This document shows positions 1 through 64,000 of a DNA stretch of 64,000 bases, in pieces (position 1 is the first letter of the stretch; each line of letters starts with the position of its first letter). Origin of the DNA: Herbidospora daliensis (GTDB lineage: Bacteria; Actinomycetota; Actinomycetes; Streptosporangiales; Streptosporangiaceae); assembly GCF_001570585.1 (NCBI RefSeq), contig NZ_BBXF01000003.1, positions 469,353 to 533,352 on the forward strand, in the 5' to 3' direction. Made by a program: the position numbers and the translations under genes. The notes under the pieces were generated by a model. It was given only the letters and a program-made list of their open reading frames with translations. It did not search any database and was not told the origin of the DNA.

Positions 1-746
1 GGGACGCCGTCTTCGCGGGCATTGGCCACCGCGACGGCCGCCAACTGGACGGTCAACGCGCGGGCCGGTCCGTCGAGTTCCCGCCACATGTCGTCGCCGG
101 AAATCGCGGTGCCGCCGGCCCGCAGGTAGGAACGTGTCAGGCGATCCCAGGCCGCCGGGTCCATGAGCCCGTTGGCCACCCACGCCGCCGGCCGGGCCAG
201 ATCCCACGCCGGGTCGCCCCAGCCGAGGTCGTCGGGGTCGATGAGCGTCCAGGCGCCGTCGTGGCGCAGCAGCTGGCCGAGGTGCCAGTCGCCGTGCGTC
301 AGCGCCCGCCGCCGCTGGTTGAGGTTCAGGGTGGTGTACGCCCTGCGGGGCAGGTCGTGCGGTTCGAGCCGTGCCACCGCGCGCGTCACCCGTTCGGGGC
401 CGCCCATCATCGGCACGCCGTCGGGGACGGGCTGGCGGTGCAGCTCGGCCAGCAGTTCGCCGGCCTCCTCCCACGGGGCGTCGTCGAGGTCGTCGGGCGT
501 GAGCGGGACGCCGGCGGGCCACACGGTGACGATGCGGCCGCCGACCCGGTCGACCGACAACACCGGGAGCATCAGCCCGGCGGGCAGCTCGACGGCCAGG
601 CGGGCCTTCAGCGCGGCCTCGTCGGTGTCGGCCTCGTGGGCCTTCACCACGACGTCGCCGACCCGGACCACCAGCACGCGGGTGTCCTTCAGCACGGCGG
701 GTTCGCCGCCGCCCGCGTGGCGGACGAGTTCGTCGAGGAGGGACAC
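1..746 (-). CDS. Aminoglycoside phosphotransferase-family kinase, partial
   Basis: The gene runs off the left edge, so the C-terminus is missing and about 248 codons are visible. The translation has the APH/choline-kinase fold signature: a Brenner-type loop HGDWHLGQLL near residues 151-160 and a metal-binding IDPDDLGWGDP stretch near 169-179. The usual Asn after HGDxxxx is Gln here, a variant also found in uncharacterised actinobacterial members. The substrate cannot be told and need not be an antibiotic. The start is the GTG at 746-744, because an in-frame TAG lies four codons upstream. Only 16 bases separate it from the divergent ATG at 763, leaving no room for a leader with its own Shine-Dalgarno. 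The fold call is firm; function is open. Confidence 0.8.
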   Translation of the reverse strand, partial: MSLLDELVRHAGGGEPAVLKDTRVLVVRVGDVVVKAHEADTDEAALKARLAVELPAGLMLPVLSVDRVGGRIVTVWPAGVPLTPDDLDDAPWEEAGELLAELHRQPVPDGVPMMGGPERVTRAVARLEPHDLPRRAYTTLNLNQRRRALTHGDWHLGQLLRHDGAWTLIDPDDLGWGDPAWDLARPAAWVANGLMDPAAWDRLTRSYLRAGGTAISGDDMWRELDGPARALTVQLAAVAVANAREDGV

Positions 747-762
747 CCGGACAATCTAAGAC

Positions 763-1650
763 ATGAGAATCGGCTTCGGTGTGCCCGTGTCGGGCACGTG
801 GGCGACCCCCCAGATCATGGCCCGGGTGGCGACGCGGGCGGAGGAGCTCGGCTACCACGAGATCTGGACGTTCCAGCGGCTGCTGCACCCCGCCGGCACC
901 GACATCGGCGCCGTCTACCGCAGCGTGCAGGACCCGATCGTGTCGCTCGCGTACGTCGCGGCGCTGACCTCGCGGATCAGGCTCGGCGTGGCCGTGCTCA
1001 ACCTGCCCTTCTTCTCGCCCGCGCTGCTGGGCAAGCAGCTGGCCACGCTCCAGTCGGTGAGCGCCGGGCGGCTCGACGCCGGGCTCGGGCTCGGCTGGAT
1101 GGAGGAGGAGTTCATCGCCTCGAAGGTGCCGCTGGAGCGCCGCGGCAAACGCGCCGACGAGTACCTCGAACTGCTGCGCCGGTTCTGGACCGACGAGGTG
1201 ATCGAGCACCACGGCGAGTTCTACGACGTCGTGCCCTCACGCCAGGAGCCCAAGCCCGAGACGCCGCCGCCGATCCTGCTCGGCGGCGGGGCGCCGGCCG
1301 CGCTGCGCCGGGCCGGGCGGCTGGCCGACGGGTGGATCAGCTCCAGCCGCATGATCGCCGACGACCTCCCGTCGATGATCGACCAGGTGAAGGAGGCCGC
1401 CGCCGAGGCGGGCCGCGAGGTGACCCGCTTCGTCTGCCGCGGCGTCACCCGTCCCGGCCGCGACGCGAGCCAGCCCTTGTCCGGCCCGTACGAGAAGATC
1501 CGGGAGGACGTCGAGGCGCTCGAGGCCAAGGGCGTCACCGAGGTCTTCCACGACCTCAACTTCAACCCCGCCTTCGGCGCCCCCGACGCCGACCCGGCCG
1601 CCTCCCTGGCCCTGGCCGAGGAGGCGATGGAGAACCTGGCCCCTAGATGA
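763..1650 (+). CDS. LLM-class (probably F420-dependent) oxidoreductase
   Basis: This 295-residue protein is a bacterial luciferase-like TIM barrel. It opens with the typical MRIGFGVP strand, followed by the GYHEIW segment and the [10 protein letters not shown] segment that shapes the cofactor pocket in F420- or FMN-dependent members. The length is normal for the family. Actinomycetes carry many such enzymes using coenzyme F420, so that cofactor is an inference. The substrate is unknown. The gene is divergent from the kinase gene on its left and its 3' end overlaps the next, opposite-strand LLM gene by 8 bases. No clear Shine-Dalgarno precedes the ATG. Confidence 0.85.
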
Positions 1651-2662
1651 GGCCGTACGCCCGGGCGATCAGCTCGTAGGAGCGGATGCGCGTCTCGGTG
1701 CCGTGCGTCATCGTGGTGATCATGAGCTCGTCGGCGTCGGTGCGCTTGCGCAGCTCGTCGAGCTGGACGCGCACCTGCTCGGGGGTGCCCAGGGCGACGT
1801 TCGCGAGGCGGTCGCGCACGAACTCGGCCTCGATGGCGCTGAACTCGTACTCGTTGGCCTCCTCGGGGGTCGGGAACGCCCCCGGGTTGCCCGACCGCAG
1901 CCGCAGGAACGACAACGCGCCCGGCAGCGCCTGCCGGTACGCCTCCTCCTCGGTCTCGGCCGCCAGCGCGGAGACGCCGATCATCGCGTAGGGCTCGGCC
2001 AGCACCTCCGAGGGGCGGAAGGAGGTGCGGTAGAGCTCCAGCGCCGGTTCGGTGTTGGCCGCGCTGAAGTGGTGCGCGAACGCGAACGGCAGGCCGAGCA
2101 GCCCGGCGAGCCGGGCCGAGAAGCCGCTCGACCCGAGCAGCCAGATCGGCGGGCGCTGCGGCCCGCGCGGGATCGCCTGGATGCGCGGGAAGGTGCCGTC
2201 GAGGAAGGCGGTCAGCTCGTTCACGTGCTGCGGGAACTGGTCGGGGTCGACCTCGGCCCGGCGGCGCAGGGCGTGCGCGGTGGCCATGTCGGTGCCGGGC
2301 GCGCGGCCCAGCCCCAGGTCGATGCGGCCCGGGTGGAGCGCCTCCAGCGTGCCGAACTGCTCGGCCACCACCAGCGGGGCGTGGTTGGGCAGCATCACGC
2401 CGCCCGACCCGATCCTGATGCGCTCGGTGGCCGCCGCCAGATGCGCGATCAGCACGGCGGGCGACGAACTGGCCACCCCCGGCATGCCGTGGTGCTCGGC
2501 CACCCAGATGCGGTGGAAGCCCCACGCTTCGGCCTTCCTGGCCAGGTCGGTCGCGCCGCGCAGCGCCTCGGTGGGGGTGATCCCCACGCCTACGGTCGCC
2601 AGCTCCAGCACCGACAGGGGGACCTCGGCCGTCCCCCGGGCCACACCGTGGATATTGTCCAT
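1643..2662 (-). CDS. LLM-class flavin-dependent oxidoreductase (MsnO8-like)
   Basis: A 339-residue luciferase-like monooxygenase. After a short leader it shows [11 protein letters not shown], then [34 protein letters not shown] and [14 protein letters not shown], which are hallmarks of the MsnO8-type LLM subgroup that binds reduced flavin. The substrate is unknown. The listed start is the ATG at 2662. A GTG seven codons in (2644) would bring the N-terminus closer to the family, and the TATCTG and ACAATA sequences just upstream of it could then be promoter. The gene faces the HAD phosphatase gene across a perfect inverted repeat at 2671-2695. Confidence 0.85.
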
Positions 2663-2670
2663 AACCTCAG

Positions 2671-2695
2671 ATAACCGGAGTCTTACTCCGGTTAT
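2671..2695. promoter_or_regulatory. Perfect 11-bp inverted repeat, probable operator
   Basis: The arm ATAACCGGAGT (2671-2681) is followed by CTT and then its exact reverse complement ACTCCGGTTAT (2685-2695). It lies between two divergent genes, 8 bases upstream of the LLM start at 2662 and 23 bases upstream of the HAD start at 2719. That placement and dyad suit a TetR- or MarR-type repressor controlling both genes. No regulator gene is adjacent, so the binding protein is unknown. There is no T-tract, which makes a terminator unlikely. Confidence 0.65.
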
Positions 2696-2718
2696 TTCCT
2701 TCTGCGATGCTTAGCCCC

Positions 2719-3498
2719 ATGAGTGAGCGCAAGCCGATCGAATGCTGGCTGTCCGACATGGACGGCGTCCTGGTCCACGAAGGTCAACCCGTGCCGGGAG
2801 CCGACGAGTTCATCAAGCGGCTGGAGGCGTCGGGGAAACGGTTCCTCGTGCTCACCAACAACTCGATCTACACCCCGCGCGACCTGTCGGTGCGGCTCCG
2901 GTCGGCGGGCCTGGAGGTGCCGCCCGAGGCGATCTGGACCTCCGCGATGGCCACCGCCGACTTCCTGTCGGCCCAGCGCCCCGAGGGCAGCGCCTACGTG
3001 ATCGGCGAGTCGGGCCTGACCACCGCCCTCCACGAGGCCGGATACGTGCTGACCGACCTGAACCCCGACTACGTCGTGCTGGGCGAGACCCGCACCTACA
3101 GCTTCTCTCACATAACCCGCGCGATCCGGCTGATCGAGAACGGCGCCCGCTTCATCGCCACCAACCCCGACGCCGTCGGCCCCTCCCACGAGGGCAACCT
3201 CCCGGCTTGCGGCGCGGTCGCCGCGATGATCACCAAGGCGACCGGCGTCGACCCGTACTTCGTCGGCAAGCCCAACCCGATGATGATGCGCAGCGCCCTC
3301 AACCGCATCGACGCCCACAGCGAGTCGACCGCGATGATCGGCGACCGCATGGACACCGACGTCGTCTGCGGCATGGAGGCCGGCCTGCACACCATCCTGG
3401 TGCTGACCGGCGTCTCCAAGGCCGACCAGATCGACCGCTGGCCCTACCGCCCCTCGCAGGTCGTGAACTCCGTGGCGGACCTCATCGACCTGGTCTGA
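2719..3498 (+). CDS. HAD-IIA (NagD-like) phosphatase
   Basis: A haloacid dehalogenase phosphatase of 259 residues with all four motifs. The nucleophile loop DMDG is at residues 13-16, TNNS is motif II, GKPN carries the motif III lysine, and GDRMDTD near residue 210 binds Mg2+. The large C2-type cap between motifs II and III puts it in subclass IIA with NagD and 4-nitrophenylphosphatase-like enzymes. The natural substrate is unknown (nucleotides or sugar phosphates in relatives). I chose ATG 2719 ([10 protein letters not shown]) over an in-frame ATG at 2707, since the family starts close to the first strand. The gene shares an operator-like palindrome with the divergent LLM gene. Confidence 0.88.
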
Positions 3499-3514
3499 CT
3501 GTCAGAGTAGGGGG

Positions 3515-4132
3515 ATGCACACGATCTACCTGGAGCTCGGCAAGAAGCGGGTGTTCGCCAACTCGGTCGACTGGCCGGGCTGGAGCCGGTCGGCCAAGAC
3601 CGAGGACGACGCGATCGAGGCGCTGCTGTCCTACGAGGAGCGCTACCGCGTGGTGGCCGACCGGGCCGGGCTGGTGTTCGAGCCGGGGGAGATCCGCGTC
3701 GCCGAGAAGATCACCGGCGATTCGACCACCGACTTCGGGGCGCCCTCCGTGCCGGCCGTGCTCGACGCCGAGCCCTGGGGCGTGGCCGAGGCGGCCAAGA
3801 ACGCGGCGCTGATGACGGCCGCCTGGGAGGTCTTCGACGCCGTCGTCGGGATCACCCCCGAGGAACTGCGCAAGGGGCCCCGGGGCGGCGGGCGCGACCG
3901 CGACAAGATGGTGGCCCACGTCGTGAACGCCGAACGGGCCTACGCCGCCAAGCTCGACGTGCGGATCAGGCCGGGCGAGGTGGCCGGGATGCGGCCGAGG
4001 CTGCTGGAGGTGGTGTCGCGGCCGCTCGACGGCGACGACTACCGGTGGCCGGTGCGCTACGCCTCGCGGCGCATCATCTGGCACGTGCTCGACCACGTGT
4101 GGGAGATGGAGGACCGGACCGAGCGTCAGTAG
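3515..4132 (+). CDS. Hypothetical protein with HicB-like N-terminus and DinB/YfiT-like C-terminus
   Basis: This 205-residue protein is not recognised as a named family. The first 50 residues (IYLELGKKRVFANSVDWPGW, then a helix rich in E) resemble the HicB partial RNase-H fold. Residues after about 85 look like a helical DinB/YfiT bundle that ends with an IIWHVLDHVWEMEDR helix containing a histidine. DinB-like bundles are often thiol-dependent or metal-dependent enzymes, but no full metal triad can be assigned. A good AGGGGG Shine-Dalgarno precedes the ATG. The gene starts 16 bases after the HAD gene, so the two are probably co-transcribed. It overlaps arfB by 7 bases at the 3' end. Confidence 0.6.
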   Translation: MHTIYLELGKKRVFANSVDWPGWSRSAKTEDDAIEALLSYEERYRVVADRAGLVFEPGEIRVAEKITGDSTTDFGAPSVPAVLDAEPWGVAEAAKNAALMTAAWEVFDAVVGITPEELRKGPRGGGRDRDKMVAHVVNAERAYAAKLDVRIRPGEVAGMRPRLLEVVSRPLDGDDYRWPVRYASRRIIWHVLDHVWEMEDRTERQ

Positions 4133-4521
4133 ACGTCGCGGCGCAGCCTCTTCACGTCGGACCGGCGTTTCTTGTTCTCCAGGCGGCGCTCCACCTGGCC
4201 TTTCGAGGGCTTGGTCGGGCGCCGCTTCTTCGCGGGCGGCGCGATCGCGTCGCGCAGCGCCGCCTCCAGGCGGACGCGGGCCGCCTCGCGGTTGCGCAGC
4301 TGCGAGCGGAACTCCTGGGCGGCGATCGTCAGCACGCCGTCGACCAGCCGGTGGGCCAGCCTTTCCAGGGCCCGTTCCCGCTGGACGTCGGTCAGCGCGG
4401 TGGTGGTGCGAACGTCGAAGCTGAGCTCGACCCGGCTGTCGGTCGTGTTCACACCCTGGCCGCCGGGCCCGGAGGAACGCGAGAACCGCCAGCTGAGCTC
4501 GGCCTCCGGAATCTCGGTCAT
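4126..4521 (-). CDS. arfB: Alternative ribosome-rescue factor ArfB (YaeJ-type peptidyl-tRNA hydrolase)
   Basis: The 131-residue protein has the class I release-factor GGQ loop near residues 17-22 (SSGPGGQGVN), which hydrolyses peptidyl-tRNA in the ribosomal peptidyl transferase centre. It lacks codon-recognition domains. It ends in a long Lys/Arg-rich tail (KKRRP then RRLENKKRRSDVKRLRR), the part that enters the empty mRNA channel of stalled ribosomes in ArfB. Length and architecture match the family. It stands alone on the minus strand between two plus-strand genes. Confidence 0.93.
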   Translation of the reverse strand: MTEIPEAELSWRFSRSSGPGGQGVNTTDSRVELSFDVRTTTALTDVQRERALERLAHRLVDGVLTIAAQEFRSQLRNREAARVRLEAALRDAIAPPAKKRRPTKPSKGQVERRLENKKRRSDVKRLRRDVY

Positions 4522-4571
4522 GGCTCCAGGTTAGCCGTGCGATCAACGCATTTTTCCGGCACTGTTGGCCC

Positions 4572-5390
4572 GTGACGATCGTCGGAGTGCACGGCATCGG
4601 GAAGTACAAGTACTTCGAGCAGGGCGGCGGTTCCCCGGTCAAGGCGGCAGAGCTGATGCTCGCCAAATGGAACCGCTATCTCCACGACGGCGGGCTGACC
4701 GGCGGCTCGGTCGCCGAGGTCGCCTACTACGCCCACCATCTGCGCAAGGGCGTGCCGCAGCCGCCGAAGAAGATGGCGCCGCCCGAGAAGATGGTCTTCA
4801 CCGACTGGATGCGCCAGGTCGAAGACCATCGCATCGCCGCGGCGGCGGGCGAGACGCTGACCGCGCTGGCCCACCGGCTGGCGGGCTGGCTGCTCGACCG
4901 GCTCGGCGCGGGCGCGCTCAAGTTCGCCGAGGACTTCTGCCCCGAGGTGGCCACTTATCTGGCTGGCGGCGCCCCGCGCACCCTGTCGCGCGACGCGGTG
5001 GCCGAGGTGATCCGGCGGCGCAAGCCCCGGGTGGTGATCGCCCACTCGCTGGGGAGCGTGGTGACCTACGAGGCGTTCTGGGCGCATCCCGACCTGAGAG
5101 CCGACCTGCTGGTCACGCTCGGGTCGCCGCTGGGTATGCGGAACGTGGTGTTCGAGCGGCTCGCGCCGCTGCCGGTCGCCGGGATGGGGGCACGCCCGCC
5201 GGGGGTCGGGCGGTGGATCAACGTCGCTGACAAGGACGACATCGCCGCCATTCCCGCCGAGTTACGCCCGGTTTTCAAGGGCGTGGAACGTGACTTGCAG
5301 TGCAACATCGACTGGCTCGATTTTCATACCGTCCGCAATTACCTGGGTTGTGGTGTCTTGAACTCCCATTTGCGGGACTTTCTCCAGTAA
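4572..5390 (+). CDS. Alpha/beta-hydrolase-like protein beside HSP90/TPR genes
   Basis: A 272-residue protein starting at GTG. It opens with IVGVHGIG, the first strand and oxyanion region of an alpha/beta hydrolase, and has the nucleophile elbow AHSLGS near residues 158-163. A likely acid sits in the NVADKDD segment and a histidine in LDFHTV. No secretion signal is seen, so it should be cytoplasmic. It resembles lipase- or serine-hydrolase-like proteins of unknown substrate. The HSP90-family gene begins 21 bases downstream, which suggests a shared transcript. Confidence 0.65.
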   Translation: MTIVGVHGIGKYKYFEQGGGSPVKAAELMLAKWNRYLHDGGLTGGSVAEVAYYAHHLRKGVPQPPKKMAPPEKMVFTDWMRQVEDHRIAAAAGETLTALAHRLAGWLLDRLGAGALKFAEDFCPEVATYLAGGAPRTLSRDAVAEVIRRRKPRVVIAHSLGSVVTYEAFWAHPDLRADLLVTLGSPLGMRNVVFERLAPLPVAGMGARPPGVGRWINVADKDDIAAIPAELRPVFKGVERDLQCNIDWLDFHTVRNYLGCGVLNSHLRDFLQ

Positions 5391-5411
5391 AAAGCTCGAT
5401 AGGGTCGTCGC

Positions 5412-7193
5412 GTGCCGTACACCGAAGGGACCCGGGCCTTTCAGGTCGACCTGCGCGGAGTGGTCGATCTGCTCAGCCGGCATCTCTACTCCAGTCCGCG
5501 TGTCTACGTCCGTGAGCTGCTGCAGAACGCCTGCGACGCGATCGTCGCGCGGCGGGCGGGCGATCCGATGGCGCCCGGACGCATCCGGGTCGAGGTGGGG
5601 CCCGGCACGATCCGGGTCCACGACACCGGGATCGGGCTCACCGAAGACGAGGTGCACACGCTGCTGGCGACGATCGGGCGCTCGTCCAAACGCGACGAGC
5701 TCGGGTTCGCGCGGCACGAGTTCCTGGGGCAGTTCGGCATCGGGCTGCTGTCGGGGTTCCTGGTCGCCGACGAGATCCACGTCGAGTCGCGGTCGGCCGC
5801 CGGCGGGCCTGCGGTGGTGTGGACCGGGCGGTCCGACGGCAGTTACGACGTCGCGACCGAGGCCGGGCAGCCGGGGGAACCGGGCACCACGGTCACCTTA
5901 CGGCCGCGCCGCGACGCCGCCGTCTGGACTTCGCGCCGGACCGTAACGGAATTGGCCCAGCTCTTCGGCTCGCTGCTGCCCGTCGAGGTGACCGTCGACG
6001 GGGTCGCGGTCTCCGGCGCGGGCGCGCCCTGGCTGGTCCGGCACGCCAGTCCCGCGCTCCGGCGCGAGGCGCTGACGGCGTACGGGAGAGAGCTCTTCGG
6101 CTTCTCCGCCTTCGACGTGATCGACCTGTCGGTGCCCGAGGCGGGGCTGACCGGGGTGGCGTTCGTGGTGCCCCACCCGGCCAACCCGGGGGCCCGCGAC
6201 GCGCACCGCGTCTACCTCAAGGGCATGCTGCTGTCGGAGAAGCTGACCGGGCTGCTGCCCGAATGGGCGTTCTTCGTGCGGTGCGTCGTCGACGCCGCCG
6301 AACTGCGCCCGACCGCCTCCCGCGAGGCCCTCTACGACGACGACCTGCTCGAACACGCCCGCGACGCGCTCGGCACGCAGCTGCGCGAGTGGCTGGTGCA
6401 GCTGGCCGCGACCGACCCGGCCCGGCTGCGCGGCTTCCTGCGGCTGCACCACCTCGGCGTGAAGGCGCTGGCCCTGCACGACGACGACATGCTGCGCCTG
6501 GTCGACCGGTGGATCGAGTACGAGACCGCCGACGGGCCGATGACCCTCGCCCAGTTCCGGGTGCGGCACCCGGCCGGCCGCTACACCACCAGCGTCGACG
6601 AGTTCCGCCAGCTCGCCGGGGTCTGCGCGGCCCAGGGCGTGGGGCTGCTCAACGCCGGTTACGTGTACGACGGCGACATCCTCGCCCGCCTCACCCGTGT
6701 CGAGCCCGGCCACGGCCTGTCCCGCCTCGAACCGGCCGAGCTCACCACCCGGATGGCCCCCGTCGACCCGGCCGCCGAGCTCGCGGTCCGCGGCTTCCTC
6801 GCCACCGCCGCGACCGCGCTGGCCCCGCTGGGCTGCGAGGTGGTGCTGCGTGACTTCGACCCGGCCGCGCTGCCCGCCCTCTACCTGACCAGCCGGGCCG
6901 CCCGCCACGAGGCGCAGGCCCGCGAGGCCGGCGAGATGGCGGGGGAGATGTGGGCCGACGTGCTGGGCGCGCTCGACGCCGGCCGGGGCGAGCGGCCGCA
7001 ACTGGTGCTGAACCACCGCAACCCGCTGGTCCGCCGCGTCACCCGGCTGTCCGACCCGGGCCTGGCCGCCACCGCCGTCGAGGCGCTCTACGGCATGGCG
7101 CTGCTGCACGGCCACCACCCCATGCGGGCCGCCGACACCGCCACCCTCAACCGGTCGTTCCTCGGCCTGCTCGACTGGGCCGTCAATGGATGA
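5412..7193 (+). CDS. HSP90-family (HtpG-like) ATPase
   Basis: At 593 residues this is slightly shorter than HtpG. The N-terminal GHKL ATPase domain has the catalytic Glu35 with Asn39 and Asp42 in ELLQNACDAI, the DTGIG loop near 75-79, and the GQFGIGLLSGF lid hinge. The middle domain has the HSP90 signature LRPTASREAL. The last 150 residues do not look like the HtpG dimerisation domain, and there is no MEEVD tail. It starts at GTG 5412. It overlaps the downstream TPR gene by 8 bases, so the two proteins are probably made together and may work as a chaperone and co-chaperone pair. It is probably not the housekeeping HtpG. Confidence 0.85.
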   Translation: MPYTEGTRAFQVDLRGVVDLLSRHLYSSPRVYVRELLQNACDAIVARRAGDPMAPGRIRVEVGPGTIRVHDTGIGLTEDEVHTLLATIGRSSKRDELGFARHEFLGQFGIGLLSGFLVADEIHVESRSAAGGPAVVWTGRSDGSYDVATEAGQPGEPGTTVTLRPRRDAAVWTSRRTVTELAQLFGSLLPVEVTVDGVAVSGAGAPWLVRHASPALRREALTAYGRELFGFSAFDVIDLSVPEAGLTGVAFVVPHPANPGARDAHRVYLKGMLLSEKLTGLLPEWAFFVRCVVDAAELRPTASREALYDDDLLEHARDALGTQLREWLVQLAATDPARLRGFLRLHHLGVKALALHDDDMLRLVDRWIEYETADGPMTLAQFRVRHPAGRYTTSVDEFRQLAGVCAAQGVGLLNAGYVYDGDILARLTRVEPGHGLSRLEPAELTTRMAPVDPAAELAVRGFLATAATALAPLGCEVVLRDFDPAALPALYLTSRAARHEAQAREAGEMAGEMWADVLGALDAGRGERPQLVLNHRNPLVRRVTRLSDPGLAATAVEALYGMALLHGHHPMRAADTATLNRSFLGLLDWAVNG

Positions 7194-9213
7194 CGTCCAC
7201 GAGCTGATCGACCAGGCGCGGGCGCTGCCGTACGGCGAGGCGAAGACCGCCCTCCTGGAGACGGCCCTGCGGCACGCCGAGACGTCCGGCGACCACGCCC
7301 TGACCTGGGCGGTCCGGATGGAGCTCACCGAGGCCTACCAGTACGGCGCCGAGCACGCCAAGGCGTTCGCGGCCTTCGCCCGCTGCCTGGCCGACCACGA
7401 CGCCGAGCCGGGGGGCTTCGGCGAGTGGTCCGTCCACCAGCTGCTCTGGCACTTCAAGTGGATCGTCGGCGACCTGCGCCGCTTCCCCGAGGTGCCGCTG
7501 GCCCGCACCCACCAGATGCTCGACGACATGGAGCGCCGCTACCGCGAGAACGGCGACGGCCTGCACGCCGTGTGGGCCGCCCGCTGCGCGCACGCCGCCC
7601 ACCTGGGCGACTACCCGGCCGCCGACGAGCTCTACCACCGCTGGACGACCACCCCCCGCGACATGCTGAGCGACTGCGAGGGCTGCGACCCGACGTCCCG
7701 GGCCTTCTACCTGATCCTGCGCGGCCGCGACGAGGAGGCCGTCGAGCTGGCCGAGCCGGTGCTGCGCGGCGAGCTGACCTGCCACGTCCAGCCGCAGAGC
7801 ATCCTGACCACCCTGCTGCCCGCCTACGTGCGGACCGGCCGGTTCGCCGAGGCCGCGCACGCCCACCGGGTCGCCTACCGGGCGATGCGCGGCGACGCCA
7901 ACGAGGTCGAGGAGATCGCCTCCCACCTGTGGTTCTGCGCGGTCACCGGCAACCTGGCCCGCGGCCTGGAGATCCTCACCCGCGAACGCCCGCTGCTGGA
8001 GCGCGCCCCGAACCCCGGCGCGGCCATGTGGTTCGCGGCGGCCGGGGCGCTGCTGCTGCGGCTGCTCCGCGAGCAGGGCCACGCCCAGCCGGGCGACCCG
8101 GCCGAGGAGGCCGCGCTCACCGCGAAGGCCCGGGAGATCGCGGGCCGGTTCGACGCCCGCAACGGCACCTCCGAGCAGAGCCGCCGCGTCGAGGAGTGGC
8201 TGGCGGCCGAGCCGCTGGGCGAGCACGTGCCGCTCGACCCCCGGGCCCGGCACTCCCCGCCGCCGCTGCCGCCCGCCCCGCTGCCGCCCGCGCACACCCC
8301 GGGAGAGCTGCTCGACCTGGCCGAGGAGGCGTGGCAGCGCGGCCGCCCCGACGAGGCGAAGGCGGCCTGGGCGCGGTACGACACGTTCCCGCCCGACCCC
8401 GCCCTGGAGGCGCGCCGGGCCGACGGCCGGGGCCTGGTCGCCATGGTCGACGGCGACACCGAGACGGCGCTGGCCGAATGGCGGCGCGCCGCCGGCCTGC
8501 ACACCGACGACGACCGCCGCCAGGGCTCCCTCGGCCGCATCGGCCTGCTGCTGTGCCAGCTCGGGCGGGGCGAGGAGGGCCTGCCGCTGGCCGAACGGTC
8601 GGCCGAGGTCCTGAACACGCCCAACGCGCTCATCCGGCTCGCGCACGCCTACCTGACCCTCGGCCGCGAGGACGACGCCGAGCGGGTGCTGACCGCCGCC
8701 CCGCCCACCGGCGCCGGCCTGCTGATGCTCGCCAACGTGCGCGGCGACGCCGAAACCGCGCGACGCGCCCGCGACGCCCTGCGCGCCGAGGACGACCGCG
8801 AGGGCCTGGCCCGCGCCTGCGGCCTCTACGCCCACCTGATGCTCTCGGCCGGCGTCGACGAGGCCGGCGCCCGCGAGGTGCTGGCCGCCTACGACGAGGC
8901 CGTCGCCAACGCCCCCGTGGCCGACCGGGCGGGCGTCCACCACGACCGGGGCAGCCTGCACCTCCAGCTCGGGATGCTGCCCGAGGCGCTCGACGACCTG
9001 GTCGAGGCGGTCGCCCAGTACGTCGCCGAGGGCGACATGGAGCCGGTCAGGTACGCCCGGTTGTCGCTGGCCGAGGCGTACGCCCGGCTGGGGCGGCCGG
9101 CCGAGGCGGAGATCGCCGCCGAGGAGGCGCTCGAGGGGTTCCGGGCCGCAGGTGACGACGAGGTGTGCGCGCGCATCGAGGAATTCATCGCCGACCTGCA
9201 AGAAGACGACTGA
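7186..9213 (+). CDS. Tetratricopeptide-repeat protein paired with the HSP90-like ATPase
   Basis: A 675-residue soluble protein built almost entirely of helical TPR-like hairpins, for example the A/L/Y-spaced repeats around residues 195-225, 385-460, 575-610 and 615-650. It is Ala-, Glu- and Arg-rich with no signal peptide or catalytic motif. Near residues 355-375 a Pro-rich linker (SPPPLPPAPLPPAHTP) separates two helical halves. It overlaps the HSP90-like gene by 8 bases, implying translational coupling. In eukaryotes TPR proteins bind the HSP90 tail. Here that tail motif is missing, so any contact would be of a different kind. Confidence 0.75.
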   Translation: MDDVHELIDQARALPYGEAKTALLETALRHAETSGDHALTWAVRMELTEAYQYGAEHAKAFAAFARCLADHDAEPGGFGEWSVHQLLWHFKWIVGDLRRFPEVPLARTHQMLDDMERRYRENGDGLHAVWAARCAHAAHLGDYPAADELYHRWTTTPRDMLSDCEGCDPTSRAFYLILRGRDEEAVELAEPVLRGELTCHVQPQSILTTLLPAYVRTGRFAEAAHAHRVAYRAMRGDANEVEEIASHLWFCAVTGNLARGLEILTRERPLLERAPNPGAAMWFAAAGALLLRLLREQGHAQPGDPAEEAALTAKAREIAGRFDARNGTSEQSRRVEEWLAAEPLGEHVPLDPRARHSPPPLPPAPLPPAHTPGELLDLAEEAWQRGRPDEAKAAWARYDTFPPDPALEARRADGRGLVAMVDGDTETALAEWRRAAGLHTDDDRRQGSLGRIGLLLCQLGRGEEGLPLAERSAEVLNTPNALIRLAHAYLTLGREDDAERVLTAAPPTGAGLLMLANVRGDAETARRARDALRAEDDREGLARACGLYAHLMLSAGVDEAGAREVLAAYDEAVANAPVADRAGVHHDRGSLHLQLGMLPEALDDLVEAVAQYVAEGDMEPVRYARLSLAEAYARLGRPAEAEIAAEEALEGFRAAGDDEVCARIEEFIADLQEDD

Positions 9214-9225
9214 CGGCCGCCCGGC

Positions 9226-9270
9226 GTTCATTGACGACGGGTACCCGTTCATCTGTTCATTTTTGGTTAT
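9226..9270 (+). promoter_or_regulatory. PHO-box-like repeats upstream of phoD
   Basis: The gap between the TPR gene and the phoD-like gene contains GTTCAT at 9226, 9247 and 9255 and GTTAT at 9266. The last two are 11 bases apart, the repeat period of the actinobacterial PhoP site (direct repeats close to GTTCACC). PhoD phosphatases are classic PhoP targets under phosphate starvation. The match is partial, since the first units are not in strict 11-base phase, so PhoP control is an inference. Confidence 0.45.
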
Positions 9271-9327
9271 CGCGCTGGTCAGAGCCGTAAAAGAATTCCG
9301 ACAGACGAGCGGTCTGCACTGTCAGAC

Positions 9328-10842
9328 GTGCAGCGCAGATCGTTCATCTCCGGCGTGCTCCTGGCCGCCGCGGCGCCCGCTCTCCCGGCCCTGCCGTCCC
9401 GGGCCCTGAAGACCGATCCCTTCGCCGTCGGCGTCGCCTCGGGGGACCCGTCCCCTGACGGCTTCGTCCTGTGGACCCGTCTCGTGATCGACCCCTACGG
9501 CGCCGACGGCCGGGGTTCGATGCCCTCACGGGACGTCGACGTGAAGTGGCAGGTGTCCACAGACGAGAGGTTCGCGACCGTCGTGCGGGACGGGACGGCC
9601 GTCGCGTCGGCCCGTTCGGCGCACAGCGTGCACGTCGAGCTGGCGGGGCTCGAACCGGGCCGGGAGTACTTCTACCGGTTCCGGGCCGAGAACTCCGTCT
9701 CGCCGGTCGGCCGCACCCGCACCAGCCCGGCCGTGTCGTCGCCGCTCACCTTCGCCATCGCGGCCTGCGCCCACTGGGAGCACGGCTACTACACGGCGTA
9801 CCGGCGGCTCGCCGAGCAGGAGCCCGACCTGGTCGTCCACCTGGGCGACTACATGTACGAGTACCAGCCCAACGGCTACACCGCGCCCTTCGGCAACATC
9901 CGCACCCACTCGGGCGGGGTGAAGTGCGCGACGCTGGCCGACTACCGGATGCGGCACGCCCAGTACAAGAGCGACCCCGACCTCCAGGCCGCCCACGCGG
10001 TCGCGCCGTGGCTGGTCGCCTTCGACGACCACGAGATCGAGAACAACTGGGCCGCCGACGTCTCCGCCAGCGACGCGCCCGCCTTCGACCAGCGCCGGGC
10101 CGTGGCCTTCCAGGCCTACTACGAGAACATGCCGCTCCGGCGGGCCAGCGTGCCCAAGGGGGCCTCGATCACGATCAACCGGCGGGTCTCGTGGGGGCCG
10201 CTGGCCCGCTTCCACCTGCTCGACACCCGCCAGTTCCGCGACGTCCAGGCGTGCGAGGACGGCGTGCGGGCCGGCTGCGACGACCGCCTCGACAGCGGGC
10301 GCACCCTCCTCGGCAAGGCGCAGCACGAGTGGCTCGTCGACGGCCTGCGCGACTCTCCGGCCACCTGGAACCTGGTCGGCCAGCAGATCGTGATGACCCA
10401 GAAGGACCTCAAGGTCGGCCCCGGCCGCGAGTCGAACCTCGACTCCTGGGACGGGTACGCCGCCGAGCGCGACCAGATCCTGCGCGGCATGGCCGGGGTG
10501 CGCAACCCGGTCGTGCTCACCGGTGACGCGCACATCCACCACGCGGCGGAGTTGCGTACCGACTTCGACGACCCGGAGACCAACGTCGGCGTCGAGCTGG
10601 TCGCCACCTCGATCGCCAGCGACGGCGACGGCTACCGCGACACCGAGCGCATGTCGGCGCTGCGCGCCGAGAACCCGCACATCAAGTACCTCGACCAGCG
10701 CCGGGGCTACATCCTGGCCCGCCTGTCGGAGCAGGAGCTGGTCGCCGACTTCCGCACCCTCGACTACATCAGCCGCCGGGGCGCGCCCGCGAAGACCTCG
10801 GCCCGGTTCACCGTCCCGGCGGGCGAGCGGAGGTTCGCGTGA
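9328..10842 (+). CDS. phoD: PhoD-family alkaline phosphatase/phosphodiesterase, Tat-exported
   Basis: A 504-residue protein starting at GTG with a short twin-arginine signal (RRSFISG then a hydrophobic Ala/Leu stretch). The PhoD N-terminal beta domain (FAVGVASGDPSPDGFVLWTR) comes first, then the metallophosphatase core. Metal ligands are visible in HLGDYMYEY, AFDDHEIENNW and TGDAHIHHAAEL. PhoD enzymes use Ca2+ and Fe3+ and release phosphate from phosphodiesters outside the cell. GTTCAT repeats upstream suggest phosphate control. The stop overlaps the start of the FG-GAP gene by 4 bases. Confidence 0.92.
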   Translation: MQRRSFISGVLLAAAAPALPALPSRALKTDPFAVGVASGDPSPDGFVLWTRLVIDPYGADGRGSMPSRDVDVKWQVSTDERFATVVRDGTAVASARSAHSVHVELAGLEPGREYFYRFRAENSVSPVGRTRTSPAVSSPLTFAIAACAHWEHGYYTAYRRLAEQEPDLVVHLGDYMYEYQPNGYTAPFGNIRTHSGGVKCATLADYRMRHAQYKSDPDLQAAHAVAPWLVAFDDHEIENNWAADVSASDAPAFDQRRAVAFQAYYENMPLRRASVPKGASITINRRVSWGPLARFHLLDTRQFRDVQACEDGVRAGCDDRLDSGRTLLGKAQHEWLVDGLRDSPATWNLVGQQIVMTQKDLKVGPGRESNLDSWDGYAAERDQILRGMAGVRNPVVLTGDAHIHHAAELRTDFDDPETNVGVELVATSIASDGDGYRDTERMSALRAENPHIKYLDQRRGYILARLSEQELVADFRTLDYISRRGAPAKTSARFTVPAGERRFA

Positions 10843-12086
10843 TCCTCGGCGTGGCGGCCCTGATCGTCCCCCTGCTCACCGGCCTCGCCCCGCGGTGCGA
10901 CGCCTTCGTGGCGGTCGCCCAGCCCTACGCGACCGTCGACGGCCAGGTCAGAGCGGGTGCGGTACGCATCCTCGACGGCCCCCTGATCACCCAGGACGAC
11001 CCGGAGCCGGGCGACATGTTCGGCTCCGCCCTGGCCACCGGCGACTTCGACGGCGACGGCTGCGCCGACCTGGCGATCGGCGCCTCGGAGGAGGACGCCG
11101 GCCCCGGCGGCCGCGACGGGCACGGCGTCGTCGAGATCCTGTACGGCCTGACCTCCCGGAAGACCGTCACGCTGCCGGGCAAGGGGGCCGACCGCTTCGG
11201 CGCGGCCCTCGCGGCGGGCGACCTCGACGGCGACGGCGACGACGAACTGGCCATCGGCGCCCCCGGCGGCGGCTCGGTCTACGTCTTCGGCCGGGGGAAG
11301 AAGCTGCGCCGGATCGAGAACACCGGCGGCGCGGTGACCGACCAGTTCGGCGAGGCGCTGGCGACCGGCGACTTCGACGGCGACGGCACCGACGAACTCG
11401 CCATCGGCGCGCCCGGCGCGAACCTGATCCGCCAGGGCGAGGGCACCGTGACCCTGGTCGGGAAGGACGGCCGCCGCCTGCTCTACTCGCAGGAGACCTA
11501 CGGCATCGACGGCCTCTCGGAGAGCTGGGACGCCTTCGGCGCCGCCCTGGCGACCGGCGACTTCAACGCCGACGGCCACGACGACCTGGCGATCGGCGTG
11601 CCCGGCGAGGGCCTGAACAAGCTCCAGCGGGCCGGCGACTACGGCGAGGGGGCCGTGGACGTCGTCTACGGCTCACCCGGCGGCCTGCGCCCGGCCACCG
11701 CCGAGGCGTGGACGCAGAACAGCCTGGCCGGCGACGCGATCATGTACGACCGGTTCGGCACCTCCCTGGCCGCGGGCGACCTGAACGGCGACGGCGACGA
11801 CGAGCTCGTAGTCGGCGTGCCCGGCGAGAACGCCGTCCAGGTGCTCGCCGGCACCCGGAGCGGCGGCCTGACCAAGAACCACAACCTGCTGATCCCCGGC
11901 CCGAAGGGCGCGGAGTTCGGCGCGGCGGTCCTGGTGCACGGCGGCGACCTGATCGTCGGCGCGCCGACGAAGGGCGAGGTGTTCCGCTACCGGGGCGCGG
12001 TGAAGAAGGGCTCCTACCCGGGCGTCGGCAAGAAGGGCGAGAAGATCGCCGAAGGGAACGGGTTCTTCGGCTTCGGCCTCGGCTAG
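10839..12086 (+). CDS. Secreted FG-GAP (integrin-alpha-like) repeat protein
   Basis: A 415-residue protein with a signal peptide (residues 1 to about 22). Five or six beta-propeller blades follow, each with an FG and GAP-type motif and a Ca2+-binding loop such as DFDGDGCADLAIG, DLDGDGDDELAIG and DLNGDGDDELVVG. The family forms integrin-like propellers. In bacteria the partner is usually unknown. The GTG start overlaps the phoD stop (GTGA), so the two exported proteins should be made in fixed proportion. The 3' end overlaps the opposite-strand MFS gene by 4 bases. Confidence 0.85.
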   Translation: MILGVAALIVPLLTGLAPRCDAFVAVAQPYATVDGQVRAGAVRILDGPLITQDDPEPGDMFGSALATGDFDGDGCADLAIGASEEDAGPGGRDGHGVVEILYGLTSRKTVTLPGKGADRFGAALAAGDLDGDGDDELAIGAPGGGSVYVFGRGKKLRRIENTGGAVTDQFGEALATGDFDGDGTDELAIGAPGANLIRQGEGTVTLVGKDGRRLLYSQETYGIDGLSESWDAFGAALATGDFNADGHDDLAIGVPGEGLNKLQRAGDYGEGAVDVVYGSPGGLRPATAEAWTQNSLAGDAIMYDRFGTSLAAGDLNGDGDDELVVGVPGENAVQVLAGTRSGGLTKNHNLLIPGPKGAEFGAAVLVHGGDLIVGAPTKGEVFRYRGAVKKGSYPGVGKKGEKIAEGNGFFGFGLG

Positions 12087-13492
12087 AAGCGGATCCTGAT
12101 GCCCACCACGGAGATCAGCGCCGAGATCGCCATCATGCCCGCGCAGGCGTACATGGAGAGCTGGAAGGCCGTGTTGAACAGCGCCGGGTTCAGGTAGGCC
12201 TCGCCGGTCAGGCCGACCAGCGGCGGCACCGCCGCCACGGCCAGCAGGCTGCCGGTCCGGGCCAGGGCGTTGTTGACCCCGCTGGCGATGCCGGCGTGCC
12301 GCTGCGAGGCGGTGGCCAGCACGGTCGCCGTCAGCGGGGCGACCGTCAGCGACAGGCCCAGGCCGAACAGGGTCACCGGCGGCAGCACCTCGGTCACGTA
12401 GTGGGCGCCGTAGCCGATCCGGCTCATCCACATGAACGCCAGCCCCGAGATCAGGATGCCGATCGTCATGGGCCAGCGCGGGCCGATGCGGCGGGCCAGC
12501 TCCCCGGCGTGCGGGGAGATCACCAGCATCAGCAGCGTCACCGGCACCAGGGCCGAGCCCGCCGCGAACGCGGTGAACCCCGAGACGGTCCGGAGCTGGA
12601 GCACGAGCACGAAGAACACCACGCCCATGGCCGCGTACATGAACAGCGTCACCGCGTTGACGGCGGTGAAGGCGGTGTTCTTGAACAACCCCACGGGCAC
12701 CAGCGCCTGCGCGCCCCGGTGGTGCTCGACGATCACGAAGGCGGCCAGGATGACCGCGCCCAGGACCATCGGCACGACCTCGGTCTCGATCAGCCCGTAG
12801 GTCAGCGCGGCCAGGCCGAGCGCCGCCAGGCCCGCGCCCAGCGCGTCGAACCGGCCGGCGGCCTCCTCGTCGCGGGTCTCCGGCACGTGCCGCGCCGCGA
12901 TCAGCAGCACCACCACCGCCAGCGGCAGGTTGATGAGGAAGACCCAGCGCCAGCCGATCGTCTGGACGATCCAGCCGCCCAGCAGCGGGCCGATGGCGGC
13001 GGCCGTGCCGCCCAGGCCCGACCACGCCCCGATCGCCTTCGGCCGGTCTTCGGCGGCGAACGTGGCCTGGATGATCGCCAGCGAGCCGGGGGTCAGCAAC
13101 GCGCCGCCGATGCCCTGGAGCGCGCGGGCCGCGATGAGGGCCTCCATGCTGGGCGCCAGCCCGCACAGGGCCGAGGCGATGGCGAACCAGACCACGCCGA
13201 TCATGAACACCTTGCGGCGGCCGTAGCGGTCGCCCAGAGAGCCGCCCAGCAGGATCAGCCCCGCGAGGGTCAGCGTGTAGGCGTTGATGGTCCACTGCAG
13301 GCCCTCGATGTCGGCGTCGAGCGCCCGGCCGAGGTCGGGCAGCGCCACGTTCACGACCGTGCCGTCGAGCAGGGCCATGCCAGAACCGAGCACCGTCGTG
13401 GCCAGGATCCAGCGGCCCTTGGCCGTGCTGAGCTGCACCGCTTCCGTCGTCACGTGACCAACATAGTCACCACGCCGGCCTGCTCCGGGCAC
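12083..13492 (-). CDS. MFS transporter, DHA2 (EmrB/QacA) drug-exporter type
   Basis: 469 residues and about 14 membrane helices. Residues 30-50 hold the DHA2 signature LDGTVVNVALPDLGRAL, followed by SLGDRYGRRK (motif A) in the loop after helix 2. The fifth helix has the antiporter motif around GIGGALLTPGSLAII. These proteins export amphipathic compounds in exchange for protons, and the substrate cannot be told. No regulator of the TetR or MarR type is adjacent. It converges with the FG-GAP gene. Confidence 0.9.
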   Translation of the reverse strand: MPGAGRRGDYVGHVTTEAVQLSTAKGRWILATTVLGSGMALLDGTVVNVALPDLGRALDADIEGLQWTINAYTLTLAGLILLGGSLGDRYGRRKVFMIGVVWFAIASALCGLAPSMEALIAARALQGIGGALLTPGSLAIIQATFAAEDRPKAIGAWSGLGGTAAAIGPLLGGWIVQTIGWRWVFLINLPLAVVVLLIAARHVPETRDEEAAGRFDALGAGLAALGLAALTYGLIETEVVPMVLGAVILAAFVIVEHHRGAQALVPVGLFKNTAFTAVNAVTLFMYAAMGVVFFVLVLQLRTVSGFTAFAAGSALVPVTLLMLVISPHAGELARRIGPRWPMTIGILISGLAFMWMSRIGYGAHYVTEVLPPVTLFGLGLSLTVAPLTATVLATASQRHAGIASGVNNALARTGSLLAVAAVPPLVGLTGEAYLNPALFNTAFQLSMYACAGMMAISALISVVGIRIRF

Positions 13493-13708
13493 CGGGATCG
13501 AGTACCGGTACGGCCCTATTTCCCGTCCTGAATGGCTTTCTCTTTCCTCACGCCATTGCCTGAATGATGTGAGGGAGAGCCGCTTACCGCCAAAATGACT
13601 GATGTTTATTGGCAGATGTCATGCTTGAAGGCCCCGCCTCCAGCCAGATAGTCACGGTGTGTCAGTGCGGCCTGTCACAGTGCCGCAGCAGCACCCGAAG
13701 GGGGTCTC

Positions 13709-15886
13709 ATGACACGCAGACGTGTCATCGCGTTAGCAGTCACCGCCCTTGCCCTCCCGTTCGCGACGCTCCTCCCCGCCACCGCCGGGGCCGCCGCGCC
13801 GGCGCCGTCCTCCGCGCCGCTGAACGACTTCCGGCACTGGGACGGAAAGCTCGCCGACACCTTCCAGGGCAAGGAGATCGACCTGCCGGCCCGGTACGAG
13901 CCGTCCAAGGCCCGGAAGTCGACCGCCGCGGCGGCGGCCACCCCGCCGGTGGGCACGGTGCGGAACTGGCTGGCCATCGACGACACGCAGGCCGGGGGAG
14001 CGCCGTTCCCGAAGGAGTTCACCCTCCGCGGCGTCGGCGACAAGATCGAGGTGTGGGTCGCGAACGATCTGTCGTTCCCGGCCGGGGACTGCCGGGCGCA
14101 GATCCCGAACTCCACGACGATCACCGACGCGCAGGTCGCCTACTTCGTCAACGAGTTCGACACGAACATGTACCCGAAGGAGACGGCGGCCTTCTCCACC
14201 CCGCCCGACCGCGACGGGACCAACGCCCGCATCCCCGGCGACTACACCGGTGACGGCGACAAGACGGTCGCGCTGATCGACAACGTCCGCGACGACAACT
14301 TCTACGACTTCCCGGCCAACCCGACCTACATCGCGGGCTTCTTCTCGGCCGGCATCAACGAGCGCGTCGACCGCAACGTCATGACCGTCGACGCCTTCGA
14401 CTGGGCCCACCGGACCGGCGACGCCCCGGCCGACGAGCCCACGAGCGACCTGTGCACCAGCCGCCCGGCCCGCCCGAACGCGTACGAGGGCACGTTCGCG
14501 CACGAGTGGCAGCACCTGCTCATGTACTACACCGACCCGTTCGAGGGGAACTGGATCAACGAGGGCCTCTCCGACTTCGCCCAGACCCTCACCGGCTACG
14601 TCGACGCCAGGGCGACCATCAACGACTTCGGCGCCGACAGCCACATCTACTGCTTCCAGGGCTTCGGCAACGTCCAGGCCCGGTACAACCCCAACCCGAG
14701 GCAGTGCGGCGGCCCGCAGAACTCGCTGACCCTCTGGGGTGAGGGCGAGCCGAGCGAGGTGCTCGCCGACTACGGCAACGCCTACGAGATCATGCTCTTC
14801 CTGTACGACCGCTACGGCGCCGGCTTCATGTCCACGCTGCACCGCGACGGCGAGCACCAAGGCCTGGCCAGCCTGGACGCCGCGCTGAAGGCGAAGGGCG
14901 CCGACCTCTACCGGGTCATCCACGACTACCAGTCGATGGTCCTGCTCGACCGGATCGTGGAGAGCCGCACCGGCATCGTGCTGGGCGTGCCCAAGTCGCG
15001 GGTCACCTCGGCCTCGCTGAGCTCCACGGTGAACCTCGCCAACCCCGACACCTACGACACCCCCGGCGCCGCCCCCAACGGCGCCGACTACGTGACGCTC
15101 CAGAAGGCCAACGGCCAGCCGTTCAAGGGCAGCGAGCTGCGCACCCTGAAGTTCACCGGCGCGACCGGCCTGCCCGCCCTGCCGCTCGCCTGGACGATCG
15201 TGAGCGACGAGCCCGACCGCCCCGGCAACCCGGTGCTGTTCTCCGGCAACGAGAACAACCTGAACGTCAGCGCCGTGGCCGAGGTGAGCGTCCCGGCCGC
15301 CGACCCGACCCTGCGCCTGCTGGCCAAGTACGGCGCCGAGGAGGGCTACGACTACGGCTACGTCGTCGTCTCCACCGACGGCGGCGCGACCTACACCCCC
15401 GTCGCGGGCGACCAGACCGTCGAGGGCCCGCTCGGCCCGTCGCTGAACGGCACCACCAGCGGCTTCGAGCCGCACACGTTCGACCTGTCCGCCTACGCGG
15501 GCCAGAACATCCTGCTCGGCTTCCAGTACGTCTCCGACGGCGGCGTCAACGAGGGCGGGATCCACCTCGACGACATCACCGTCGGCGGCACCGCCGTCAG
15601 CGACGGCTCCAGCCTGGAGCCGTTCGACTCCTTCACCGAGATCAAGCCGACCGCCGTGCACAACTGGAACGTCCGCCTGGTCGGCCTCGACGAGAAGCAC
15701 AAGGTCGCCGCCCAGGTCGAGTTCAACGGCAAGGGCACGATCAACCTCAACCGCCTCGAACTCCTCCTGGCCCGGCCGTTCACCAAGATCGTGGCCATCG
15801 TGGCGTACGACGAACCGACCGAACTCGGCCAGCAGTACGCGCCCTACACCCTCACGGTGAACGGTGTGAAGCAGCCCGGCGGCTGA
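13709..15886 (+). CDS. Secreted zinc metallopeptidase (M6/M30-like)
   Basis: A 725-residue protein with a Sec or Tat-like signal peptide (MTRRR then Ala/Leu-rich, to about residue 29). The zinc site is FAHEWQHLLMYY (HExxH), with the third ligand probably in NWINEGLSDFAQ. Both the peptidase M30 (hyicolysin) and M6 (immune inhibitor A) families fit. The C-terminal 300 residues are beta-rich, including an M6-like segment ending in GIHLDDITVGG. It is exported, and the substrate is unknown. The start has a GGGGG Shine-Dalgarno 5 bases upstream. A strong hairpin 60 bases after the stop should end the transcript. Confidence 0.8.
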   Translation: MTRRRVIALAVTALALPFATLLPATAGAAAPAPSSAPLNDFRHWDGKLADTFQGKEIDLPARYEPSKARKSTAAAAATPPVGTVRNWLAIDDTQAGGAPFPKEFTLRGVGDKIEVWVANDLSFPAGDCRAQIPNSTTITDAQVAYFVNEFDTNMYPKETAAFSTPPDRDGTNARIPGDYTGDGDKTVALIDNVRDDNFYDFPANPTYIAGFFSAGINERVDRNVMTVDAFDWAHRTGDAPADEPTSDLCTSRPARPNAYEGTFAHEWQHLLMYYTDPFEGNWINEGLSDFAQTLTGYVDARATINDFGADSHIYCFQGFGNVQARYNPNPRQCGGPQNSLTLWGEGEPSEVLADYGNAYEIMLFLYDRYGAGFMSTLHRDGEHQGLASLDAALKAKGADLYRVIHDYQSMVLLDRIVESRTGIVLGVPKSRVTSASLSSTVNLANPDTYDTPGAAPNGADYVTLQKANGQPFKGSELRTLKFTGATGLPALPLAWTIVSDEPDRPGNPVLFSGNENNLNVSAVAEVSVPAADPTLRLLAKYGAEEGYDYGYVVVSTDGGATYTPVAGDQTVEGPLGPSLNGTTSGFEPHTFDLSAYAGQNILLGFQYVSDGGVNEGGIHLDDITVGGTAVSDGSSLEPFDSFTEIKPTAVHNWNVRLVGLDEKHKVAAQVEFNGKGTINLNRLELLLARPFTKIVAIVAYDEPTELGQQYAPYTLTVNGVKQPGG

Positions 15887-15946
15887 TCGTGCTGACCCGG
15901 CGCCGCGTGCAGACGCCTGACTAGCCGGGTGGGCATTCGAAATGCT

Positions 15947-15986
15947 CCGTGACCCGCACGCCTGGGGCTAGGCGTGCGGGTCACGG
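15947..15986 (+). terminator. Strong hairpin terminator
   Basis: A perfect 17-base stem: CCGTGACCCGCACGCCT (15947-15963), a 6-base loop, and the exact complement at 15970-15986. It begins 60 bases after the metallopeptidase stop. There is no long T-run, as is common for actinomycete terminators. Confidence 0.8.
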
Positions 15987-16078
15987 TCCTATCCGGGCCG
16001 TGGAGGGTGACCGGCTGAGTCCTTATGCGATTCTCGTCGCCCTCCAACCTTTTCCGGCGGTGGCGCGTCTCACCAATC

Positions 16079-16642
16079 ATGATTAAGCGGATCATTTCCC
16101 TCACCGTCGTCGTCGCGGCCGTGGGCGCCTTGGCGCCCGCCACGGCACAGGCGTCAGCCGGGCAGGTGCTCAAGCTGCGCAAGGGGCTGACGATCACCCT
16201 GCCGAACGCCTGGAAGGTACACGGCAAGGGCGACTTCACCTACGTGGTCGCCGGTAAGTGCAAGAAGCTCCATCAGCCCGGCTGCCGCCAATTCTCGATC
16301 TTCGGCCCCAAGGGCATCGCCATAGGGAATGAGCTGTTCAATCCCTATACGGGCAAGTCGCCCTACTACGCTGCCACCGACGTGCAGCCGTGCCCGCTGA
16401 ACGCGAAGTGGAGCTACGGCGGCGGCGTCAAGCTCCTCACGTCCGGCTATCGCGAGATCGGCAAGGGACACAAGGCGCAGTACCGCGCCTGGCGGATCAC
16501 GTGCGTCGCGAACGACTCGTCCAAGGTGAAAGCGACCTTCGTCCAGCGCGAGTGGCTGCTGCCGAAGTCCAAGATCCTCATCGTCGACAAGTTCAGCACC
16601 CCCGGCCTGTCCAAGGTGCTCACGAACGCGGTCTGGCGCTGA
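16079..16642 (+). CDS. Small secreted protein of unknown function
   Basis: The 187-residue product has a clear signal peptide (MIKRIISLTVVVAAVGALAPATAQASA, quoted in parts: MIKR then a hydrophobic core, cleavage near ASA). The mature part is basic, with five cysteines, two of them in GKCKKLHQPGC. An in-frame ATG at 16025 would add 18 residues that spoil the signal peptide, so I prefer 16079. Neither start has a clear Shine-Dalgarno. I do not recognise the family. An imperfect hairpin lies just downstream. Confidence 0.65.
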   Translation: MIKRIISLTVVVAAVGALAPATAQASAGQVLKLRKGLTITLPNAWKVHGKGDFTYVVAGKCKKLHQPGCRQFSIFGPKGIAIGNELFNPYTGKSPYYAATDVQPCPLNAKWSYGGGVKLLTSGYREIGKGHKAQYRAWRITCVANDSSKVKATFVQREWLLPKSKILIVDKFSTPGLSKVLTNAVWR

Positions 16643-17102
16643 CCGCCGGCGCTCGGCCGCCTCAAGCCGAGCCTGGCCTCGTCCGGCGGACATGTCGTCA
16701 AGCCCGCCATCACGTCCGAAGGTCCTGAGTGGTCTGCTCCGGACGTTCCTCGCGGGCTTTCCGGCTGCCGCCGGTCAGGCAGGCTGACGGTCGTCGGGGT
16801 CCTGCTCTTGCCGCTGTGCCCGTGATGTGGGCCGATGGCCGGCCACGGCGGTGTCGGCGACCGGCCGCCGATACCTGCTGTGCGGCCTCCGAGGAGGTTT
16901 CTTCGTCTCATCCCGAGTCCCGGCCGTGTCTCGGAGCAGGATCACCTCGGCCTCGGCCGAGGTGCGGGTGGAGGGCGCCCAGGCGACTGGCTTCGCACTC
17001 GATGGGTCCTGGCCGACCACGGCGGTGCTGTGGGGCGGCCTCGATCACGAAATGTGGGCGAGATCAATGATTTGTCGCCGCGTTCTGATAGGAACAGGGC
17101 CC
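16643..17102. other. Long non-coding gap before the STM401x operon
   Basis: About 460 bases without a convincing gene. Open frames exist on both strands, but none has a Shine-Dalgarno or a recognisable domain. The last 60 bases, before the first STM4015-like gene, are distinctly richer in A and T (ATCAATGATTTGTCG region) and probably hold its promoter. The middle part may be a decayed gene; I could not identify it. Confidence 0.4.
16651..16672 (+). terminator. Weak hairpin after secreted-protein gene
   Basis: GCTCGGC (16651-16657) and its complement GCCGAGC (16666-16672) flank an 8-base loop, 8 bases after the stop at 16642. It could end transcription, but short GC stems are common by chance in this DNA. 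Confidence 0.3.
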
Positions 17103-18071
17103 ATGCTGACAATCCTCCCGGAGAACATTCACCCCAACCCGTGGGATCTCTACGACGAGACCTACGCCGGTCTGGACGTCCACGTCTTCCCGCCGGACGA
17201 CGACGACGAGCAGCTGCCGGCCGCCGGCACGGTGGCGTGGCGGATCGCCGAGCCCGACGCCTACGACGCCGAGGAGGGCGCGTTCGCCGGGACCCTCCAG
17301 GTGTTCCTCGACCAGGTCGCGACCGAAGAGGTGCGGGCGCTGGTCATCGGGTGCTGGGAGCAGGCGTACGACACCGACTCCTCCGTGATCGTCAGCCTGC
17401 TGGCCGAGAACGCCAAGCGGTTCCCGGCGCTGCGGGCGATCTTCCTGGGCGCGATCCAGTCGGAGGAGGCGGAGATCTCCTGGATCCAGCAGTCCGACGT
17501 GACCGCGCTGCTGACCGCCTTCCCGCAGCTGGAGCGGCTGGAGGTGCGGGGCGGCAGCGGCCTGGCCCTGTCTCCCGTCCGGCACGAGAACCTGCGCGTG
17601 TTGCGGTTCGAGACCGGCGGGCTGCCCGCCGAGGTGGTGCGCGCGGTCGCCGCGTCCGACCTGCCCGCGCTGGAGCACCTCGACCTGTGGCTCGGCATCG
17701 ACAACTACGGCGGCGACTCCACGGTCGCCGACCTGGCCCCGATCCTGGCCGGCGACCGGCTGCCCGCGCTGAAGCACCTGGGGCTGCAGGACAGCGACCA
17801 CCAGGACGAGATCGCCGCCGCCGTCGCCGCGGCCCCGATCGTGGCCCGTCTCGACGTGTTGTCGCTGGCCATGGGGACGCTGGGCGACGAGGGCGCCGAG
17901 GCGCTGCTCAGCGGGCAGCCGCTGAGCCACCTGAAGGTGCTCGACCTGCGCCACAACTACATCACCGACCCGCTGGCCGAGCGCCTGCGCGTGTTCGTCG
18001 GCGACGCCGAACTCGACCTGGCGGAGCGCAAGGAGCGCGACGACTGGATCTACGTGTCGGTGGCCGAGTGA
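17103..18071 (+). CDS. STM4015-family leucine-rich protein, copy 1
   Basis: 322 residues. After an acidic N-terminus it has a leucine-rich series of irregular repeats: LPALRAIFLG-type, FPQLERLEVRG, LPALEHLDLWLG, LPALKHLGLQDS and LSHLKVLDLRHN. The sequence between them (SWIQQSDVTALLTAFP) is nearly the same in the next three genes. This is the STM4015 family, named after a Salmonella locus; its function is unknown. ATG 17103 has AGGAA 8 bases upstream. It heads a run of genes with GTGA overlaps. LRR proteins usually bind other proteins, so a role in substrate recognition for the enzymes downstream is a reasonable guess only. Confidence 0.8.
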   Translation: MLTILPENIHPNPWDLYDETYAGLDVHVFPPDDDDEQLPAAGTVAWRIAEPDAYDAEEGAFAGTLQVFLDQVATEEVRALVIGCWEQAYDTDSSVIVSLLAENAKRFPALRAIFLGAIQSEEAEISWIQQSDVTALLTAFPQLERLEVRGGSGLALSPVRHENLRVLRFETGGLPAEVVRAVAASDLPALEHLDLWLGIDNYGGDSTVADLAPILAGDRLPALKHLGLQDSDHQDEIAAAVAAAPIVARLDVLSLAMGTLGDEGAEALLSGQPLSHLKVLDLRHNYITDPLAERLRVFVGDAELDLAERKERDDWIYVSVAE

Positions 18072-18907
18072 CCCACGTTGACCTGGGCGTGGGGATCCTC
18101 GACGAGGACGGCGACGTCCTCGACGGGCTCGACTCCTTCTTCGCCGACGCCGGCACCGGGAAGGTGTCGTCCATCGGCATCGCCGAGTGGCCGGAGATGT
18201 ACGAGGAGAGCTCGCAGGCCATCGTCGAGAAGCTGGCCGCCAACGCCCACCTGCTCCCCGGCCTGCGCGGCCTGTCCCTGGGCCACGTCGACCCGGAGTT
18301 GTGCGAGATCTCCTGGATCCAGCTCAGCGACCTCACGCCGCTGCTGACCGCCTTCCCCGGCCTGGAGCGCCTCGACCTGCGGGGGAGCGACGGGCTGGCG
18401 CTGACCCCGCTCCGGCACGAGAGCCTGCGGGTGCTCCGGGTGGAGTGCGGCGGCCTGCAGAGCTCGTTCGTCCGGTCGGTCGCCGCCTGCGACCTGCCCG
18501 CGCTGGAGCACCTGGAGCTCTGGTTAGGGGTCGAGCGCTACGGCGGGAACACCTCGGTCGTCGACCTGGCCCCGATCCTGGCCGGCGACCGGCTGCCCGC
18601 CCTGAAGCACCTGGGGCTGCAGGACAGCGAGATCCAGGACGAGATCGCCGCCGCCGTTGCCTCCGCGCCCGTCGTGGCCCGGCTCGACGAACTCGACCTC
18701 TCGATGGGCATGCTGACCGACGTGGGGGCCGAGGCGCTGCTCGACGGCCAGCCGCTCAGCCACCTGAGGCTCCTCGACCTGCACCACAACTTCCTCAGCG
18801 AGGCGATGGCCGAGCGCGTCGAGAAGGCGCTGCCGGGGGTCGACGTGAAGCTGCACGACCGCCACGCGCCCCGCGACGACCGCTTCTACGTGGCGGTGTC
18901 CGAGTGA
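18068..18907 (+). CDS. STM4015-family leucine-rich protein, copy 2 (short N-terminus)
   Basis: 279 residues from the GTG that overlaps the previous stop (GTGA). The body matches copy 1, including SWIQLSDLTPLLTAFP, LPALEHLELWLGVERYGG, LPALKHLGLQDS and LSHLRLLDLHHN. About 35-40 N-terminal residues present in the other three copies are missing: the protein starts directly in THVDLGVGILDEDGDVLDGL. No alternative in-frame start restores the block without entering the previous gene. It may be a diverged paralogue that binds a different partner. Confidence 0.78.
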   Translation: MTHVDLGVGILDEDGDVLDGLDSFFADAGTGKVSSIGIAEWPEMYEESSQAIVEKLAANAHLLPGLRGLSLGHVDPELCEISWIQLSDLTPLLTAFPGLERLDLRGSDGLALTPLRHESLRVLRVECGGLQSSFVRSVAACDLPALEHLELWLGVERYGGNTSVVDLAPILAGDRLPALKHLGLQDSEIQDEIAAAVASAPVVARLDELDLSMGMLTDVGAEALLDGQPLSHLRLLDLHHNFLSEAMAERVEKALPGVDVKLHDRHAPRDDRFYVAVSE

Positions 18908-19845
18908 TCTCCCTCAGCCTGCCGCCGCGGCTCAAAAACGAGCGGTACTTCGACCGCTACGCCAACCTGCCGATTGTCGGCTTCACCGCCGACGCGCCCG
19001 AACAACCGCCGGGCGGCAGCGGGGCCTGGCACCTGGCGGTCATGGAGGAGGACATCCTCGAGCAGATGGACGCCTTCTTCGACCGCGTCGACACCGAGAC
19101 GGTGCCCGCCCTGGTGCTCGGCTACTGGGCCGACCTCTACCAGACGAGCTCGGCGCCCATCGTGGCGAAGCTGGCCGCCAACGCGCACCGGCTGCCCGCC
19201 CTCCGGGCCCTGTTCCTGGGGGCGGTGTCGAGCGAGGCGTGCGAGATCTCCTGGATCAAGCAGAGCGACGTCACCGCGCTGCTGACCGCGTTCCCCGATC
19301 TGGAGCGCCTGGAGATCCGGGGCGGTGACGGCCTGGCCCTCAGCCCGGTCCGGCACGAGAAGCTGCGCATGCTCCGCGTGGAGACCGGCGGTCTGAGCGG
19401 CGCGTTCATCCGGGGACTCGCCGCCTGCGACCTGCCCGCGCTGGAGCACCTGGAGCTCTGGCTCGGCGTCGAGCAGTACGGCGGCGACTACACCGTCGAC
19501 GACCTCGCGCCGATCCTGAGGGGCGACCGGCTGCCCGCCCTCAAGCACCTGGGCCTGCAGGACAGCGACCGCCAGGACGAGATCGCCGCCGCCGTCGCGG
19601 CCGCGCCGGTCGTGGCCCAGCTGGAGAACCTCGCCCTGTCGATGGGCGTGCTGACCGACGAGGGCGCGGAGGCCCTGCTCAGCGGCCAGCCGCTGACCCA
19701 CCTCGACCAACTCGACCTGCACCACCACTACCTCAGCGACCAGATGATCAAGCGCGTCGAGAAGGCGCTGTTCGTGGTGGGCGTCGACCTCGGCGACCGC
19801 CAGTACGACGACGAAGGATGGTTCTACGTGGCGGTGGACGAGTGA
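18904..19845 (+). CDS. STM4015-family leucine-rich protein, copy 3
   Basis: 313 residues, starting at the GTG overlapping the stop of copy 2. The N-terminal block ISLSLPPRLKNERYFDRYAN is followed by the shared LRR body: SWIKQSDVTALLTAFP, LALSPVRHEKLRMLRVETGG, LPALEHLELWLGVEQYGGDY and LTHLDQLDLHHHYLSD. It is closest to copy 4 in the last third. The tandem order with identical overlaps shows that the array grew by duplication. No transmembrane or export signal is seen. Confidence 0.8.
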   Translation: MISLSLPPRLKNERYFDRYANLPIVGFTADAPEQPPGGSGAWHLAVMEEDILEQMDAFFDRVDTETVPALVLGYWADLYQTSSAPIVAKLAANAHRLPALRALFLGAVSSEACEISWIKQSDVTALLTAFPDLERLEIRGGDGLALSPVRHEKLRMLRVETGGLSGAFIRGLAACDLPALEHLELWLGVEQYGGDYTVDDLAPILRGDRLPALKHLGLQDSDRQDEIAAAVAAAPVVAQLENLALSMGVLTDEGAEALLSGQPLTHLDQLDLHHHYLSDQMIKRVEKALFVVGVDLGDRQYDDEGWFYVAVDE

Positions 19846-20759
19846 CGATCTCCCTCGACCTGCCCCGGCACCCCGACGAGACCGACGTCTACTACGGCAG
19901 CTACGCCGGCCTTCCGACCGTCAACTTCTTCGGCACGGCCGACCACCCGCCGGGCGAGGTGGCCTGGTTCGTCCAGGACGAGAGCCTCGCCGGGTTCTTC
20001 GACGTCGTCGACCTCGCCCGGGTGCGCGCCCTCGTGATCGGCGGCTGGGACACCAGCGCCCCCGGCCTCGTCCGGGAGCTCGTCGCCGCGGCCCACCGGC
20101 TGCCGGCGCTGCGGGCGCTGTTCTTCGGGGCGATCCCCTCGGAGGCGCAGGAGATGTCGTGGATCAACCAGACCGACGTCACCCCGCTGCTGACCGCGTT
20201 CCCCGCCCTGGAACGCCTGGAGACCCGGGGCAGCATGGGCCTGCACCTCTCCCCGGTCCGCCACGAGCGGCTGCGCATGCTCCGGCTCGAGAGCGGCGGG
20301 CTCGGCGACGACGTCGTGCGCGGCGTGGCAGCGTGTGAGTTCCCGGCCCTGGAGCACCTGGAGCTCTGGCTCGGCGTCGACGAATACGGCGGCGACTACA
20401 CCGTCGAGGACGTCGCCCCGATCCTGACCGGCGACCGGCTGCCCGCCCTGAAGCACCTGGGCCTGCAGGACAGCGACCGCCAGAACGACGTCGCCGCCGC
20501 CGTCGCGACCGCCCCGATCGTGGCCCGGCTCCACGGCCTGGCCCTGTCGATGGGCACGCTCACCGACGAGGGCGCCGAGGCGCTGCTCAGCGGGCAGCCG
20601 CTCACCCATCTGCGGCGGCTCGACCTGCACCACCACTACCTGAGTGACGCCATGTCGGCCCGCCTGCGCGCCGCCCTGCCCACGGTCGACCTCGACCTCG
20701 ACAGTCAGCTCGACCCCGACGAGGACGAGGGCTGGCTCTACACGTCGGTGGGCGAGTGA
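19842..20759 (+). CDS. STM4015-family leucine-rich protein, copy 4
   Basis: 305 residues from the GTG in the GTGA overlap with copy 3. The N-terminus (TISLDLPRHPDETDVYYGSY) parallels copy 3, and the LRR body has LPALRALFFGAIPSEAQEMS, LALERLETRG-like and LPALKHLGLQDSDRQNDVAA segments. An upstream in-frame GTG at 19818 would add eight residues but lies deep in the previous gene. Its stop overlaps the STM4014-like gene by 4 bases. Confidence 0.8.
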   Translation: MTISLDLPRHPDETDVYYGSYAGLPTVNFFGTADHPPGEVAWFVQDESLAGFFDVVDLARVRALVIGGWDTSAPGLVRELVAAAHRLPALRALFFGAIPSEAQEMSWINQTDVTPLLTAFPALERLETRGSMGLHLSPVRHERLRMLRLESGGLGDDVVRGVAACEFPALEHLELWLGVDEYGGDYTVEDVAPILTGDRLPALKHLGLQDSDRQNDVAAAVATAPIVARLHGLALSMGTLTDEGAEALLSGQPLTHLRRLDLHHHYLSDAMSARLRAALPTVDLDLDSQLDPDEDEGWLYTSVGE

Positions 20760-21790
20760 TCGTCGTCGGGACTCCGGGAGACCGCCGCACCGACCTGTTC
20801 GGCGCGGCGGCCCGCGCGCACGGCCTGGGCGAGGTCACCGTGGTCCCGTGGACGGACGTCCTGACCGGCGTCCCGCTCGCGTTCTCCGGTCTGGTCCGGG
20901 TCGACTCGCCCGGCGAGTCGGCCGAGGCCGACGCCCTGCTGCGCGGTGCGGGCGACCCCACCCGCGTCGGGGGAGGGGCGACCTGGTACACCCGGTTCGT
21001 GGACGGACTCGGACGGGTGGCCGGAGCGGGCGGCGAACTGCTGGCGGACGTGGGCGAGATCGCCGCCATGTTCGACAAGCGCCGCTGCCACGCCCTGCTG
21101 GCCGGGGCGGGCCTGCCGGTGCCCGGCGGCACGACCGTGCGGTCCTACGGCGAGCTGCGCGACCAGATGCGGGCGCGGTCGTGGCCCAGGGTGTTCGTGA
21201 AGCCCGCCCACGGCAGTTCGGCGTCGGGGGTGATCGCCTTCGAGACCTCCGGCACCCGTCTGCGCGCCGTCACCTCGGCCACCGAGGACCTGCGGAACTC
21301 GCTGGCGGTCCGGACGTACACCGACGAATCGACCGTCGCCCGGATCGTCGACGCGCTGGCCCCCGACGGGCTCCACGTCGAGCGCTGGTTCCCGAAGGCG
21401 TCGGTGGCGGGCGGCTGCTTCGACCTGCGGGTGGTGACGGTGGCCGGGCGGCCGACCCATGCGGTGGCGCGGGTGAGCCGGGTGCCGATGACCAACCTGC
21501 ACCTGGGCGGCAAACGGGGCGACCTGGGGGAGATCCGGGCCCGGCTGGGCGCCGGCCGGTGGGACGAGGCGATGGACGTCTGCGCCCGCACCGCCGCGTG
21601 CTTCCCCGGCAGCCTGACGACCGGCGTCGACCTGATGATCGGCGCCGACTGGCGGTCGATGGCGGTCGCCGAGGTCAACGCCTTCGGCGACCTGCTGCCC
21701 GGCCTGGGCGCGCTCGACGGCAGCGGCCTGACGACCTACGAGTGCCAGGCGCGGGCCGTCGCGGCGGGGTGGCGATCGTGCTCGACATGA
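20756..21790 (+). CDS. STM4014-family protein, ATP-grasp-like
   Basis: 344 residues. The middle resembles an ATP-grasp ligase: DKRRCHALLAGAGLPVPGG begins the lid region, VFVKPAHGSSASGV carries the ATP-binding lysine and glycine-rich loop, and VDLMIGADWRSMAVAEVNAF holds the Asp, Glu and Asn expected to bind Mg-ATP near residues 285-305. ATP-grasp enzymes join a carboxylate to an amine or thiol through an acyl phosphate. The family (STM4014) always lies near STM4011-4013 relatives and has no assigned reaction as far as I know. The start is the GTG at the overlap with copy 4, and the stop overlaps the next gene in ATGA. Confidence 0.75.
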   Translation: MIVVGTPGDRRTDLFGAAARAHGLGEVTVVPWTDVLTGVPLAFSGLVRVDSPGESAEADALLRGAGDPTRVGGGATWYTRFVDGLGRVAGAGGELLADVGEIAAMFDKRRCHALLAGAGLPVPGGTTVRSYGELRDQMRARSWPRVFVKPAHGSSASGVIAFETSGTRLRAVTSATEDLRNSLAVRTYTDESTVARIVDALAPDGLHVERWFPKASVAGGCFDLRVVTVAGRPTHAVARVSRVPMTNLHLGGKRGDLGEIRARLGAGRWDEAMDVCARTAACFPGSLTTGVDLMIGADWRSMAVAEVNAFGDLLPGLGALDGSGLTTYECQARAVAAGWRSCST

Positions 21791-22584
21791 ACACGGTCGT
21801 GGGCAGCCACGACATCCTGCTGCTCACCCTCGACACGCTGCGGTACGACGTCGCCGAACGGCTCATGGCCGAGGGGCGCACGCCGGGCTTCGCCAAGTTC
21901 CTGACCTGGGAGAGGCGGCACAGCCCCGGCAGCTTCACCTACGCCTCGCACGCCGCGATGTTCGCCGGGTTCCTGCCGACGCCGGTCACCCCCGGCCCGC
22001 ACACCCGGCCGTTCGCGGCGGCGTTCCCGGGCAGCGCGACCACCGCCCCGGAGACCTGGGTGTTCGACGCGCCGGACCTGCCCGCCGGGCTGGCCAAGGC
22101 CGGATACCGGACCGTCTGCGTCGGCGGGGTGGGCTTCTTCAACCGGCTGAGCCCGCTGGGCTCGGTGCTGCCCGGCCTGTTCCAGGAGAGCCACTGGGAG
22201 CCCGGGTTCGGGGTGACCGCCCCCGACTCCTTCGAACGGCAGCTCGACCGCGCCGAGGAGGTGCTCGCCGGCGTCCAGGAACCGGTTTTTCTTTTCCTGA
22301 ACGTCTCGGCGCTGCACCAGCCCAACCGGTTCCACCTGCCCGGCGCGGCCGACGACTCGATCGAGTCGCACGCGGCCGCGCTGGAGTACGTCGACCGGCA
22401 CGTCGCCCGGTTGTTCGCCCTGATGACCCGCCGCCGGCCGTGCTTCGTGATCGTCTGCTCCGACCACGGCACCGCCTACGGCGAGGACGGCCACGTCGGC
22501 CACCGGCTCGCGCACGACGTCGTCTGGACCGTCCCCTACGCCGAATTCGTCCTCAACCGGAGCTCCGATGATCAGTCCGTATGA
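21787..22584 (+). CDS. STM4013/SEN3800-family hydrolase (alkaline-phosphatase/sulfatase fold)
   Basis: 265 residues. The first strand ends in LLLTLDTLRYD, where Asp and Thr match the metal and nucleophile site of the alkaline phosphatase superfamily. The C-terminal CSDHGTAYGEDGHVGHRLAHD supplies the paired Asp/His and further His metal ligands. It is predicted to cleave a phosphate or sulfate ester or move a phosphoryl group. The substrate is unknown. I chose ATG 21787 in the ATGA overlap; GTGs at 21769 and 21778 are possible but weaker. The 3' end overlaps STM4012 by 17 bases. Confidence 0.78.
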   Translation: MNTVVGSHDILLLTLDTLRYDVAERLMAEGRTPGFAKFLTWERRHSPGSFTYASHAAMFAGFLPTPVTPGPHTRPFAAAFPGSATTAPETWVFDAPDLPAGLAKAGYRTVCVGGVGFFNRLSPLGSVLPGLFQESHWEPGFGVTAPDSFERQLDRAEEVLAGVQEPVFLFLNVSALHQPNRFHLPGAADDSIESHAAALEYVDRHVARLFALMTRRRPCFVIVCSDHGTAYGEDGHVGHRLAHDVVWTVPYAEFVLNRSSDDQSV

Positions 22585-23818
22585 GAGTTACGTCTACGCG
22601 TACCCCCACAAGACGGCCTATCGGCCGCTCGACCCGCGCCCGGCGCTGACCGACGTGTGGCGGGGCGAGCGGGCCGGGTCGTTCTACGCCCACATCCCGT
22701 TCTGCGAGATGCGCTGCGGCTTCTGCAACCTGTTCACCCGGACGGGCGCCCCCGAAGAACTGGTGGCGGCCTACCTCGACGCGCTCGAACGCGAGACGCT
22801 GGCCCTGGCCGACGCCCTCGACCCGGCGTTCACCACGGCGGCGATCGGCGGCGGCACGCCCACCTACCTGAGCCCGGCCGAGCTCACCCGGTTGTTCGAC
22901 GTCACCGCCAAGATCACCCCCTGGGGAGAGATCCCGCTCTCGGTGGAGACCTCCCCGGCGACCGCGACCCCCGACCGGCTGGCCGTGCTGAAGGAACGCG
23001 GCGCGACCCGGATCTCCATCGGGGTGCAGAGCTTCGTCGACGACGAGGCCCGCGCGGCGGTGCGCCCGCAGAAGCGGGCCGAGGTGGACGCGGCCCTCGA
23101 CGCGATCAGGGCGACCGGCTTCCCGATCCTCAACATCGACCTCATCTACGGCATCGACGGCCAGACCCCGGCGTCGTGGCGGCACTCCCTGGAGACCGCG
23201 CTGCGCTGGGCCCCCGAGGAGCTCTACCTCTACCCCCTCTACGTACGCCCCCTCACCGGCCTCGGCAAGATCGGCCGCGACTGGGACGACCAGCGTATGG
23301 AGCTCTACCGGGAGGGCCGCGACCTGCTGCTCGGCCGGGGCTACGAGCAGGTGTCGATGCGCATGTTCCGGCTGCCCGGCACCGGGACCTCCACCGACTA
23401 CTGCTGCCAGACCGACGGCATGGCGAGCGTGGGGTGCGGGGCCCGGTCGTACACGAGCACCCTGCACTACTCCCACGAGTACGCGGTCGGCGCCCGCCAC
23501 GTCCGGTCGATCATCGACGACTACGTGCGCCGCGACGACTTCACCGAGGCCCTGATCGGCTTCACCCTGAGCGACGCGGAACGGCGGCGACGCCACACCG
23601 TCCAGAGCCTGCTCCAGAAGGACGGCCTCGACCTGGGCCTCTACCGGAGCCGGTTCGGCGGCGACCCCGACGTCACGGCGGTGCCGGCCGGATGGCTGGT
23701 GCGCGACGGCGACGTGCTGCGGCTGACCGACGACGGCCTGGCCCACTCCGACGCGGTCGGGCCGGCCCTGTTCTCCGCCGAGGTCCGCGCCCTGATGGCG
23801 GGCAACGACGCCCGATGA
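22568..23818 (+). CDS. STM4012-family radical SAM protein
   Basis: 416 residues. The [4Fe-4S] motif is C46-E-M-R-C50-G-F-C53, in the order CxxxCxxC. It is followed by GGGTPTYL, SVETSP and RISIGVQSF, which resemble HemN/HemW radical SAM proteins. An extra CCQTDGMASVGCGARSYTS stretch near residues 278-296 matches the HemN-like substrate region. It is unlikely to be HemW itself because of its fixed place in the STM401x cluster. It probably forms a 5'-deoxyadenosyl radical to modify a substrate made or held by its neighbours. Confidence 0.83.
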   Translation: MISPYESYVYAYPHKTAYRPLDPRPALTDVWRGERAGSFYAHIPFCEMRCGFCNLFTRTGAPEELVAAYLDALERETLALADALDPAFTTAAIGGGTPTYLSPAELTRLFDVTAKITPWGEIPLSVETSPATATPDRLAVLKERGATRISIGVQSFVDDEARAAVRPQKRAEVDAALDAIRATGFPILNIDLIYGIDGQTPASWRHSLETALRWAPEELYLYPLYVRPLTGLGKIGRDWDDQRMELYREGRDLLLGRGYEQVSMRMFRLPGTGTSTDYCCQTDGMASVGCGARSYTSTLHYSHEYAVGARHVRSIIDDYVRRDDFTEALIGFTLSDAERRRRHTVQSLLQKDGLDLGLYRSRFGGDPDVTAVPAGWLVRDGDVLRLTDDGLAHSDAVGPALFSAEVRALMAGNDAR

Positions 23819-24675
23819 CGCACCTGACGATCCTCTACCGCGGGCCGCTGGCCAGCTGCGACTACGACTGCGCCTACTGCCCGTTCGCCAAGCGGCGCGA
23901 CACCCCCGAGCAGCTGCGCGCCGACCGGGCGGCCCTGCTCCGCTTCACCGCCTGGACCGCCGAGCAGGACCACGAGCTGAGCGTGCTGTTCACGCCGTGG
24001 GGGGAGGGCCTGGTCAGGTCGTGGTACCGGGAGGCGATGGTCGGGCTCAGCCACCAGGCCAACATCCGCCGCGTGGCCGTCCAGACCAACCTCAGCTCCC
24101 GGACCGGCTGGCTCGACCGGGCCGACCCCGAGAAGCTGGCGCTCTGGGTGACCTACCACCCGACCCAGGTGACCTACGACCGGTTCCTGGCCAAGGTCAC
24201 GGGCCTGCCGGTCCGGCACAGCGTCGGCGTCGTGGGAGACCCGGCCCACCTGGAGCACGCCCGGCGGCTCAGGAAGGACCTCCCGGCCGGCACCTACCTG
24301 TGGATCAACGCCGAGGAGGGCCGCGCCTACACCGACGAGGAGGCGGCCGACTGGCAGGAGATCGACCCGCTGTTCCACTACAGCCGCTTCCCGCATCTCA
24401 GCGCGGGCCAGGCGTGCCGGACCGGCGACACGGTGATCTCCGTGGACGGAGAGGGGACCGTCCGGCGCTGCCACTTCATCCCGACGGTCCTGGGAAATCT
24501 CTATGACGGCACGTTCCGGAACCGGCTCGGTCCGCGGGCCTGCCCGAAGCTGGAGTGCGACTGCCACATCGGCTACGTCCACCTCGAACCCACCGGCCTG
24601 TACGACGTCTTCGCCGGGGGCGTCCTGGAACGAATCCCTCACAGGGCTCTCACAGAACCGTCCAGGAAGCCCTGA
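23815..24675 (+). CDS. STM4011-family radical SAM protein
   Basis: 286 residues from the ATG in the ATGA overlap with STM4012. The radical SAM cluster is C15-D-Y-D-C19-A-Y-C22. The C-terminal 90 residues have further cysteines, about 201 (QACRTGD), 218 (RRCHFI) and 243, 248, 250 (CPKLECDCHIG). Their spacing resembles a SPASM or twitch auxiliary cluster, common in peptide-modifying radical SAM enzymes. The likely role is C-H activation of a macromolecular or peptide substrate, which is an inference. The next gene, an ABC ATPase, starts 24 bases downstream. Confidence 0.82.
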   Translation: MTHLTILYRGPLASCDYDCAYCPFAKRRDTPEQLRADRAALLRFTAWTAEQDHELSVLFTPWGEGLVRSWYREAMVGLSHQANIRRVAVQTNLSSRTGWLDRADPEKLALWVTYHPTQVTYDRFLAKVTGLPVRHSVGVVGDPAHLEHARRLRKDLPAGTYLWINAEEGRAYTDEEAADWQEIDPLFHYSRFPHLSAGQACRTGDTVISVDGEGTVRRCHFIPTVLGNLYDGTFRNRLGPRACPKLECDCHIGYVHLEPTGLYDVFAGGVLERIPHRALTEPSRKP

Positions 24676-24699
24676 GCCGGGGGGCGCAGGCTCGGCCGC

Positions 24700-25569
24700 A
24701 TGATCGAAGTGACCCGGCTGAGCAAACGCCACGGCGACGTCGTCGCCGTCGACGACCTGACGTTCGACGTGAAACCCGGCGCGGTGACCGGGTTCCTCGG
24801 GCCCAACGGGGCCGGCAAGACCACCACGATGCGGCTGATCCTCGGCCTCGCCGCCCCCAGCGCGGGGCGGGCCCGCGTCCTCGGCGCGCGGCTCGCCGAC
24901 CTGCCCGAGCCGATGCGGGCGGTCGGGGCGCTGCTGGACGCGGGGGCGCTGCACCCGCGCCGGTCGGCCCGCGACCACCTGTACTGCCTCGCGGTCGGCA
25001 ACCGGATCGGGCGGCGGCGGGTCGACGAGGTGCTCGACCTGGTCGGGCTGACGGCGGCGGCGCACCGGCACGCGGGCGGCTTCTCGCTCGGCATGAAGCA
25101 GCGCCTCGGGCTGGCCGCCGCGCTGCTCGGCGACCCCGGCGTGCTGATCCTGGACGAACCCGCCAACGGCCTCGACCCCGAGGGCATCGTCTGGATCCGC
25201 ACCCTGCTGCGCGGCCTGGCGGCCGAAGGGCGCACCGTCCTGGTCTCCAGCCACCTGATGGCCGAGACCGCGATGACCGCCGACCGGCTGATCGTGGTGG
25301 CGCGCGGGCGGCTGATCGCCGACACCACCGTCGAGGCGCTCGCCCGGCCCGAAGGGGTGCTGGTCCGCACCCCGGAGGCCCGCCGGTTCGCCCGGGTCCT
25401 GGTCACCCACGGCGCGTCGGGGGTCGAGCCCGACGGCGACGACCTCGTGGTGCGGGGGCTGGAGCCGCGGCGCATCGGCGAGCTCGCCGCCGCCGAGGGT
25501 GTGGTCCTGTACGAACTGACGCCCCGCCGCGCGTCGCTGGAAGAGGCGTTCATGGAGCTGACCCGATGA
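24700..25569 (+). CDS. ABC transporter ATP-binding protein (BcrA-like, ABC-2 type)
   Basis: 289 residues. Walker A is GPNGAGKTT near 38-46, the signature is FSLGMKQRLGLAAALL near 127-142, and Walker B is GVLILDEPANGLDP. The C-terminal extension (PEGVLVRTPEARRFARVL onward) is the beta-domain of the bacitracin/DrrA-type exporters. It pairs with the permease that overlaps it by 4 bases. It may export a product of the STM401x genes, or protect the membrane from an antimicrobial. Confidence 0.88.
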   Translation: MIEVTRLSKRHGDVVAVDDLTFDVKPGAVTGFLGPNGAGKTTTMRLILGLAAPSAGRARVLGARLADLPEPMRAVGALLDAGALHPRRSARDHLYCLAVGNRIGRRRVDEVLDLVGLTAAAHRHAGGFSLGMKQRLGLAAALLGDPGVLILDEPANGLDPEGIVWIRTLLRGLAAEGRTVLVSSHLMAETAMTADRLIVVARGRLIADTTVEALARPEGVLVRTPEARRFARVLVTHGASGVEPDGDDLVVRGLEPRRIGELAAAEGVVLYELTPRRASLEEAFMELTR

Positions 25570-26333
25570 TCGACGCGATCCGCTCCGAATGGGCCAAGAC
25601 CCGCACCACCCGGTCGACGTGGTTCACCCTCGCCGCGATCGTCGCGCTCGGCGCCCTGTTCGCGGTGCTGTTCGGCTACGCCGCCGCCGCGGAACACGCC
25701 CGGCTGACCGCCGCCGAGCAGGCCGCCTACCGGCCCGCGCCCGACTTCCGGCCGTTGATCTTCGTGCAGATCGCCGTCGGCTACTTCGGCCTGCGCGCCT
25801 TCACCGTCGAACACCTCACCGGGACGATGACGCCGACCCTCACCACGGTGCCCCGCCGGGGGCGGGTGCTGGCCGCCAAGGCGATCGTCTGCGCCGCGCT
25901 GACGCTCGCGGCCGGGACGGTGACCGGGCTCCTCGTGGTCTTCGTCAACCGGGCCGTGCTGGCCTCCCGGCAGGTGCCCCTGAACGCGCTGACCGAGCCC
26001 GGCATGCTCCGGGTGCTGGCCGGGCCGGGCCTGCTGCTGGCCCTGCTCGCGCTGATCGGCCTGGCCGCCGGCTGCCTGGTGCGCAGCACCGCCGGGGCGC
26101 TGGTCATCACCATCGTGGCCGGGGTGTTCGTGCCGGCGATGGCCTCGCTCTACCCCGAGTGGCTGGCCCGGCTGATCCTGAGCTACTGGCCGATCACCGC
26201 CGGGCTGCGGCTGCTCAGCCTCGACGCCGACCCCGACCTGCCGGGACCGGCGGCCGGAATCGCCGTGACCTGCGCGTGGGCCGTGATCCTGCTGGCCGCC
26301 GCCTACGCGGTGTTCCGGCGGCGGGACGCATGA
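25566..26333 (+). CDS. ABC-2 type permease
   Basis: 255 residues with six predicted membrane helices (for example around 20-40, 65-80, 105-130, 150-170, 180-200 and 225-250). The N-terminal AIRSEWAKTRTTRSTW and the TVPRRGRVLAAKAIVC loop are typical of actinobacterial ABC-2 permeases. Its ATG overlaps the stop of the ATPase gene (ATGA). No substrate can be assigned. Confidence 0.82.
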   Translation: MIDAIRSEWAKTRTTRSTWFTLAAIVALGALFAVLFGYAAAAEHARLTAAEQAAYRPAPDFRPLIFVQIAVGYFGLRAFTVEHLTGTMTPTLTTVPRRGRVLAAKAIVCAALTLAAGTVTGLLVVFVNRAVLASRQVPLNALTEPGMLRVLAGPGLLLALLALIGLAAGCLVRSTAGALVITIVAGVFVPAMASLYPEWLARLILSYWPITAGLRLLSLDADPDLPGPAAGIAVTCAWAVILLAAAYAVFRRRDA

Positions 26334-26355
26334 TGTGGGGGACGAAAGGGGCGTG

Positions 26356-27033
26356 ATGGAGCGGCTGCTGGTCGTCGACGACGAACCGACCGTACGGGAA
26401 CTGCTGTCGGCGACCCTGCGCTTCGCCGGGTTCGAGGTCGCCTCGGCCGCCACGGGCACCGAGGCGGTGGAGGCGGTCCGGCTCTCCCGGCCCGACCTGA
26501 TCCTGCTCGACGTGATGCTGCCCGACCTGGACGGCTTCCAGGTCGTCCGCCGCCTGCGCGAGCTGGCCCGCCCGCCGGTCCCGGTGCTGTTCCTGACCGC
26601 CCGCGACTCCCCGGCCGACAAGGTCACCGGCCTCACCCTCGGCGGCGACGACTACGTCACCAAGCCGTTCGACCTGCCGGAACTGCTGGCCCGCATCCGC
26701 GCGATCCTGCGCCGCACCGGCGTCCCGCACGCCCACGCCGTGGTCGTCGGCGACCTGGAGGTCGACGTCGAGGGCTGCCACGTGCGCCGCGCCGGGGTGA
26801 CGGTCAGGCTGTCGCCCACCGAGTTCCGCCTGCTCAGCTACCTGGCCGAGCACGCGGGCCGGGTGGTGTCCAAGACCTCGATCATCGAGGACGTCTGGCA
26901 GTACGACTTCGCCGGCGACACCAGCATCGTCGACACCTACGTCAGCTACCTGCGCCGCAAACTGGAGACCGGCGGCCCCCGCCTCATCCACACCGTCCAC
27001 GGCGTCGGCTACGTCCTGCGCGAGCCCCGATGA
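26356..27033 (+). CDS. OmpR/PhoB-family response regulator
   Basis: 225 residues. The receiver has acidic residues VVDDEP near 6-11, phosphoacceptor Asp52 in LLDVMLP, and the conserved Thr and Lys in LTARD and YVTKPFD. The C-terminal winged helix has EFRLLSYLAEHAGRVVSK and the YLRRKL recognition helix. ATG 26356 follows AAGGGG; GTGs at 26353 and 26335 are alternatives. It is co-transcribed with the permease and overlaps the kinase gene by 4 bases, so it probably responds to the same cue as the ABC pump. Confidence 0.9.
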   Translation: MERLLVVDDEPTVRELLSATLRFAGFEVASAATGTEAVEAVRLSRPDLILLDVMLPDLDGFQVVRRLRELARPPVPVLFLTARDSPADKVTGLTLGGDDYVTKPFDLPELLARIRAILRRTGVPHAHAVVVGDLEVDVEGCHVRRAGVTVRLSPTEFRLLSYLAEHAGRVVSKTSIIEDVWQYDFAGDTSIVDTYVSYLRRKLETGGPRLIHTVHGVGYVLREPR

Positions 27034-28619
27034 CCTCCCTGCGCGGCCGCCTCCTCCTGATCACCTGCGCCCTGCTCGCGGCGGGCCTCCTCCTGAGCGG
27101 CTCCATCGTCGTCGGCCTGCTCCGATCGGGCCTGGTCGACCGGGTCGACACCCAACTCCGCGTCTTCGGCGGCATCATCGCCGTCATCCCACCCGCCCTC
27201 ACCTCCCGCACCCCGGCCGATCGCGCGGCCGGCAACGCCCTGAGCACCAACCTGGACCTGATCAACCGCCTGTACATCGCGGAACTGGGCCCCGACGGCA
27301 AGCCCCTCTCAGAGGTCCACCTCCCACCCGGCCCAGGCGGCCCGCAACTACCGGCCGACCTGAACGATGCCCCCAGACCAGGCGGACTCGGACCGACGGT
27401 TCGCGCTGACGGCGAGCGCAGCTCCGACGACCCCGAGTCGACCGCCCGCAAGTCGGCAGCCCCTAAGCCGACGGTCTCTGAGCCGACGGTCTCTGATCCG
27501 ACCGACCGCGAGGCGGGCGCGGTTACTGAGCGGGCAGGTTGGGGTCAGCCCTTTGAGGCGCGGGATTCCGCGGGTGGGGCCGATTGGCGGGTGCTGGTGG
27601 TGCCGCGTCAGGGGGCCGGGACCTCCGTCGTCGTGGCGGCGTCGTTGGACGCCGTGCAGGCCACCGTCGGGCGGGTGCGGGCCATCTACCTCGTCACCGG
27701 GATCGCGCTGCTGGCGCTGCTCACGCTGGCCGGGTGGTTCGCCATCAGGGCCGGGCTGCGGCCGCTGCGGGACATCGAGGAGACCGCTGCGGCCATCGCC
27801 GCCGGGGAGCTCGGCCGGAGGGTGCCCGACGCGGCGCCCGACACCGAGGTCGGGCGGCTCTCGGATGCGCTCAACGGCATGCTGGGCCAGATCGAGCGGG
27901 CGTTCGCCGCCAGGACCGAGTCGGAGGCGCGGTTGCGGCGGTTCGTCGCCGACGTCGGGCATGAGCTGCGCACGCCGCTCGTCGGCATCAAGGGCTTCTC
28001 CGAGCTCTACCGCATGGGCGGGCTGCCCGAGGTCGCCCCGGCGATGGCCAGGATCGAGAGCGAGGCCGGGCGGCTGGCCCGGCTCGTCGAGGACCTGTTG
28101 CTGCTGGCCCGCCTCGACGAGGGCGGCGACGCGCTGCCGCTCGACCTGGCCCCGATGGACCTGCGCACCCTGGCCGCCGACGCCCGCCTCGACCTGCGCG
28201 CCCTCGCGCCCGGACGACCCGTCGAGCTGACCGGGCCCGACGGCGGGGCGCCCGGCTCGGCTCCGGTGGTCGGCGACGAGGCCCGGCTGCGCCAGGTCGT
28301 GACGAACCTGGTCGGGAACGTGGTCGAGCACACCCCCGACGGCACTCCGGTGCGCATCGGGGTCGGAACCAGGGACGGTGAGGCCGTGCTGGTGATCGAG
28401 GACCACGGCCCGGGCCTCACCCCGGAGGAGGCCGCCCTGGTCTTCGACCGCTTCTCCCGCGCCGACGCCTCCCGCAGCAGGTCGGGACCCGGCGGCGCGG
28501 GCCTCGGCCTGGCCATCGCCCGCTCCCTCGCGGAGGCCCACGGAGGCCGCCTCGACCTGCGGACCGCACCCGGCCAGGGGGCCGCCTTCACCTTGGTCAT
28601 GCCCGGTGCGCCGACCTGA
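27030..28619 (+). CDS. Sensor histidine kinase
   Basis: 529 residues. Membrane helix 1 is near 10-32, a long extracytoplasmic domain runs to about 215, and helix 2 is near 218-238. HAMP follows, then the H box FVADVGHELRTPL (His about 311) and the ATPase lobe with N, DHGPGL and GGAGLGLAI boxes. The sensor domain holds a low-complexity linker where a 15-base unit is repeated (27468-27497, coding PTVSE then PTVSD). The 3' end of the gene is also duplicated downstream. The ligand is unknown. Confidence 0.9.
   Translation: MTSLRGRLLLITCALLAAGLLLSGSIVVGLLRSGLVDRVDTQLRVFGGIIAVIPPALTSRTPADRAAGNALSTNLDLINRLYIAELGPDGKPLSEVHLPPGPGGPQLPADLNDAPRPGGLGPTVRADGERSSDDPESTARKSAAPKPTVSEPTVSDPTDREAGAVTERAGWGQPFEARDSAGGADWRVLVVPRQGAGTSVVVAASLDAVQATVGRVRAIYLVTGIALLALLTLAGWFAIRAGLRPLRDIEETAAAIAAGELGRRVPDAAPDTEVGRLSDALNGMLGQIERAFAARTESEARLRRFVADVGHELRTPLVGIKGFSELYRMGGLPEVAPAMARIESEAGRLARLVEDLLLLARLDEGGDALPLDLAPMDLRTLAADARLDLRALAPGRPVELTGPDGGAPGSAPVVGDEARLRQVVTNLVGNVVEHTPDGTPVRIGVGTRDGEAVLVIEDHGPGLTPEEAALVFDRFSRADASRSRSGPGGAGLGLAIARSLAEAHGGRLDLRTAPGQGAAFTLVMPGAPT
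27468..27497 (+). repeat. Two tandem 15-base units within the sensor domain
   Basis: CCGACGGTCTCTGAG is followed directly by the same unit ending in T instead of G, then a partial third copy. The units code PTVSE and PTVSD in the kinase's exposed linker. Third-position T and A are more frequent here than in neighbouring codons. Confidence 0.7.
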
Positions 28620-28680
28620 GCGGGGATACGCCCGGCCAGGGGACGGCCTTCACTTCGGTGATGTCCGCTGCCAGCCTGAG
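28567..28680 (+). repeat. Degenerate duplication of the kinase 3' end
   Basis: The last 54 bases of the kinase gene (28567-28620) recur 60-62 bases further on (28629-28680). Both copies share CCCGGCCAGGGG near their start, then CCGCCTTCAC versus CGGCCTTCAC, and end in CTGAG. Copy 2 would code a PGQGTAFTSVM-like version of the kinase's PGQGAAFTLVM tail, but is not attached to any gene. It looks like a decayed tandem duplication or a remnant of a lost homologous kinase. Confidence 0.65.
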
Positions 28681-28710
28681 CCCTGATAAGCCCGGCGGCT
28701 CGGTTCGGGG

Positions 28711-29790
28711 TCAGGTCTCCTTTTCGGGGAAGTAGTTCTCCTCGTTCACCCCGAACGTCCATGCCACGCCCTGGCGGGCTCGCTGGACCCACGGCGGCAC
28801 TCGCAGGAAGTAGGTGCGGAAGGTGCCGTCGGGTTCGGCGGTCGAGTTGACCACCTCGACCGTCACCACGTCTTCGTCGTTCGGCAGGGCGATGCGCCAC
28901 AGGATGCCCGTCTCGTCGCGGTGGAGCGGGGTCGCGCCCGACTCGGACAGGTAGCGGTCGAAGCCGAAGTGTTCCAGCATGACCCGGCGCAGCTCGGCGT
29001 TCTCCTCGTTGCGGATGCGCTCGGGGGTCAGGTTCGCCATCGACGCGACGAAGCCCTCGGGCACCGGCATGCCGTGCCAGGCCTCCAGTGCGAAGCCGTC
29101 GGGGAAGACCAGCGCGGGGCCGTCGGAGCGGTGGAGGCGGCCCGCCTCGTCGAGGTGGAGCTCGGCGGGGCGTTCGCAGACGATGGCCACCTCGGCGTAG
29201 GGGAACCACCAGCCCGCGTGGCGGGACACCCGGGTCAGCCCGGCCAGGCCGGGGGCGTCGGCGAAGGCCGACAACCAGGCGGCGTCGTGCTGGCCGAGCA
29301 CGGCGTCGAGGGCGGCCTGGCGCAGCAGGTCGCCGGCCTCCTCGCCGCCGAGCACCGACAGGCCGCGGCGGATCTCCTGGACGACCGTGTTCACCCTCGG
29401 CCAGAGCAGCGCGCCGGTCGACTCCCACACCCGGGCCCAGCCGGCCCCGCCGGTCTCGCGCAGCATGTCGGCGCGGGCCCACTCCCAGGGCTGGGTGCGC
29501 ACCTCTTCACGTACAGAGTGACCGAGCGGCTGGGCCAGCAACGGGGCGGCCGACAGGATCAGCGAGCCGAGGCCGGCCTTGTTCAGCGCGTCGACGGCGG
29601 CCTCGCCGCCGTGGTGGATGGCGGCGGCCGCGGCGGCGACGACCGGCGACCCGGCCCACAGGATCACCGAGGGCGCGGCCAGGCCGGCGGCGGCGTAGGC
29701 TTCGCGGACGCCCGCCTCGGCCTCGGCCCGGTCGCCGGGGCCGGTCGTGAAGGCGACGTCGGCCCAGGTCATGGTGGTCTCGATGCTCAT
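28711..29790 (-). CDS. DUF6745-like protein of unknown function
   Basis: 359 residues. The first half is helical, with repeated Ala-rich segments. The second half has a beta region with LHRSDGPALVFPDGFALEAW then HGMPVPEGFV, a repeat-like HG motif seen in DUF6745 proteins. No enzyme motif or export signal is visible. The ATG overlaps the stop of the upstream 100-residue gene by one base (TGATG). This two-gene pairing suggests a joint function that I cannot name. Confidence 0.55.
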   Translation of the reverse strand: MSIETTMTWADVAFTTGPGDRAEAEAGVREAYAAAGLAAPSVILWAGSPVVAAAAAAIHHGGEAAVDALNKAGLGSLILSAAPLLAQPLGHSVREEVRTQPWEWARADMLRETGGAGWARVWESTGALLWPRVNTVVQEIRRGLSVLGGEEAGDLLRQAALDAVLGQHDAAWLSAFADAPGLAGLTRVSRHAGWWFPYAEVAIVCERPAELHLDEAGRLHRSDGPALVFPDGFALEAWHGMPVPEGFVASMANLTPERIRNEENAELRRVMLEHFGFDRYLSESGATPLHRDETGILWRIALPNDEDVVTVEVVNSTAEPDGTFRTYFLRVPPWVQRARQGVAWTFGVNEENYFPEKET

Positions 29791-30092
29791 CAGTCGGCCA
29801 CCACCCGGAACGAACCCGGCACGTATTCACGCTGACGGATGATCCGGAACCAGCCCTTGGGCAGCGGGATCGTGGCGTGCTCCTCGTGGACCAGCCGGCC
29901 GCCCTCGGGCAGGTGGAGGTAGCCGGGGTAGAGGGTGCCGGGGCCGTGGAGCGCGTGGGCGTGGCCGGTGGCCTCGCCCAGGGCCAGCACGATGCGGCCC
30001 TTGTGGTCACGCGGTTCGGAGACGAGACCGGGAGGCACCGACGCCTCGGGGACCGGCATGATCAGGATGTCACCCTGTCGGTACATGACCAA
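29790..30092 (-). CDS. Small conserved protein paired with the DUF6745-like gene
   Basis: 100 residues and mostly beta. Notable segments are YRQGDILIMPV, LALGEATGHAHAL and LVHEEHATIPLPKGWFRIIR. The three histidines of GHAHAL...HEEHA could bind a metal, but this is only suggested by their clustering. There is no signal peptide. A family name is not known to me. It lies between the LysR gene and the DUF6745-like gene on the same strand. Confidence 0.65.
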   Translation of the reverse strand: MVMYRQGDILIMPVPEASVPPGLVSEPRDHKGRIVLALGEATGHAHALHGPGTLYPGYLHLPEGGRLVHEEHATIPLPKGWFRIIRQREYVPGSFRVVAD

Positions 30093-30114
30093 CCTTCCGT
30101 GTTCGGGGGGTTGA

Positions 30115-30978
30115 TCAGAAACTATCGACGGCCACCGACATTTCCCGGGCCGCGGCCGCGAAGTCGGCGATCAGCGGGCTGCGGCGGCCGGAGCTCCAGG
30201 CCAGGCACACCTGGTTCGGCGCGAGGTCGGTCACCGGGACGTACCCGACGTCGGGCCGGGTGTAGAAGAGCGCCGCCGACAGCGGCAGGATGACGACGCC
30301 GTGACCGGCGGCGACGTGTTCGAGCTTCTCCTCCACGGCGCGGAACCGCACCTCGGGGTCGCGCCGCGAGGTGACGTCGCGCCACTCGGGGACGGCGTCG
30401 GGGTTCTGCAGCAGCCGCTCGCCGGCCAGGTCGGCGACGCCCACGGCGTCCTTGCCCGCCAGGGCGTGGCCGGCGGGCAGCACGGCGACGCGCGGCTCGC
30501 TCCACAACGGCACGACGCGCAGGCCGCGCCGGTCGATCGGCAGGCGGACGTAGCCGACGTCGACCCGGCCGTCGTGGATGGTGGCGGTCTGGTCGTCCCA
30601 GGTCGTGCGCACCACCTCCACCGTGAGCTCGGGGTGGCGCTCGCCGAACGCCCGCACCGCCGGGGTGACGATCAGGCCGGGCATGAACCCGACCGTGAAC
30701 ACGCCGCCGCCCCGGGCCGCGCGGGCGACGCGGCGGCGCAGGCCCTCGGCCGAGGCGAGCAGCGGGCGGGCGTCGGCCAGCAGCTGCTCGCCGGCTGGGG
30801 TCAGCTCGGTCGCGCGTTTGCTGCGGACGAACAGCTGGGCCCGCAGCTCCTCCTCCAGCGCCCGGATCTGGCGCGACAACACCGGCTGGGCGATGTGCAG
30901 GGCCTCGGCGGCGCGGCCGAAGTGGAGCCGCTCGGCCACCGCGACGAAGTAGCGCAGCTTCCGCAGGTCGACGTCCAC
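30115..30978 (-). CDS. LysR-family transcriptional regulator
   Basis: 287 residues. The N-terminal winged helix is canonical: LRKLRYFVAVAERLHFGRAA then LHIAQPVLSRQIRALEEELR. The effector domain begins near residue 90 (FTVGFMPGLIVTPAVRAF). It is divergent from the SDR gene at 31104, the usual LysR arrangement, so it probably controls the five-gene catabolic set to its right. A T-N11-A dyad lies between the two genes at 31030-31048. Confidence 0.93.
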   Translation of the reverse strand: MDVDLRKLRYFVAVAERLHFGRAAEALHIAQPVLSRQIRALEEELRAQLFVRSKRATELTPAGEQLLADARPLLASAEGLRRRVARAARGGGVFTVGFMPGLIVTPAVRAFGERHPELTVEVVRTTWDDQTATIHDGRVDVGYVRLPIDRRGLRVVPLWSEPRVAVLPAGHALAGKDAVGVADLAGERLLQNPDAVPEWRDVTSRRDPEVRFRAVEEKLEHVAAGHGVVILPLSAALFYTRPDVGYVPVTDLAPNQVCLAWSSGRRSPLIADFAAAAREMSVAVDSF

Positions 30979-31029
30979 CAGCGCCTCCTCCCGCTCGTGA
31001 TGCCCTCAGGGTATTGCAGAGCACAAACG

Positions 31030-31048
31030 AGGTCTTGGACGCAGACCT
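31030..31048. promoter_or_regulatory. LysR-type T-N11-A dyad
   Basis: AGGTCT (31030-31035) and AGACCT (31043-31048) are perfect 6-base arms 7 bases apart and contain the T-N11-A core that LysR regulators recognise. It sits between the divergent lysR-like and SDR genes, 51 bases from the lysR start and 55 from the SDR start. Confidence 0.6.
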
Positions 31049-31103
31049 TCCGGCGCAGCCATCGTGGAGGGGTCGGCGGAGCCTTCGTACAGGAGCGGAA
31101 AAA

Positions 31104-31823
31104 ATGGATCTTCAGGGGAAACGGGTCGTCGTGCTCGGCGGCACCTCGGGAATCGGGCTGGCCACGGCCCAGGCGGCGGCGCGGCAGGGGGCCGTGGTGA
31201 CGGTCGCCTCCCGCCGCCGGGCGAGCGTCGACCACGCGCTCGCGCGGCTGCCGGAAGGGGCGGCGGGACGGGTCGCCGATCTCACCGACCCGGCGGCGGT
31301 GGGCGCGGTCCTCGCAGGGGCGGGCCCGATCGACCATCTCGTCTACACCGCCGGGGAGCCGCTGGCATTGATGCCGGTCGGCGGCCTCGACCTCGACGCG
31401 GCCCGCGACTTCTTCGCCGTCCGCTACTTCGGGGTCCTGGGCGCGGTGCGGGCCGCGCTGCCCCATCTGGCCGGGAACGGGTCGATCACGCTGACGACCG
31501 GGACCGCCAAGGACCGGCCGGGGCCGGGGTGGTCGGTGGCGGCGAGCATCTGCGGGGCGATGGAGTCGCTGACCCGGGCGCTGGCCGTCGAGCTCGCGCC
31601 GATCAGGGTCAACGCGGTGGCCCCCGGGTTCGTGCGCTCGCCCCTGTGGGCCGGGATGGGGGAGGAGGCCCGCGAGCGCATGTACGCCGAGGCCGGGGCC
31701 GTGATCCCGGTGGGCCGGGTGGGCGAGGTCGAGGACGTGGCGCGGGCGTACCTGTTCCTGATGACCGAGCCGTTCGCCAGCGGGACCGTGCTGACCGTGG
31801 ACGGGGGCCACGTGCTCGTCTAG
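31104..31823 (+). CDS. SDR-family oxidoreductase
   Basis: 239 residues of classical SDR type. The cofactor loop is VVVLGGTSGIGLA. In place of the usual NAG the protein has YTAGEP near 80. The active-site region is unusual: where Tyr-x-x-x-Lys is expected, the helix reads SVAASICGAMESL, without that pair. The C-terminus (RVNAVAPGFVRSPL, then FLMTEPFASGTVLTVDGG) is standard. The catalytic residues may therefore differ. ATG 31104 follows AGGAG. It leads the catabolic set and is likely under the divergent LysR. Confidence 0.8.
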   Translation: MDLQGKRVVVLGGTSGIGLATAQAAARQGAVVTVASRRRASVDHALARLPEGAAGRVADLTDPAAVGAVLAGAGPIDHLVYTAGEPLALMPVGGLDLDAARDFFAVRYFGVLGAVRAALPHLAGNGSITLTTGTAKDRPGPGWSVAASICGAMESLTRALAVELAPIRVNAVAPGFVRSPLWAGMGEEARERMYAEAGAVIPVGRVGEVEDVARAYLFLMTEPFASGTVLTVDGGHVLV

Positions 31824-31849
31824 CCCAAATCCGACAAAAGGTGTGTGTG

Positions 31850-33673
31850 ATGACAAATCGGATGGGTACGGCCGGGCTCATGACGCAGACCGTCGGTGAC
31901 TACGTGGTACGACGCCTGCAGGAATGGGGCGTACAGCAGGTCTTCGCCTATCCGGGCGACGGGATCAACGGCATCCTCGCGGCCCTGGGCCGGGCCGACG
32001 ACGTGCCCCGGTTCGTGCAGAGCCGGCACGAGGAGATGTCCGCCTTCGCGGCCGTCGGCTACGCCAAGTTCAGCGGCCGGTTCGGGGTGTGCATGGCCAC
32101 CTCGGGCCCGGGGGCGATCCACCTGCTGAACGGCCTCTACGACGCCAAGCTCGACCACGTGCCGGTGGTGGCGATCGTCGGCCAGACCGCCCGGAGTGCC
32201 ATGGGCGGCAGCTACCAGCAGGAGGTCGACCTCCAGGCGTTGTTCAAGGACGTCGCCTCGGAGTACCTCGTCGAGGTCAACGTGGCCGAGCAGCTGCCGA
32301 ACGCGCTCGACCGGGCGATCAGGACCGCCGAGGCGTCCCGCGCGCCGACGGCGGTGATCATCCCGTCGGACCTCCAGGAGGAGGAGTACGCCCCGCCCGA
32401 GCACGCCTTCAAGATGGTGCCCTCCAGCCCGCCCGGCACGGTGTGGGCGCGGTCGGTGGCCGCCGAGGCCGACCTCGAGCGGGCCGCCGAGGTGCTCAAC
32501 GCGGGGGAGAGGCTCGCCGTCCTGGTCGGGCAGGGGGCCCGGGGCGCGGCCGAGGAGGTGCGGCGGCTCGCCGACCTCACCGGGGCGGGGGTGGCCAAGG
32601 CGCTGCTCGGCAAGGACGTGCTGCCCGACGACCTCCCCTACGTGACGGGCTCGATCGGGCTGCTCGGCACCCGGCCCAGCTACGAGATGATGCGCGACTG
32701 CGACACCCTGCTGATCGTGGGCTCCAACTTTCCGTACACCCAGTTCCTCCCCGAGTTCGGGCAGGCCAGGGCCGTGCAGATCGACGTCGACGGCCGGTTC
32801 ATCGGCATGCGCTACCCCACCGAGGTCAACCTGATCGGCGACGCCGCCGCCACGCTCGGCGCGCTGCTCCCGATGGTGCGGCCCAAGGTCGGCAGCGAGT
32901 GGCGCGAGACCATCGAGCGCAACGTCGCCCGCTGGTGGGACGTCATGGAGCGCGAGGCCGAGGTGAGCGCCAAGCCGGTCAACCCGATGCTGATCGTCTC
33001 GGAGTTGTCCCGGCGCATCCCCGGCGACGCGATCGTGACGGCCGACTCGGGCTCGTCCACCAACTGGTACGCCCGCAACCTGCGCATGCGCGAGGGCATG
33101 CGGGGTTCGCTCTCCGGCACGCTGGCCACGATGGGCCCCGGCGTGCCCTACGCCATCGGCGCGAAGTTCGCCCATCCGGGCCGGCCGGTGGTCGCCCTGG
33201 TGGGCGACGGGGCGATGCAGATGAACGGCCTGGCCGAACTGATCACCATCGCCCGCTACCACCACCTGTGGAGCGACCCGCGCCTGGTCGTCTGCGTCTT
33301 CCACAACAACGACCTCAACCAGGTCACCTGGGAGCTGCGGGCCATGGGCGGCGCCCCGAAGTTCGAGGCGTCGCAGAGCCTGCCCGACGTCGACTACGCC
33401 GGGTTCGCCCGCTCCCTCGGCCTGGAGGGCGTCACGGTGGCCGAGCCCGAGACGCTTGGGCGGGCCTGGGATCGCGCGTTCGCGGCGGGCGTGCCGACCG
33501 TGCTCGACGTGCACTGCGACCCGGAGGTGCCGCCGATCCCGCCGCACGCGACCTTCGACCAGGTCAAGTCGGTGAGCGAGGCCGTCGTCAAGGGCGACCC
33601 CAGCGCCTTCCACCTGATGGCCCAAGGGGTGAAGACCAAGGCACAGGAGTTCCTCCGGTGGCCGCACGACTGA
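31850..33673 (+). CDS. Thiamine-diphosphate-dependent enzyme (PoxB/acetolactate-synthase-like)
   Basis: 607 residues with the three ThDP domains. The catalytic Glu is in SRHEEM near residue 62, the Mg-ThDP motif begins GDGAMQMNGL near 452 and ends at FHNNDLNQ, and the middle domain may bind FAD or nucleotide. It resembles pyruvate oxidase-type 'thiamine pyrophosphate-requiring' proteins. ATG 31850 is listed; ATG 31880 (MTQTVGDYVV) starts where most relatives do. It probably acts on a 2-oxo acid in the pathway made by its neighbours. Its end overlaps the next gene by 16 bases. Confidence 0.85.
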   Translation: MTNRMGTAGLMTQTVGDYVVRRLQEWGVQQVFAYPGDGINGILAALGRADDVPRFVQSRHEEMSAFAAVGYAKFSGRFGVCMATSGPGAIHLLNGLYDAKLDHVPVVAIVGQTARSAMGGSYQQEVDLQALFKDVASEYLVEVNVAEQLPNALDRAIRTAEASRAPTAVIIPSDLQEEEYAPPEHAFKMVPSSPPGTVWARSVAAEADLERAAEVLNAGERLAVLVGQGARGAAEEVRRLADLTGAGVAKALLGKDVLPDDLPYVTGSIGLLGTRPSYEMMRDCDTLLIVGSNFPYTQFLPEFGQARAVQIDVDGRFIGMRYPTEVNLIGDAAATLGALLPMVRPKVGSEWRETIERNVARWWDVMEREAEVSAKPVNPMLIVSELSRRIPGDAIVTADSGSSTNWYARNLRMREGMRGSLSGTLATMGPGVPYAIGAKFAHPGRPVVALVGDGAMQMNGLAELITIARYHHLWSDPRLVVCVFHNNDLNQVTWELRAMGGAPKFEASQSLPDVDYAGFARSLGLEGVTVAEPETLGRAWDRAFAAGVPTVLDVHCDPEVPPIPPHATFDQVKSVSEAVVKGDPSAFHLMAQGVKTKAQEFLRWPHD

Positions 33674-34740
33674 TCGACCGGGTCGCCGCGCGGGCCTGCC
33701 GGGTGCCGACGCAGGAGCCGGAGACCGACGGCACCCTCGGCTGGGACGCCACCACCGTCGTCGTGGTCCACGTCGAGGCGTCCGGGGTGACCGGGCTCGG
33801 CTGGACCTACGCCGACGCGGCGTGCGTGCCGCTGGTCGAGGGCGTGCTGGCCGGGGCGGTGACCGGGGAACCGGTGCTCGACGTGCCGGCCCGCTGGGCG
33901 GCCATGCGGCACGCCGTGCGGAACCTGGGGCGGCCGGGGCTGGTGTCGTGCGCGATCTCGGCGGTGGACATCGCCCTGTGGGACGCGGCGGCGCGCACGT
34001 GCGGGCTGCCGCTGTGCCGCCTGCTCGGCCGGGTGCGCGCGTCGGTGCCCGTGTACGCCAGCGGCGGCTTCACCTCGATGAGCGAGGACGGCCTGCGCGA
34101 CTGGGCCCGCGCGTCGGTGCGCCGCACCCCCCGGCTGAAGATCAAGATCGGCGCCGACCTCGACCGGGTGGCGCTCACCCGCGCCGCCGTCGGCGCGGGC
34201 GCGGAGGTGTACGTGGACGCCAACGGCGCCTACACCGTCGGCGAGGCCCGCCGCGTCGCCGCCCGGCTCGCCGACTGGGACGTGACCTGGTTCGAGGAGC
34301 CCGTCTCCAGCGACGACCTCCCGGGCCTCGCGCGGGTGCGCGCGGTCAGCCGGGCCGACGTCGCGGCCGGGGAGTACGGCTACGACCTGCCCTACTTCGC
34401 CCGCATGACCGAGGTCGTCGACTGCCTGCAGATCGACGTGACCCGCTGCGGCGGCTACACCGAGTTCGCCCGCGCCGCCGCGCTGGCCGCCGCCGCCAAC
34501 CGCGACGTGTCGGCCCACTGCGCCAACTCCCTCTCGGCGCACGCCGGCGCCGCGACCCCGAACCTGCGGCACCTCGAATGGTTCGCCGACCACGAGCGTG
34601 TCGAGAACCTGCTCTTCGACGGGTGCCTGGCACCCGCCGACGGCGTCGTCACCCCGCCGGTCTCGGTCGCCGGCCACGGCATGTCCGTCCGGGAGGACGC
34701 CGCCCGGCGCTACGCGGTCGAACCCGGAGGAGAGCCATGA
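33658..34740 (+). CDS. Enolase-superfamily enzyme (mandelate racemase/muconate lactonising type)
   Basis: 360 residues. The barrel has the KxK base LKIKIG near 161, metal ligands in VDANGAY (near 187), WFEEPV (near 212) and AAGEYGYD (near 238), and a late His in SAHCANSL. These fit MLE- or MR-group enzymes that take a proton from carbon next to a carboxylate. The substrate may be an acid sugar. The start is the GTG at 33658, with AGGAG 9 bases upstream inside the ThDP gene. An ATGA overlap joins it to the next gene. Confidence 0.83.
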   Translation: MAARLIDRVAARACRVPTQEPETDGTLGWDATTVVVVHVEASGVTGLGWTYADAACVPLVEGVLAGAVTGEPVLDVPARWAAMRHAVRNLGRPGLVSCAISAVDIALWDAAARTCGLPLCRLLGRVRASVPVYASGGFTSMSEDGLRDWARASVRRTPRLKIKIGADLDRVALTRAAVGAGAEVYVDANGAYTVGEARRVAARLADWDVTWFEEPVSSDDLPGLARVRAVSRADVAAGEYGYDLPYFARMTEVVDCLQIDVTRCGGYTEFARAAALAAAANRDVSAHCANSLSAHAGAATPNLRHLEWFADHERVENLLFDGCLAPADGVVTPPVSVAGHGMSVREDAARRYAVEPGGEP

Positions 34741-37646
34741 CGATCATCGACGCCCCGCCCGCCCTGGAGGCGGCCCTGCGCGACCGGGTCGACGGCGAGG
34801 TCAGGTTCGACGCGGGCAGCCGCGCCGCCTACTCCACCGACGCCTCCAACTTCCGCCAGGTGCCCATCGGCGTGGTGGTGCCCCGCACCCCGGACGCCGG
34901 GGCCGAGGCGGTCGCCGTCGCCCGCGACTTCGGCGCGCCCGTGGTGTCGCGCGGCGGCGGCACGAGCCTGGCCGGGCAGGGCGCCAACACCGCCGTGGTG
35001 ATCGACTGGTCGAAGTACTGCACCACGCTCGAATCGGTCGACGTGGACGGCCGCACCTGCGTCGTCCAGCCGGGCATCGTCCTGGACGAACTGAACCGTC
35101 GCCTCGAAGGCCACGGCCTGCGGTTCGGCCCCGAGCCCGCCACCCACATGAACTGCACCCTCGGCGGCATGATCGGCAACAACTCGTGCGGCGCGACCGC
35201 GCAGCGCACCGGCAAGGTCGTCGACAACGTCGCCCGCCTGGAGGTGCTCCTCTACGACGGCACCCGCTTCTGGTGCGGCGAGACCACCGACGAGCAGTAC
35301 GCCGCCGTCGAACGCCGCGGCGACCCCCGGGCGGCGGTCTACCGGCAGCTGCGCGCCCTGCGCGACGCCTACGCCGGCGAGATCCGGCGGCGCTACCCCG
35401 ACATCCCGCGCCGGGTGTCCGGCTACAACCTCGACTCCCTGCTGCCCGAGCACGGCTTCGACGTCGCAGGGCTGCTCGTCGGCAGCGAGTCGACCCTGGT
35501 CACCGTTCTGCGTGCGGAACTGGAACTGGTGCCGGTGCTGCCCGAACGCGCCCTGGTCGTGCTCGGCTACCCCGACATCGCCGCGGCCGCCGACGCGGTG
35601 CCCGCGATCCTGCCGCACGAGCCGATCGCGCTGGAGGGCGTCGACCACAAGCTGGTCCGCGACGAGCAGATCAAGCACCTCAACCCCGACGCGCTGGGCG
35701 AGCTGCCGGAGGGCCGGGCCTTCCTGATGGTGCAGTTCGGCGCCGAGACCGCCGAGGAGGCCCGGTCGCGCGCGCAGGCCCTGCTCGACGACGGGCACCG
35801 CGCCGACGTCCAGTTCCTCGGCGACCCCGCCCGCGAGGACGAGCTGTGGCACGTCAGGGAGGCGGGCCTGGGCGCGACCGCGCACGTCGCCGCCCGGCCC
35901 GACACGTTCGAGGGCTGGGAGGACTCGGCCGTGCCGCCCGACCGGCTCGGCGAGTACCTGCGCCGCCTGCGCGACCTCTACCGCGAGTTCGGCTACGAGA
36001 GCGAGAGCGACACCGGCCCCGCCCTCTACGGCCACTTCGGGCAGGGCTGCGTGCACACCCGCATCCCCTTCGACCTCTACACCGCCGACGGCGTCGCCGC
36101 CTACCGCCGGTTCATGGAGCGGGCCGCCGACCTCGTCGCCGGCCTGGGCGGGTCGTTCTCCGGCGAGCACGGCGACGGCCAGAGCCGGGGCGAGCTGCTG
36201 CCCCGGATGTTCGGCTCCGAGATCGTCGCCGCGTTCGGGCGGCTCAAGGCGATCTTCGACCCCGACGACCGCATGAACCCCGGCAAGGTCGTTGCGCCCG
36301 ACCCGCTCGACGACCATCTGCGGCTCGGCCCGCACTGGGCCCCGGCCGAGCCGCGGAACCTGCGGTTCGCCTATCCGCACGACGGCGGCTCGTTCGGCCA
36401 GGCGGTCAACCGCTGCGTCGGGGTCGGCCGCTGCCGTCAGCACACCACCGAGGGCGGCCAGGTCATGTGCCCGTCGTACCAGGTCACCGGCGAGGAGGAG
36501 CACTCCACCCGGGGCCGCGCCCGGTTGTTGTTCGAGATGCTCAACGGGCACGGCGACGAGACCGTCCACGGGGGCTGGCGCTCGCCGGAGGTCAAGGACG
36601 CCCTCGACCTCTGCCTGGCGTGCAAGGGCTGCAAGACCGACTGCCCGGCCAACGTCGACATGGCGACGTACAAGGCGGAGTTCCTGTCCCACCACTACGC
36701 GGGCCGCCAGTGGCGGCGGCCCCGGTCCGACCTGGCGCTGGGCTGGCTGCCGGTGATCGCCGGGATCGTCGGCGGGCTCCGGCTCGGGCCGGTGGCGAAC
36801 CGGGTGCGGGGCCTGGCCAGGGTGCTCGCGGGGCTCGCCGACCGGGAGCTCCCGGCGTTCGCCGGCGAGAGCCTCCAGCACTGGTTCAGCCGCAGGGACG
36901 CGAAAGGGACCGGCGCCCGCGGGACCGTGCTGCTGTGGCCCGACACCTTCACCAACCGGTTCCACCCGGAGATCGGCCGGGCCGCCGTCGCGGTCCTGGA
37001 GGAGGCGGGCTGGCGGGTCGCGCTGCCGCCCGGCCCGGTGTGCTGCGGGCTGACCTGGATCTCCACCGGCCAGGTCGACACCGCCAAACGGGTGCTCGGC
37101 CGGACCGTGCGGCGGCTCGCCGAGCACGTGCGCGACGGCGGCCTGGTCGTCGGGCTGGAACCCAGCTGCACGGCGGTGTTCCGCGGTGACGCCGAGGAGC
37201 TGTTCCCGGCCGACCAGGACGTGCGGCGGCTGCGGAACCAGACGGTCACCCTCGCCGAGCTGCTCACCCGGCACAGCCCCGGCTACCGCCCGCCGCGCCT
37301 GGGCGTCGAGGCGCTGGCCCAGGTCCACTGCCACCAGCACGCCGTGCTCGGCTTCGACGCCGACGAGGACCTGCTGCGAGCCGCGGGTGTACGGGCGGAG
37401 CGCCTCGACTCGGGCTGCTGCGGGCTGGCCGGGAACTTCGGCTTCGAACGCGGCCACCTGGAGGTCAGCGAGGCGTGCGCCGAACGGGTGCTGCTGCCCC
37501 GCCTGCGCGCGGCCGGGCGGGAGACCGCCGTGCTCGCCGACGGGTTCAGCTGCCGGACCCAGATCCACCAGCTCGACAGCGGCGGCCGGGAGGGCGTGCA
37601 CCTGGCTCAGCTGCTCGCCGTCGGGCTGCGTCAGGAGGGGCGATGA
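34737..37646 (+). CDS. FAD-linked oxidoreductase fused to Fe-S/CCG module (D-2-hydroxyacid dehydrogenase-like)
   Basis: 969 residues. Residues 40-220 form the PCMH-type FAD domain (SRGGGTSLAGQ, MIGNNSCGA), and 260-530 the FAD-oxidase C-terminal domain (GSFSGEHGDGQSRGELLP). A ferredoxin-like region follows with CVGVGRC near 560 and CLACKGCKTDCPAN near 625. The tail has two CCG motifs (VCCGLTW near 769, SGCCGLAGNF near 895). This joins GlcD- and GlcF-like functions in one chain. It should oxidise a 2-hydroxy acid and pass electrons to the membrane quinone pool. ATG follows GGAGGAGAG. Confidence 0.88.
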   Translation: MTIIDAPPALEAALRDRVDGEVRFDAGSRAAYSTDASNFRQVPIGVVVPRTPDAGAEAVAVARDFGAPVVSRGGGTSLAGQGANTAVVIDWSKYCTTLESVDVDGRTCVVQPGIVLDELNRRLEGHGLRFGPEPATHMNCTLGGMIGNNSCGATAQRTGKVVDNVARLEVLLYDGTRFWCGETTDEQYAAVERRGDPRAAVYRQLRALRDAYAGEIRRRYPDIPRRVSGYNLDSLLPEHGFDVAGLLVGSESTLVTVLRAELELVPVLPERALVVLGYPDIAAAADAVPAILPHEPIALEGVDHKLVRDEQIKHLNPDALGELPEGRAFLMVQFGAETAEEARSRAQALLDDGHRADVQFLGDPAREDELWHVREAGLGATAHVAARPDTFEGWEDSAVPPDRLGEYLRRLRDLYREFGYESESDTGPALYGHFGQGCVHTRIPFDLYTADGVAAYRRFMERAADLVAGLGGSFSGEHGDGQSRGELLPRMFGSEIVAAFGRLKAIFDPDDRMNPGKVVAPDPLDDHLRLGPHWAPAEPRNLRFAYPHDGGSFGQAVNRCVGVGRCRQHTTEGGQVMCPSYQVTGEEEHSTRGRARLLFEMLNGHGDETVHGGWRSPEVKDALDLCLACKGCKTDCPANVDMATYKAEFLSHHYAGRQWRRPRSDLALGWLPVIAGIVGGLRLGPVANRVRGLARVLAGLADRELPAFAGESLQHWFSRRDAKGTGARGTVLLWPDTFTNRFHPEIGRAAVAVLEEAGWRVALPPGPVCCGLTWISTGQVDTAKRVLGRTVRRLAEHVRDGGLVVGLEPSCTAVFRGDAEELFPADQDVRRLRNQTVTLAELLTRHSPGYRPPRLGVEALAQVHCHQHAVLGFDADEDLLRAAGVRAERLDSGCCGLAGNFGFERGHLEVSEACAERVLLPRLRAAGRETAVLADGFSCRTQIHQLDSGGREGVHLAQLLAVGLRQEGR

Positions 37647-38662
37647 AACCGGCGGAGCAGGTCGTGGTCGTCACCGGCGCGAGCGGCGGCGTCGGCCGCG
37701 CGGTCGCCGAGGCGTTCGGCGCGCGCCGGGCGAAGGTGGCCCTGCTCGCGCGGGGCGTCACGGGCCTGGGGGCGGCCGCCGGGGAGGTGCGGCGCGGCGG
37801 CGGCACCCCACTGGAGATCCCGGTCGACGTGTCGGACTTCGCGCAGGTGGACGCCGCCGCCGCCCGCGCCGAGGCCGAGCTCGGCCCGATCAACGTGTGG
37901 GTCAACGTCGCCTTCACCTCGGTCTTCGCGCCGTTCGAGGACATCCGGCCGGACGAGTACCGCCGCGTCACCGAGGTGACCTACCTGGGCTACGTCCACG
38001 GCACGATGGCCGCGCTGAACCGGATGCGGCCGCGCGACCGGGGGACCGTCGTCCAGGTCGGATCGGCGCTGGCCTACCGGGGCATCCCGCTGCAGAGCGC
38101 CTACTGCGGGGCCAAGCACGCGATCCAGGGCTTCAACGAGGCGCTGCGCTGCGAGCTGCTGCACGCCCACAGCGGCGTCCACGTGACCATGGTCCAGCTG
38201 CCCGCCGTCAACACGCCGCAGTTCTCGTGGGTGTTGTCGCGGCTGCCCCGCCAGGCGCAGCCGGTGCCGCCGATCTACCAGCCCGAGGTCGCCGCGCGGG
38301 CCGTGCTGCACGCCGCCGACCATCCGGAGCGCCGCGAGTACTGGGTCGGCGCGAGCACCGTCGCGACCCTGATCGCCAACGCGGTCGCGCCGGGGCTGCT
38401 CGACCGCTACCTGGCCAGGACCGGCTTCGACTCCCAGCAGACCGACCGGCCGAGGTCCCGCCGCCAGCCCGTCAACCTGTGGGCGCCCGCCGACGGCCCG
38501 CACGGCCGCGACTACGGCGCGCACGGCGCGTTCGACGACCGGGCGGCGGCGGTCAGCCCGCAGGCGTGGGCCAGCCGCCACCACCTCCTGGTCGCCGCCC
38601 TCGGCGCGGTCGCCGGCGCGGCGGCCGTCGTCATCCGGATGCGCTCGCGTCACCTCGGGTGA
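37643..38662 (+). CDS. SDR-family oxidoreductase with C-terminal membrane segment
   Basis: 339 residues. The Rossmann loop is VVVVTGASGGVG, the active Ser is in VVQVGSALAYRG, and YCGAKHA supplies Tyr and Lys. After residue 260 comes a linker rich in Arg and Pro, then a hydrophobic helix (LLVAALGAVAGAAAVVI) near the C-terminus that could anchor it to the membrane. The ATG overlaps the previous stop (ATGA). The 3' end overlaps the opposite-strand PRC-barrel gene by 32 bases. Confidence 0.85.
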   Translation: MKPAEQVVVVTGASGGVGRAVAEAFGARRAKVALLARGVTGLGAAAGEVRRGGGTPLEIPVDVSDFAQVDAAAARAEAELGPINVWVNVAFTSVFAPFEDIRPDEYRRVTEVTYLGYVHGTMAALNRMRPRDRGTVVQVGSALAYRGIPLQSAYCGAKHAIQGFNEALRCELLHAHSGVHVTMVQLPAVNTPQFSWVLSRLPRQAQPVPPIYQPEVAARAVLHAADHPERREYWVGASTVATLIANAVAPGLLDRYLARTGFDSQQTDRPRSRRQPVNLWAPADGPHGRDYGAHGAFDDRAAAVSPQAWASRHHLLVAALGAVAGAAAVVIRMRSRHLG

Positions 38663-39419
38663 GGAGCTCGGCCAGCGGCAGCAGGTCCGCGCGCGGCACG
38701 GTCAGCCCGATCGGGTCGCCGGGGTCGCCGACCTGGTCCCACGAGACGAACCGGCTGCCCCGGTGCAGGCGGCGGATCACCACTCTGACCAGCGCCGGGC
38801 TGCTGCCGCCGGGCCCGCGCTCGTAGCCGAACAGCTGGCCGGTGTGCCGGGGCACGACGACGAGGCCGCTCAGCCGCAGCGCCTGCGCGGTCTCCCCGAG
38901 GAGCGGGCCGTCCTGGGTGAGCTGGACGTCGGCCACCTGCCCCACGGGCCCGCCGTCGCGGTCGACGACCCGGCGGCCGACCAGCGAGCTCAGCCGGTCG
39001 CGGGCCGGGACCTCCGGCCGCCGGACCGGCCCTGGCCCGCGCCGCCCCGGGCCGGCCCCGCCGCTGCCGGGCAGCGGGTCGATCAGGTGCTCCCTGACCC
39101 AGCGCTCCAGCGCCGCCTCCGGCACGTCGCCGCCGACCGTCACCGCGCTGCCGATCTCGCCGACCAGGTTCATCGGGATGCGGCGCGGGGCCGGGTCCTC
39201 CTCCGGCCGGAACAGGCGGGTGATCCCGGTCATCAGCCGGCCGGCCACGCCGCCGACCCGGGGGCCGAGCGCCAGCGGGCCGGAGAGGATCGCGGTCACG
39301 TACGGGACCTCGCCCGGCTCGATCTCCAGGTCGTCGACCTTGCAGAGCAGGCGGCCGTCCGCCGCCACCACCTGCCGGTCGAGCAGGTGCAGGTGGGCGT
39401 GCAGCACGCGGCCGGTCAC
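38631..39419 (-). CDS. PRC-barrel domain protein
   Basis: 262 residues. Two PRC-barrel-like beta domains are seen: HLLDRQVVAADGRLLCKVDD at the N-terminus and LVGRRVVDRDGGPVGQVADV near residue 165. No membrane helix. PRC barrels sit in RimM and photosystem proteins and often bind other proteins. It starts at the GTG that overlaps the NRAMP-like stop (GTGA), so it probably acts with that transporter, perhaps as a regulatory subunit. Confidence 0.7.
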   Translation of the reverse strand: MTGRVLHAHLHLLDRQVVAADGRLLCKVDDLEIEPGEVPYVTAILSGPLALGPRVGGVAGRLMTGITRLFRPEEDPAPRRIPMNLVGEIGSAVTVGGDVPEAALERWVREHLIDPLPGSGGAGPGRRGPGPVRRPEVPARDRLSSLVGRRVVDRDGGPVGQVADVQLTQDGPLLGETAQALRLSGLVVVPRHTGQLFGYERGPGGSSPALVRVVIRRLHRGSRFVSWDQVGDPGDPIGLTVPRADLLPLAELLTRGDASASG

Positions 39420-40639
39420 TGGCCCGCCTTGGTCGCCAGCATCAGCGGGACGGCCGCCACCGCGACCACCAGGAGCAGGATCATGTAGACGGTCCCCAGG
39501 GAGTTGGAGAAGCGGCCGTTCACCCGGTCGCCCATGTAGTCGGGGTCGTTGGCGATCATCAGGACCGGCAGGTAGGTCAGCGGCAGCGCCGCCGCCGAGA
39601 AGACCAGCGAATACTCGGTGACCTTGATCGGGTCGATCGTCGTCAGGATCAGCGCCACCGCGACGATCGTCGAGACCAGCAGCGTCGCGTGGAACCGGGC
39701 CGCCTCCCGGGGGCGCACGTACTTGCCCCATTGCCAGCCGAAGTACTGGCTGATCGAGTAGCCCGACGACAACGCCGTCTCCAGGGTCGCGCCGAACGTC
39801 GCGGCGAACACGCCGAAGATCACCAGGGCCAGCCCGATCTGGCCGAAGGCGAGCCCGGCGGGCAGCACCATCTGGCCGAGCGTCTCGACCTCGATCATCC
39901 GCGGCAGGAAGACGGTGGCCGCGCAGGCCGCGATGGCGATCGACAACAGACCGCCCAGGGGGAAGCCGACGAACACGTTGGCGCGCATGACGCCCAGGTC
40001 GCGCCGGGTCCAGCGCTCCTCCACGCCGCCGGAGGAGAAGAAGAACACCTCGTAGGGCGTCATCGCCGCCCCCAGCAGGGCGACCGCGTAGAACCAGTAC
40101 GTGGCCGCGCCGTCGTCGGACGGGTTGTGGGTCAGCTGGTGCCCCAGCTCCCCGTAGTCGGGGCCCAGAGCGAAGAAGGCCACCAGGAAGACGATCAGGG
40201 CGAGCCCGGCCAGCCCGAAGACCCGCTCCATCGTCTCGAACCTGACCCGCCACATCACCAGCCAGGCCACCAGCCCCACCGCCGGCACCCACAGCAGGTA
40301 GTCGATCCCGGTGGCGAGCTCCAGCGCCAGGGCCGCGCCGCCGATCTCGGCGGCCAGGGTGAGCAGGTTGATGCCGAAGGACGCGGCCAGGTTGAGCAGG
40401 CCCGCGCGGGGGCCCAGGCGCTCCCGGACGAGGTCGAAGACGGGCCGGCCGGACACGGCCGCCACCCGCCCGGCCATCTCGGCGAACAGGCAGATGCCGA
40501 CGACGCCGACCACCACCACCCAGGCCAGCGACAGCCCGAACCGCGAGCCGACCAGCGCGTTGGCGACCAGGTCGCCGATGTCGACGAACCCGCCGATCGC
40601 GGTCAGGATGCCGAGGGTGACCGCGAAGAACCGCTTCAC
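39416..40639 (-). CDS. NRAMP-like divalent-metal transporter with altered ion site
   Basis: 407 residues with about 11 membrane helices of the LeuT/NRAMP type. Helix 1 reads FVDIGDLVANA where classic NRAMP proteins have DPGN. Helix 6 reads LLGAAMTPYEVFFFSSG where they have MPHN. Both ion-binding motifs are therefore changed, so the substrate may be another ion, such as Mg2+. The start is GTG 40639, overlapping the lipoprotein stop. It belongs to a chain of overlapping genes from 41156 to 38631. Confidence 0.75.
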   Translation of the reverse strand: MKRFFAVTLGILTAIGGFVDIGDLVANALVGSRFGLSLAWVVVVGVVGICLFAEMAGRVAAVSGRPVFDLVRERLGPRAGLLNLAASFGINLLTLAAEIGGAALALELATGIDYLLWVPAVGLVAWLVMWRVRFETMERVFGLAGLALIVFLVAFFALGPDYGELGHQLTHNPSDDGAATYWFYAVALLGAAMTPYEVFFFSSGGVEERWTRRDLGVMRANVFVGFPLGGLLSIAIAACAATVFLPRMIEVETLGQMVLPAGLAFGQIGLALVIFGVFAATFGATLETALSSGYSISQYFGWQWGKYVRPREAARFHATLLVSTIVAVALILTTIDPIKVTEYSLVFSAAALPLTYLPVLMIANDPDYMGDRVNGRFSNSLGTVYMILLLVVAVAAVPLMLATKAGQ

Positions 40640-41064
40640 GACGGACGGCTCTCGGCGAAGGCCCGCAACCGGTCGCCCAGCGCCGCCAGGTCGGCGGCGG
40701 CCTTCTCGGGGTCGGCGATCTCCCGGAGCCGCACCTCGTTCAGCAGCACCTGCACCTGCTCGGCGGCCTCCGAGGTCAGCTCGGTGATCTCCGCCCGCAC
40801 TCGCGCGGCCTCCGGCGAGGGCGGCTGCACCGCGCCGAACTGGGAGTCCACGCTGCCGAGCGCGGTGACGGTCTCGGTCAGGAGGGTCTGCAGGTAGGGG
40901 CGGGTCAGCCGCGCCTCGTGCTCGACCGCCAGCCGCACCAGCGCCACCGAGGAGGCGGCGGCCTCGGCCGTCGCGCCGGCCTTCTTCCCGTAGTCGGCGT
41001 CGTTCCACGCGGGGGAGGCGCACCCCGCCAGCAGCAGCAGCCCGATGAGCAGGAGCCGCCTCAC
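40636..41064 (-). CDS. Lipoprotein of unknown function
   Basis: 142 residues. It begins VRRLLLIGLLLLAGCASPAW (start GTG), a textbook lipobox (LAGC), so the mature chain is anchored outside the membrane. The rest is helical and rich in Ala and Glu, with coiled-coil-like heptads between residues 40 and 135. Starts further upstream would place the lipobox too far in. It is coupled by GTGA overlaps to the tiny membrane-protein gene before it and the NRAMP-like gene after it. Confidence 0.7.
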   Translation of the reverse strand: MRRLLLIGLLLLAGCASPAWNDADYGKKAGATAEAAASSVALVRLAVEHEARLTRPYLQTLLTETVTALGSVDSQFGAVQPPSPEAARVRAEITELTSEAAEQVQVLLNEVRLREIADPEKAAADLAALGDRLRAFAESRPS

Positions 41065-41156
41065 GGCCGGGTCCGCAGCAGGAAGTAGGCCAGCAGGCCC
41101 AGCAGCACCGCGAACTGGATCCACGCGGCCAGCAACACCAGTCCCTCGTCCGTCAC
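41061..41156 (-). CDS. 31-residue membrane peptide
   Basis: Coded from GTG 41156 to TGA 41061, the peptide has one hydrophobic helix (LLAAWIQFAVLLGLLAYFLL) between charged ends (TDEG and RTRP). The stop overlaps the lipoprotein GTG by the same GTGA as the other genes in this chain, which argues that it is real. It lies 37 bases after the topoisomerase stop. It may be a small subunit of the transporter. Confidence 0.6.
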   Translation of the reverse strand: MTDEGLVLLAAWIQFAVLLGLLAYFLLRTRP

Positions 41157-41193
41157 GAGACGGCCACTGCCCCCGCCGGACCGGGCCGAACGT

Positions 41194-42192
41194 TCACTCC
41201 CGGGTGCGTCTGAGCAGCGCGATCACCGCGCGCTCGGCCGCGCCGTGGGTGGCCGGGCCGTCGCCCTCGCCCAGGTCGGCCAGCGCGCGGTCGATGGTCC
41301 TGCCGCGTTCGTACGCCGTGATCACGCGGGGGTCGACGTAGGAGGCGCGGGCCACGGCCGGGGTGTTGCCCAGGTGCCCGGCCACCTCCTTCATGACCCG
41401 CGTGACAGCCCGGCGGCGGCCGGTCCGGCTGCGCACCCGCTTGGAGACGGCCAGGCCGACGGCGGCGTAGACGGTGGCGTGCCAGGTGCGGAAGTCCTTG
41501 GCGCTGACCTCGGTCCCGAAACGGTCGCGCAGGTAGTCGTTGATGTCGTCGCTCTTGACGTCGACCCAGTCGCCGTCGCGGTGGTAGCCGAGGAGCTCGC
41601 CCTCGTCGCGCCCCTTGCGCAGGGCGGTGACGACCTTGCAGACGTCGGGGTCGGTGATCTCGATCTCGCGGGGCACCCCGCCCTTGGCCGGATAGGCGCA
41701 GGAGACCCGGCCCCGCGAGCACGTCACGTGCTCCAGGCGCAGGGTGGCCAGGCCGAAGGACTCGTAGGCCTCCCCGCCGACCCGGAACAGGCCGATGTCG
41801 AGCATCCGGGCGGCGGCGGCCAGCACCCGCTCCCGGGTCAGGCCCTTCTCGCCGAGGTCGGCCCGCACCCGCTCCCGGAAGCCGGGCAGGCGTTCGGCCA
41901 GCTTGCCGACCCGCTCGAACTTGGCCCGGTCCTGCTCCTCCCGCCAGGCGTCGTGGTAGCGGTACTGGCGGCGGCCGGCCGCGTCGGTGCCCACGGCCTG
42001 GATGTGGCCGTCGGGGTCGCGGCAGATCCACACGTCCCGCCAGGCCGGGGGCAGCACCAGCGCCCTGATCCGGCGCAGGGTGCGCCGGTCCTTCACGGGA
42101 CGGCCGTCGGCGTAGGCGTAGGAGAAGGACCGCCCGCGACGGCGGCGGGTGATGCCGGGCTCGGCGGGGTCGCTCGGACGCAGTTCGGCCAC
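41194..42192 (-). CDS. DNA topoisomerase IB (poxvirus type)
   Basis: 332 residues. The N-terminal domain has PPAWRDVWICRDPDGHIQA (residues near 55-75), typical of bacterial TopIB. The catalytic domain has TWHATVYAAVGLA and the nucleophile Tyr285 in ARASYVDPRVI. These enzymes relax supercoils by one-strand cutting through a 3'-phosphotyrosine. The start is GTG 42192. The small membrane-protein gene follows after 37 bases, so it may share a transcript with the transporter genes. Confidence 0.9.
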   Translation of the reverse strand: MAELRPSDPAEPGITRRRRGRSFSYAYADGRPVKDRRTLRRIRALVLPPAWRDVWICRDPDGHIQAVGTDAAGRRQYRYHDAWREEQDRAKFERVGKLAERLPGFRERVRADLGEKGLTRERVLAAAARMLDIGLFRVGGEAYESFGLATLRLEHVTCSRGRVSCAYPAKGGVPREIEITDPDVCKVVTALRKGRDEGELLGYHRDGDWVDVKSDDINDYLRDRFGTEVSAKDFRTWHATVYAAVGLAVSKRVRSRTGRRRAVTRVMKEVAGHLGNTPAVARASYVDPRVITAYERGRTIDRALADLGEGDGPATHGAAERAVIALLRRTRE

Positions 42193-42249
42193 TCCGGCAC
42201 CGTGCCCGTCATCGTGTCGTATTAACGGACCGGGGGAATCTCCGTTGAC

Positions 42250-42612
42250 GTGCTGAAATACGTGATGATCGCGCTGCCGGTCAGCGCCTGCGCCGCCGGG
42301 GGAGTGCCCGCCGTCGAGGAGGCCACCGGGCGCTTCTTCGCCGCCGTGGCCGCCGGGCAGGGGGCGGCGGCGTGCGCGCTGCTCACCGACGCGGCCGCGG
42401 CCAGCCTGCCCGAGCCGTGCGCGACCAGCATCCTGGACGCCGGCCTGCGCGGCGGCCCGGCCCAGGAGGTCGCGGTGTGGGGGTCGGAGGCCCAGGTGCG
42501 CCTCCCGCAGGACACCGTGTTCCTGCACCGGGGCGCCGGCGGCTGGCGGGTGCGCGGGGCGGGCTGCCGTCCCGACGGCGAGCGGCCCTACGACTGCGAG
42601 GTGTCCGGCTGA
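42250..42612 (+). CDS. Small lipoprotein-like protein
   Basis: 120 residues from GTG 42250. The N-terminus MLKYVMIALPVSACAAGG has a short signal and lipobox-like VSAC. The mature part has an NTF2-like or helical segment (ATGRFFAAVAAGQGAAACALLT) and four further Cys, probably in two disulfides. Its stop overlaps the next ATG by one base (TGATG). No family name is recognised. Confidence 0.65.
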   Translation: MLKYVMIALPVSACAAGGVPAVEEATGRFFAAVAAGQGAAACALLTDAAAASLPEPCATSILDAGLRGGPAQEVAVWGSEAQVRLPQDTVFLHRGAGGWRVRGAGCRPDGERPYDCEVSG

Positions 42613-42695
42613 TGCGCGCCATGTTCGCCGTGACCGTCGCGATCATCGTGGTGGGCCTGGCGTACTTCCTGCTCGTCGGGTTCCTGCGCCGATGA
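42612..42695 (+). CDS. 27-residue membrane peptide
   Basis: ATG 42612 to TGA 42695 codes MRAMFAVTVAIIVVGLAYFL then LVGFLRR, a single transmembrane helix with positively charged ends. Overlaps on both sides (TGATG with the lipoprotein, ATGA with the DUF6766 gene) support translation. It is too short for most gene finders. Confidence 0.6.
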   Translation: MRAMFAVTVAIIVVGLAYFLLVGFLRR

Positions 42696-43324
42696 TCCGC
42701 CGCAACGGGCTGAGCCTGTTCTTCCTGGTGATCTTCGTGCTCGCGCTGGCCGGGCAGTCGATCGCGGGTCTCGGCGCCTACAACGACGACCAGCTCGGCT
42801 CCGGCGGCGACCCCGTCTCGTGGGGCGCCTACGTCACCTCGGCCGACTTCGCGGTCGACGTCGCCGAGAACTGGCAGTCGGAGTACCTCCAGTTCCTGCT
42901 GTTCATCGTGGTCACCGTCTGGCTGGTCCAGCGCGGCTCCCCGGAGTCCAAAACCGACGGCACCGGCGACCAGGTGCGGCCGGGCAGCCCGGAATGGGCC
43001 AAGACCGGCGGCCTGCGGACCATGCTGTTCGCCAACTCGCTCGGCCTGGTGATGGGCGCGGCCTTCGTGCTCTCCTGGTACGCCCAGTCGGTCGCCGGCA
43101 CGGCGGCGTACAACAGGGAGCAGTTGTCGCAGCTCCAGGACCCGGTGACCTGGGCGGGCTACGTGGCCTCACCCGACTTCTGGGACCGCACGCTGCAGAA
43201 CTGGCAGTCGGAGTTCCTGGCCGTGCTCTCGATGGTGGCCCTGTCGATCTACCTGCGCCAGCGGGAGTCGCCCGAGTCGAAACCCGTCGGCGCGCCCCAC
43301 GGGGAGACCGGCACCGACGTCTGA
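42692..43324 (+). CDS. DUF6766-like membrane protein
   Basis: 210 residues. Four membrane helices come in two similar pairs. Each pair starts with a helix ending at an AG..AYN..Q.. motif (AGLGAYNDDQLGSGGDPVSW and AGTAAYNREQLSQLQDPVTW) and is followed by ENWQSEYLQF or QNWQSEFLAV. This shows an internal duplication. The linker and tail are polar and carry the same PESK motif. The ATG overlaps the preceding small gene. Function unknown. Confidence 0.75.
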   Translation: MIRRNGLSLFFLVIFVLALAGQSIAGLGAYNDDQLGSGGDPVSWGAYVTSADFAVDVAENWQSEYLQFLLFIVVTVWLVQRGSPESKTDGTGDQVRPGSPEWAKTGGLRTMLFANSLGLVMGAAFVLSWYAQSVAGTAAYNREQLSQLQDPVTWAGYVASPDFWDRTLQNWQSEFLAVLSMVALSIYLRQRESPESKPVGAPHGETGTDV

Positions 43325-43335
43325 GTTGACGCTGC

Positions 43336-43379
43336 CATTACCTAACCGCTATTCATTACCTAGCCGTTAGGGGTGGTGC
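43336..43379 (+). promoter_or_regulatory. Repeat-containing operator/promoter of the padR-like gene
   Basis: CATTACCTAACCG (43336-43348) recurs as CATTACCTAGCCG (43354-43366), 18 bases apart, then GTTAGG. CCTAAC and GTTAGG also form an inverted pair spanning the block. It is the most AT-rich stretch nearby and ends 14 bases before the PadR start, so autoregulation is likely. Confidence 0.5.
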
Positions 43380-43897
43380 ATGCAGGACGCGATACTGGCG
43401 ATGCTCGCCAAGGAGCCGTCACACGGCTACGACCTCGGCCTGCGGCTGCGGCGCGCCCTCGGCCCGCTGGGCGGGTCGATGAACGCGGGCCAGGTCTACG
43501 TGACCCTGGCCCGGCTGGAGAAGGCGGGCCTGGTCGTCCACGAACGGTCGGCCGGGTCGCCCGACCGCCCCGACCGCAAGGTCTACGCCCTCACCGACGC
43601 CGGCCACGAGCGGGTGACCGCCTGGCTGGCCGAGGTGAACCGGCCCAAGCCCGACCTGGTGGAGTTCCACCTCAAGCTGGCCGCGGCGAGCGCGTCGCGG
43701 CTGGCCGACCCGGTCGAGCTCGTCGACGCCCAGCGCCGCGAGCTGCTGCGGCGGCTGGCCGAGGCGCAGCGGGCGGTGCTGGCCGAGCCCGAGGGCTCCA
43801 CCGGCGGCCTGCTGCTCGAAGGCATCGCGCTGCGGCTCCAGGCCGACCTCCGCTGGCTGGAGGCCTGCGAACGGGTCTGGTCGAGAAGGGCGGACGC

Positions 43898-43901
<4 letters not shown>
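43380..43901 (+). CDS. PadR-family transcriptional regulator
   Basis: 173 residues. The winged helix has the PadR signature KEPSHGYDLGLRLRRALGPL, then QVYVTLARLEKAGLV and the wing RKVYALTDAGHE. The C-terminal helices (residues 90-165) form the dimer domain. It precedes and overlaps (GTGA) an ABC ATPase gene, the usual PadR plus efflux-pump pairing. It probably represses this operon through the repeats upstream. Confidence 0.93.
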
Positions 43902-44623
<722 letters not shown>

Positions 44624-44628
44624 CCGCC

Positions 44629-46407
44629 GTGGGCCGTCTCCTGCTCGTGTCCCGGCTCGTGCTGGGCGACCTGCGCCGGCATCCCGGCCCGGCCGTGCTG
44701 CTCGTGCTCTCGACGTTCGTCGCGACCGCCGTGCTGAGCCTCGGCATGTCGCTGCCCGGGGCCACCGAGCGGCTCTACCTCCAGACCCGCGCCGCGACGG
44801 CCGGGCCCGACGTGGTCGCGCTGGCCCCCGGCATGGGCGGGGCCACCGACGCCGTGCTGACCTCTTTGGAGAACGCCCCGGGGGTGGTCGCGCGGAGCAG
44901 GCCGTACCGCCAGTTCTTCGCGACGCTCACCACGGGCGGCGGGGAGGCGCGCGCGATCGTGCTCGGGGCCGACGCGAAGCCGGGGCCGATCGACCGGCCT
45001 TTGGTGACCTCGGGCCGGTGGGTGCGTCCCGGCGGCGTCGTGGTCGAACGGGGCTTCGCGGGCGCGGTCGGCGTCGACGTCGGCGACCGCGTCGCCGTCG
45101 CGGGGCGCACCTTCCCCGTCGTCGGGATCGCCGTGACCGCCGCGCGCACGGTCTACCCGTGGGCCATGATGGGCGGGCCGGGCAACGGCCCGAGCGACGG
45201 CGCCGGGCTGGTCTGGATGACCGAACCCGACACCCGGCCGCTGGCCGCCTCCGGCCTCCCGGTGACCTCCCTCGTCTACCTGCGGATGGCCGACCCCGCC
45301 GACACCACGCGCTACATGGCCTTCTACCACGACACGCCCAACTCGGCGGGCGGGCGCGTCGGCGACTCCGCCGCCCGGGTGAACTCCTTCACCTGGCAGT
45401 CCATGGCGCACCAGGACGACGTCTACCTCCGCGACGGCCAGCCGATCCTGATCATCGGGGGCTGGCTGCTCAGCTTCATGGCCGTCGCCGGGCTGAGCAC
45501 CCTGGCCGCCGGACGCGCCGCCGCGCAGGCCCGCCGGGCCGGGCTGCTCAAGGTCGTCGGCGCCACCCCGGGCCTCATCGCCGTCGTCCTGCTGGCCGAA
45601 TACCTCACGCTGGCGCTGCTCGCCGACGCGGCGGGGCTGGCCCTGGCCCGGCTGGCGGCGCCGACGATCATCAACCCCAGCGGCAGCCTGCTCACCGCCG
45701 ACGCCGGACCGCACGGCGGGGCCGTCGTCATGACGACCGTCGTCGCCGTCGGCGTGGCGATCCTCACCGCCGCCGCGCCGGCCCTGCGGGCGGTGCGGGC
45801 GAACGTCGACCGCCGCCCCGACCACCTGGTCCTGCTGAGCAGGATGGCCGGGTGGCTGCCGGTCCCGCTCCTGCTCGGGCTCCGGCTCGTCGCCCGCCGC
45901 CCCGGCCGCGCGCTGCTGCACGCGGGCGGCACGGCGACCACGGCCATCGGGCTCACGGTCCTGCTGATGGTGCACGCCCAGCCGAGGGATGGCTGGGACC
46001 TGGGCGGCGTCACCCTGGCCGACCTGGCCGACGACCAGTCGCGCCGGCTGCTCGCCGGGGTGACGGCGGCGATGGCCGTCCTGGCGGTGGTGAACACCCT
46101 GACGATGACCTGGACCACCGCGACCGAGTCGCGCGCCACGATGGCCGTCGCCCGCACCCTCGGGGCCACCCCCGGGCAGGTCACCGCCGGTCTGGCCGCC
46201 GCGCAGCTGCTGCCGACCCTGCCCGGCGCGTTCCTCGGCATCCCGCTGGGCCTGTCGCTGCACTGGTTCTTCGGCCCCGCCGACCAGCCGCCCACCCCGT
46301 TGTTGTGGTCGGTCCCGCCCGTGCTCCTGCTCGCCACGGGGCTGCTGTCGGTGGTGCCCGCGCGCCTGGCGGCCCGCCGGTCTGTGGCGGAGGCGCTCGC
46401 CGCCTGA
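44629..46407 (+). CDS. FtsX-like ABC permease
   Basis: 592 residues from GTG. One membrane helix lies near 15-35, then an extracytoplasmic domain to about 280, and then three helices. A second bundle comes after residue 415 and has a FtsX-like core (TESRATMAVARTLGATPGQV). Type VII mechanotransmission transporters have this form. It joins the ATPase just upstream. The cargo or signal (peptide antibiotic, lipoprotein) is unknown. Confidence 0.83.
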   Translation: MGRLLLVSRLVLGDLRRHPGPAVLLVLSTFVATAVLSLGMSLPGATERLYLQTRAATAGPDVVALAPGMGGATDAVLTSLENAPGVVARSRPYRQFFATLTTGGGEARAIVLGADAKPGPIDRPLVTSGRWVRPGGVVVERGFAGAVGVDVGDRVAVAGRTFPVVGIAVTAARTVYPWAMMGGPGNGPSDGAGLVWMTEPDTRPLAASGLPVTSLVYLRMADPADTTRYMAFYHDTPNSAGGRVGDSAARVNSFTWQSMAHQDDVYLRDGQPILIIGGWLLSFMAVAGLSTLAAGRAAAQARRAGLLKVVGATPGLIAVVLLAEYLTLALLADAAGLALARLAAPTIINPSGSLLTADAGPHGGAVVMTTVVAVGVAILTAAAPALRAVRANVDRRPDHLVLLSRMAGWLPVPLLLGLRLVARRPGRALLHAGGTATTAIGLTVLLMVHAQPRDGWDLGGVTLADLADDQSRRLLAGVTAAMAVLAVVNTLTMTWTTATESRATMAVARTLGATPGQVTAGLAAAQLLPTLPGAFLGIPLGLSLHWFFGPADQPPTPLLWSVPPVLLLATGLLSVVPARLAARRSVAEALAA

Positions 46408-46479
46408 GGGGCCGTCTCTTCACCCTTTCTTCGCCGTACGCGGGGACTCCGGCACGGCGCCGCCGGAGAGGAACCCAGG

Positions 46480-47814
46480 GTGCAGAAAACGGCGGAACGG
46501 CTGGCGGAGGACGGGGTCGTGGGCCTCATCGTCGTCTGGGCCGACAACAACGGCATCCCGCGCTCCCGGACGATCCCGATCGAGCAGCTGCCGCAGGCGG
46601 CCGAGCGCGGCGTCGGCGTCAGCCCGCTGTTCGCGATCTTCGACACGCACGACGGCATCACCTACGGCCCGCCGGGGCTGACCACCCCGTCGGGCGACGT
46701 GCGCCTCGTCCCGGTCGCCGACCGGATCGTCCGGCTGGCCGGGCAGCCGGCGTTCGCGTGGGCCCCCGGCCGGCAGATGAACGCCGACGGCTCGCCGTGG
46801 CCGTACGACCAGCGGAGCGTGCTGGAACGGCAGGTCGAGGCCGCCGCGCGGGCCGGGCTGGAGTTCCGGGCCGGCTACGAGATGGAGTTCCGTCTCAGCC
46901 GCCTGGACGGCCCCCTCCCGGTCGTCGGCCCTTCGTACAGCCCGCGCCTGCTGCTGGAGGTCGACGAGTTCGCCGCCCGGCTGATGGGCGACCTGCGCGC
47001 CAACGGCGTCGAGATCGGCCAGCTGCACGCCGAATACGGCCCCGCCCAGTTCGAGCTCAACATCGCCCCCGCCGACCCGCTCACCGCCGCTGACCGGCAG
47101 CTGCTCACCCGCCAGACGATCCACGCCGCCGCCCGCGCGCACGGCCTGCGGGCCTGCTTCGCCCCGCTGACCGACGGCGCACGGGTCGGCAACGGCTGGC
47201 ACCTGCACACTTCGGTCGCCCGCGACGGCGTCAACCTGCTGTCGGGCGGCGACGGCGTCCACGGCATGACCCCTGACGGGGCCGCCTACCTGGCCGGACT
47301 GCTGCGCGACCTGCCGTCGATCACCGCGATCACCGCCCCCAGCGTCGCCTCCCTGCTCCGCCTGCGCCCCGGCTTCTTCTCCAGCGCCTACGCCTTCTGG
47401 GGCGTCGAGAACCGCGAGGCCGCGTTGCGGTTCGTGCCCGCCACCCCGCTGCTGGGCGCCGCCCACGCGAACGTGGAGCTCAAGCCCTCCGACGCCTCCG
47501 CCAACCCCTACCTGTCGCTGGCCGTCGTCATCGCGTCGGGCCTGGCCGGCATCGCCGACGGCCTGGTGCCCCCGCCCCCCTTGCAGGAGGACCCCGGCCC
47601 GTGGACCGACGAGCGCCGCGCGGCGGCGGGCATCCACCGCCTGCCCGCGACGTTCGAGGACCAGCGCACGGCCCTGCTCTCCAGTGACCGCGTCCGCGCG
47701 GTCCTGGGCGAAGAGCTCTTCGGCGCCTTCACGGTGGTCCGCGCCGCCGACCAGGCGTGGGCCGAGGGCAGACCGGACGACGAGATCATCGCCGCCCACC
47801 TGTGGCGCTACTGA
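46480..47814 (+). CDS. Glutamine-synthetase-family ligase (gamma-glutamyl-amine type)
   Basis: 444 residues. The fold is that of GlnA with metal sites in GYEMEF, GQLHAEYGPAQFEL and NGWHLHTS. It is near the length of GlnA3/GlnA4-type enzymes, which join glutamate to amines or polyamines, and is less like the housekeeping GlnA (the adenylylation loop is not evident). The exact amine is unknown. GTG start 72 bases after the permease gene. The 3' end overlaps the opposite DUF998 gene by 29 bases. Confidence 0.83.
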   Translation: MQKTAERLAEDGVVGLIVVWADNNGIPRSRTIPIEQLPQAAERGVGVSPLFAIFDTHDGITYGPPGLTTPSGDVRLVPVADRIVRLAGQPAFAWAPGRQMNADGSPWPYDQRSVLERQVEAAARAGLEFRAGYEMEFRLSRLDGPLPVVGPSYSPRLLLEVDEFAARLMGDLRANGVEIGQLHAEYGPAQFELNIAPADPLTAADRQLLTRQTIHAAARAHGLRACFAPLTDGARVGNGWHLHTSVARDGVNLLSGGDGVHGMTPDGAAYLAGLLRDLPSITAITAPSVASLLRLRPGFFSSAYAFWGVENREAALRFVPATPLLGAAHANVELKPSDASANPYLSLAVVIASGLAGIADGLVPPPPLQEDPGPWTDERRAAAGIHRLPATFEDQRTALLSSDRVRAVLGEELFGAFTVVRAADQAWAEGRPDDEIIAAHLWRY

Positions 47815-48430
47815 CCCGCGCCTCGACCGCAAGGGTCCAGCAGACCCACGAGACCCAGAGCAGCGCGGTGATCGCCCCGACGGCGAGGGTCAGCGACCCC
47901 GCGGGCCCGCCGCCCATCGCCCAGAGGTCCCCCACGAGGAGCGCCGTCCCCGCGACCCGCGAGGCGACGGCCCGGCCCCGCGCCCCGGCACGGGAGAACC
48001 GGCGGCCCAGCACGTGACAGGCCGCGATCAGCGAGAAGAAGGTGAGCGATCCGGCGGCCATGTGACCGACGGCGGCGAGTCCGAGCTCCCCGGGCCCCGC
48101 CGGGGTCCCGGCCGGAAAGCCGTCGGCGGGATCCATGGTGAAGACCCCGGCGGCGACCATGCCGGCCCCGGCTGCGGTGACCAGCCGGGGCGTCCAGGCG
48201 CCGATCTCCACGCGACGCAGGCCGGTGGCTCCGAGGAGCAGCAGGATTCCGCAGATCACGAAGTCGGTGATCTGGAGCCAGCCGAGCGAGCCCGTGCTCA
48301 GCAGGCTGAGCGGGTGGCGGGTCAGGTCGAAGCCCTCCCGCGTGGCCGCCTGGGCCAGGGACACCGCCGTCCAGAGCGGTCCGGCGACGGCGGCGCAGAG
48401 GAGCAGGGCGCGGGTGGTGGACGTGGTCAT
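47786..48430 (-). CDS. DUF998 membrane protein
   Basis: 214 residues with six predicted membrane helices. LCAAVAGPLWTAVSLAQA, then REGFDLTRHPLSLLSTGSLG are the DUF998 signature, and residues 50-66 and later form further helices. The function is unknown. It is divergent from the DGPF/sigma genes across an inverted repeat at 48487-48515, so both sides may share regulation. Confidence 0.85.
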   Translation of the reverse strand: MTTSTTRALLLCAAVAGPLWTAVSLAQAATREGFDLTRHPLSLLSTGSLGWLQITDFVICGILLLLGATGLRRVEIGAWTPRLVTAAGAGMVAAGVFTMDPADGFPAGTPAGPGELGLAAVGHMAAGSLTFFSLIAACHVLGRRFSRAGARGRAVASRVAGTALLVGDLWAMGGGPAGSLTLAVGAITALLWVSWVCWTLAVEARVSSATGGRR

Positions 48431-48486
48431 CGCGGGCCTCTTCGTGTCGAGGGGGTGGGTTCACCCGGGACGTCGCCGATGCGATA

Positions 48487-48515
48487 TGACAGGGAACGCC
48501 CCTCATTCCCTGTCA
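48487..48515. promoter_or_regulatory. 10-bp inverted repeat between DUF998 and DGPF genes
   Basis: TGACAGGGAA (48487-48496) and TTCCCTGTCA (48506-48515) are perfect arms with a 9-base spacer. It lies 57 bases from the DUF998 start and 56 from the DGPF start. It may be an operator. TGTCA in the right arm also recalls an ECF -35 element, but I could not fit a matching -10. Confidence 0.5.
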
Positions 48516-48570
48516 CATCCGCGGATCGACGTACCGGTACCGAACACCGGACGACGAAACGGAGACCGAG

Positions 48571-48894
48571 ATGCGTTACCTGATGCTGAGCCTGGCCGAC
48601 GAGAACACCCCCGCCCCCGACGAGCGGCTGTTCGCCGAGATGGGCGCCTTCATCGAGGAGATGAGCGCCAAGGGCATCCTGCTGGCGACCGGCGGCCTGG
48701 AGCCCGGCGGGCTGCGGGTCACCTCGTCGGGGGAGGAGTTCACCGTCACCGACGGGCCGTTCACCGAGGCCAAGGAGGTCGCCGTCGGCTTCGCCCTGGT
48801 CGAGGTGCGGTCGGAGGAGGAGGTGCTGGAGCTGGCCCGCCGCTTCCGGCGCATCGTCGGCGACGGGGTCAGTGAGATCCGCAGGGTCCAGTGA
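48571..48894 (+). CDS. YCII-related DGPF-domain protein
   Basis: 107 residues with the YciI fold: MRYLMLSLADE strand 1, GGLEPGGLRVTSSG, and the marker TDGPFTEAKE. DGPF proteins sit next to ECF42 sigma genes in many bacteria and are thought to be their main target. ATG follows GGAG. Its stop overlaps the sigma gene start (GTGA). Confidence 0.92.
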   Translation: MRYLMLSLADENTPAPDERLFAEMGAFIEEMSAKGILLATGGLEPGGLRVTSSGEEFTVTDGPFTEAKEVAVGFALVEVRSEEEVLELARRFRRIVGDGVSEIRRVQ

Positions 48895-50771
48895 TCGACG
48901 CCGTCTGGAAACTGGAGTCCGCGAAGATCGTCGCGGCGCTGACCCGGCTGGTCGGCGACGTCGGGCTGGCCGAGGAGTTCTCCCAGGACGCCCTGGTCGC
49001 CGCGATGGAACAGTGGCCCGCCGGCGGGATGCCCGCCAACCCGGGCGCCTGGCTGATGTCCGTGGCCAGGCGCCGGGCGATCGACCACATCCGGGCCGAG
49101 CGGCGGCACGACCGCACCCACGGACAGCTGGCCCACGACCTGCGCCACGACGACACCCCGGAGCACGACCGCGACGACACGCTGCGGCTGATGTTCCTGT
49201 CGTGCCACCCGGTGCTGCCGCCCCCGGCGCGGGTCGCGCTCACCCTGAAGCTGCTCGGCGGCCTGAGCACCGCCGAGATCGCCCGCGCCTTCCTCACCGG
49301 CGAACAGGTGATCGCCCGGCGGATCGCCGACGCGAAGCGCACCCTGGCGGAACACCGGGTGGGCTTCGACCTGCCCGGCCCCGCCGAGGCGGCGGGCCGG
49401 CTCGCGTCGGTGCTGGAGGTCGTCTACCTGATCTTCAACGAGGGGTACGCCGCCGCCTCCGGCGACGACCTGATGCGCCCCGGCCTGACCCTGGAGGCGC
49501 TGCGCCTCGGCGGCATGCTGGCCGAGGCGGCTCCCCAGCCGGAGGTGCTGGGCCTGCTGGCCCTGATGGAGATCCAGGCGTCGAGGGCGGACGCCCGCAC
49601 CGCCCCGTCGGGGGAGCCGATCCCGCTGCACGAGCAGAACCGGGGCCGCTGGGACCGGCTCCGCATCCGCCGGGGCTTCACCGCGATGCTGAAGGCCAGG
49701 GAACTCGGCGGCCCGCCGGGCCCCTACCTGCTCCAGGCCGCCATCGCGGTCTGCCACGCCCAGGCCCCGACGGCGGAGGAGACCGACTGGCCCCAGATCG
49801 CCTCCTTGTACGACCTCCTCCTCCGGCTGACCCCCACCCCCGTCGTGCGCCTCAACCGGGCGGTCGCCGTCGGCTGGGCCCACGGCCCGCAGGCGGGTCT
49901 CGACCTGACCGAGGACCTGACCGCCGACCCGGCGCTGCGGAACTACCACCTGCTCCCGGCCGTCCGCGCCGACCTCCTGCTGCGCCTGGGCCGCCCCGGC
50001 CCGGCCCGCCGCGAGTTCCAGCACGCGGCCGCCCTGGCCGACAACGCGGCGGAACGCGCCTTCCTGCAACGCCGCGCCGCCGCCCTCCAACTCGAAGAGC
50101 CCGAGGGCCCGCTGCTAGGCCCGGCGGTGGCCGCCTTCCTCGCCGCCCGCCCGAAGCCGACCGCCCACTCCTACGGCCAGACACTGCGACGACTCCGCAC
50201 GGCCCTGGGCGACCAGACACCGGTCGCCGAACCGACCCCCGCCGAAGTGGCCCGCGTGGCGACGACGGCCTGGGGCGCCACCGCACCCCGCACGTGGAAC
50301 CGCCACCTGTCGGCACTCCGCTCCTTCGGCGCCTGGACCGGCCGCCCCGACCTGACCGCCGACCTCACCCGCCGCCCCGAGCCCCCACCGACCCCCCGAC
50401 CCCCCGCGCCGACCTGGCGTGACGTCGACGTGGCCCCTCGTGAGCGGGCCCTGTGGTGGTTGCTGCACGAGTCGGCCGCCCCCGTCACCCGGGTGCTCGC
50501 CCTCAACGTCGAGGACCTCGACCTGGCCGACCGCCGCTCCCGTACCGGGATCACCTGGCGTTCTCGCACGGCCGCGCTGCTCCCCGAGCTCATCGGCGGG
50601 CGCACGCGCGGGCCGCTGTTCCTCTCCGGTCGCCGGCCCGCGCCCGCGCGGACCACCGCCAAGGCCGATCTCTGCCCGCACACCGGCCGTCGCAGGCTCT
50701 CCTACGAGCGTGCCGAGTACCTCTTCAAACGGGCCACCGGTCACACCCTGCGCACCCTTCGCCTGACCTGA
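48891..50771 (+). CDS. ECF42-like sigma factor fused to a truncated tyrosine-recombinase-like region
   Basis: 626 residues, about 210 more than usual. Residues 1-170 carry sigma region 2 (DVGLAEEFSQDALVAAMEQW, SVARRRAIDHIRAE) and region 4 (LSTAEIARAFLTGEQVIARR). Then comes the DUF6596 and TPR-like part of ECF42 proteins (VVYLIFNEGYAA; AVAVGWAHGPQAGL), to about 405. From about 412 the chain continues in frame into a core-binding-like domain (RTWNRHLSALRSFGAW), then RVLALNVEDLDL, GPLFLSGRRP and RLSYERAEYLFKRATGHTLR, like a phage integrase. It stops at HxLR, before the Tyr nucleophile. It could be a functional DNA-binding tail or a recent fusion. Confidence 0.8.
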   Translation: MIDAVWKLESAKIVAALTRLVGDVGLAEEFSQDALVAAMEQWPAGGMPANPGAWLMSVARRRAIDHIRAERRHDRTHGQLAHDLRHDDTPEHDRDDTLRLMFLSCHPVLPPPARVALTLKLLGGLSTAEIARAFLTGEQVIARRIADAKRTLAEHRVGFDLPGPAEAAGRLASVLEVVYLIFNEGYAAASGDDLMRPGLTLEALRLGGMLAEAAPQPEVLGLLALMEIQASRADARTAPSGEPIPLHEQNRGRWDRLRIRRGFTAMLKARELGGPPGPYLLQAAIAVCHAQAPTAEETDWPQIASLYDLLLRLTPTPVVRLNRAVAVGWAHGPQAGLDLTEDLTADPALRNYHLLPAVRADLLLRLGRPGPARREFQHAAALADNAAERAFLQRRAAALQLEEPEGPLLGPAVAAFLAARPKPTAHSYGQTLRRLRTALGDQTPVAEPTPAEVARVATTAWGATAPRTWNRHLSALRSFGAWTGRPDLTADLTRRPEPPPTPRPPAPTWRDVDVAPRERALWWLLHESAAPVTRVLALNVEDLDLADRRSRTGITWRSRTAALLPELIGGRTRGPLFLSGRRPAPARTTAKADLCPHTGRRRLSYERAEYLFKRATGHTLRTLRLT

Positions 50772-50852
50772 AAAGTCAAGACAAATCGCCACCTGTACAC
50801 CCGAAAATCCCCGATTTACACTCCGGGAAAATGATCGGGGAGGTGGCCCGGC

Positions 50853-51296
50853 ATGCTGGTCGGAGACGTCATGACGGCGTTCCCGGCGCACATCCGGCTC
50901 GGTTCGACCATCAGACGGGCGGCCGAGGTGGTGAGCGTCTCGGAGGTCGGTCAGCTCATGGTCATCGACCATGACGGCAGGTTCGCCGGGTCGTTGTCCG
51001 AAGAGGATCTGGTGCGGGCCATGCTGCCCGGCTTCGACGACGTGACCGCCGGCGGCGGCACCCTCGCCGACGCGTTCCGCCTCTTCCTGGAGAAGGGCCG
51101 CGCCCTCGCCGACCGGGTCATCGACCCGCTCGTCGTGCGCGACACGGCCACCGTGAGCCCGGCCGACGAACTGGCCAGGGCCGCGATCGTGATGATCGAG
51201 CGCGGCATCCGCCGGCTTCCCGTCGTCGACGGAGGGAACCTCGTGGGCACGCTCTCCCGCGCCGACCTGTGCCGTGCGGTGATCTACCATTCCTGA
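50853..51296 (+). CDS. Tandem CBS-domain protein
   Basis: 147 residues. Two CBS motifs: VGDVMTAFPAHIRLGSTIRR through GQLMVIDHDGRFAGSLSEED, and DPLVVRDTATVSPADELARA through RRLPVVDGGNLVGTLSRADL. Such Bateman modules bind adenine nucleotides. GGGGAGG lies upstream. An inverted repeat (CCCCGAT 50810-50816, ATCGGGG 50835-50841) overlaps that site and might mask it. The stop lies inside the possible start of the giant redox gene, suggesting coupling. Confidence 0.88.
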   Translation: MLVGDVMTAFPAHIRLGSTIRRAAEVVSVSEVGQLMVIDHDGRFAGSLSEEDLVRAMLPGFDDVTAGGGTLADAFRLFLEKGRALADRVIDPLVVRDTATVSPADELARAAIVMIERGIRRLPVVDGGNLVGTLSRADLCRAVIYHS

Positions 51297-51345
51297 ACTG
51301 CGGCTGACTCTCACCGACCGGCACACCAAGGCGACCAGCCAGCGG

Positions 51346-54300
51346 GTGTGCACCCTGCCGGTCACCCTCGGCCGCGACGCCGGCGCGGCGGCCGTGGTCC
51401 TCGACGACGGCGCCGTCTCCCGGCGGCACGCGCGGCTCGAATGGGACGACGGCCAGCTGGCCCTCACCGACCTGGGCAGCTCCAACGGGACGTTCGTCAA
51501 CGACGCCAGGATCACCCGGCACGTGCTGCGCACGGGCGACCGCGTCCGCATCGGCCGCTACGAGGTCACGTGGGCGTTCATGGACCCCGACCGGACCACC
51601 ACCCTCGACGCCAACCAGCTGACCATGCTGCGGCCGGTCGGGCCGCCCCGCGTCGCCGCCCGCCGGGTGGTCGAGGGGGCCGAGGCGCACAACCGGCGGT
51701 CCGGGCACGAGCTCGACGGCTTCCTGTCGTTCGCGCACGGCTTCCTGCCCGCCGAGCCGCCGCTGCTCGCCTTCCCGGCGTCCCACCTGGCCTGGGACGA
51801 GATGACCGCCCGGCTGCCCGAGCTGTTCCGCCGCCTGTCGCTGCGGCGCGCCTTCGACGCGATGCCGGTGCTCGACGCCCGGCCCGAGGCGCTGCCCGAC
51901 CGCTACCTGCTGCGCGCCTCGACGATGCTCGGGGTGTTCGCGCACGCCTACCAGTACATGGCCGTCGACCCGCCGAAGGCGCTGCCCGACTCGCTCCTCC
52001 GCCCATGGACGCAGGTCTCGCGCCGCCTCGGCAAGAAGACGCCCGCCGTGTCGTACATCGACCTGTTCTTCTACAACTGGCGGCTGCGCGACCCGGCCGG
52101 GCCGAGGGTCCTCGACAACATGGACCTGCTGGTGCCGACCTGGGACAACGCGGCCGAGCGGGTCTTCTACCTGGTCACCACCGAGTTCGCGATGGGGCTC
52201 ACGCCGGTGCTCGGCGCGATGGTCGAGGCGCAGGAGGCCGTCGTCGCCGACGACCCGGCCGCACTGGAGCGTTCCCTCCTGACGATCCTCGACCGGCTCC
52301 GGTACGTCACCCAGGTCGTCTACCCGCAGATCGACCCCAACCCGCGCGGCCGCAGCCCGCTCGACCAGGTGCTCTGGGCCAAGACGGTCGGCACGGCCGG
52401 CGTCCCGATCTTCGACGGCGCGCCGAGCCCGAGCGGCACCGCCCAGCCGCAGGTCCACGCGATCGACGCCTTCCTGGAGCGCCGCGAATACGGCTCGATG
52501 GTCGGCCGGCAGAGCACCTACCTGGCCGGCTTCTTCCCCCGGCACTGGCAGGAGCTGGTGGCCGCGCTCCGCGAGGTGTCGGTCCGCCAGTACGTCGAGG
52601 ACACCCGCGACAGCACCCTGCGCGGCGTCTACAACGCCATGCTCGACGCCTACGTGGGCGACCGGGGCTGGATGGGGCTGCACCGCATCAAGGCGTACGG
52701 CTTCCTGGAGGTCGCCTTCAAGGTCGGCCGCCAGGTGACGACCGGCGCCCGCTTCACCGGCCTGTTCAAGGACCGGACCTGGGACAAGGTCGACGGCGAG
52801 CTGGCCGTCGTCCGGGAGGAGCGCCGTCCTCCGGTGGGCGCGCCGGTGGTGTTCGGCACCGCCCGCCGGGGCCGGGTGGTCACCGGCGAGTCGGGTTCCT
52901 GGACGTGCTACCTGGAGCTCGACGTCACCGGCCAGGGCGTGCACCACCTGCCGGGCGACCGGGTCGGCGTGCTGGCCGAGAACGACGACGACCTGGTCCG
53001 CCGCACCGTCGCCGCCCTCCAGGCGACCGGCGACGAACTGGTGCCGCTCACCCCCGAGTGGCGGACGGCGGTGGCCGGCCGGGCCGGGTTCGGCGAGGCC
53101 GACGTGCTGCCGCTGCGCACCCTGCTGCGTTTCGCCCGCCTGCGGCCCATCGGCCGCGAGGTGGCGAAGCGGCTGATCAGGCTGACGGCGGCCGGGGCCT
53201 GGCAGCGGGTCGTGGACGCCCGCATGGAAGACCAGTGGGAGCTCTGGGACGTCCTGAACCTGCTGTACGCGGGCGGCTACGACGTCACCCGCCTGTGGAA
53301 GGCCGACCTGCGGGAGAAGGACGCCTTCTGCCGGGTGGTGCCGCCCGAGCCGTTCCGCCTCTACTCGATCGCCTCGGCCCCGCCGCCCGGCGAGGCGGCC
53401 ACCACGCTGCGGCTGGTGGTGGCCGGTCTCGGCTACACCTCGGCCCGCACCCCGTGGTCCTATCCCCGCGAACGGCGCGGCACCGCCTCCCACTTCCTGC
53501 GCCGGGCCGCCCAGGAGGGCCGCCGCCAGTTGTCGCTGCGGATCGTGCCGACGCCCAGGTTCCGGCTGCCCGCCGACCCCGACCGGCCGGTCGTGATGTT
53601 CGCCGCCGGTTCGGGGATCGCGCCGTTCCTCGGGTTCGCCGCCGCGCGGACCGGGCCGGGGGAGAACCGGCTCTACCTGGGCATCCGGTCGCCGGAGGAG
53701 TTCGTCCACCACCCCGATCTGGAGACCGCGGCGGCCGAGGGCCGCCTGCGGTTGTCGGTCGCGTTCTCCCGCGCCGACGCCGGCGTCTCCTTCGACGGCG
53801 CGCGGCACGTCGTGGGGGCCGGTCGCCGCCGCCGGGTCGACGACGTGATCCGGGCCGAGGCCGACGAGTTGTGGGCGCTGCTGGAGCGGGGCGCGCACGT
53901 CTACGTGTGCGGCAGCGCCCGGTTCGCCGTCGCGGTGCTCGACGCGCTCGCGGAGATCGTGCCCGGCGACGGCCGCGAGTTCCTGCGGCGGCTGACCGCC
54001 GACGGGCGGCTGAGCCAGGACGTCTTCACCACCTACCTGGGCCACGCGCAGCAGGGCCCCCGCTTCGACGTGTCGGAGCTGGCCCGGCACACCACCGCCG
54101 AGGCGGGCTACTGGATGGCGATCGGCGGGGCCGTCTTCGACGTCGGCGAGTTCCTGCACCTGCACATCGGCGGGCCGCACATCGTCCGCAACCACGTCGG
54201 GCTCGACGCGACGGCGGCGTACCGGAAGATCCTGCACCACGCGCACGCCGAGATCGACGCGCAGCTCGCCATGTACCAGATCGGCCACCTGCGGCGGCTG

Positions 54301-55011
54301 GAGTTCGGGTCCAGGTGGGGCGTGGTGCTCACCGAGGAGGGGCTGCGCGCGCTGCCGCTGGAGGAGCTGTTCCGGACCTGGGTCCGGTTCGTCTACCTGC
54401 TGGTCGGCATGGAGAACGCGCTGACCGCCGACTACGCCTTCACCACCATGGCGGCGACGGCGGGCGAGAACCCCGACGAGCTGACGCCGTTCAAGGCCCA
54501 GTTCGTCGTCGAGGCCCACCGCCGGTTCCTGGTCAGCTATCTCGACGGGCTGCTCGGCGACGACCTGCGCACCCTGTGGCAGCACACCGCCGGGTTCTGC
54601 GACCCCCACCTCGACCTGCGCTCCTACGACGCCGACCGGTCGGCGCTGGCGGCCCGCCCCGAGACCACGCTGGTCACGTCCACGGTGTCGGCCGTGCGCG
54701 ACCTCGACTTCGCGCGCGTCGCGACGCTCTGCCGCGCCTACGCCCATCACGACGTCCGGCTGCTGCGCGAGCTGAAGGCCGCGATCCTGGAGGGCCTGCG
54801 GGCGTTCGAGACCCACGAGGCCGACGTCGTCGAGCGGGCGGGCGCGACCCTGCTGGGCGCGGTCGGCGAGGCCCTGGCCGCGGTCGCGGCCTACTACCGG
54901 AGGCTGGCCGACCTGACCCGCGCCCAGGGCGTCACCGCCGACGACGCCGCCGAGGAGGCGATCCCGCCCGACCGGGGCATGCCCGGCCACGGCGGCCCGC
55001 TCCCCGTGTGA
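51346..55011 (+). CDS. Giant redox protein: FHA + PrnB/IDO-like + CPR-like reductase + cytochrome b5
   Basis: 1221 residues from GTG 51346. An FHA domain (SRRHARLE, DLGSSNGTFVN) binds phosphothreonine. Residues 90-480 are helical and resemble the PrnB/indoleamine-dioxygenase superfamily, with a possible haem His in GLHRIKAYGF near 444. Residues 500-880 match CPR-type reductases: FAD site RLYSIASAPP near 670, nucleotide site AAGSGIAPFLGF near 750, and YVCGSARF near 852. A cytochrome b5-like domain follows (YWMAIGGAVFDVGEFLHLHI near 915). A helical tail ends it. The FHA beta strands begin before 51346, so translation may start at ATT 51289 or CTG 51298. It looks like a self-supplied haem oxygenase, but the substrate is unknown. 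Confidence 0.75.
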   Translation: MCTLPVTLGRDAGAAAVVLDDGAVSRRHARLEWDDGQLALTDLGSSNGTFVNDARITRHVLRTGDRVRIGRYEVTWAFMDPDRTTTLDANQLTMLRPVGPPRVAARRVVEGAEAHNRRSGHELDGFLSFAHGFLPAEPPLLAFPASHLAWDEMTARLPELFRRLSLRRAFDAMPVLDARPEALPDRYLLRASTMLGVFAHAYQYMAVDPPKALPDSLLRPWTQVSRRLGKKTPAVSYIDLFFYNWRLRDPAGPRVLDNMDLLVPTWDNAAERVFYLVTTEFAMGLTPVLGAMVEAQEAVVADDPAALERSLLTILDRLRYVTQVVYPQIDPNPRGRSPLDQVLWAKTVGTAGVPIFDGAPSPSGTAQPQVHAIDAFLERREYGSMVGRQSTYLAGFFPRHWQELVAALREVSVRQYVEDTRDSTLRGVYNAMLDAYVGDRGWMGLHRIKAYGFLEVAFKVGRQVTTGARFTGLFKDRTWDKVDGELAVVREERRPPVGAPVVFGTARRGRVVTGESGSWTCYLELDVTGQGVHHLPGDRVGVLAENDDDLVRRTVAALQATGDELVPLTPEWRTAVAGRAGFGEADVLPLRTLLRFARLRPIGREVAKRLIRLTAAGAWQRVVDARMEDQWELWDVLNLLYAGGYDVTRLWKADLREKDAFCRVVPPEPFRLYSIASAPPPGEAATTLRLVVAGLGYTSARTPWSYPRERRGTASHFLRRAAQEGRRQLSLRIVPTPRFRLPADPDRPVVMFAAGSGIAPFLGFAAARTGPGENRLYLGIRSPEEFVHHPDLETAAAEGRLRLSVAFSRADAGVSFDGARHVVGAGRRRRVDDVIRAEADELWALLERGAHVYVCGSARFAVAVLDALAEIVPGDGREFLRRLTADGRLSQDVFTTYLGHAQQGPRFDVSELARHTTAEAGYWMAIGGAVFDVGEFLHLHIGGPHIVRNHVGLDATAAYRKILHHAHAEIDAQLAMYQIGHLRRLEFGSRWGVVLTEEGLRALPLEELFRTWVRFVYLLVGMENALTADYAFTTMAATAGENPDELTPFKAQFVVEAHRRFLVSYLDGLLGDDLRTLWQHTAGFCDPHLDLRSYDADRSALAARPETTLVTSTVSAVRDLDFARVATLCRAYAHHDVRLLRELKAAILEGLRAFETHEADVVERAGATLLGAVGEALAAVAAYYRRLADLTRAQGVTADDAAEEAIPPDRGMPGHGGPLPV

Positions 55012-55017
55012 CCCGCC

Positions 55018-56352
55018 TCAGCCGTTCAGCAGCGCCACCGCCTTGCGCAGGGCCGGGTCGCGCCCGGTCGCCAGGTCCAGCGCGGTCGTCGGGGCCTGGT
55101 GGTCGGCCGGGACGCCGACCGTGTCGATGATCTCCTTCCCGGGCCCGAGGTGGCGGACCGACGGCAGCGCCACGATGCTCCCGTCGCCGAGCAGCCACGG
55201 GGAGGCCGGGCCCGAGACCGCGCCTGCCGTGCGGGTGCCCACGATCGGGGCGATCCCGTTGCCCTGGACGGCTGCGCTGAAGTCCTCACACGCCGACGCG
55301 CACCGCCGGTCGGTCAGCACGACGAGCCGCGCGCCCAGCAGCGGCACGGTGTCGTCGGTCCGGTTGGCGGTGCAGGAGCCGTCGTACCCGCAGAAGTAGC
55401 TGGTGACCTTCCCGTGCGCGAACGCGCCGAGCAGCCGGACCACCTCCCGGGGCGAGCCGCCGCCGTTGCCGCGCAGGTCGAGCACGACCTTCTTCGGCCC
55501 GCCGCGCAGCGCCGCGATCACCTCGTCGGCCGCGCCCTGGTAGAAGCCGGGCAGCCGCACGTGCCGGACCCCGGACACGTCGTCGACCCGCACGGTGCGC
55601 TCGGGCCGGGTCAGCGGGCCGACGGCCAGCTTCACCGTGCGCACCCGGCCGGTCGTGGGCCGCTTCAGGGTGAGCGCGAACCTCGGCTGCTGCACCTGTT
55701 CGAGGACGAGCGGGTTGAGGGTGCCGCCGACCCAGACGGGCACCCCGTCGATCGCCTGGACGATGTCGCCGGCCCGGACGCCGGCCTTGTCGGCCGGGCT
55801 GTCCTCGACGATCTCGGTGAGGAAGAACGGCGGCCGGGCCGCCGGGTCGAGGCCCGGCCCGCTGATCCCCGACGCGCCGACGATGCCGGTCCCGACGGGG
55901 TTGTCCTCGTCGTCGGGCTCGGGCACGTCGTGCCGGGCGTGGTTGTCGCGCAGCCCCGCGACCATGCCGTCGATCGCCGCGCGCAGCGCCACCGGGTCGC
56001 CCGCGCCGAGCGCCCCGGCCGCGGCGGCCCAGTCGGCGTCGCGGTCGCCGGTCAGCGCGGGCAGCCGCAGCCCCGCGACGTCCGCGCCGCGTTTCTGCAG
56101 GTTCCGCGTGTACGCGGCGAAGGCGTCCTTCAGCAGATCCTGGGTACGCAGGCCGGGCCCGCCGAAGTAGTGGTCGAGCACGCAGAAGAACGCCTGCCCG
56201 AGCGTGTCGACCGAGGTCGGGGGAGGGGAGGCGGGCGGCGGTCCCGACAGGCGGGCGCACGCCGGCGGCGCGGCGGCCGCCGCCGGGGCGGCGGGCGCGA
56301 GGGGCACGGTCAGGAGGGCGGCGAGGGCCGCCGCGGCCAGAAGCTTGGTCAT
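55018..56352 (-). CDS. S41-like (C-terminal processing type) peptidase, secreted
   Basis: 444 residues with a signal peptide (MTKLLAAAALAALLTVPLAP). A PDZ domain occurs near 185-270 (SPADKAGVRAGDIVQAIDG), then the S41 core (VVLDLRGNGGG) and the Ser region RRCASACEDF. In CtpA a lysine lies 25 residues after the Ser. Here that place is Ala in GTRTAGAVSG, so this is another S41 subgroup or a changed active site. ATG 56352 was chosen for the signal peptide; open sequence runs further upstream. It lies tail-to-tail with the giant redox gene and is divergent from a response regulator. Confidence 0.78.
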   Translation of the reverse strand: MTKLLAAAALAALLTVPLAPAAPAAAAAPPACARLSGPPPASPPPTSVDTLGQAFFCVLDHYFGGPGLRTQDLLKDAFAAYTRNLQKRGADVAGLRLPALTGDRDADWAAAAGALGAGDPVALRAAIDGMVAGLRDNHARHDVPEPDDEDNPVGTGIVGASGISGPGLDPAARPPFFLTEIVEDSPADKAGVRAGDIVQAIDGVPVWVGGTLNPLVLEQVQQPRFALTLKRPTTGRVRTVKLAVGPLTRPERTVRVDDVSGVRHVRLPGFYQGAADEVIAALRGGPKKVVLDLRGNGGGSPREVVRLLGAFAHGKVTSYFCGYDGSCTANRTDDTVPLLGARLVVLTDRRCASACEDFSAAVQGNGIAPIVGTRTAGAVSGPASPWLLGDGSIVALPSVRHLGPGKEIIDTVGVPADHQAPTTALDLATGRDPALRKAVALLNG

Positions 56353-56440
56353 GTCGCCGAATGCTGGCGGGCGGCGCGTTGCGCGGCTGTGACGGGAACC
56401 GTTGACGCCGCTGTAACCTCCGGCCCGGTAGGAACGGGTC

Positions 56441-57094
56441 ATGCGAGTTCTGGTGGTGGAGGACGAACGCGACCTGGCCGACCTCGTCGGCGAGGGCCTG
56501 CGACGCCAGGCCATGGCCGTCGACGTCGTCTACGACGGCGCGGCGGCGGCCGAACGCCTGGCCGTGCACGACTACGACGTGGTCGTCCTCGACCGCGACC
56601 TGCCCGACGTCCACGGCGACGACCTCTGCCGCGACCTGGCCGGACGCGGCAGCCGCACCCGCATCCTGATGCTGACGGCGGCGGCCTCGGTGCCCGAACG
56701 GGTGGCGGGCCTGGGGCTGGGCGCCGACGACTACCTGCCCAAGCCCTTCGACTACGCCGAACTGGTGGCCCGGGTGCGGGCGCTGGGGCGGCGCAGCCGC
56801 GAACCGGTGCCGCCCGTGCTGACCCGCCACGGGATCGTGCTCGACACCCGGCGCGTGCAGGCCGCCAGAGACGGGCGGCACCTGCACCTGTCGCTGAAGG
56901 AGTTCGCCGTCCTGGAGGCGCTGCTGCGGGCCGAGGGCGCGGTCGTCAGCACCGAACGCCTGCTGGAGCTGGCCTGGGACGAGCACGCCGACCCGTTCAC
57001 CACGGTCGTCCGGGTCGTCGTCAGCCGGCTGCGCGGCAAGCTCGGCGACCCGCCGTGCATCCGGACCGTGCCCGGCGCGGGGTACGCGCTGTGA
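56441..57094 (+). CDS. OmpR-family response regulator
   Basis: 217 residues. Receiver with EDE at 7-9, Asp51 as phosphate acceptor in VVVLDRDLPD, LTAAAS (Thr) and YLPKPFD (Lys). The DNA-binding wing contains KEFAVLEALLRAEGAVVST and VVSRLRGKLG. It sits upstream of the kinase gene with a GTGA overlap, as a normal two-component pair. It is 88 bases from the divergent peptidase gene. Confidence 0.92.
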   Translation: MRVLVVEDERDLADLVGEGLRRQAMAVDVVYDGAAAAERLAVHDYDVVVLDRDLPDVHGDDLCRDLAGRGSRTRILMLTAAASVPERVAGLGLGADDYLPKPFDYAELVARVRALGRRSREPVPPVLTRHGIVLDTRRVQAARDGRHLHLSLKEFAVLEALLRAEGAVVSTERLLELAWDEHADPFTTVVRVVVSRLRGKLGDPPCIRTVPGAGYAL

Positions 57095-58161
57095 GGACGA
57101 TCCGGACGCGGCTCGCGCTCACCTACACCGCGCTCGCCCTGGTGACGGCCGCCGTGCTGCTGACGAGCGTCAACCTGTCGCTGCACCAGCGGCTCCGCGT
57201 CGAGGGCGGCCCGGAGGGGCCGGAGGCGCCGGTGGCCCCCGTCCTGGAGCGGCCGTTCGCCGTGCCGCCGGAGCCGAGACCGCGCCTGGTCGAGGAGGTC
57301 GTCACCTACCAGTGGGAGGTGACCGGCATCGCCATCCTCGTGATGGCCCTGGTGTCGCTCGCCGTCGGCTGGTTCTTCGCCGGGCGCATGCTGCGGCCGG
57401 TCCACCGCATCACCGCGACGGCCCGCCGCCTGTCGTTGTCGAACCTGCACGAGCGCATCGCGCTGGCCGGGCCGCGCGACGAGCTGCGCGAGCTGGCCGA
57501 CACCTTCGACGAGATGCTGGCCCGGCTGGAACGGTCGGTCGAGGGCCAGCGCCGCTTCATCGCCACCGCCTCCCACGAGCTGCGCACGCCGCTGGCCGTG
57601 CAGCGCGCCGCGATCGAGATCGGCCTGCCCGACGACGTCGGCCCGGTCAAGGGCAAGCTGCTGGCCGCCAACCGGCGCAGCGAGCGGCTCATCGACGCCC
57701 TGCTGGTGCTCGCCCAGGCCGAGCACGGGCTCGAAGCGCCGGAGGAGGTGGATCTGGCGGAGGTGGTCAGGCTCGCGGTGGCCGAACTCGACCACGGCGA
57801 CGTGACGGTGACCGTGACGGCCGGGCCGTGCCCGGTGCTCGGTGACCGGACCCTGCTGCACCGCCTGGTCACCAACCTGGCGGGTAACGCCGTCCGCCAC
57901 AACGTGCCCGGCGGCACCGCCGGGATCACCCTGACCGGGGGAGTGCTGCGGGTGGTCAACACCGGCCCGCACGTGCCGCCCGAACGGTTCGGCGACCTGT
58001 TCGCCCCGTTCCGGCGCATCGGCACGACCCGGACGCAGGGCGCCGGCCTGGGCCTGTCGATCGCCGACGCCATCGCCCGCGCCCACGGGGCCCGGATGGA
58101 GGCGCGCCCCAACCCCGGGGGCGGGCTGGCGCTCGTCGTCAGGTTCCCGCCGGTCAGCTGA
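57091..58161 (+). CDS. Sensor histidine kinase
   Basis: 356 residues from GTG. Two membrane helices (about 7-30 and 74-97) flank a short Pro-rich loop (EGPEAPVAPVLERPFAVPPE). HAMP follows with the H box FIATASHELRTPL near residue 160, then a reduced ATPase domain (NLAGNAVRHN, GAGLGLSIADAI). The small sensor loop suggests signals are sensed in or near the membrane. Its end overlaps the opposite methyltransferase gene by 8 bases. Confidence 0.9.
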   Translation: MRTIRTRLALTYTALALVTAAVLLTSVNLSLHQRLRVEGGPEGPEAPVAPVLERPFAVPPEPRPRLVEEVVTYQWEVTGIAILVMALVSLAVGWFFAGRMLRPVHRITATARRLSLSNLHERIALAGPRDELRELADTFDEMLARLERSVEGQRRFIATASHELRTPLAVQRAAIEIGLPDDVGPVKGKLLAANRRSERLIDALLVLAQAEHGLEAPEEVDLAEVVRLAVAELDHGDVTVTVTAGPCPVLGDRTLLHRLVTNLAGNAVRHNVPGGTAGITLTGGVLRVVNTGPHVPPERFGDLFAPFRRIGTTRTQGAGLGLSIADAIARAHGARMEARPNPGGGLALVVRFPPVS

Positions 58162-58852
58162 CCCCGAACCGCGACATCACCCGCGACAACACCGCCGACT
58201 GGTCGCCGCGGCCGGTCCGGTCCCAGACCCCGCCGGCCAGCAGATAGCGCTCCCCGGCCACGAACGCGGTGCCCGCCCGCGCCATGGCGTCGATGCGCCG
58301 CCGGACGTGCGGCCGCCGGGAGAACGCGCCCATCCGCAGCGGCAGCACCATCCAGCTCGTCAGCGTGTAGCCGCACGCGCGGGCGTGCGCCAGCACCGAG
58401 CACGGGTCGGCGTACGACGAGATCATCATCAGCACGGTGTCGAACCCGGCCGACAGGATGCGCTTGCTGATGCCCGCGCCGGTGTGCCCGCCCGACAGAT
58501 GCGGAAACGCGGGCAGCTCCTCCGAATGCGGAAGATACGGCGGATTGGCGACCACGCACCGCCGTTTCTCGCCGGGGCGCAAACCGGTGAAGAAATCGCC
58601 GTGCCGGACGTCGTAACGACCGGTGAGACCGCTTTGGAGAATGAGTTCGCGCGCGGACGCGGCGGAGGTCTCGTCGAGTTCGAAACCGCGCATCCGGCCC
58701 TGGAAATCGACGCGCCGAATGACGTTCACCATGGCCTGTCCCGAACCGGCGCCGAATTCGTGGACGTGTGTCATCGCAGGTCGGCGCGTGAGGAGCTCCT
58801 CCACGCAGAGCCCGTAGAATTCCGACTCCTCGTGATCATAGAAAGCGAGCAT
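58154..58852 (-). CDS. SAM-dependent methyltransferase with NPPY motif
   Basis: 232 residues. Motif I is HEFGAGSGQ near 31-39, the acidic residue after strand 2 is in GFELDE, and the catalytic NPPY is near 103-106 (VANPPYLPHS). NPPY indicates methylation of a nitrogen, as in HemK- or DNA-adenine-type enzymes. The C-terminal half is less typical. GAGGAG lies upstream of the ATG. The first third of the gene has clearly more A and T at third positions than the rest of this region, so acquisition is possible. Confidence 0.75.
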   Translation of the reverse strand: MLAFYDHEESEFYGLCVEELLTRRPAMTHVHEFGAGSGQAMVNVIRRVDFQGRMRGFELDETSAASARELILQSGLTGRYDVRHGDFFTGLRPGEKRRCVVANPPYLPHSEELPAFPHLSGGHTGAGISKRILSAGFDTVLMMISSYADPCSVLAHARACGYTLTSWMVLPLRMGAFSRRPHVRRRIDAMARAGTAFVAGERYLLAGGVWDRTGRGDQSAVLSRVMSRFGVS

Positions 58853-58871
58853 CCACGCTCCTCGATTTCTC

Positions 58872-58884
58872 GAATCGGCGATTC
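58872..58884. promoter_or_regulatory. Short palindrome upstream of methyltransferase gene
   Basis: GAATCG and CGATTC flank a single G (58872-58884) in an AT-richer stretch 20 bases upstream of the methyltransferase start, and further from the ctaD start at 59042. It could be an operator. The rest of 58853-59041 shows no gene. Confidence 0.35.
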
Positions 58885-59041
58885 ATATCGGCTTACCCGG
58901 GCGCCGCGAGGCCATGGTCGCAACGAGTCAGGGGCGCGGTAAAAAGGCGGACAAGTTATTCAGGACGGGCCTCCGGGTATTTTCCCGTCGGCCGGATCGT
59001 CCACAGCGGTTCTCCCGCATGACAGAGCAGGTGCGCCGCCC

Positions 59042-60700
59042 ATGGCCGTCCAAGAGCCGATCACGTCACCGCTCGCGCCCGTCAAGCGCGGCAAGGGCAC
59101 GGTCATCGTGTCGTGGCTGACCACCACCGACCACAAGGTGATCGGCTACATGTACCTGATCTCCGCCTTCGGGTTCTTCCTGATCGCCGGGGTCATGGCG
59201 CTGATCATCCGGGCCGAGCTGGCCCAGCCGGGCCTCCAGCTCGTCTCCAACGCGCAGTACAACGAGCTGTTCACGCTGCACGGCACGCTCATGCTGCTGC
59301 TGTTCGCCACCCCGCTGTTCGCCGGGTTCGCCAACGTCGTCATGCCGTTGCAGCTCGGCGCGCCCGACGTCGCCTTCCCGCGGCTGAACGCGGTCAGCTT
59401 CTGGTTGTTCCTGTTCGGCGGCCTCGGGGTCACCGCCAGCCTCTTCAACGAGGAGGGCGCGCCGGCGTTCGGCTGGACCGGCTACACGCCGCTGTCGACC
59501 GCGCCGTTCAGCCCGCAGATGGGCGGCGACCTGTGGATCATGGGCCTGGTGCTGTCGGGCTTGGGCACGATCCTGGGCGCGGTCAACTTCATCACCACGA
59601 TCATCACCATGCGGGCGCCCGGCCTGACGATGTTCCGGATGCCGATCTTCACCTGGAACGTCCTGCTGACCAGCGTGCTCGTGCTCATCGCCTTCCCGGT
59701 GCTGGCGGCGGCGCTGCTGGTGCTGGAGGCCGACCGCCGGCTGGGCGCGCACGTCTTCGACGCCGAGGTCGGCGGCGCGATGTTGTGGCAGCACCTGTTC
59801 TGGTTCTTCGGCCACCCCGAGGTCTACATCGTCGCGTTGCCGTTCTTCGGCATCGCCACCGAGATCATCCCGGTGTTCAGCCGCAAACCGCTCTTCGGGT
59901 ACGTCGGCCTGGTCGGCGCCACCATCTCCATCACCGGCCTGTCGGTGACGGTCTGGGCGCACCACATGTTCGCCACCGGCCGGGTGCTGCTGCCGTTCTT
60001 CTCGTTCATGTCGTTCCTGATCGCGGTGCCGACCGGGGTGAAGTTCTTCAACTGGGTCGGCACGATGTGGCGCGGCCACCTGTCGTTCGAGCCGCCGATG
60101 TTGTTCGCGATCGGCTTCCTGGTGACGTTCCTGTTCGGCGGCATCACCGGCGTCATCCTGGCCAGCCCGCCGCTGGACTTCCAGGCGCACGACTCCTACT
60201 TCGTGGTGGCGCACTTCCACTACGTGCTGTTCGGCACGGTGGTGTTCGCGATGTTCGGCGGCTTCTACTTCTGGTGGCCCAAGTGGACCGGCCGCATGCT
60301 CGACTTCCGGCTCGGCCGCTGGCACTTCTGGCCGCTGTTCATCGGCTTCCACACCACGTTCCTGGTGCAGCACTGGCTCGGCATCTCGGGCATGCCCCGC
60401 CGGTACGCCGACTACAGCGCCGTCGACGGCTTCACCACGCTCAACGTGGTCTCGTCGGTCGGCGCGCTCATCCTGGGCATCTCGACGCTGCCGTTCCTGT
60501 TCAACGTCTGGTACACCGCGAAGTACGCGCCGAAGGTGGAGGTCGACGACCCCTGGGGCTTCGGCAACGGCCTCGAATGGGCCACCTCGTGCCCGCCGCC
60601 GCGGCACAACTTCCACCGCCTGCCGCCCATCAGGTCGGAGCGGCCGGCCTTCGACCTCAAGTACCCCCACGTCACCCGGCGCGGGATCCCCAGTGGATGA
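59042..60700 (+). CDS. ctaD: Cytochrome c oxidase subunit I (orphan copy)
   Basis: 552 residues and 12 membrane helices. Haem a His is in LFTLHGTLM, the Cu-B and cross-link pair is [10 protein letters not shown], the AHHMF pair follows, and [16 protein letters not shown] holds the other haem ligands. The N-terminus has [13 protein letters not shown] as in actinobacterial CtaD. Subunits II-IV and Cox assembly genes are not nearby, so it is likely a second copy that works with subunits encoded elsewhere. The stop overlaps a small DUF3040-like gene by 8 bases. Confidence 0.95.
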
Positions 60701-61175
60701 CGACCGGGTGCTGGCCGAGATGGCCCGCGCCCTGCGCGAGCAGGACCGGGCCTTCGCCGCCCGCATCGACCGGCTGAACGCCACCTGCGCCGCGATGGCC
60801 CGGGGGTGTTTCCAGTGGGAGGTCAGCCGGACCGAGACGACCCTGGTCGTGCTGGCCACGATCCTGACCGCCGTGCTGATGGGCGTGGTGGCGGTCGCCG
60901 TCCACCGGGATCAGCCGAGCACGCAGAACTCGTTGCCGTCGGGGTCGGCCATGAGCACACGGCCCTCGGCGGCGCCGAGCCGGGTCGCCCCCAGGGCCAC
61001 CAGCTGGTCGATCTCCACCTGGGCGAGGTCGAAGTGCAGCCGGTTCCTCCCGGTCTTCACGGCCACCGGCGGGCCGCCCCACGTGATCTTCGGGCCGCCG
61101 TGCGGTGACCGGATCGCGGTCTCCTCGTTCTGGTCCCACACCAGGGGCCAGCCCAGGGCCGCGCTCCAGAAGTAG
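60693..61175 (+). CDS. DUF3040-like small membrane protein with antisense extension
   Basis: The GTG at 60693 overlaps the ctaD stop. Residues 1-72 look real: [20 protein letters not shown] is DUF3040-like, then a membrane helix ([20 protein letters not shown]). From about 60911 onward the frame runs antisense through the VOC gene and codes a Ser/Pro/Arg-rich stretch with no family likeness. The original stop was probably lost. The functional part is therefore likely only the first 75 residues. Confidence 0.5.
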
Positions 61176-61585
61176 CCGACCGCCTGCGACCCGTCGCCCG
61201 CGAGCGCCCCGATGAAGCCGCACTCGGCGAGGAACGTGTTGCCCGCCTCGATGACGCAGAACTCGTTGCCCTCGGGGTCGGCGAGCACGACGTGCTCCTC
61301 CTCGGGCAGCTGGCCGACGTCGTAGTGCCGGCCGCCCAGCGCGAGCGCCCTGGCCACGGTCGCCTGCTGCTCCTCGGGCGAGCCGCTGGTGAGGTCGAAG
61401 TGCATCCGGTTGTGCCCGGTCTTCGGCTCCCGCGTCGGCAGGAACCGGAGGCGGAAGCCGGTGTCGTCGGCCGGCAGCAGCGTCGTGTCGCCGTCGGCCT
61501 TCCAGCCGAGGAACTCGCCCCAGAACCTCGCGAGCGCGGGAGGGTCGTGCGCGTCGATGCAGAGTGCGGCGAGCTGAGGGGTCAT
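60911..61585 (-). CDS. Two-domain VOC (glyoxalase-like) protein
   Basis: 224 residues with two VOC units. Unit 1 has LAALCIDAHDPPALARFWGE and HNRMHFDLTSG ending in DPEGNEFCVIE. Unit 2 has [15 protein letters not shown] and [11 protein letters not shown] ending in [11 protein letters not shown]. The paired His and Glu fit a divalent metal site. Function may be resistance or isomerase, but is not known. ATG 61585 was chosen because MTPQLAALCIDA matches the family start; ATG 61603 and longer forms are possible. Confidence 0.8.
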   Translation of the reverse strand: MTPQLAALCIDAHDPPALARFWGEFLGWKADGDTTLLPADDTGFRLRFLPTREPKTGHNRMHFDLTSGSPEEQQATVARALALGGRHYDVGQLPEEEHVVLADPEGNEFCVIEAGNTFLAECGFIGALAGDGSQAVGYFWSAALGWPLVWDQNEETAIRSPHGGPKITWGGPPVAVKTGRNRLHFDLAQVEIDQLVALGATRLGAAEGRVLMADPDGNEFCVLG

Positions 61586-61681
61586 GCGGCCCACGCTAAC
61601 CATGAGGATCGCGGCGGTTCCACTGATTTTCTCCGTAACGCATCGGTAACGGTTGAACTGTCCGCTCTGGTGTGTTTCTGA

Positions 61682-61695
61682 TGTGAACGCTAACA
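61682..61695. promoter_or_regulatory. Imperfect LacI-type operator (distal)
   Basis: TGTGAACGCTAACA differs from the perfect site at 61737 only in the left arm. It lies 55 bases upstream of that site, about five turns of DNA, a spacing that would allow loop formation. Confidence 0.55.
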
Positions 61696-61736
61696 ATCAC
61701 AACAGGAAAATCCCTGGCTGAGCGGTGTTTCGGGTG

Positions 61737-61750
61737 TGTTAGCGCTAACA
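61737..61750. promoter_or_regulatory. Perfect LacI-type operator TGTTAGCGCTAACA
   Basis: TGTTAGCGCTAACA is a perfect 14-base palindrome with the central CG typical of LacI/GalR regulators. It lies 33 bases upstream of the glycosidase start, where it would block transcription until a sugar is present. The cognate repressor gene is not in the window. Confidence 0.8.
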
Positions 61751-61783
61751 GTCAGGGCCATGTGCGCAAGTGAAGGGAAGGCC

Positions 61784-64000
61784 ATGACGGCATCCGAGAA
61801 CTCAGGAATGAGCCGCCGCACCTTCGTCCGGACGTCGGCCTTGGGGGTGGCGTTAGCCGCGACGACCACCGGCGTCCAGACGGCGACGGCGTCGGCCGCG
61901 ACCGCGAACGTCACCGAGGCGGTGGCCGGGATCCCCTATGTCGGCGCCGGGAGCAACACCCCGGTCAGGCCGTTCCGGCTGCACGAGATCAGCCTGAAGA
62001 CCGGCCTGCTGCAGGAGAAGCGCGACCGGATGAAGGCGTTCCTGCAGGCGTTCGACGAACGCCGGTTCCTCTTCCTGTTCAACAACCAGGCGGGCCGGCC
62101 CAACCCCGCCGGCGTGACCGCGCCCGGCGGCTGGGAGGACGGCGGCCTGCTGAGCGGCCACTGGGCCGGGCACTACCTGAGCGCCCTGGCCCAGGCGTAC
62201 GCCGACCAGGGCGAGACCGTCTACAAGACCAAGCTCGACTGGATGGTCACCGAACTCGGCGCCTGCCAGGACGCCATCACCGCCCGCCTGACCGCCCCCG
62301 AGGACCCCGAGGAGCCCGAGGCGCTGCCCATCGGCCGCGTGGCCGGGAAGTTCGGCAACGCCCTGAAGCTGAACGGCGGCGGCAACGCCGAGCACGTCAG
62401 GCTGCCCCAGGAGGCGGTCTCCCAGCTGACCAACTTCACCATCGCGACCTGGGTCAACCTCGCCGCCGCGCAGAACTGGAGCCGGGTCTTCGACTTCGGC
62501 CAGAGCACCGCCGTCAACATGTTCCTCACCGCCCGCGCGGGCGTGACGGGCAACCCGCCCCGCTTCGCCATCACCACCTCGGGCAGCGGCGGCGAGCAGC
62601 AGATCAACGGCACCGCCGCGATCCCGACGGGCCAGTGGGTCCACCTGGCCGTCACCCTCGCGGGCGGCGTCGGCACCCTGTACGTCAACGGCGCCGTCGC
62701 CGGCACCAACCCGAACATGACCCTCAACCCGACCAACCTCGGCGTGCCCGGCAACGTCTGGATCGGCCGCTCCGCCTACGGCGACGCGATGCTCAACGCG
62801 AGCGTCGACGAGTTCCACATCTTCGACCGCGCCCTCAGCGCCGCCGAGATCACCTCGCTCCAGAGTTCCGCCGCGGGCACCACGGGCGGCGGCAACATCG
62901 CCTGGTACCGCTTCGACGAGACCGACGGCGCCTCCGCGCTCGACTCCTCGCCCAACAACCGCCCGGCCGGCATCGTCGCCATCCCGCAGTCGGGCGGCCA
63001 GCTCTGGAAGCCCGTCTACGCCGGCTACCTGGGCGCCATCCCCGAGGACGCCGTGATCCGCGTCGGCCCGCCCCGCTACGCCCAGTACGGCGGCAACGCC
63101 GCCACCAACGTGTGGGCGCCCTGGTACACCCAGCACAAGATCGTTCGCGGGCTGCTGGACGCGTACACGCTGACCGGGAACACCAGGGCCCGCGACATCG
63201 CCGTGAAGATGGCCGACTGGGCGCACAGCGCCCTGACCACCGGCGACAAGAACCACCCGAGCTACCCGGGCCCGGTCACCCGCGACAACCTCAACCTGAT
63301 GTGGGACACCTACATCGCGGGCGAGCTCGGCGGGGCCAACGAGGTGTTCGCCGAGATCCACGCCCTGACCGGCGACGCGAAGCACCTGGAGACCGCGAAG
63401 TTCTTCGACAACCGCGAGTCGCTGTTCGGCGCGACCGTCGAGAACCGCGACATCCTCACCGTCACCAACCCGCTCGCCTACGGCCGCAGGCGCCCGGCCC
63501 GCCTGCACGTCAACCAGCACGTGCCCGGCTTCTCGGGCTACCTGCGGATCTTCGAGCAGGGCGGCGGCGACGACTACCTGAAGGCCGCGAAGAACTTCTT
63601 CGGCATGCTGGTGCCGCACCGCATGTTCTCCCACGGCGGCCTCGGCGGGAACTACCCGGGCTCCAACAACAACATCGAGATGTTCCAGAACCGCGGCAAC
63701 ATCGCCAACGCGATCGCCCAGGGCGGCGCCGAGACCTGCTCGATCTACAACGTCGCCAAGCTGGCCAGGAACCTGTTCTTCCACACGCAGGACCCGGCCT
63801 ACATGGACTACTACGAGCGGGCCCTGTTCAACCAGCTCGCCGGCTCGCGGGCCGACTCGGCGAGCACGGCCAACCCGCAGGTCACCTACTTCCAGCCGCT
63901 GACCCCCGGCGCCGCCAAGTCCTACGGCAACACCGGCACCTGCTGCGGCGGCACCGGCCTGGAGATCCACACCAAGTACCAGGAGGCGACCTACTTCAAG
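61784..64000 (+). CDS. GH127-type beta-L-arabinofuranosidase with inserted LamG domain, Tat-exported, partial
   Basis: The gene runs past the right edge; 739 residues are visible. A twin-arginine signal (SRRTFVR then TSALGVALAATTT) starts it. The GH127 (DUF1680) body begins with PFRLHEISLKTGLLQEKRDR. A LamG/concanavalin-like sugar-binding domain is inserted near residues 183-400, after which GH127 resumes. Active-site residues known from HypBA1 are present: GGAETCSIYN near 650 and TCCGGTG near 720, giving a Glu/three-Cys zinc site with a Cys nucleophile. It likely trims arabinofuranosyl residues from plant polymers. ATG 61784 follows GGAAGG; ATG 61760 is possible. Confidence 0.87.
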   Translation, partial: MTASENSGMSRRTFVRTSALGVALAATTTGVQTATASAATANVTEAVAGIPYVGAGSNTPVRPFRLHEISLKTGLLQEKRDRMKAFLQAFDERRFLFLFNNQAGRPNPAGVTAPGGWEDGGLLSGHWAGHYLSALAQAYADQGETVYKTKLDWMVTELGACQDAITARLTAPEDPEEPEALPIGRVAGKFGNALKLNGGGNAEHVRLPQEAVSQLTNFTIATWVNLAAAQNWSRVFDFGQSTAVNMFLTARAGVTGNPPRFAITTSGSGGEQQINGTAAIPTGQWVHLAVTLAGGVGTLYVNGAVAGTNPNMTLNPTNLGVPGNVWIGRSAYGDAMLNASVDEFHIFDRALSAAEITSLQSSAAGTTGGGNIAWYRFDETDGASALDSSPNNRPAGIVAIPQSGGQLWKPVYAGYLGAIPEDAVIRVGPPRYAQYGGNAATNVWAPWYTQHKIVRGLLDAYTLTGNTRARDIAVKMADWAHSALTTGDKNHPSYPGPVTRDNLNLMWDTYIAGELGGANEVFAEIHALTGDAKHLETAKFFDNRESLFGATVENRDILTVTNPLAYGRRRPARLHVNQHVPGFSGYLRIFEQGGGDDYLKAAKNFFGMLVPHRMFSHGGLGGNYPGSNNNIEMFQNRGNIANAIAQGGAETCSIYNVAKLARNLFFHTQDPAYMDYYERALFNQLAGSRADSASTANPQVTYFQPLTPGAAKSYGNTGTCCGGTGLEIHTKYQEATYFK

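Follow-up and report, generated by a model that had tools for sequence, protein, structure and literature searches.

The STM4015 proteins of Herbidospora daliensis end in a short C-terminal tail that is close to invariant, down to its last residue, a glutamate, among STM4015 proteins encoded with the STM401x enzymes. This near-invariant tail suggests that STM4015 is itself the target of these enzymes and not a sensor of other targets. Our best explanation is that STM4015 is a substrate or carrier and that its paralogues are extra carriers, not extra recognisers, a reading to which we give an even chance.

Gene organization and family assignment

In the window (the whole stretch of 64,000 nucleotides that was analysed), eight plus-strand genes fill positions 17103–24675 in the order 4015-4014-4013-4012-4011. 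Neighbours overlap by 4 bases each, except for STM4013 and STM4012, which overlap by 17 bases. The initial annotation had described this row, its overlaps, and its families, and all of these are confirmed: the five NCBIfam families (NF038073–NF038076 and NF006067) are matched in full and in identical order, and every gene exceeds the curated cut-off, which is 275 bits for STM4015, 175 for STM4014, 250 for STM4013, 380 for STM4012, and 200 for STM4011. The features are as follows.

17103..18071, + strand, STM4015 copy 1, LRR protein, 322 aa (NF038076, 370.6 bits)
18045..18068, + strand, copy 1 tail WIYVSVAE (conserved STM4015 ends)
18068..18907, + strand, STM4015 copy 2, 279 aa, N-terminus short (NF038076, 336.5 bits)
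18881..18904, + strand, copy 2 tail RFYVAVSE (conserved STM4015 ends)
18904..19845, + strand, STM4015 copy 3, 313 aa (NF038076, 361.4 bits; AlphaFold model)
19819..19842, + strand, copy 3 tail WFYVAVDE (conserved STM4015 ends)
19842..20759, + strand, STM4015 copy 4, 305 aa (NF038076, 352.1 bits)
20733..20756, + strand, copy 4 tail WLYTSVGE (conserved STM4015 ends)
20756..21790, + strand, STM4014, ATP-grasp protein, 344 aa (NF038074, 377.5 bits)
21787..22584, + strand, STM4013, alkaline-phosphatase-superfamily hydrolase with Thr nucleophile, 265 aa (NF038075, 405 bits)
22568..23818, + strand, STM4012, HemN-like radical SAM enzyme, 416 aa (NF006067, 572.9 bits)
23815..24675, + strand, STM4011, radical SAM enzyme with conserved C-terminal Cys, 286 aa (NF038073, 377 bits)
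28711..29790, − strand, DUF6745 protein, 359 aa, associated gene (PF20530, 348.5 bits)
29790..30086, − strand, small His-rich protein, 98 aa, with GHAHA and HEEH motifs, associated gene (co-occurrence with STM401x loci)

A fifth STM4015 copy (L078) lies elsewhere in the same genome, unlinked and with its tail kept. A scan for promoters and terminators gave signals no better than those of shuffles.

The initial annotation had not connected the last two genes with the system. The DUF6745 gene is found at 86 of 113 distinct STM4011 loci, the window included, and together with the small His-rich gene it accompanies most STM401x loci, again including this one (at most seven candidates were scored per genome). 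DUF6745 was considered as a second tailed substrate because of its tail-like end, Y-x-P-x-x-[EQ]-T. This was dropped, since no break separates the end from the folded domain and since, among 16 DUF6745 sequences from outside the operon, 13 likewise have RT or AT as their last residues; one decayed locus ends in QT, and two others differ.

Distribution and copy number

STM4011 and STM4015 are present in an identical set of genomes, 56 of the 394 of the class. STM4015 is thus co-conserved with STM4011, and the proposal of the initial annotation, which a lack of co-conservation with the enzymes was to refute, passes this test. The comparison of synteny that it had called for shows the same gene order in Salmonella, Paenibacillus, Methylobacterium, and Deinococcus, as well as in Streptomyces records. 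The full gene set occurs in at least four bacterial phyla, and Bacteroides has in addition a partly annotated set; the evidence outside the actinobacteria comes from plasmid records, and of the 585 confirmed relatives in the named-genome scan the best 80 were kept, every one actinobacterial. Eight genomes occurred twice among the collected loci, and removal of the repeats changed the counts only slightly. In one genome (G010), the operon is in two parts, each of which retains an STM4015; we take this, like the co-occurrence with STM4011, as support for the carrier reading. Counting against it, a relative of STM4013 is found without STM4011 or STM4015 on three plasmid records, two from S. albidoflavus and one from Kitasatospora. 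A megablast search of 5,426 E. coli genomes gave no match to the Salmonella genes, a result that is uninformative for diverged copies. In the literature searched, we found no study of the STM4011–STM4015 system; two papers give a gene name in a table.

Salmonella has one STM4015, whereas the window has four linked copies. The initial annotation had called such a set expanded, yet at least two STM4015 matches are found in 30 of the 56 genomes that bear the family, and multiple copies are therefore ordinary, not special to this locus. With at most five candidates scored per genome, and one match below the cut-off (in G236) included, 26 genomes have one match, 15 have two, 6 have three, 2 have four, and 7 have five. 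The number of copies per locus ranges from one to six.

The C-terminal tail of STM4015

The tail has a consensus of about WRYVAVSE-COOH, which may also be given as W-x-[YF]-[VI]-A-V-x-E. Among 214 unique operon-linked STM4015 sequences, the last residue is Glu in 212, the residue at −6 is aromatic in about 97%, and 207 match [YF][VITPL]x[VIAL]xE-stop. The relative entropy is 4.16 bits at −1 and 4.63 bits at −6, compared with 0.36–1.36 bits over positions −9 to −32. Before the tail there is an acidic linker (43% D/E) of 6–25 residues in 220 of 223 sequences. Paralogues are 15.5% identical in the linker, which is the background level, and 67% identical in the last eight residues. The same type of tail is common to Paenibacillus, Methylobacterium, Deinococcus, and Bacteroides, with a variant form in Salmonella; the Tyr at −6 is replaced by Ser in Methylobacterium and by Asn in Salmonella, while the last Glu is constant.

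In the 11 genomes searched, the tail is specific to the family. A DNA pattern restricted to its Y-[VI]-[AS]-V-x-E form gave 36 matches, 34 of which are STM4015 ends, against 7 matches for the reversed pattern. The two matches outside STM4015 are a TGG (non-stop) site and the end of a frame of about 20 codons. STM4015 copies that are unlinked to the enzymes largely keep it: 15 of 17 have the aromatic residue at −6 and Glu at −1, and 13 of 17 pass a stricter motif (of ten copies initially counted as unlinked, two at contig ends, L077 and L091, are excluded from this set). L088 and L090 have lost the tail, while L189 and the third copy of L252 retain Tyr and Glu and fail the stricter motif. Of the 17 copies, 16 (all but that of Calothrix) were compared with their genomes, and each of these genomes also has the operon or STM4011. 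Since the C-terminus of STM4012 is conserved too, a conserved C-terminus by itself proves nothing.

Is the tail free to react? In the AlphaFold model of copy 3, part of the tail is placed on the LRR; the mean pLDDT is 87 for residues 301–310, and it drops to 60 only in the last three. The structure 2ra8 (the uncharacterised B. fragilis Q64V53) has the same LRR fold as STM4015 (E = 1.8e-66 by sequence and 2.8e-18 by fold), with a longer N-terminal part, a region occupied by a WGR domain in the relative L185. Its native end is YPMITE, followed by eight residues that are presumably a tag, and it has 351 residues in the structure library versus 362 in the sequence. By the pLDDT values and this residue count, a large part of the tail may have an ordered position on the LRR, which counts against the carrier reading. 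The tail could then be a structural cap that folds back over the LRR, with STM4015 as an adaptor or scaffold for enzymes that act on something else. The alternating hydrophobic residues of the tail and the well-conserved concave face are consistent with a cap. However, the last Glu, which only the aromatic exceeds in conservation, is among the three C-terminal residues that the model places with least confidence, and a linker of variable length and background identity would separate the cap from the LRR. We consider a cap unlikely, at perhaps one chance in four. The conserved concave face may also bind a common ligand other than the tail, a further point against the carrier reading.

The initial annotation had proposed instead that the STM4015 copies are recognisers, each binding other proteins on which the enzymes would act. 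Protein binding is common among LRR domains, the number of copies differs from locus to locus, and within Herbidospora copies 2–4 have diverged faster than copy 1. Nevertheless, in 175 within-genome paralogue pairs, identity is 73% at concave positions and 65% on the convex helices (positions hand-picked from the secondary structure of the copy 3 model), with the concave face the more similar of the two in 114 pairs and the less similar in 61. There is thus no diversification of the presumed binding face, and recognisers would leave the tail unexplained, so that we regard this proposal as distinctly improbable.

The enzymes

Catalytic motifs were counted in the family sequences after removal of repeats. 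CxxxCxxC is present in 112 of 112 STM4012 and 107 of 107 STM4011 sequences, [ED]-x-N-x-x-G-D in 109 of 109 STM4014 sequences, and the Thr-nucleophile motif in 113 of 114 STM4013 sequences. STM4014 is an ATP-grasp protein whose best solved match is a biotin carboxylase, with LysX (1uc8) and RimK among the nearest solved matches. The LysX and RimK matches favour a carrier; the tie to these two is only weak, however, and with the biotin carboxylase as best match this counts against it. The score against TIGR00768 (RimK/LysX) is 23 bits, below the cut-off of 143.4. The median pI is 4.5 for STM4015 and 8.6 for STM4014, a contrast that we also take as support; STM4012 (5.4) and STM4013 (6.1) share the acidity of STM4015, and charge thus gives no support for their binding to it.

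STM4012 shares CxxxCxxC and a HemN-type sequence family with HemN, HemW, and NocN. Its scores, 141.7 bits for HemW and 122 bits for HemN, fall below the family cut-offs of 205.4 and 324.95 bits. It also gave the sole, partial match, of 21 bits, when seven proteins were run through PADLOC 2.0.0, and anti-phage defence was rejected on the weakness of this match.

STM4011 has, besides CxxxCxxC, five invariant C-terminal Cys, which in a SPASM/twitch radical SAM enzyme would serve an auxiliary cluster. Its first structural match is the RiPP maturase SkfB, and EpeE was also matched, with TM scores of only about 0.5; its profile has only two matches among solved structures, with E values of 0.5–0.6, and no SPASM family was matched in Pfam and NCBIfam scans. 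The SkfB match favours the carrier reading; the missing SPASM match and the low TM scores count against it, as does the core set, in which there is no protease or transporter. The SkfB and EpeE matches also raise an ordinary RiPP, in which the radical SAM enzymes would cross-link or trim the tail, the ATP-grasp enzyme would make a side-chain or C-terminal bond, and the product would be released as a peptide or cofactor, for which PQQ and mycofactocin are analogies. The conserved aromatic and Val residues of the tail would fit this. But the leader, at about 290 residues, would be of unusual length, the core set with neither protease nor transporter counts against this reading too, and the middle of the tail varies while the last Glu is fixed. 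We think this even less probable than recognition of different targets.

Because a radical SAM and a sulfatase-fold gene share the operon, STM4011 might instead act as an anaerobic sulfatase-maturating enzyme does and introduce formylglycine into STM4013. This would require Cys or Ser as the nucleophile, where STM4013 has Thr, and would leave STM4012, STM4014, and STM4015 without a role; on the Thr nucleophile we rejected it as extremely improbable.

Comparison with known carriers and proposed mechanism

LysW, as described in PMC10433800 and PMC9303977, is loaded by LysX on its C-terminal Glu, which lies inside an acidic EDWGE motif. STM4015 resembles it, as described there, in being acidic with a fixed C-terminal Glu, in having an ATP-grasp partner, and in combining a globular domain with a C-terminal extension. 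LysW, however, is small (Glu54 is last) and has Zn-binding Cys, whereas STM4015 is an LRR protein of about 300 aa that lacks EDWGE and the Zn-binding set of three or four Cys; its alignments list no Cys as invariant or near-invariant. The partners of LysW given in PMC3356886 are a kinase, a reductase, an aminotransferase, and a hydrolase, with no radical SAM enzymes among them, unlike the STM401x partners. Pearlins, the PEARL carrier peptides, offer a second likeness: in PMC9303977, the C-terminus of a ribosomally made carrier is where the chemistry takes place, and the tmo pathway includes a radical SAM enzyme; we propose C-terminal chemistry of this kind for STM4015, although Pfam and NCBIfam scans name no PEARL enzyme among the eight genes.

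We infer that the tail is the reaction site, and the order and chemistry of the steps likewise. The folded LRR domain would display the short tail on its acidic linker. STM4014 would activate a carboxylate of the terminal Glu and, in the way that LysX acts on LysW, join to it an amino acid or another small amine. The next steps would be radical reactions by STM4011 and STM4012, either on the group so attached or on the tail, and a phosphate or sulfate ester would be cleaved off or transferred by STM4013. Of the earlier interpretation, the families, the co-conservation, and protein- or peptide-linked chemistry, which is supported as the likeliest class, are retained; the recognisers and the unusual expansion are not.

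More tentatively, and with perhaps a one-in-three prospect of being right, the system may represent a new class of protein-tethered biosynthesis, in which a reusable LRR carrier is loaded by the ATP-grasp enzyme on its C-terminal Glu, a small molecule or tag is assembled there by the two radical SAM enzymes together with the phospho- or sulfohydrolase that has a Thr nucleophile, and the STM4015 copies are parallel carriers. The STM401x families are curated without a stated function and named from Salmonella genes, and the system-specific tail gives a concrete place to seek their reaction. If STM4015 is indeed a carrier, biosynthetic scaffolding would be added to the roles of LRR proteins, and a substrate would be assigned to two radical SAM families that are uncharacterised.

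Operon structure and gene order

The eight-gene row at 17103-24675 described in the initial annotation was confirmed, its genes overlapping by 4 bases or, in one case, by 17, and all eight products score above the curated NCBIfam cut-offs of the families assigned to them. The closest named relatives of STM4011 of the window are those of Herbidospora sakaeratensis (95%) and H. galbida (92%). Synteny is conserved, with the order 4015-4014-4013-4012-4011 common to Salmonella, Paenibacillus, Methylobacterium, Deinococcus, and Streptomyces records. The Bacteroides annotation has STM4015, STM4014, and STM4011 in the usual order; for STM4013 there is only a short match, and STM4012 is not annotated. 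The set is split over two contigs in genome G010 (STM4015 and STM4014; STM4015, STM4013, STM4012, and STM4011). In Thermocatellispora, STM4015, STM4013, STM4012, and STM4011 are together, and STM4014 is at a separate site beside a truncated STM4015. There (locus L248, 5446-6923), the truncated STM4015 has lost most repeats but kept the linker and C-terminal tail (RPFVVVGE), and is followed by the lone STM4014.

Across the class, 56 of 394 genomes carry STM4015 above the cut-off and the identical 56 carry STM4011, the leucine-rich repeat (LRR) protein being co-conserved with this enzyme. STM4011 matches that fall short of the cut-off occur in three more genomes, which lack STM4015. The match is in two pieces in different frames in G357, and covers one end only in G417, with a DUF6745 fragment close by; that of G171 (48 bits) is more likely a distant relative. 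Two genomes (loci L236 and L237) retain STM4011 fragments without STM4015, and the additional DUF6745 fragment of L236 suggests joint decay of the locus.

STM4015 is present in all 13 plasmid records with STM4011. STM4013 is less strictly linked, a relative occurring without STM4011 or STM4015 in two S. albidoflavus plasmid records and one from Kitasatospora. One Streptomyces albidoflavus plasmid (L183, 7738-9901) has a diverged STM4013 (341 bits), without STM4011 or STM4015, adjoined by a small ORF, a NUDIX hydrolase, and a lasso-peptide B2-like protein. A Kitasatospora plasmid record (L186) has three STM4013-like sites (best, 47.5% identity), with no further STM401x family in the single stretch inspected.

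Neighboring genes

The following features flank the operon in the window.

13709-15886, upstream, large ORF encoding an immune inhibitor A-like MAM domain
24700-28619, ABC transporter and response regulator/histidine kinase pair, between STM4011 and DUF6745
28711-29790, minus strand, DUF6745 gene
29790-30086, minus strand, small His-rich gene (98 aa, GHAHA...HEEH)

A DUF6745 protein lies beside 86 of 113 distinct STM4011 loci, some of the remainder ending at contig ends, and a 98-residue protein with GHAHA and HEEH motifs beside 85 of 113. In 93 of 94 rows, DUF6745 and STM4011 are on opposite strands; in several relatives (e.g., loci L100 and L102), DUF6745 follows STM4011 immediately, on the other strand. 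DUF6745 of the high-scoring type (at least 300 bits) is found in 32 of the 394 genomes, all within the 56 bearing the system, and in these 32 is on the same contig as STM4011 or STM4015, within about 5 kb. The gene is absent from the Salmonella, Paenibacillus, and Bacteroides stretches inspected. The pair adjoins STM401x loci in Actinomycetota, Deinococcota, and Methylobacterium.

STM4015 copies

The view of the STM4015 set as unusually expanded did not hold, since multi-copy genomes are common (30 of 56): one match was found in 26 genomes, two in 15, three in 6, four in 2, and at least five in 7. The genome of the window has a fifth STM4015 away from the operon. With STM4011 as bait, the best 80 of 585 confirmed relatives, all actinobacterial, were taken as named loci. 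STM4015, counted from HMM hits scoring over 60 bits, some few of which have odd ends, is in 78 of them: one copy in 31, two in 29, three in 6, four in 7, five in 3, and six in 2. The two others, L115 and L138, have less than 3 kb of sequence upstream of STM4011. In a tree without duplicate genomes, same-genome copies form their own clade in no more than 3 of the 60 multi-copy cases; therefore, many duplications predate the species. Within Herbidospora, copy 1 is much better conserved (tree distance of 0.05 to two species) than the other three copies (0.29-0.47).

The initial annotation had proposed that four STM4015 recognizers serve several substrates. Diversifying recognizers would be expected to have concave faces less alike than their helices. 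Over 175 within-genome pairs from 60 genomes or loci (duplicate genomes removed), the opposite is seen: the 17 concave positions have an identity of 0.73, the buried strand positions 0.92, and the convex helices 0.65, which argues against the recognizer idea. Concave identity is higher than helix identity in 114 pairs and lower in 61. The linker has an identity of 0.155 and the last eight residues 0.67. The concave face is well conserved family-wide (e.g., W186, D271, and R139), and this fits a partner shared by the copies, for example the enzymes or the tail of STM4015.

C-terminal tail of STM4015

We aligned 214 unique operon-linked STM4015 ends at the stop codon. Glu is last in 212, position -6 is aromatic (Tyr 80%, Phe 17%), and Val at -3 (92%), Ala at -4 (83%), Val/Ile at -5 (84%), and Trp at -8 (56%) are prevalent; 207 ends match [YF][VITPL]x[VIAL]xE. 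The relative entropy from -1 to -8 is 4.16, 2.10, 3.34, 2.22, 2.72, 4.63, 1.12, and 2.79 bits, and 0.36-1.36 bits from -9 to -32. Ahead of the tail, the linker is 6-25 residues long in 220 of 223 copies, with 43% acidic residues. The ends of STM4014, STM4013, and STM4011 are far less conserved (≤1.7 bits in the last nine residues). However, the end of STM4012 is likewise conserved, up to 6.15 bits, and a conserved end is therefore no proof by itself.

Beyond the actinobacteria, the protein ends in DWRYPSLTE in Paenibacillus, YRSIAVSE in Methylobacterium, EWRYVALGE or DWRFVALGE in Deinococcus, LWYYPMITE in Bacteroides, and, most deviant of all, IYMNAMYTE in Salmonella. A search of 11 genomes with the DNA pattern for Y-[VI]-[AS]-V-x-E-stop yielded 36 matches, of which 34 are STM4015 ends, compared with 7 for the reversed pattern. 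The aromatic -6 and last Glu are kept in 15 of 17 copies without enzyme neighbors. An isolated STM4015-like protein on a Calothrix plasmid (L189, 2014-3288), slightly under the cut-off (259 versus 275 bits), has an N-terminal extension and ends in RYCSVAE.

Structures and proposed mechanism

The predicted STM4015 model is confident (pLDDT 93.6; mean 87 for residues 301-310 and 60 for the last three). The best solved match is 2ra8, an uncharacterized B. fragilis protein with the native end YPMITE. Of its 362 residues, 351 are in the structure library, which counts against a purely flexible tail. Most of this end may thus be ordered, and we therefore retain the alternative that the tail folds back onto the LRR as a structural cap, with STM4015 as an adaptor or scaffold.

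STM4014 belongs to the ATP-grasp proteins; its nearest matches, all weak, are biotin carboxylase, the lysine biosynthesis enzyme 1uc8, which we take to be LysX, and RimK. STM4013 shows an alkaline phosphatase superfamily metal-site pattern, with Thr at the nucleophile position; its nearest matches are NPP phosphodiesterases and sulfatases. STM4012 is nearest to HemN and the methyltransferase NocN, and the STM4011 model (pLDDT 81.6) matches SkfB, viperin, BtrN, and EpeE at a TM of about 0.5.

No study of STM401x function was found in the literature covered, with subscription papers and some preprints outside its scope; the gene names occur in two papers, within tables. The precedent for the mechanism is the LysW system, in which LysX joins an amino acid to the C-terminal Glu of the EDWGE motif, and the tethered group is then processed by other enzymes (PMC10433800, PMC9303977). 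STM4015 has neither the zinc cysteines nor the EDWGE motif of LysW, and was rejected as a LysW on these grounds. Our analysis is best fitted by a model in which the tail of STM4015 would be the site where the enzymes act; the likeness to LysW that we propose is in the way of working, not in family membership.
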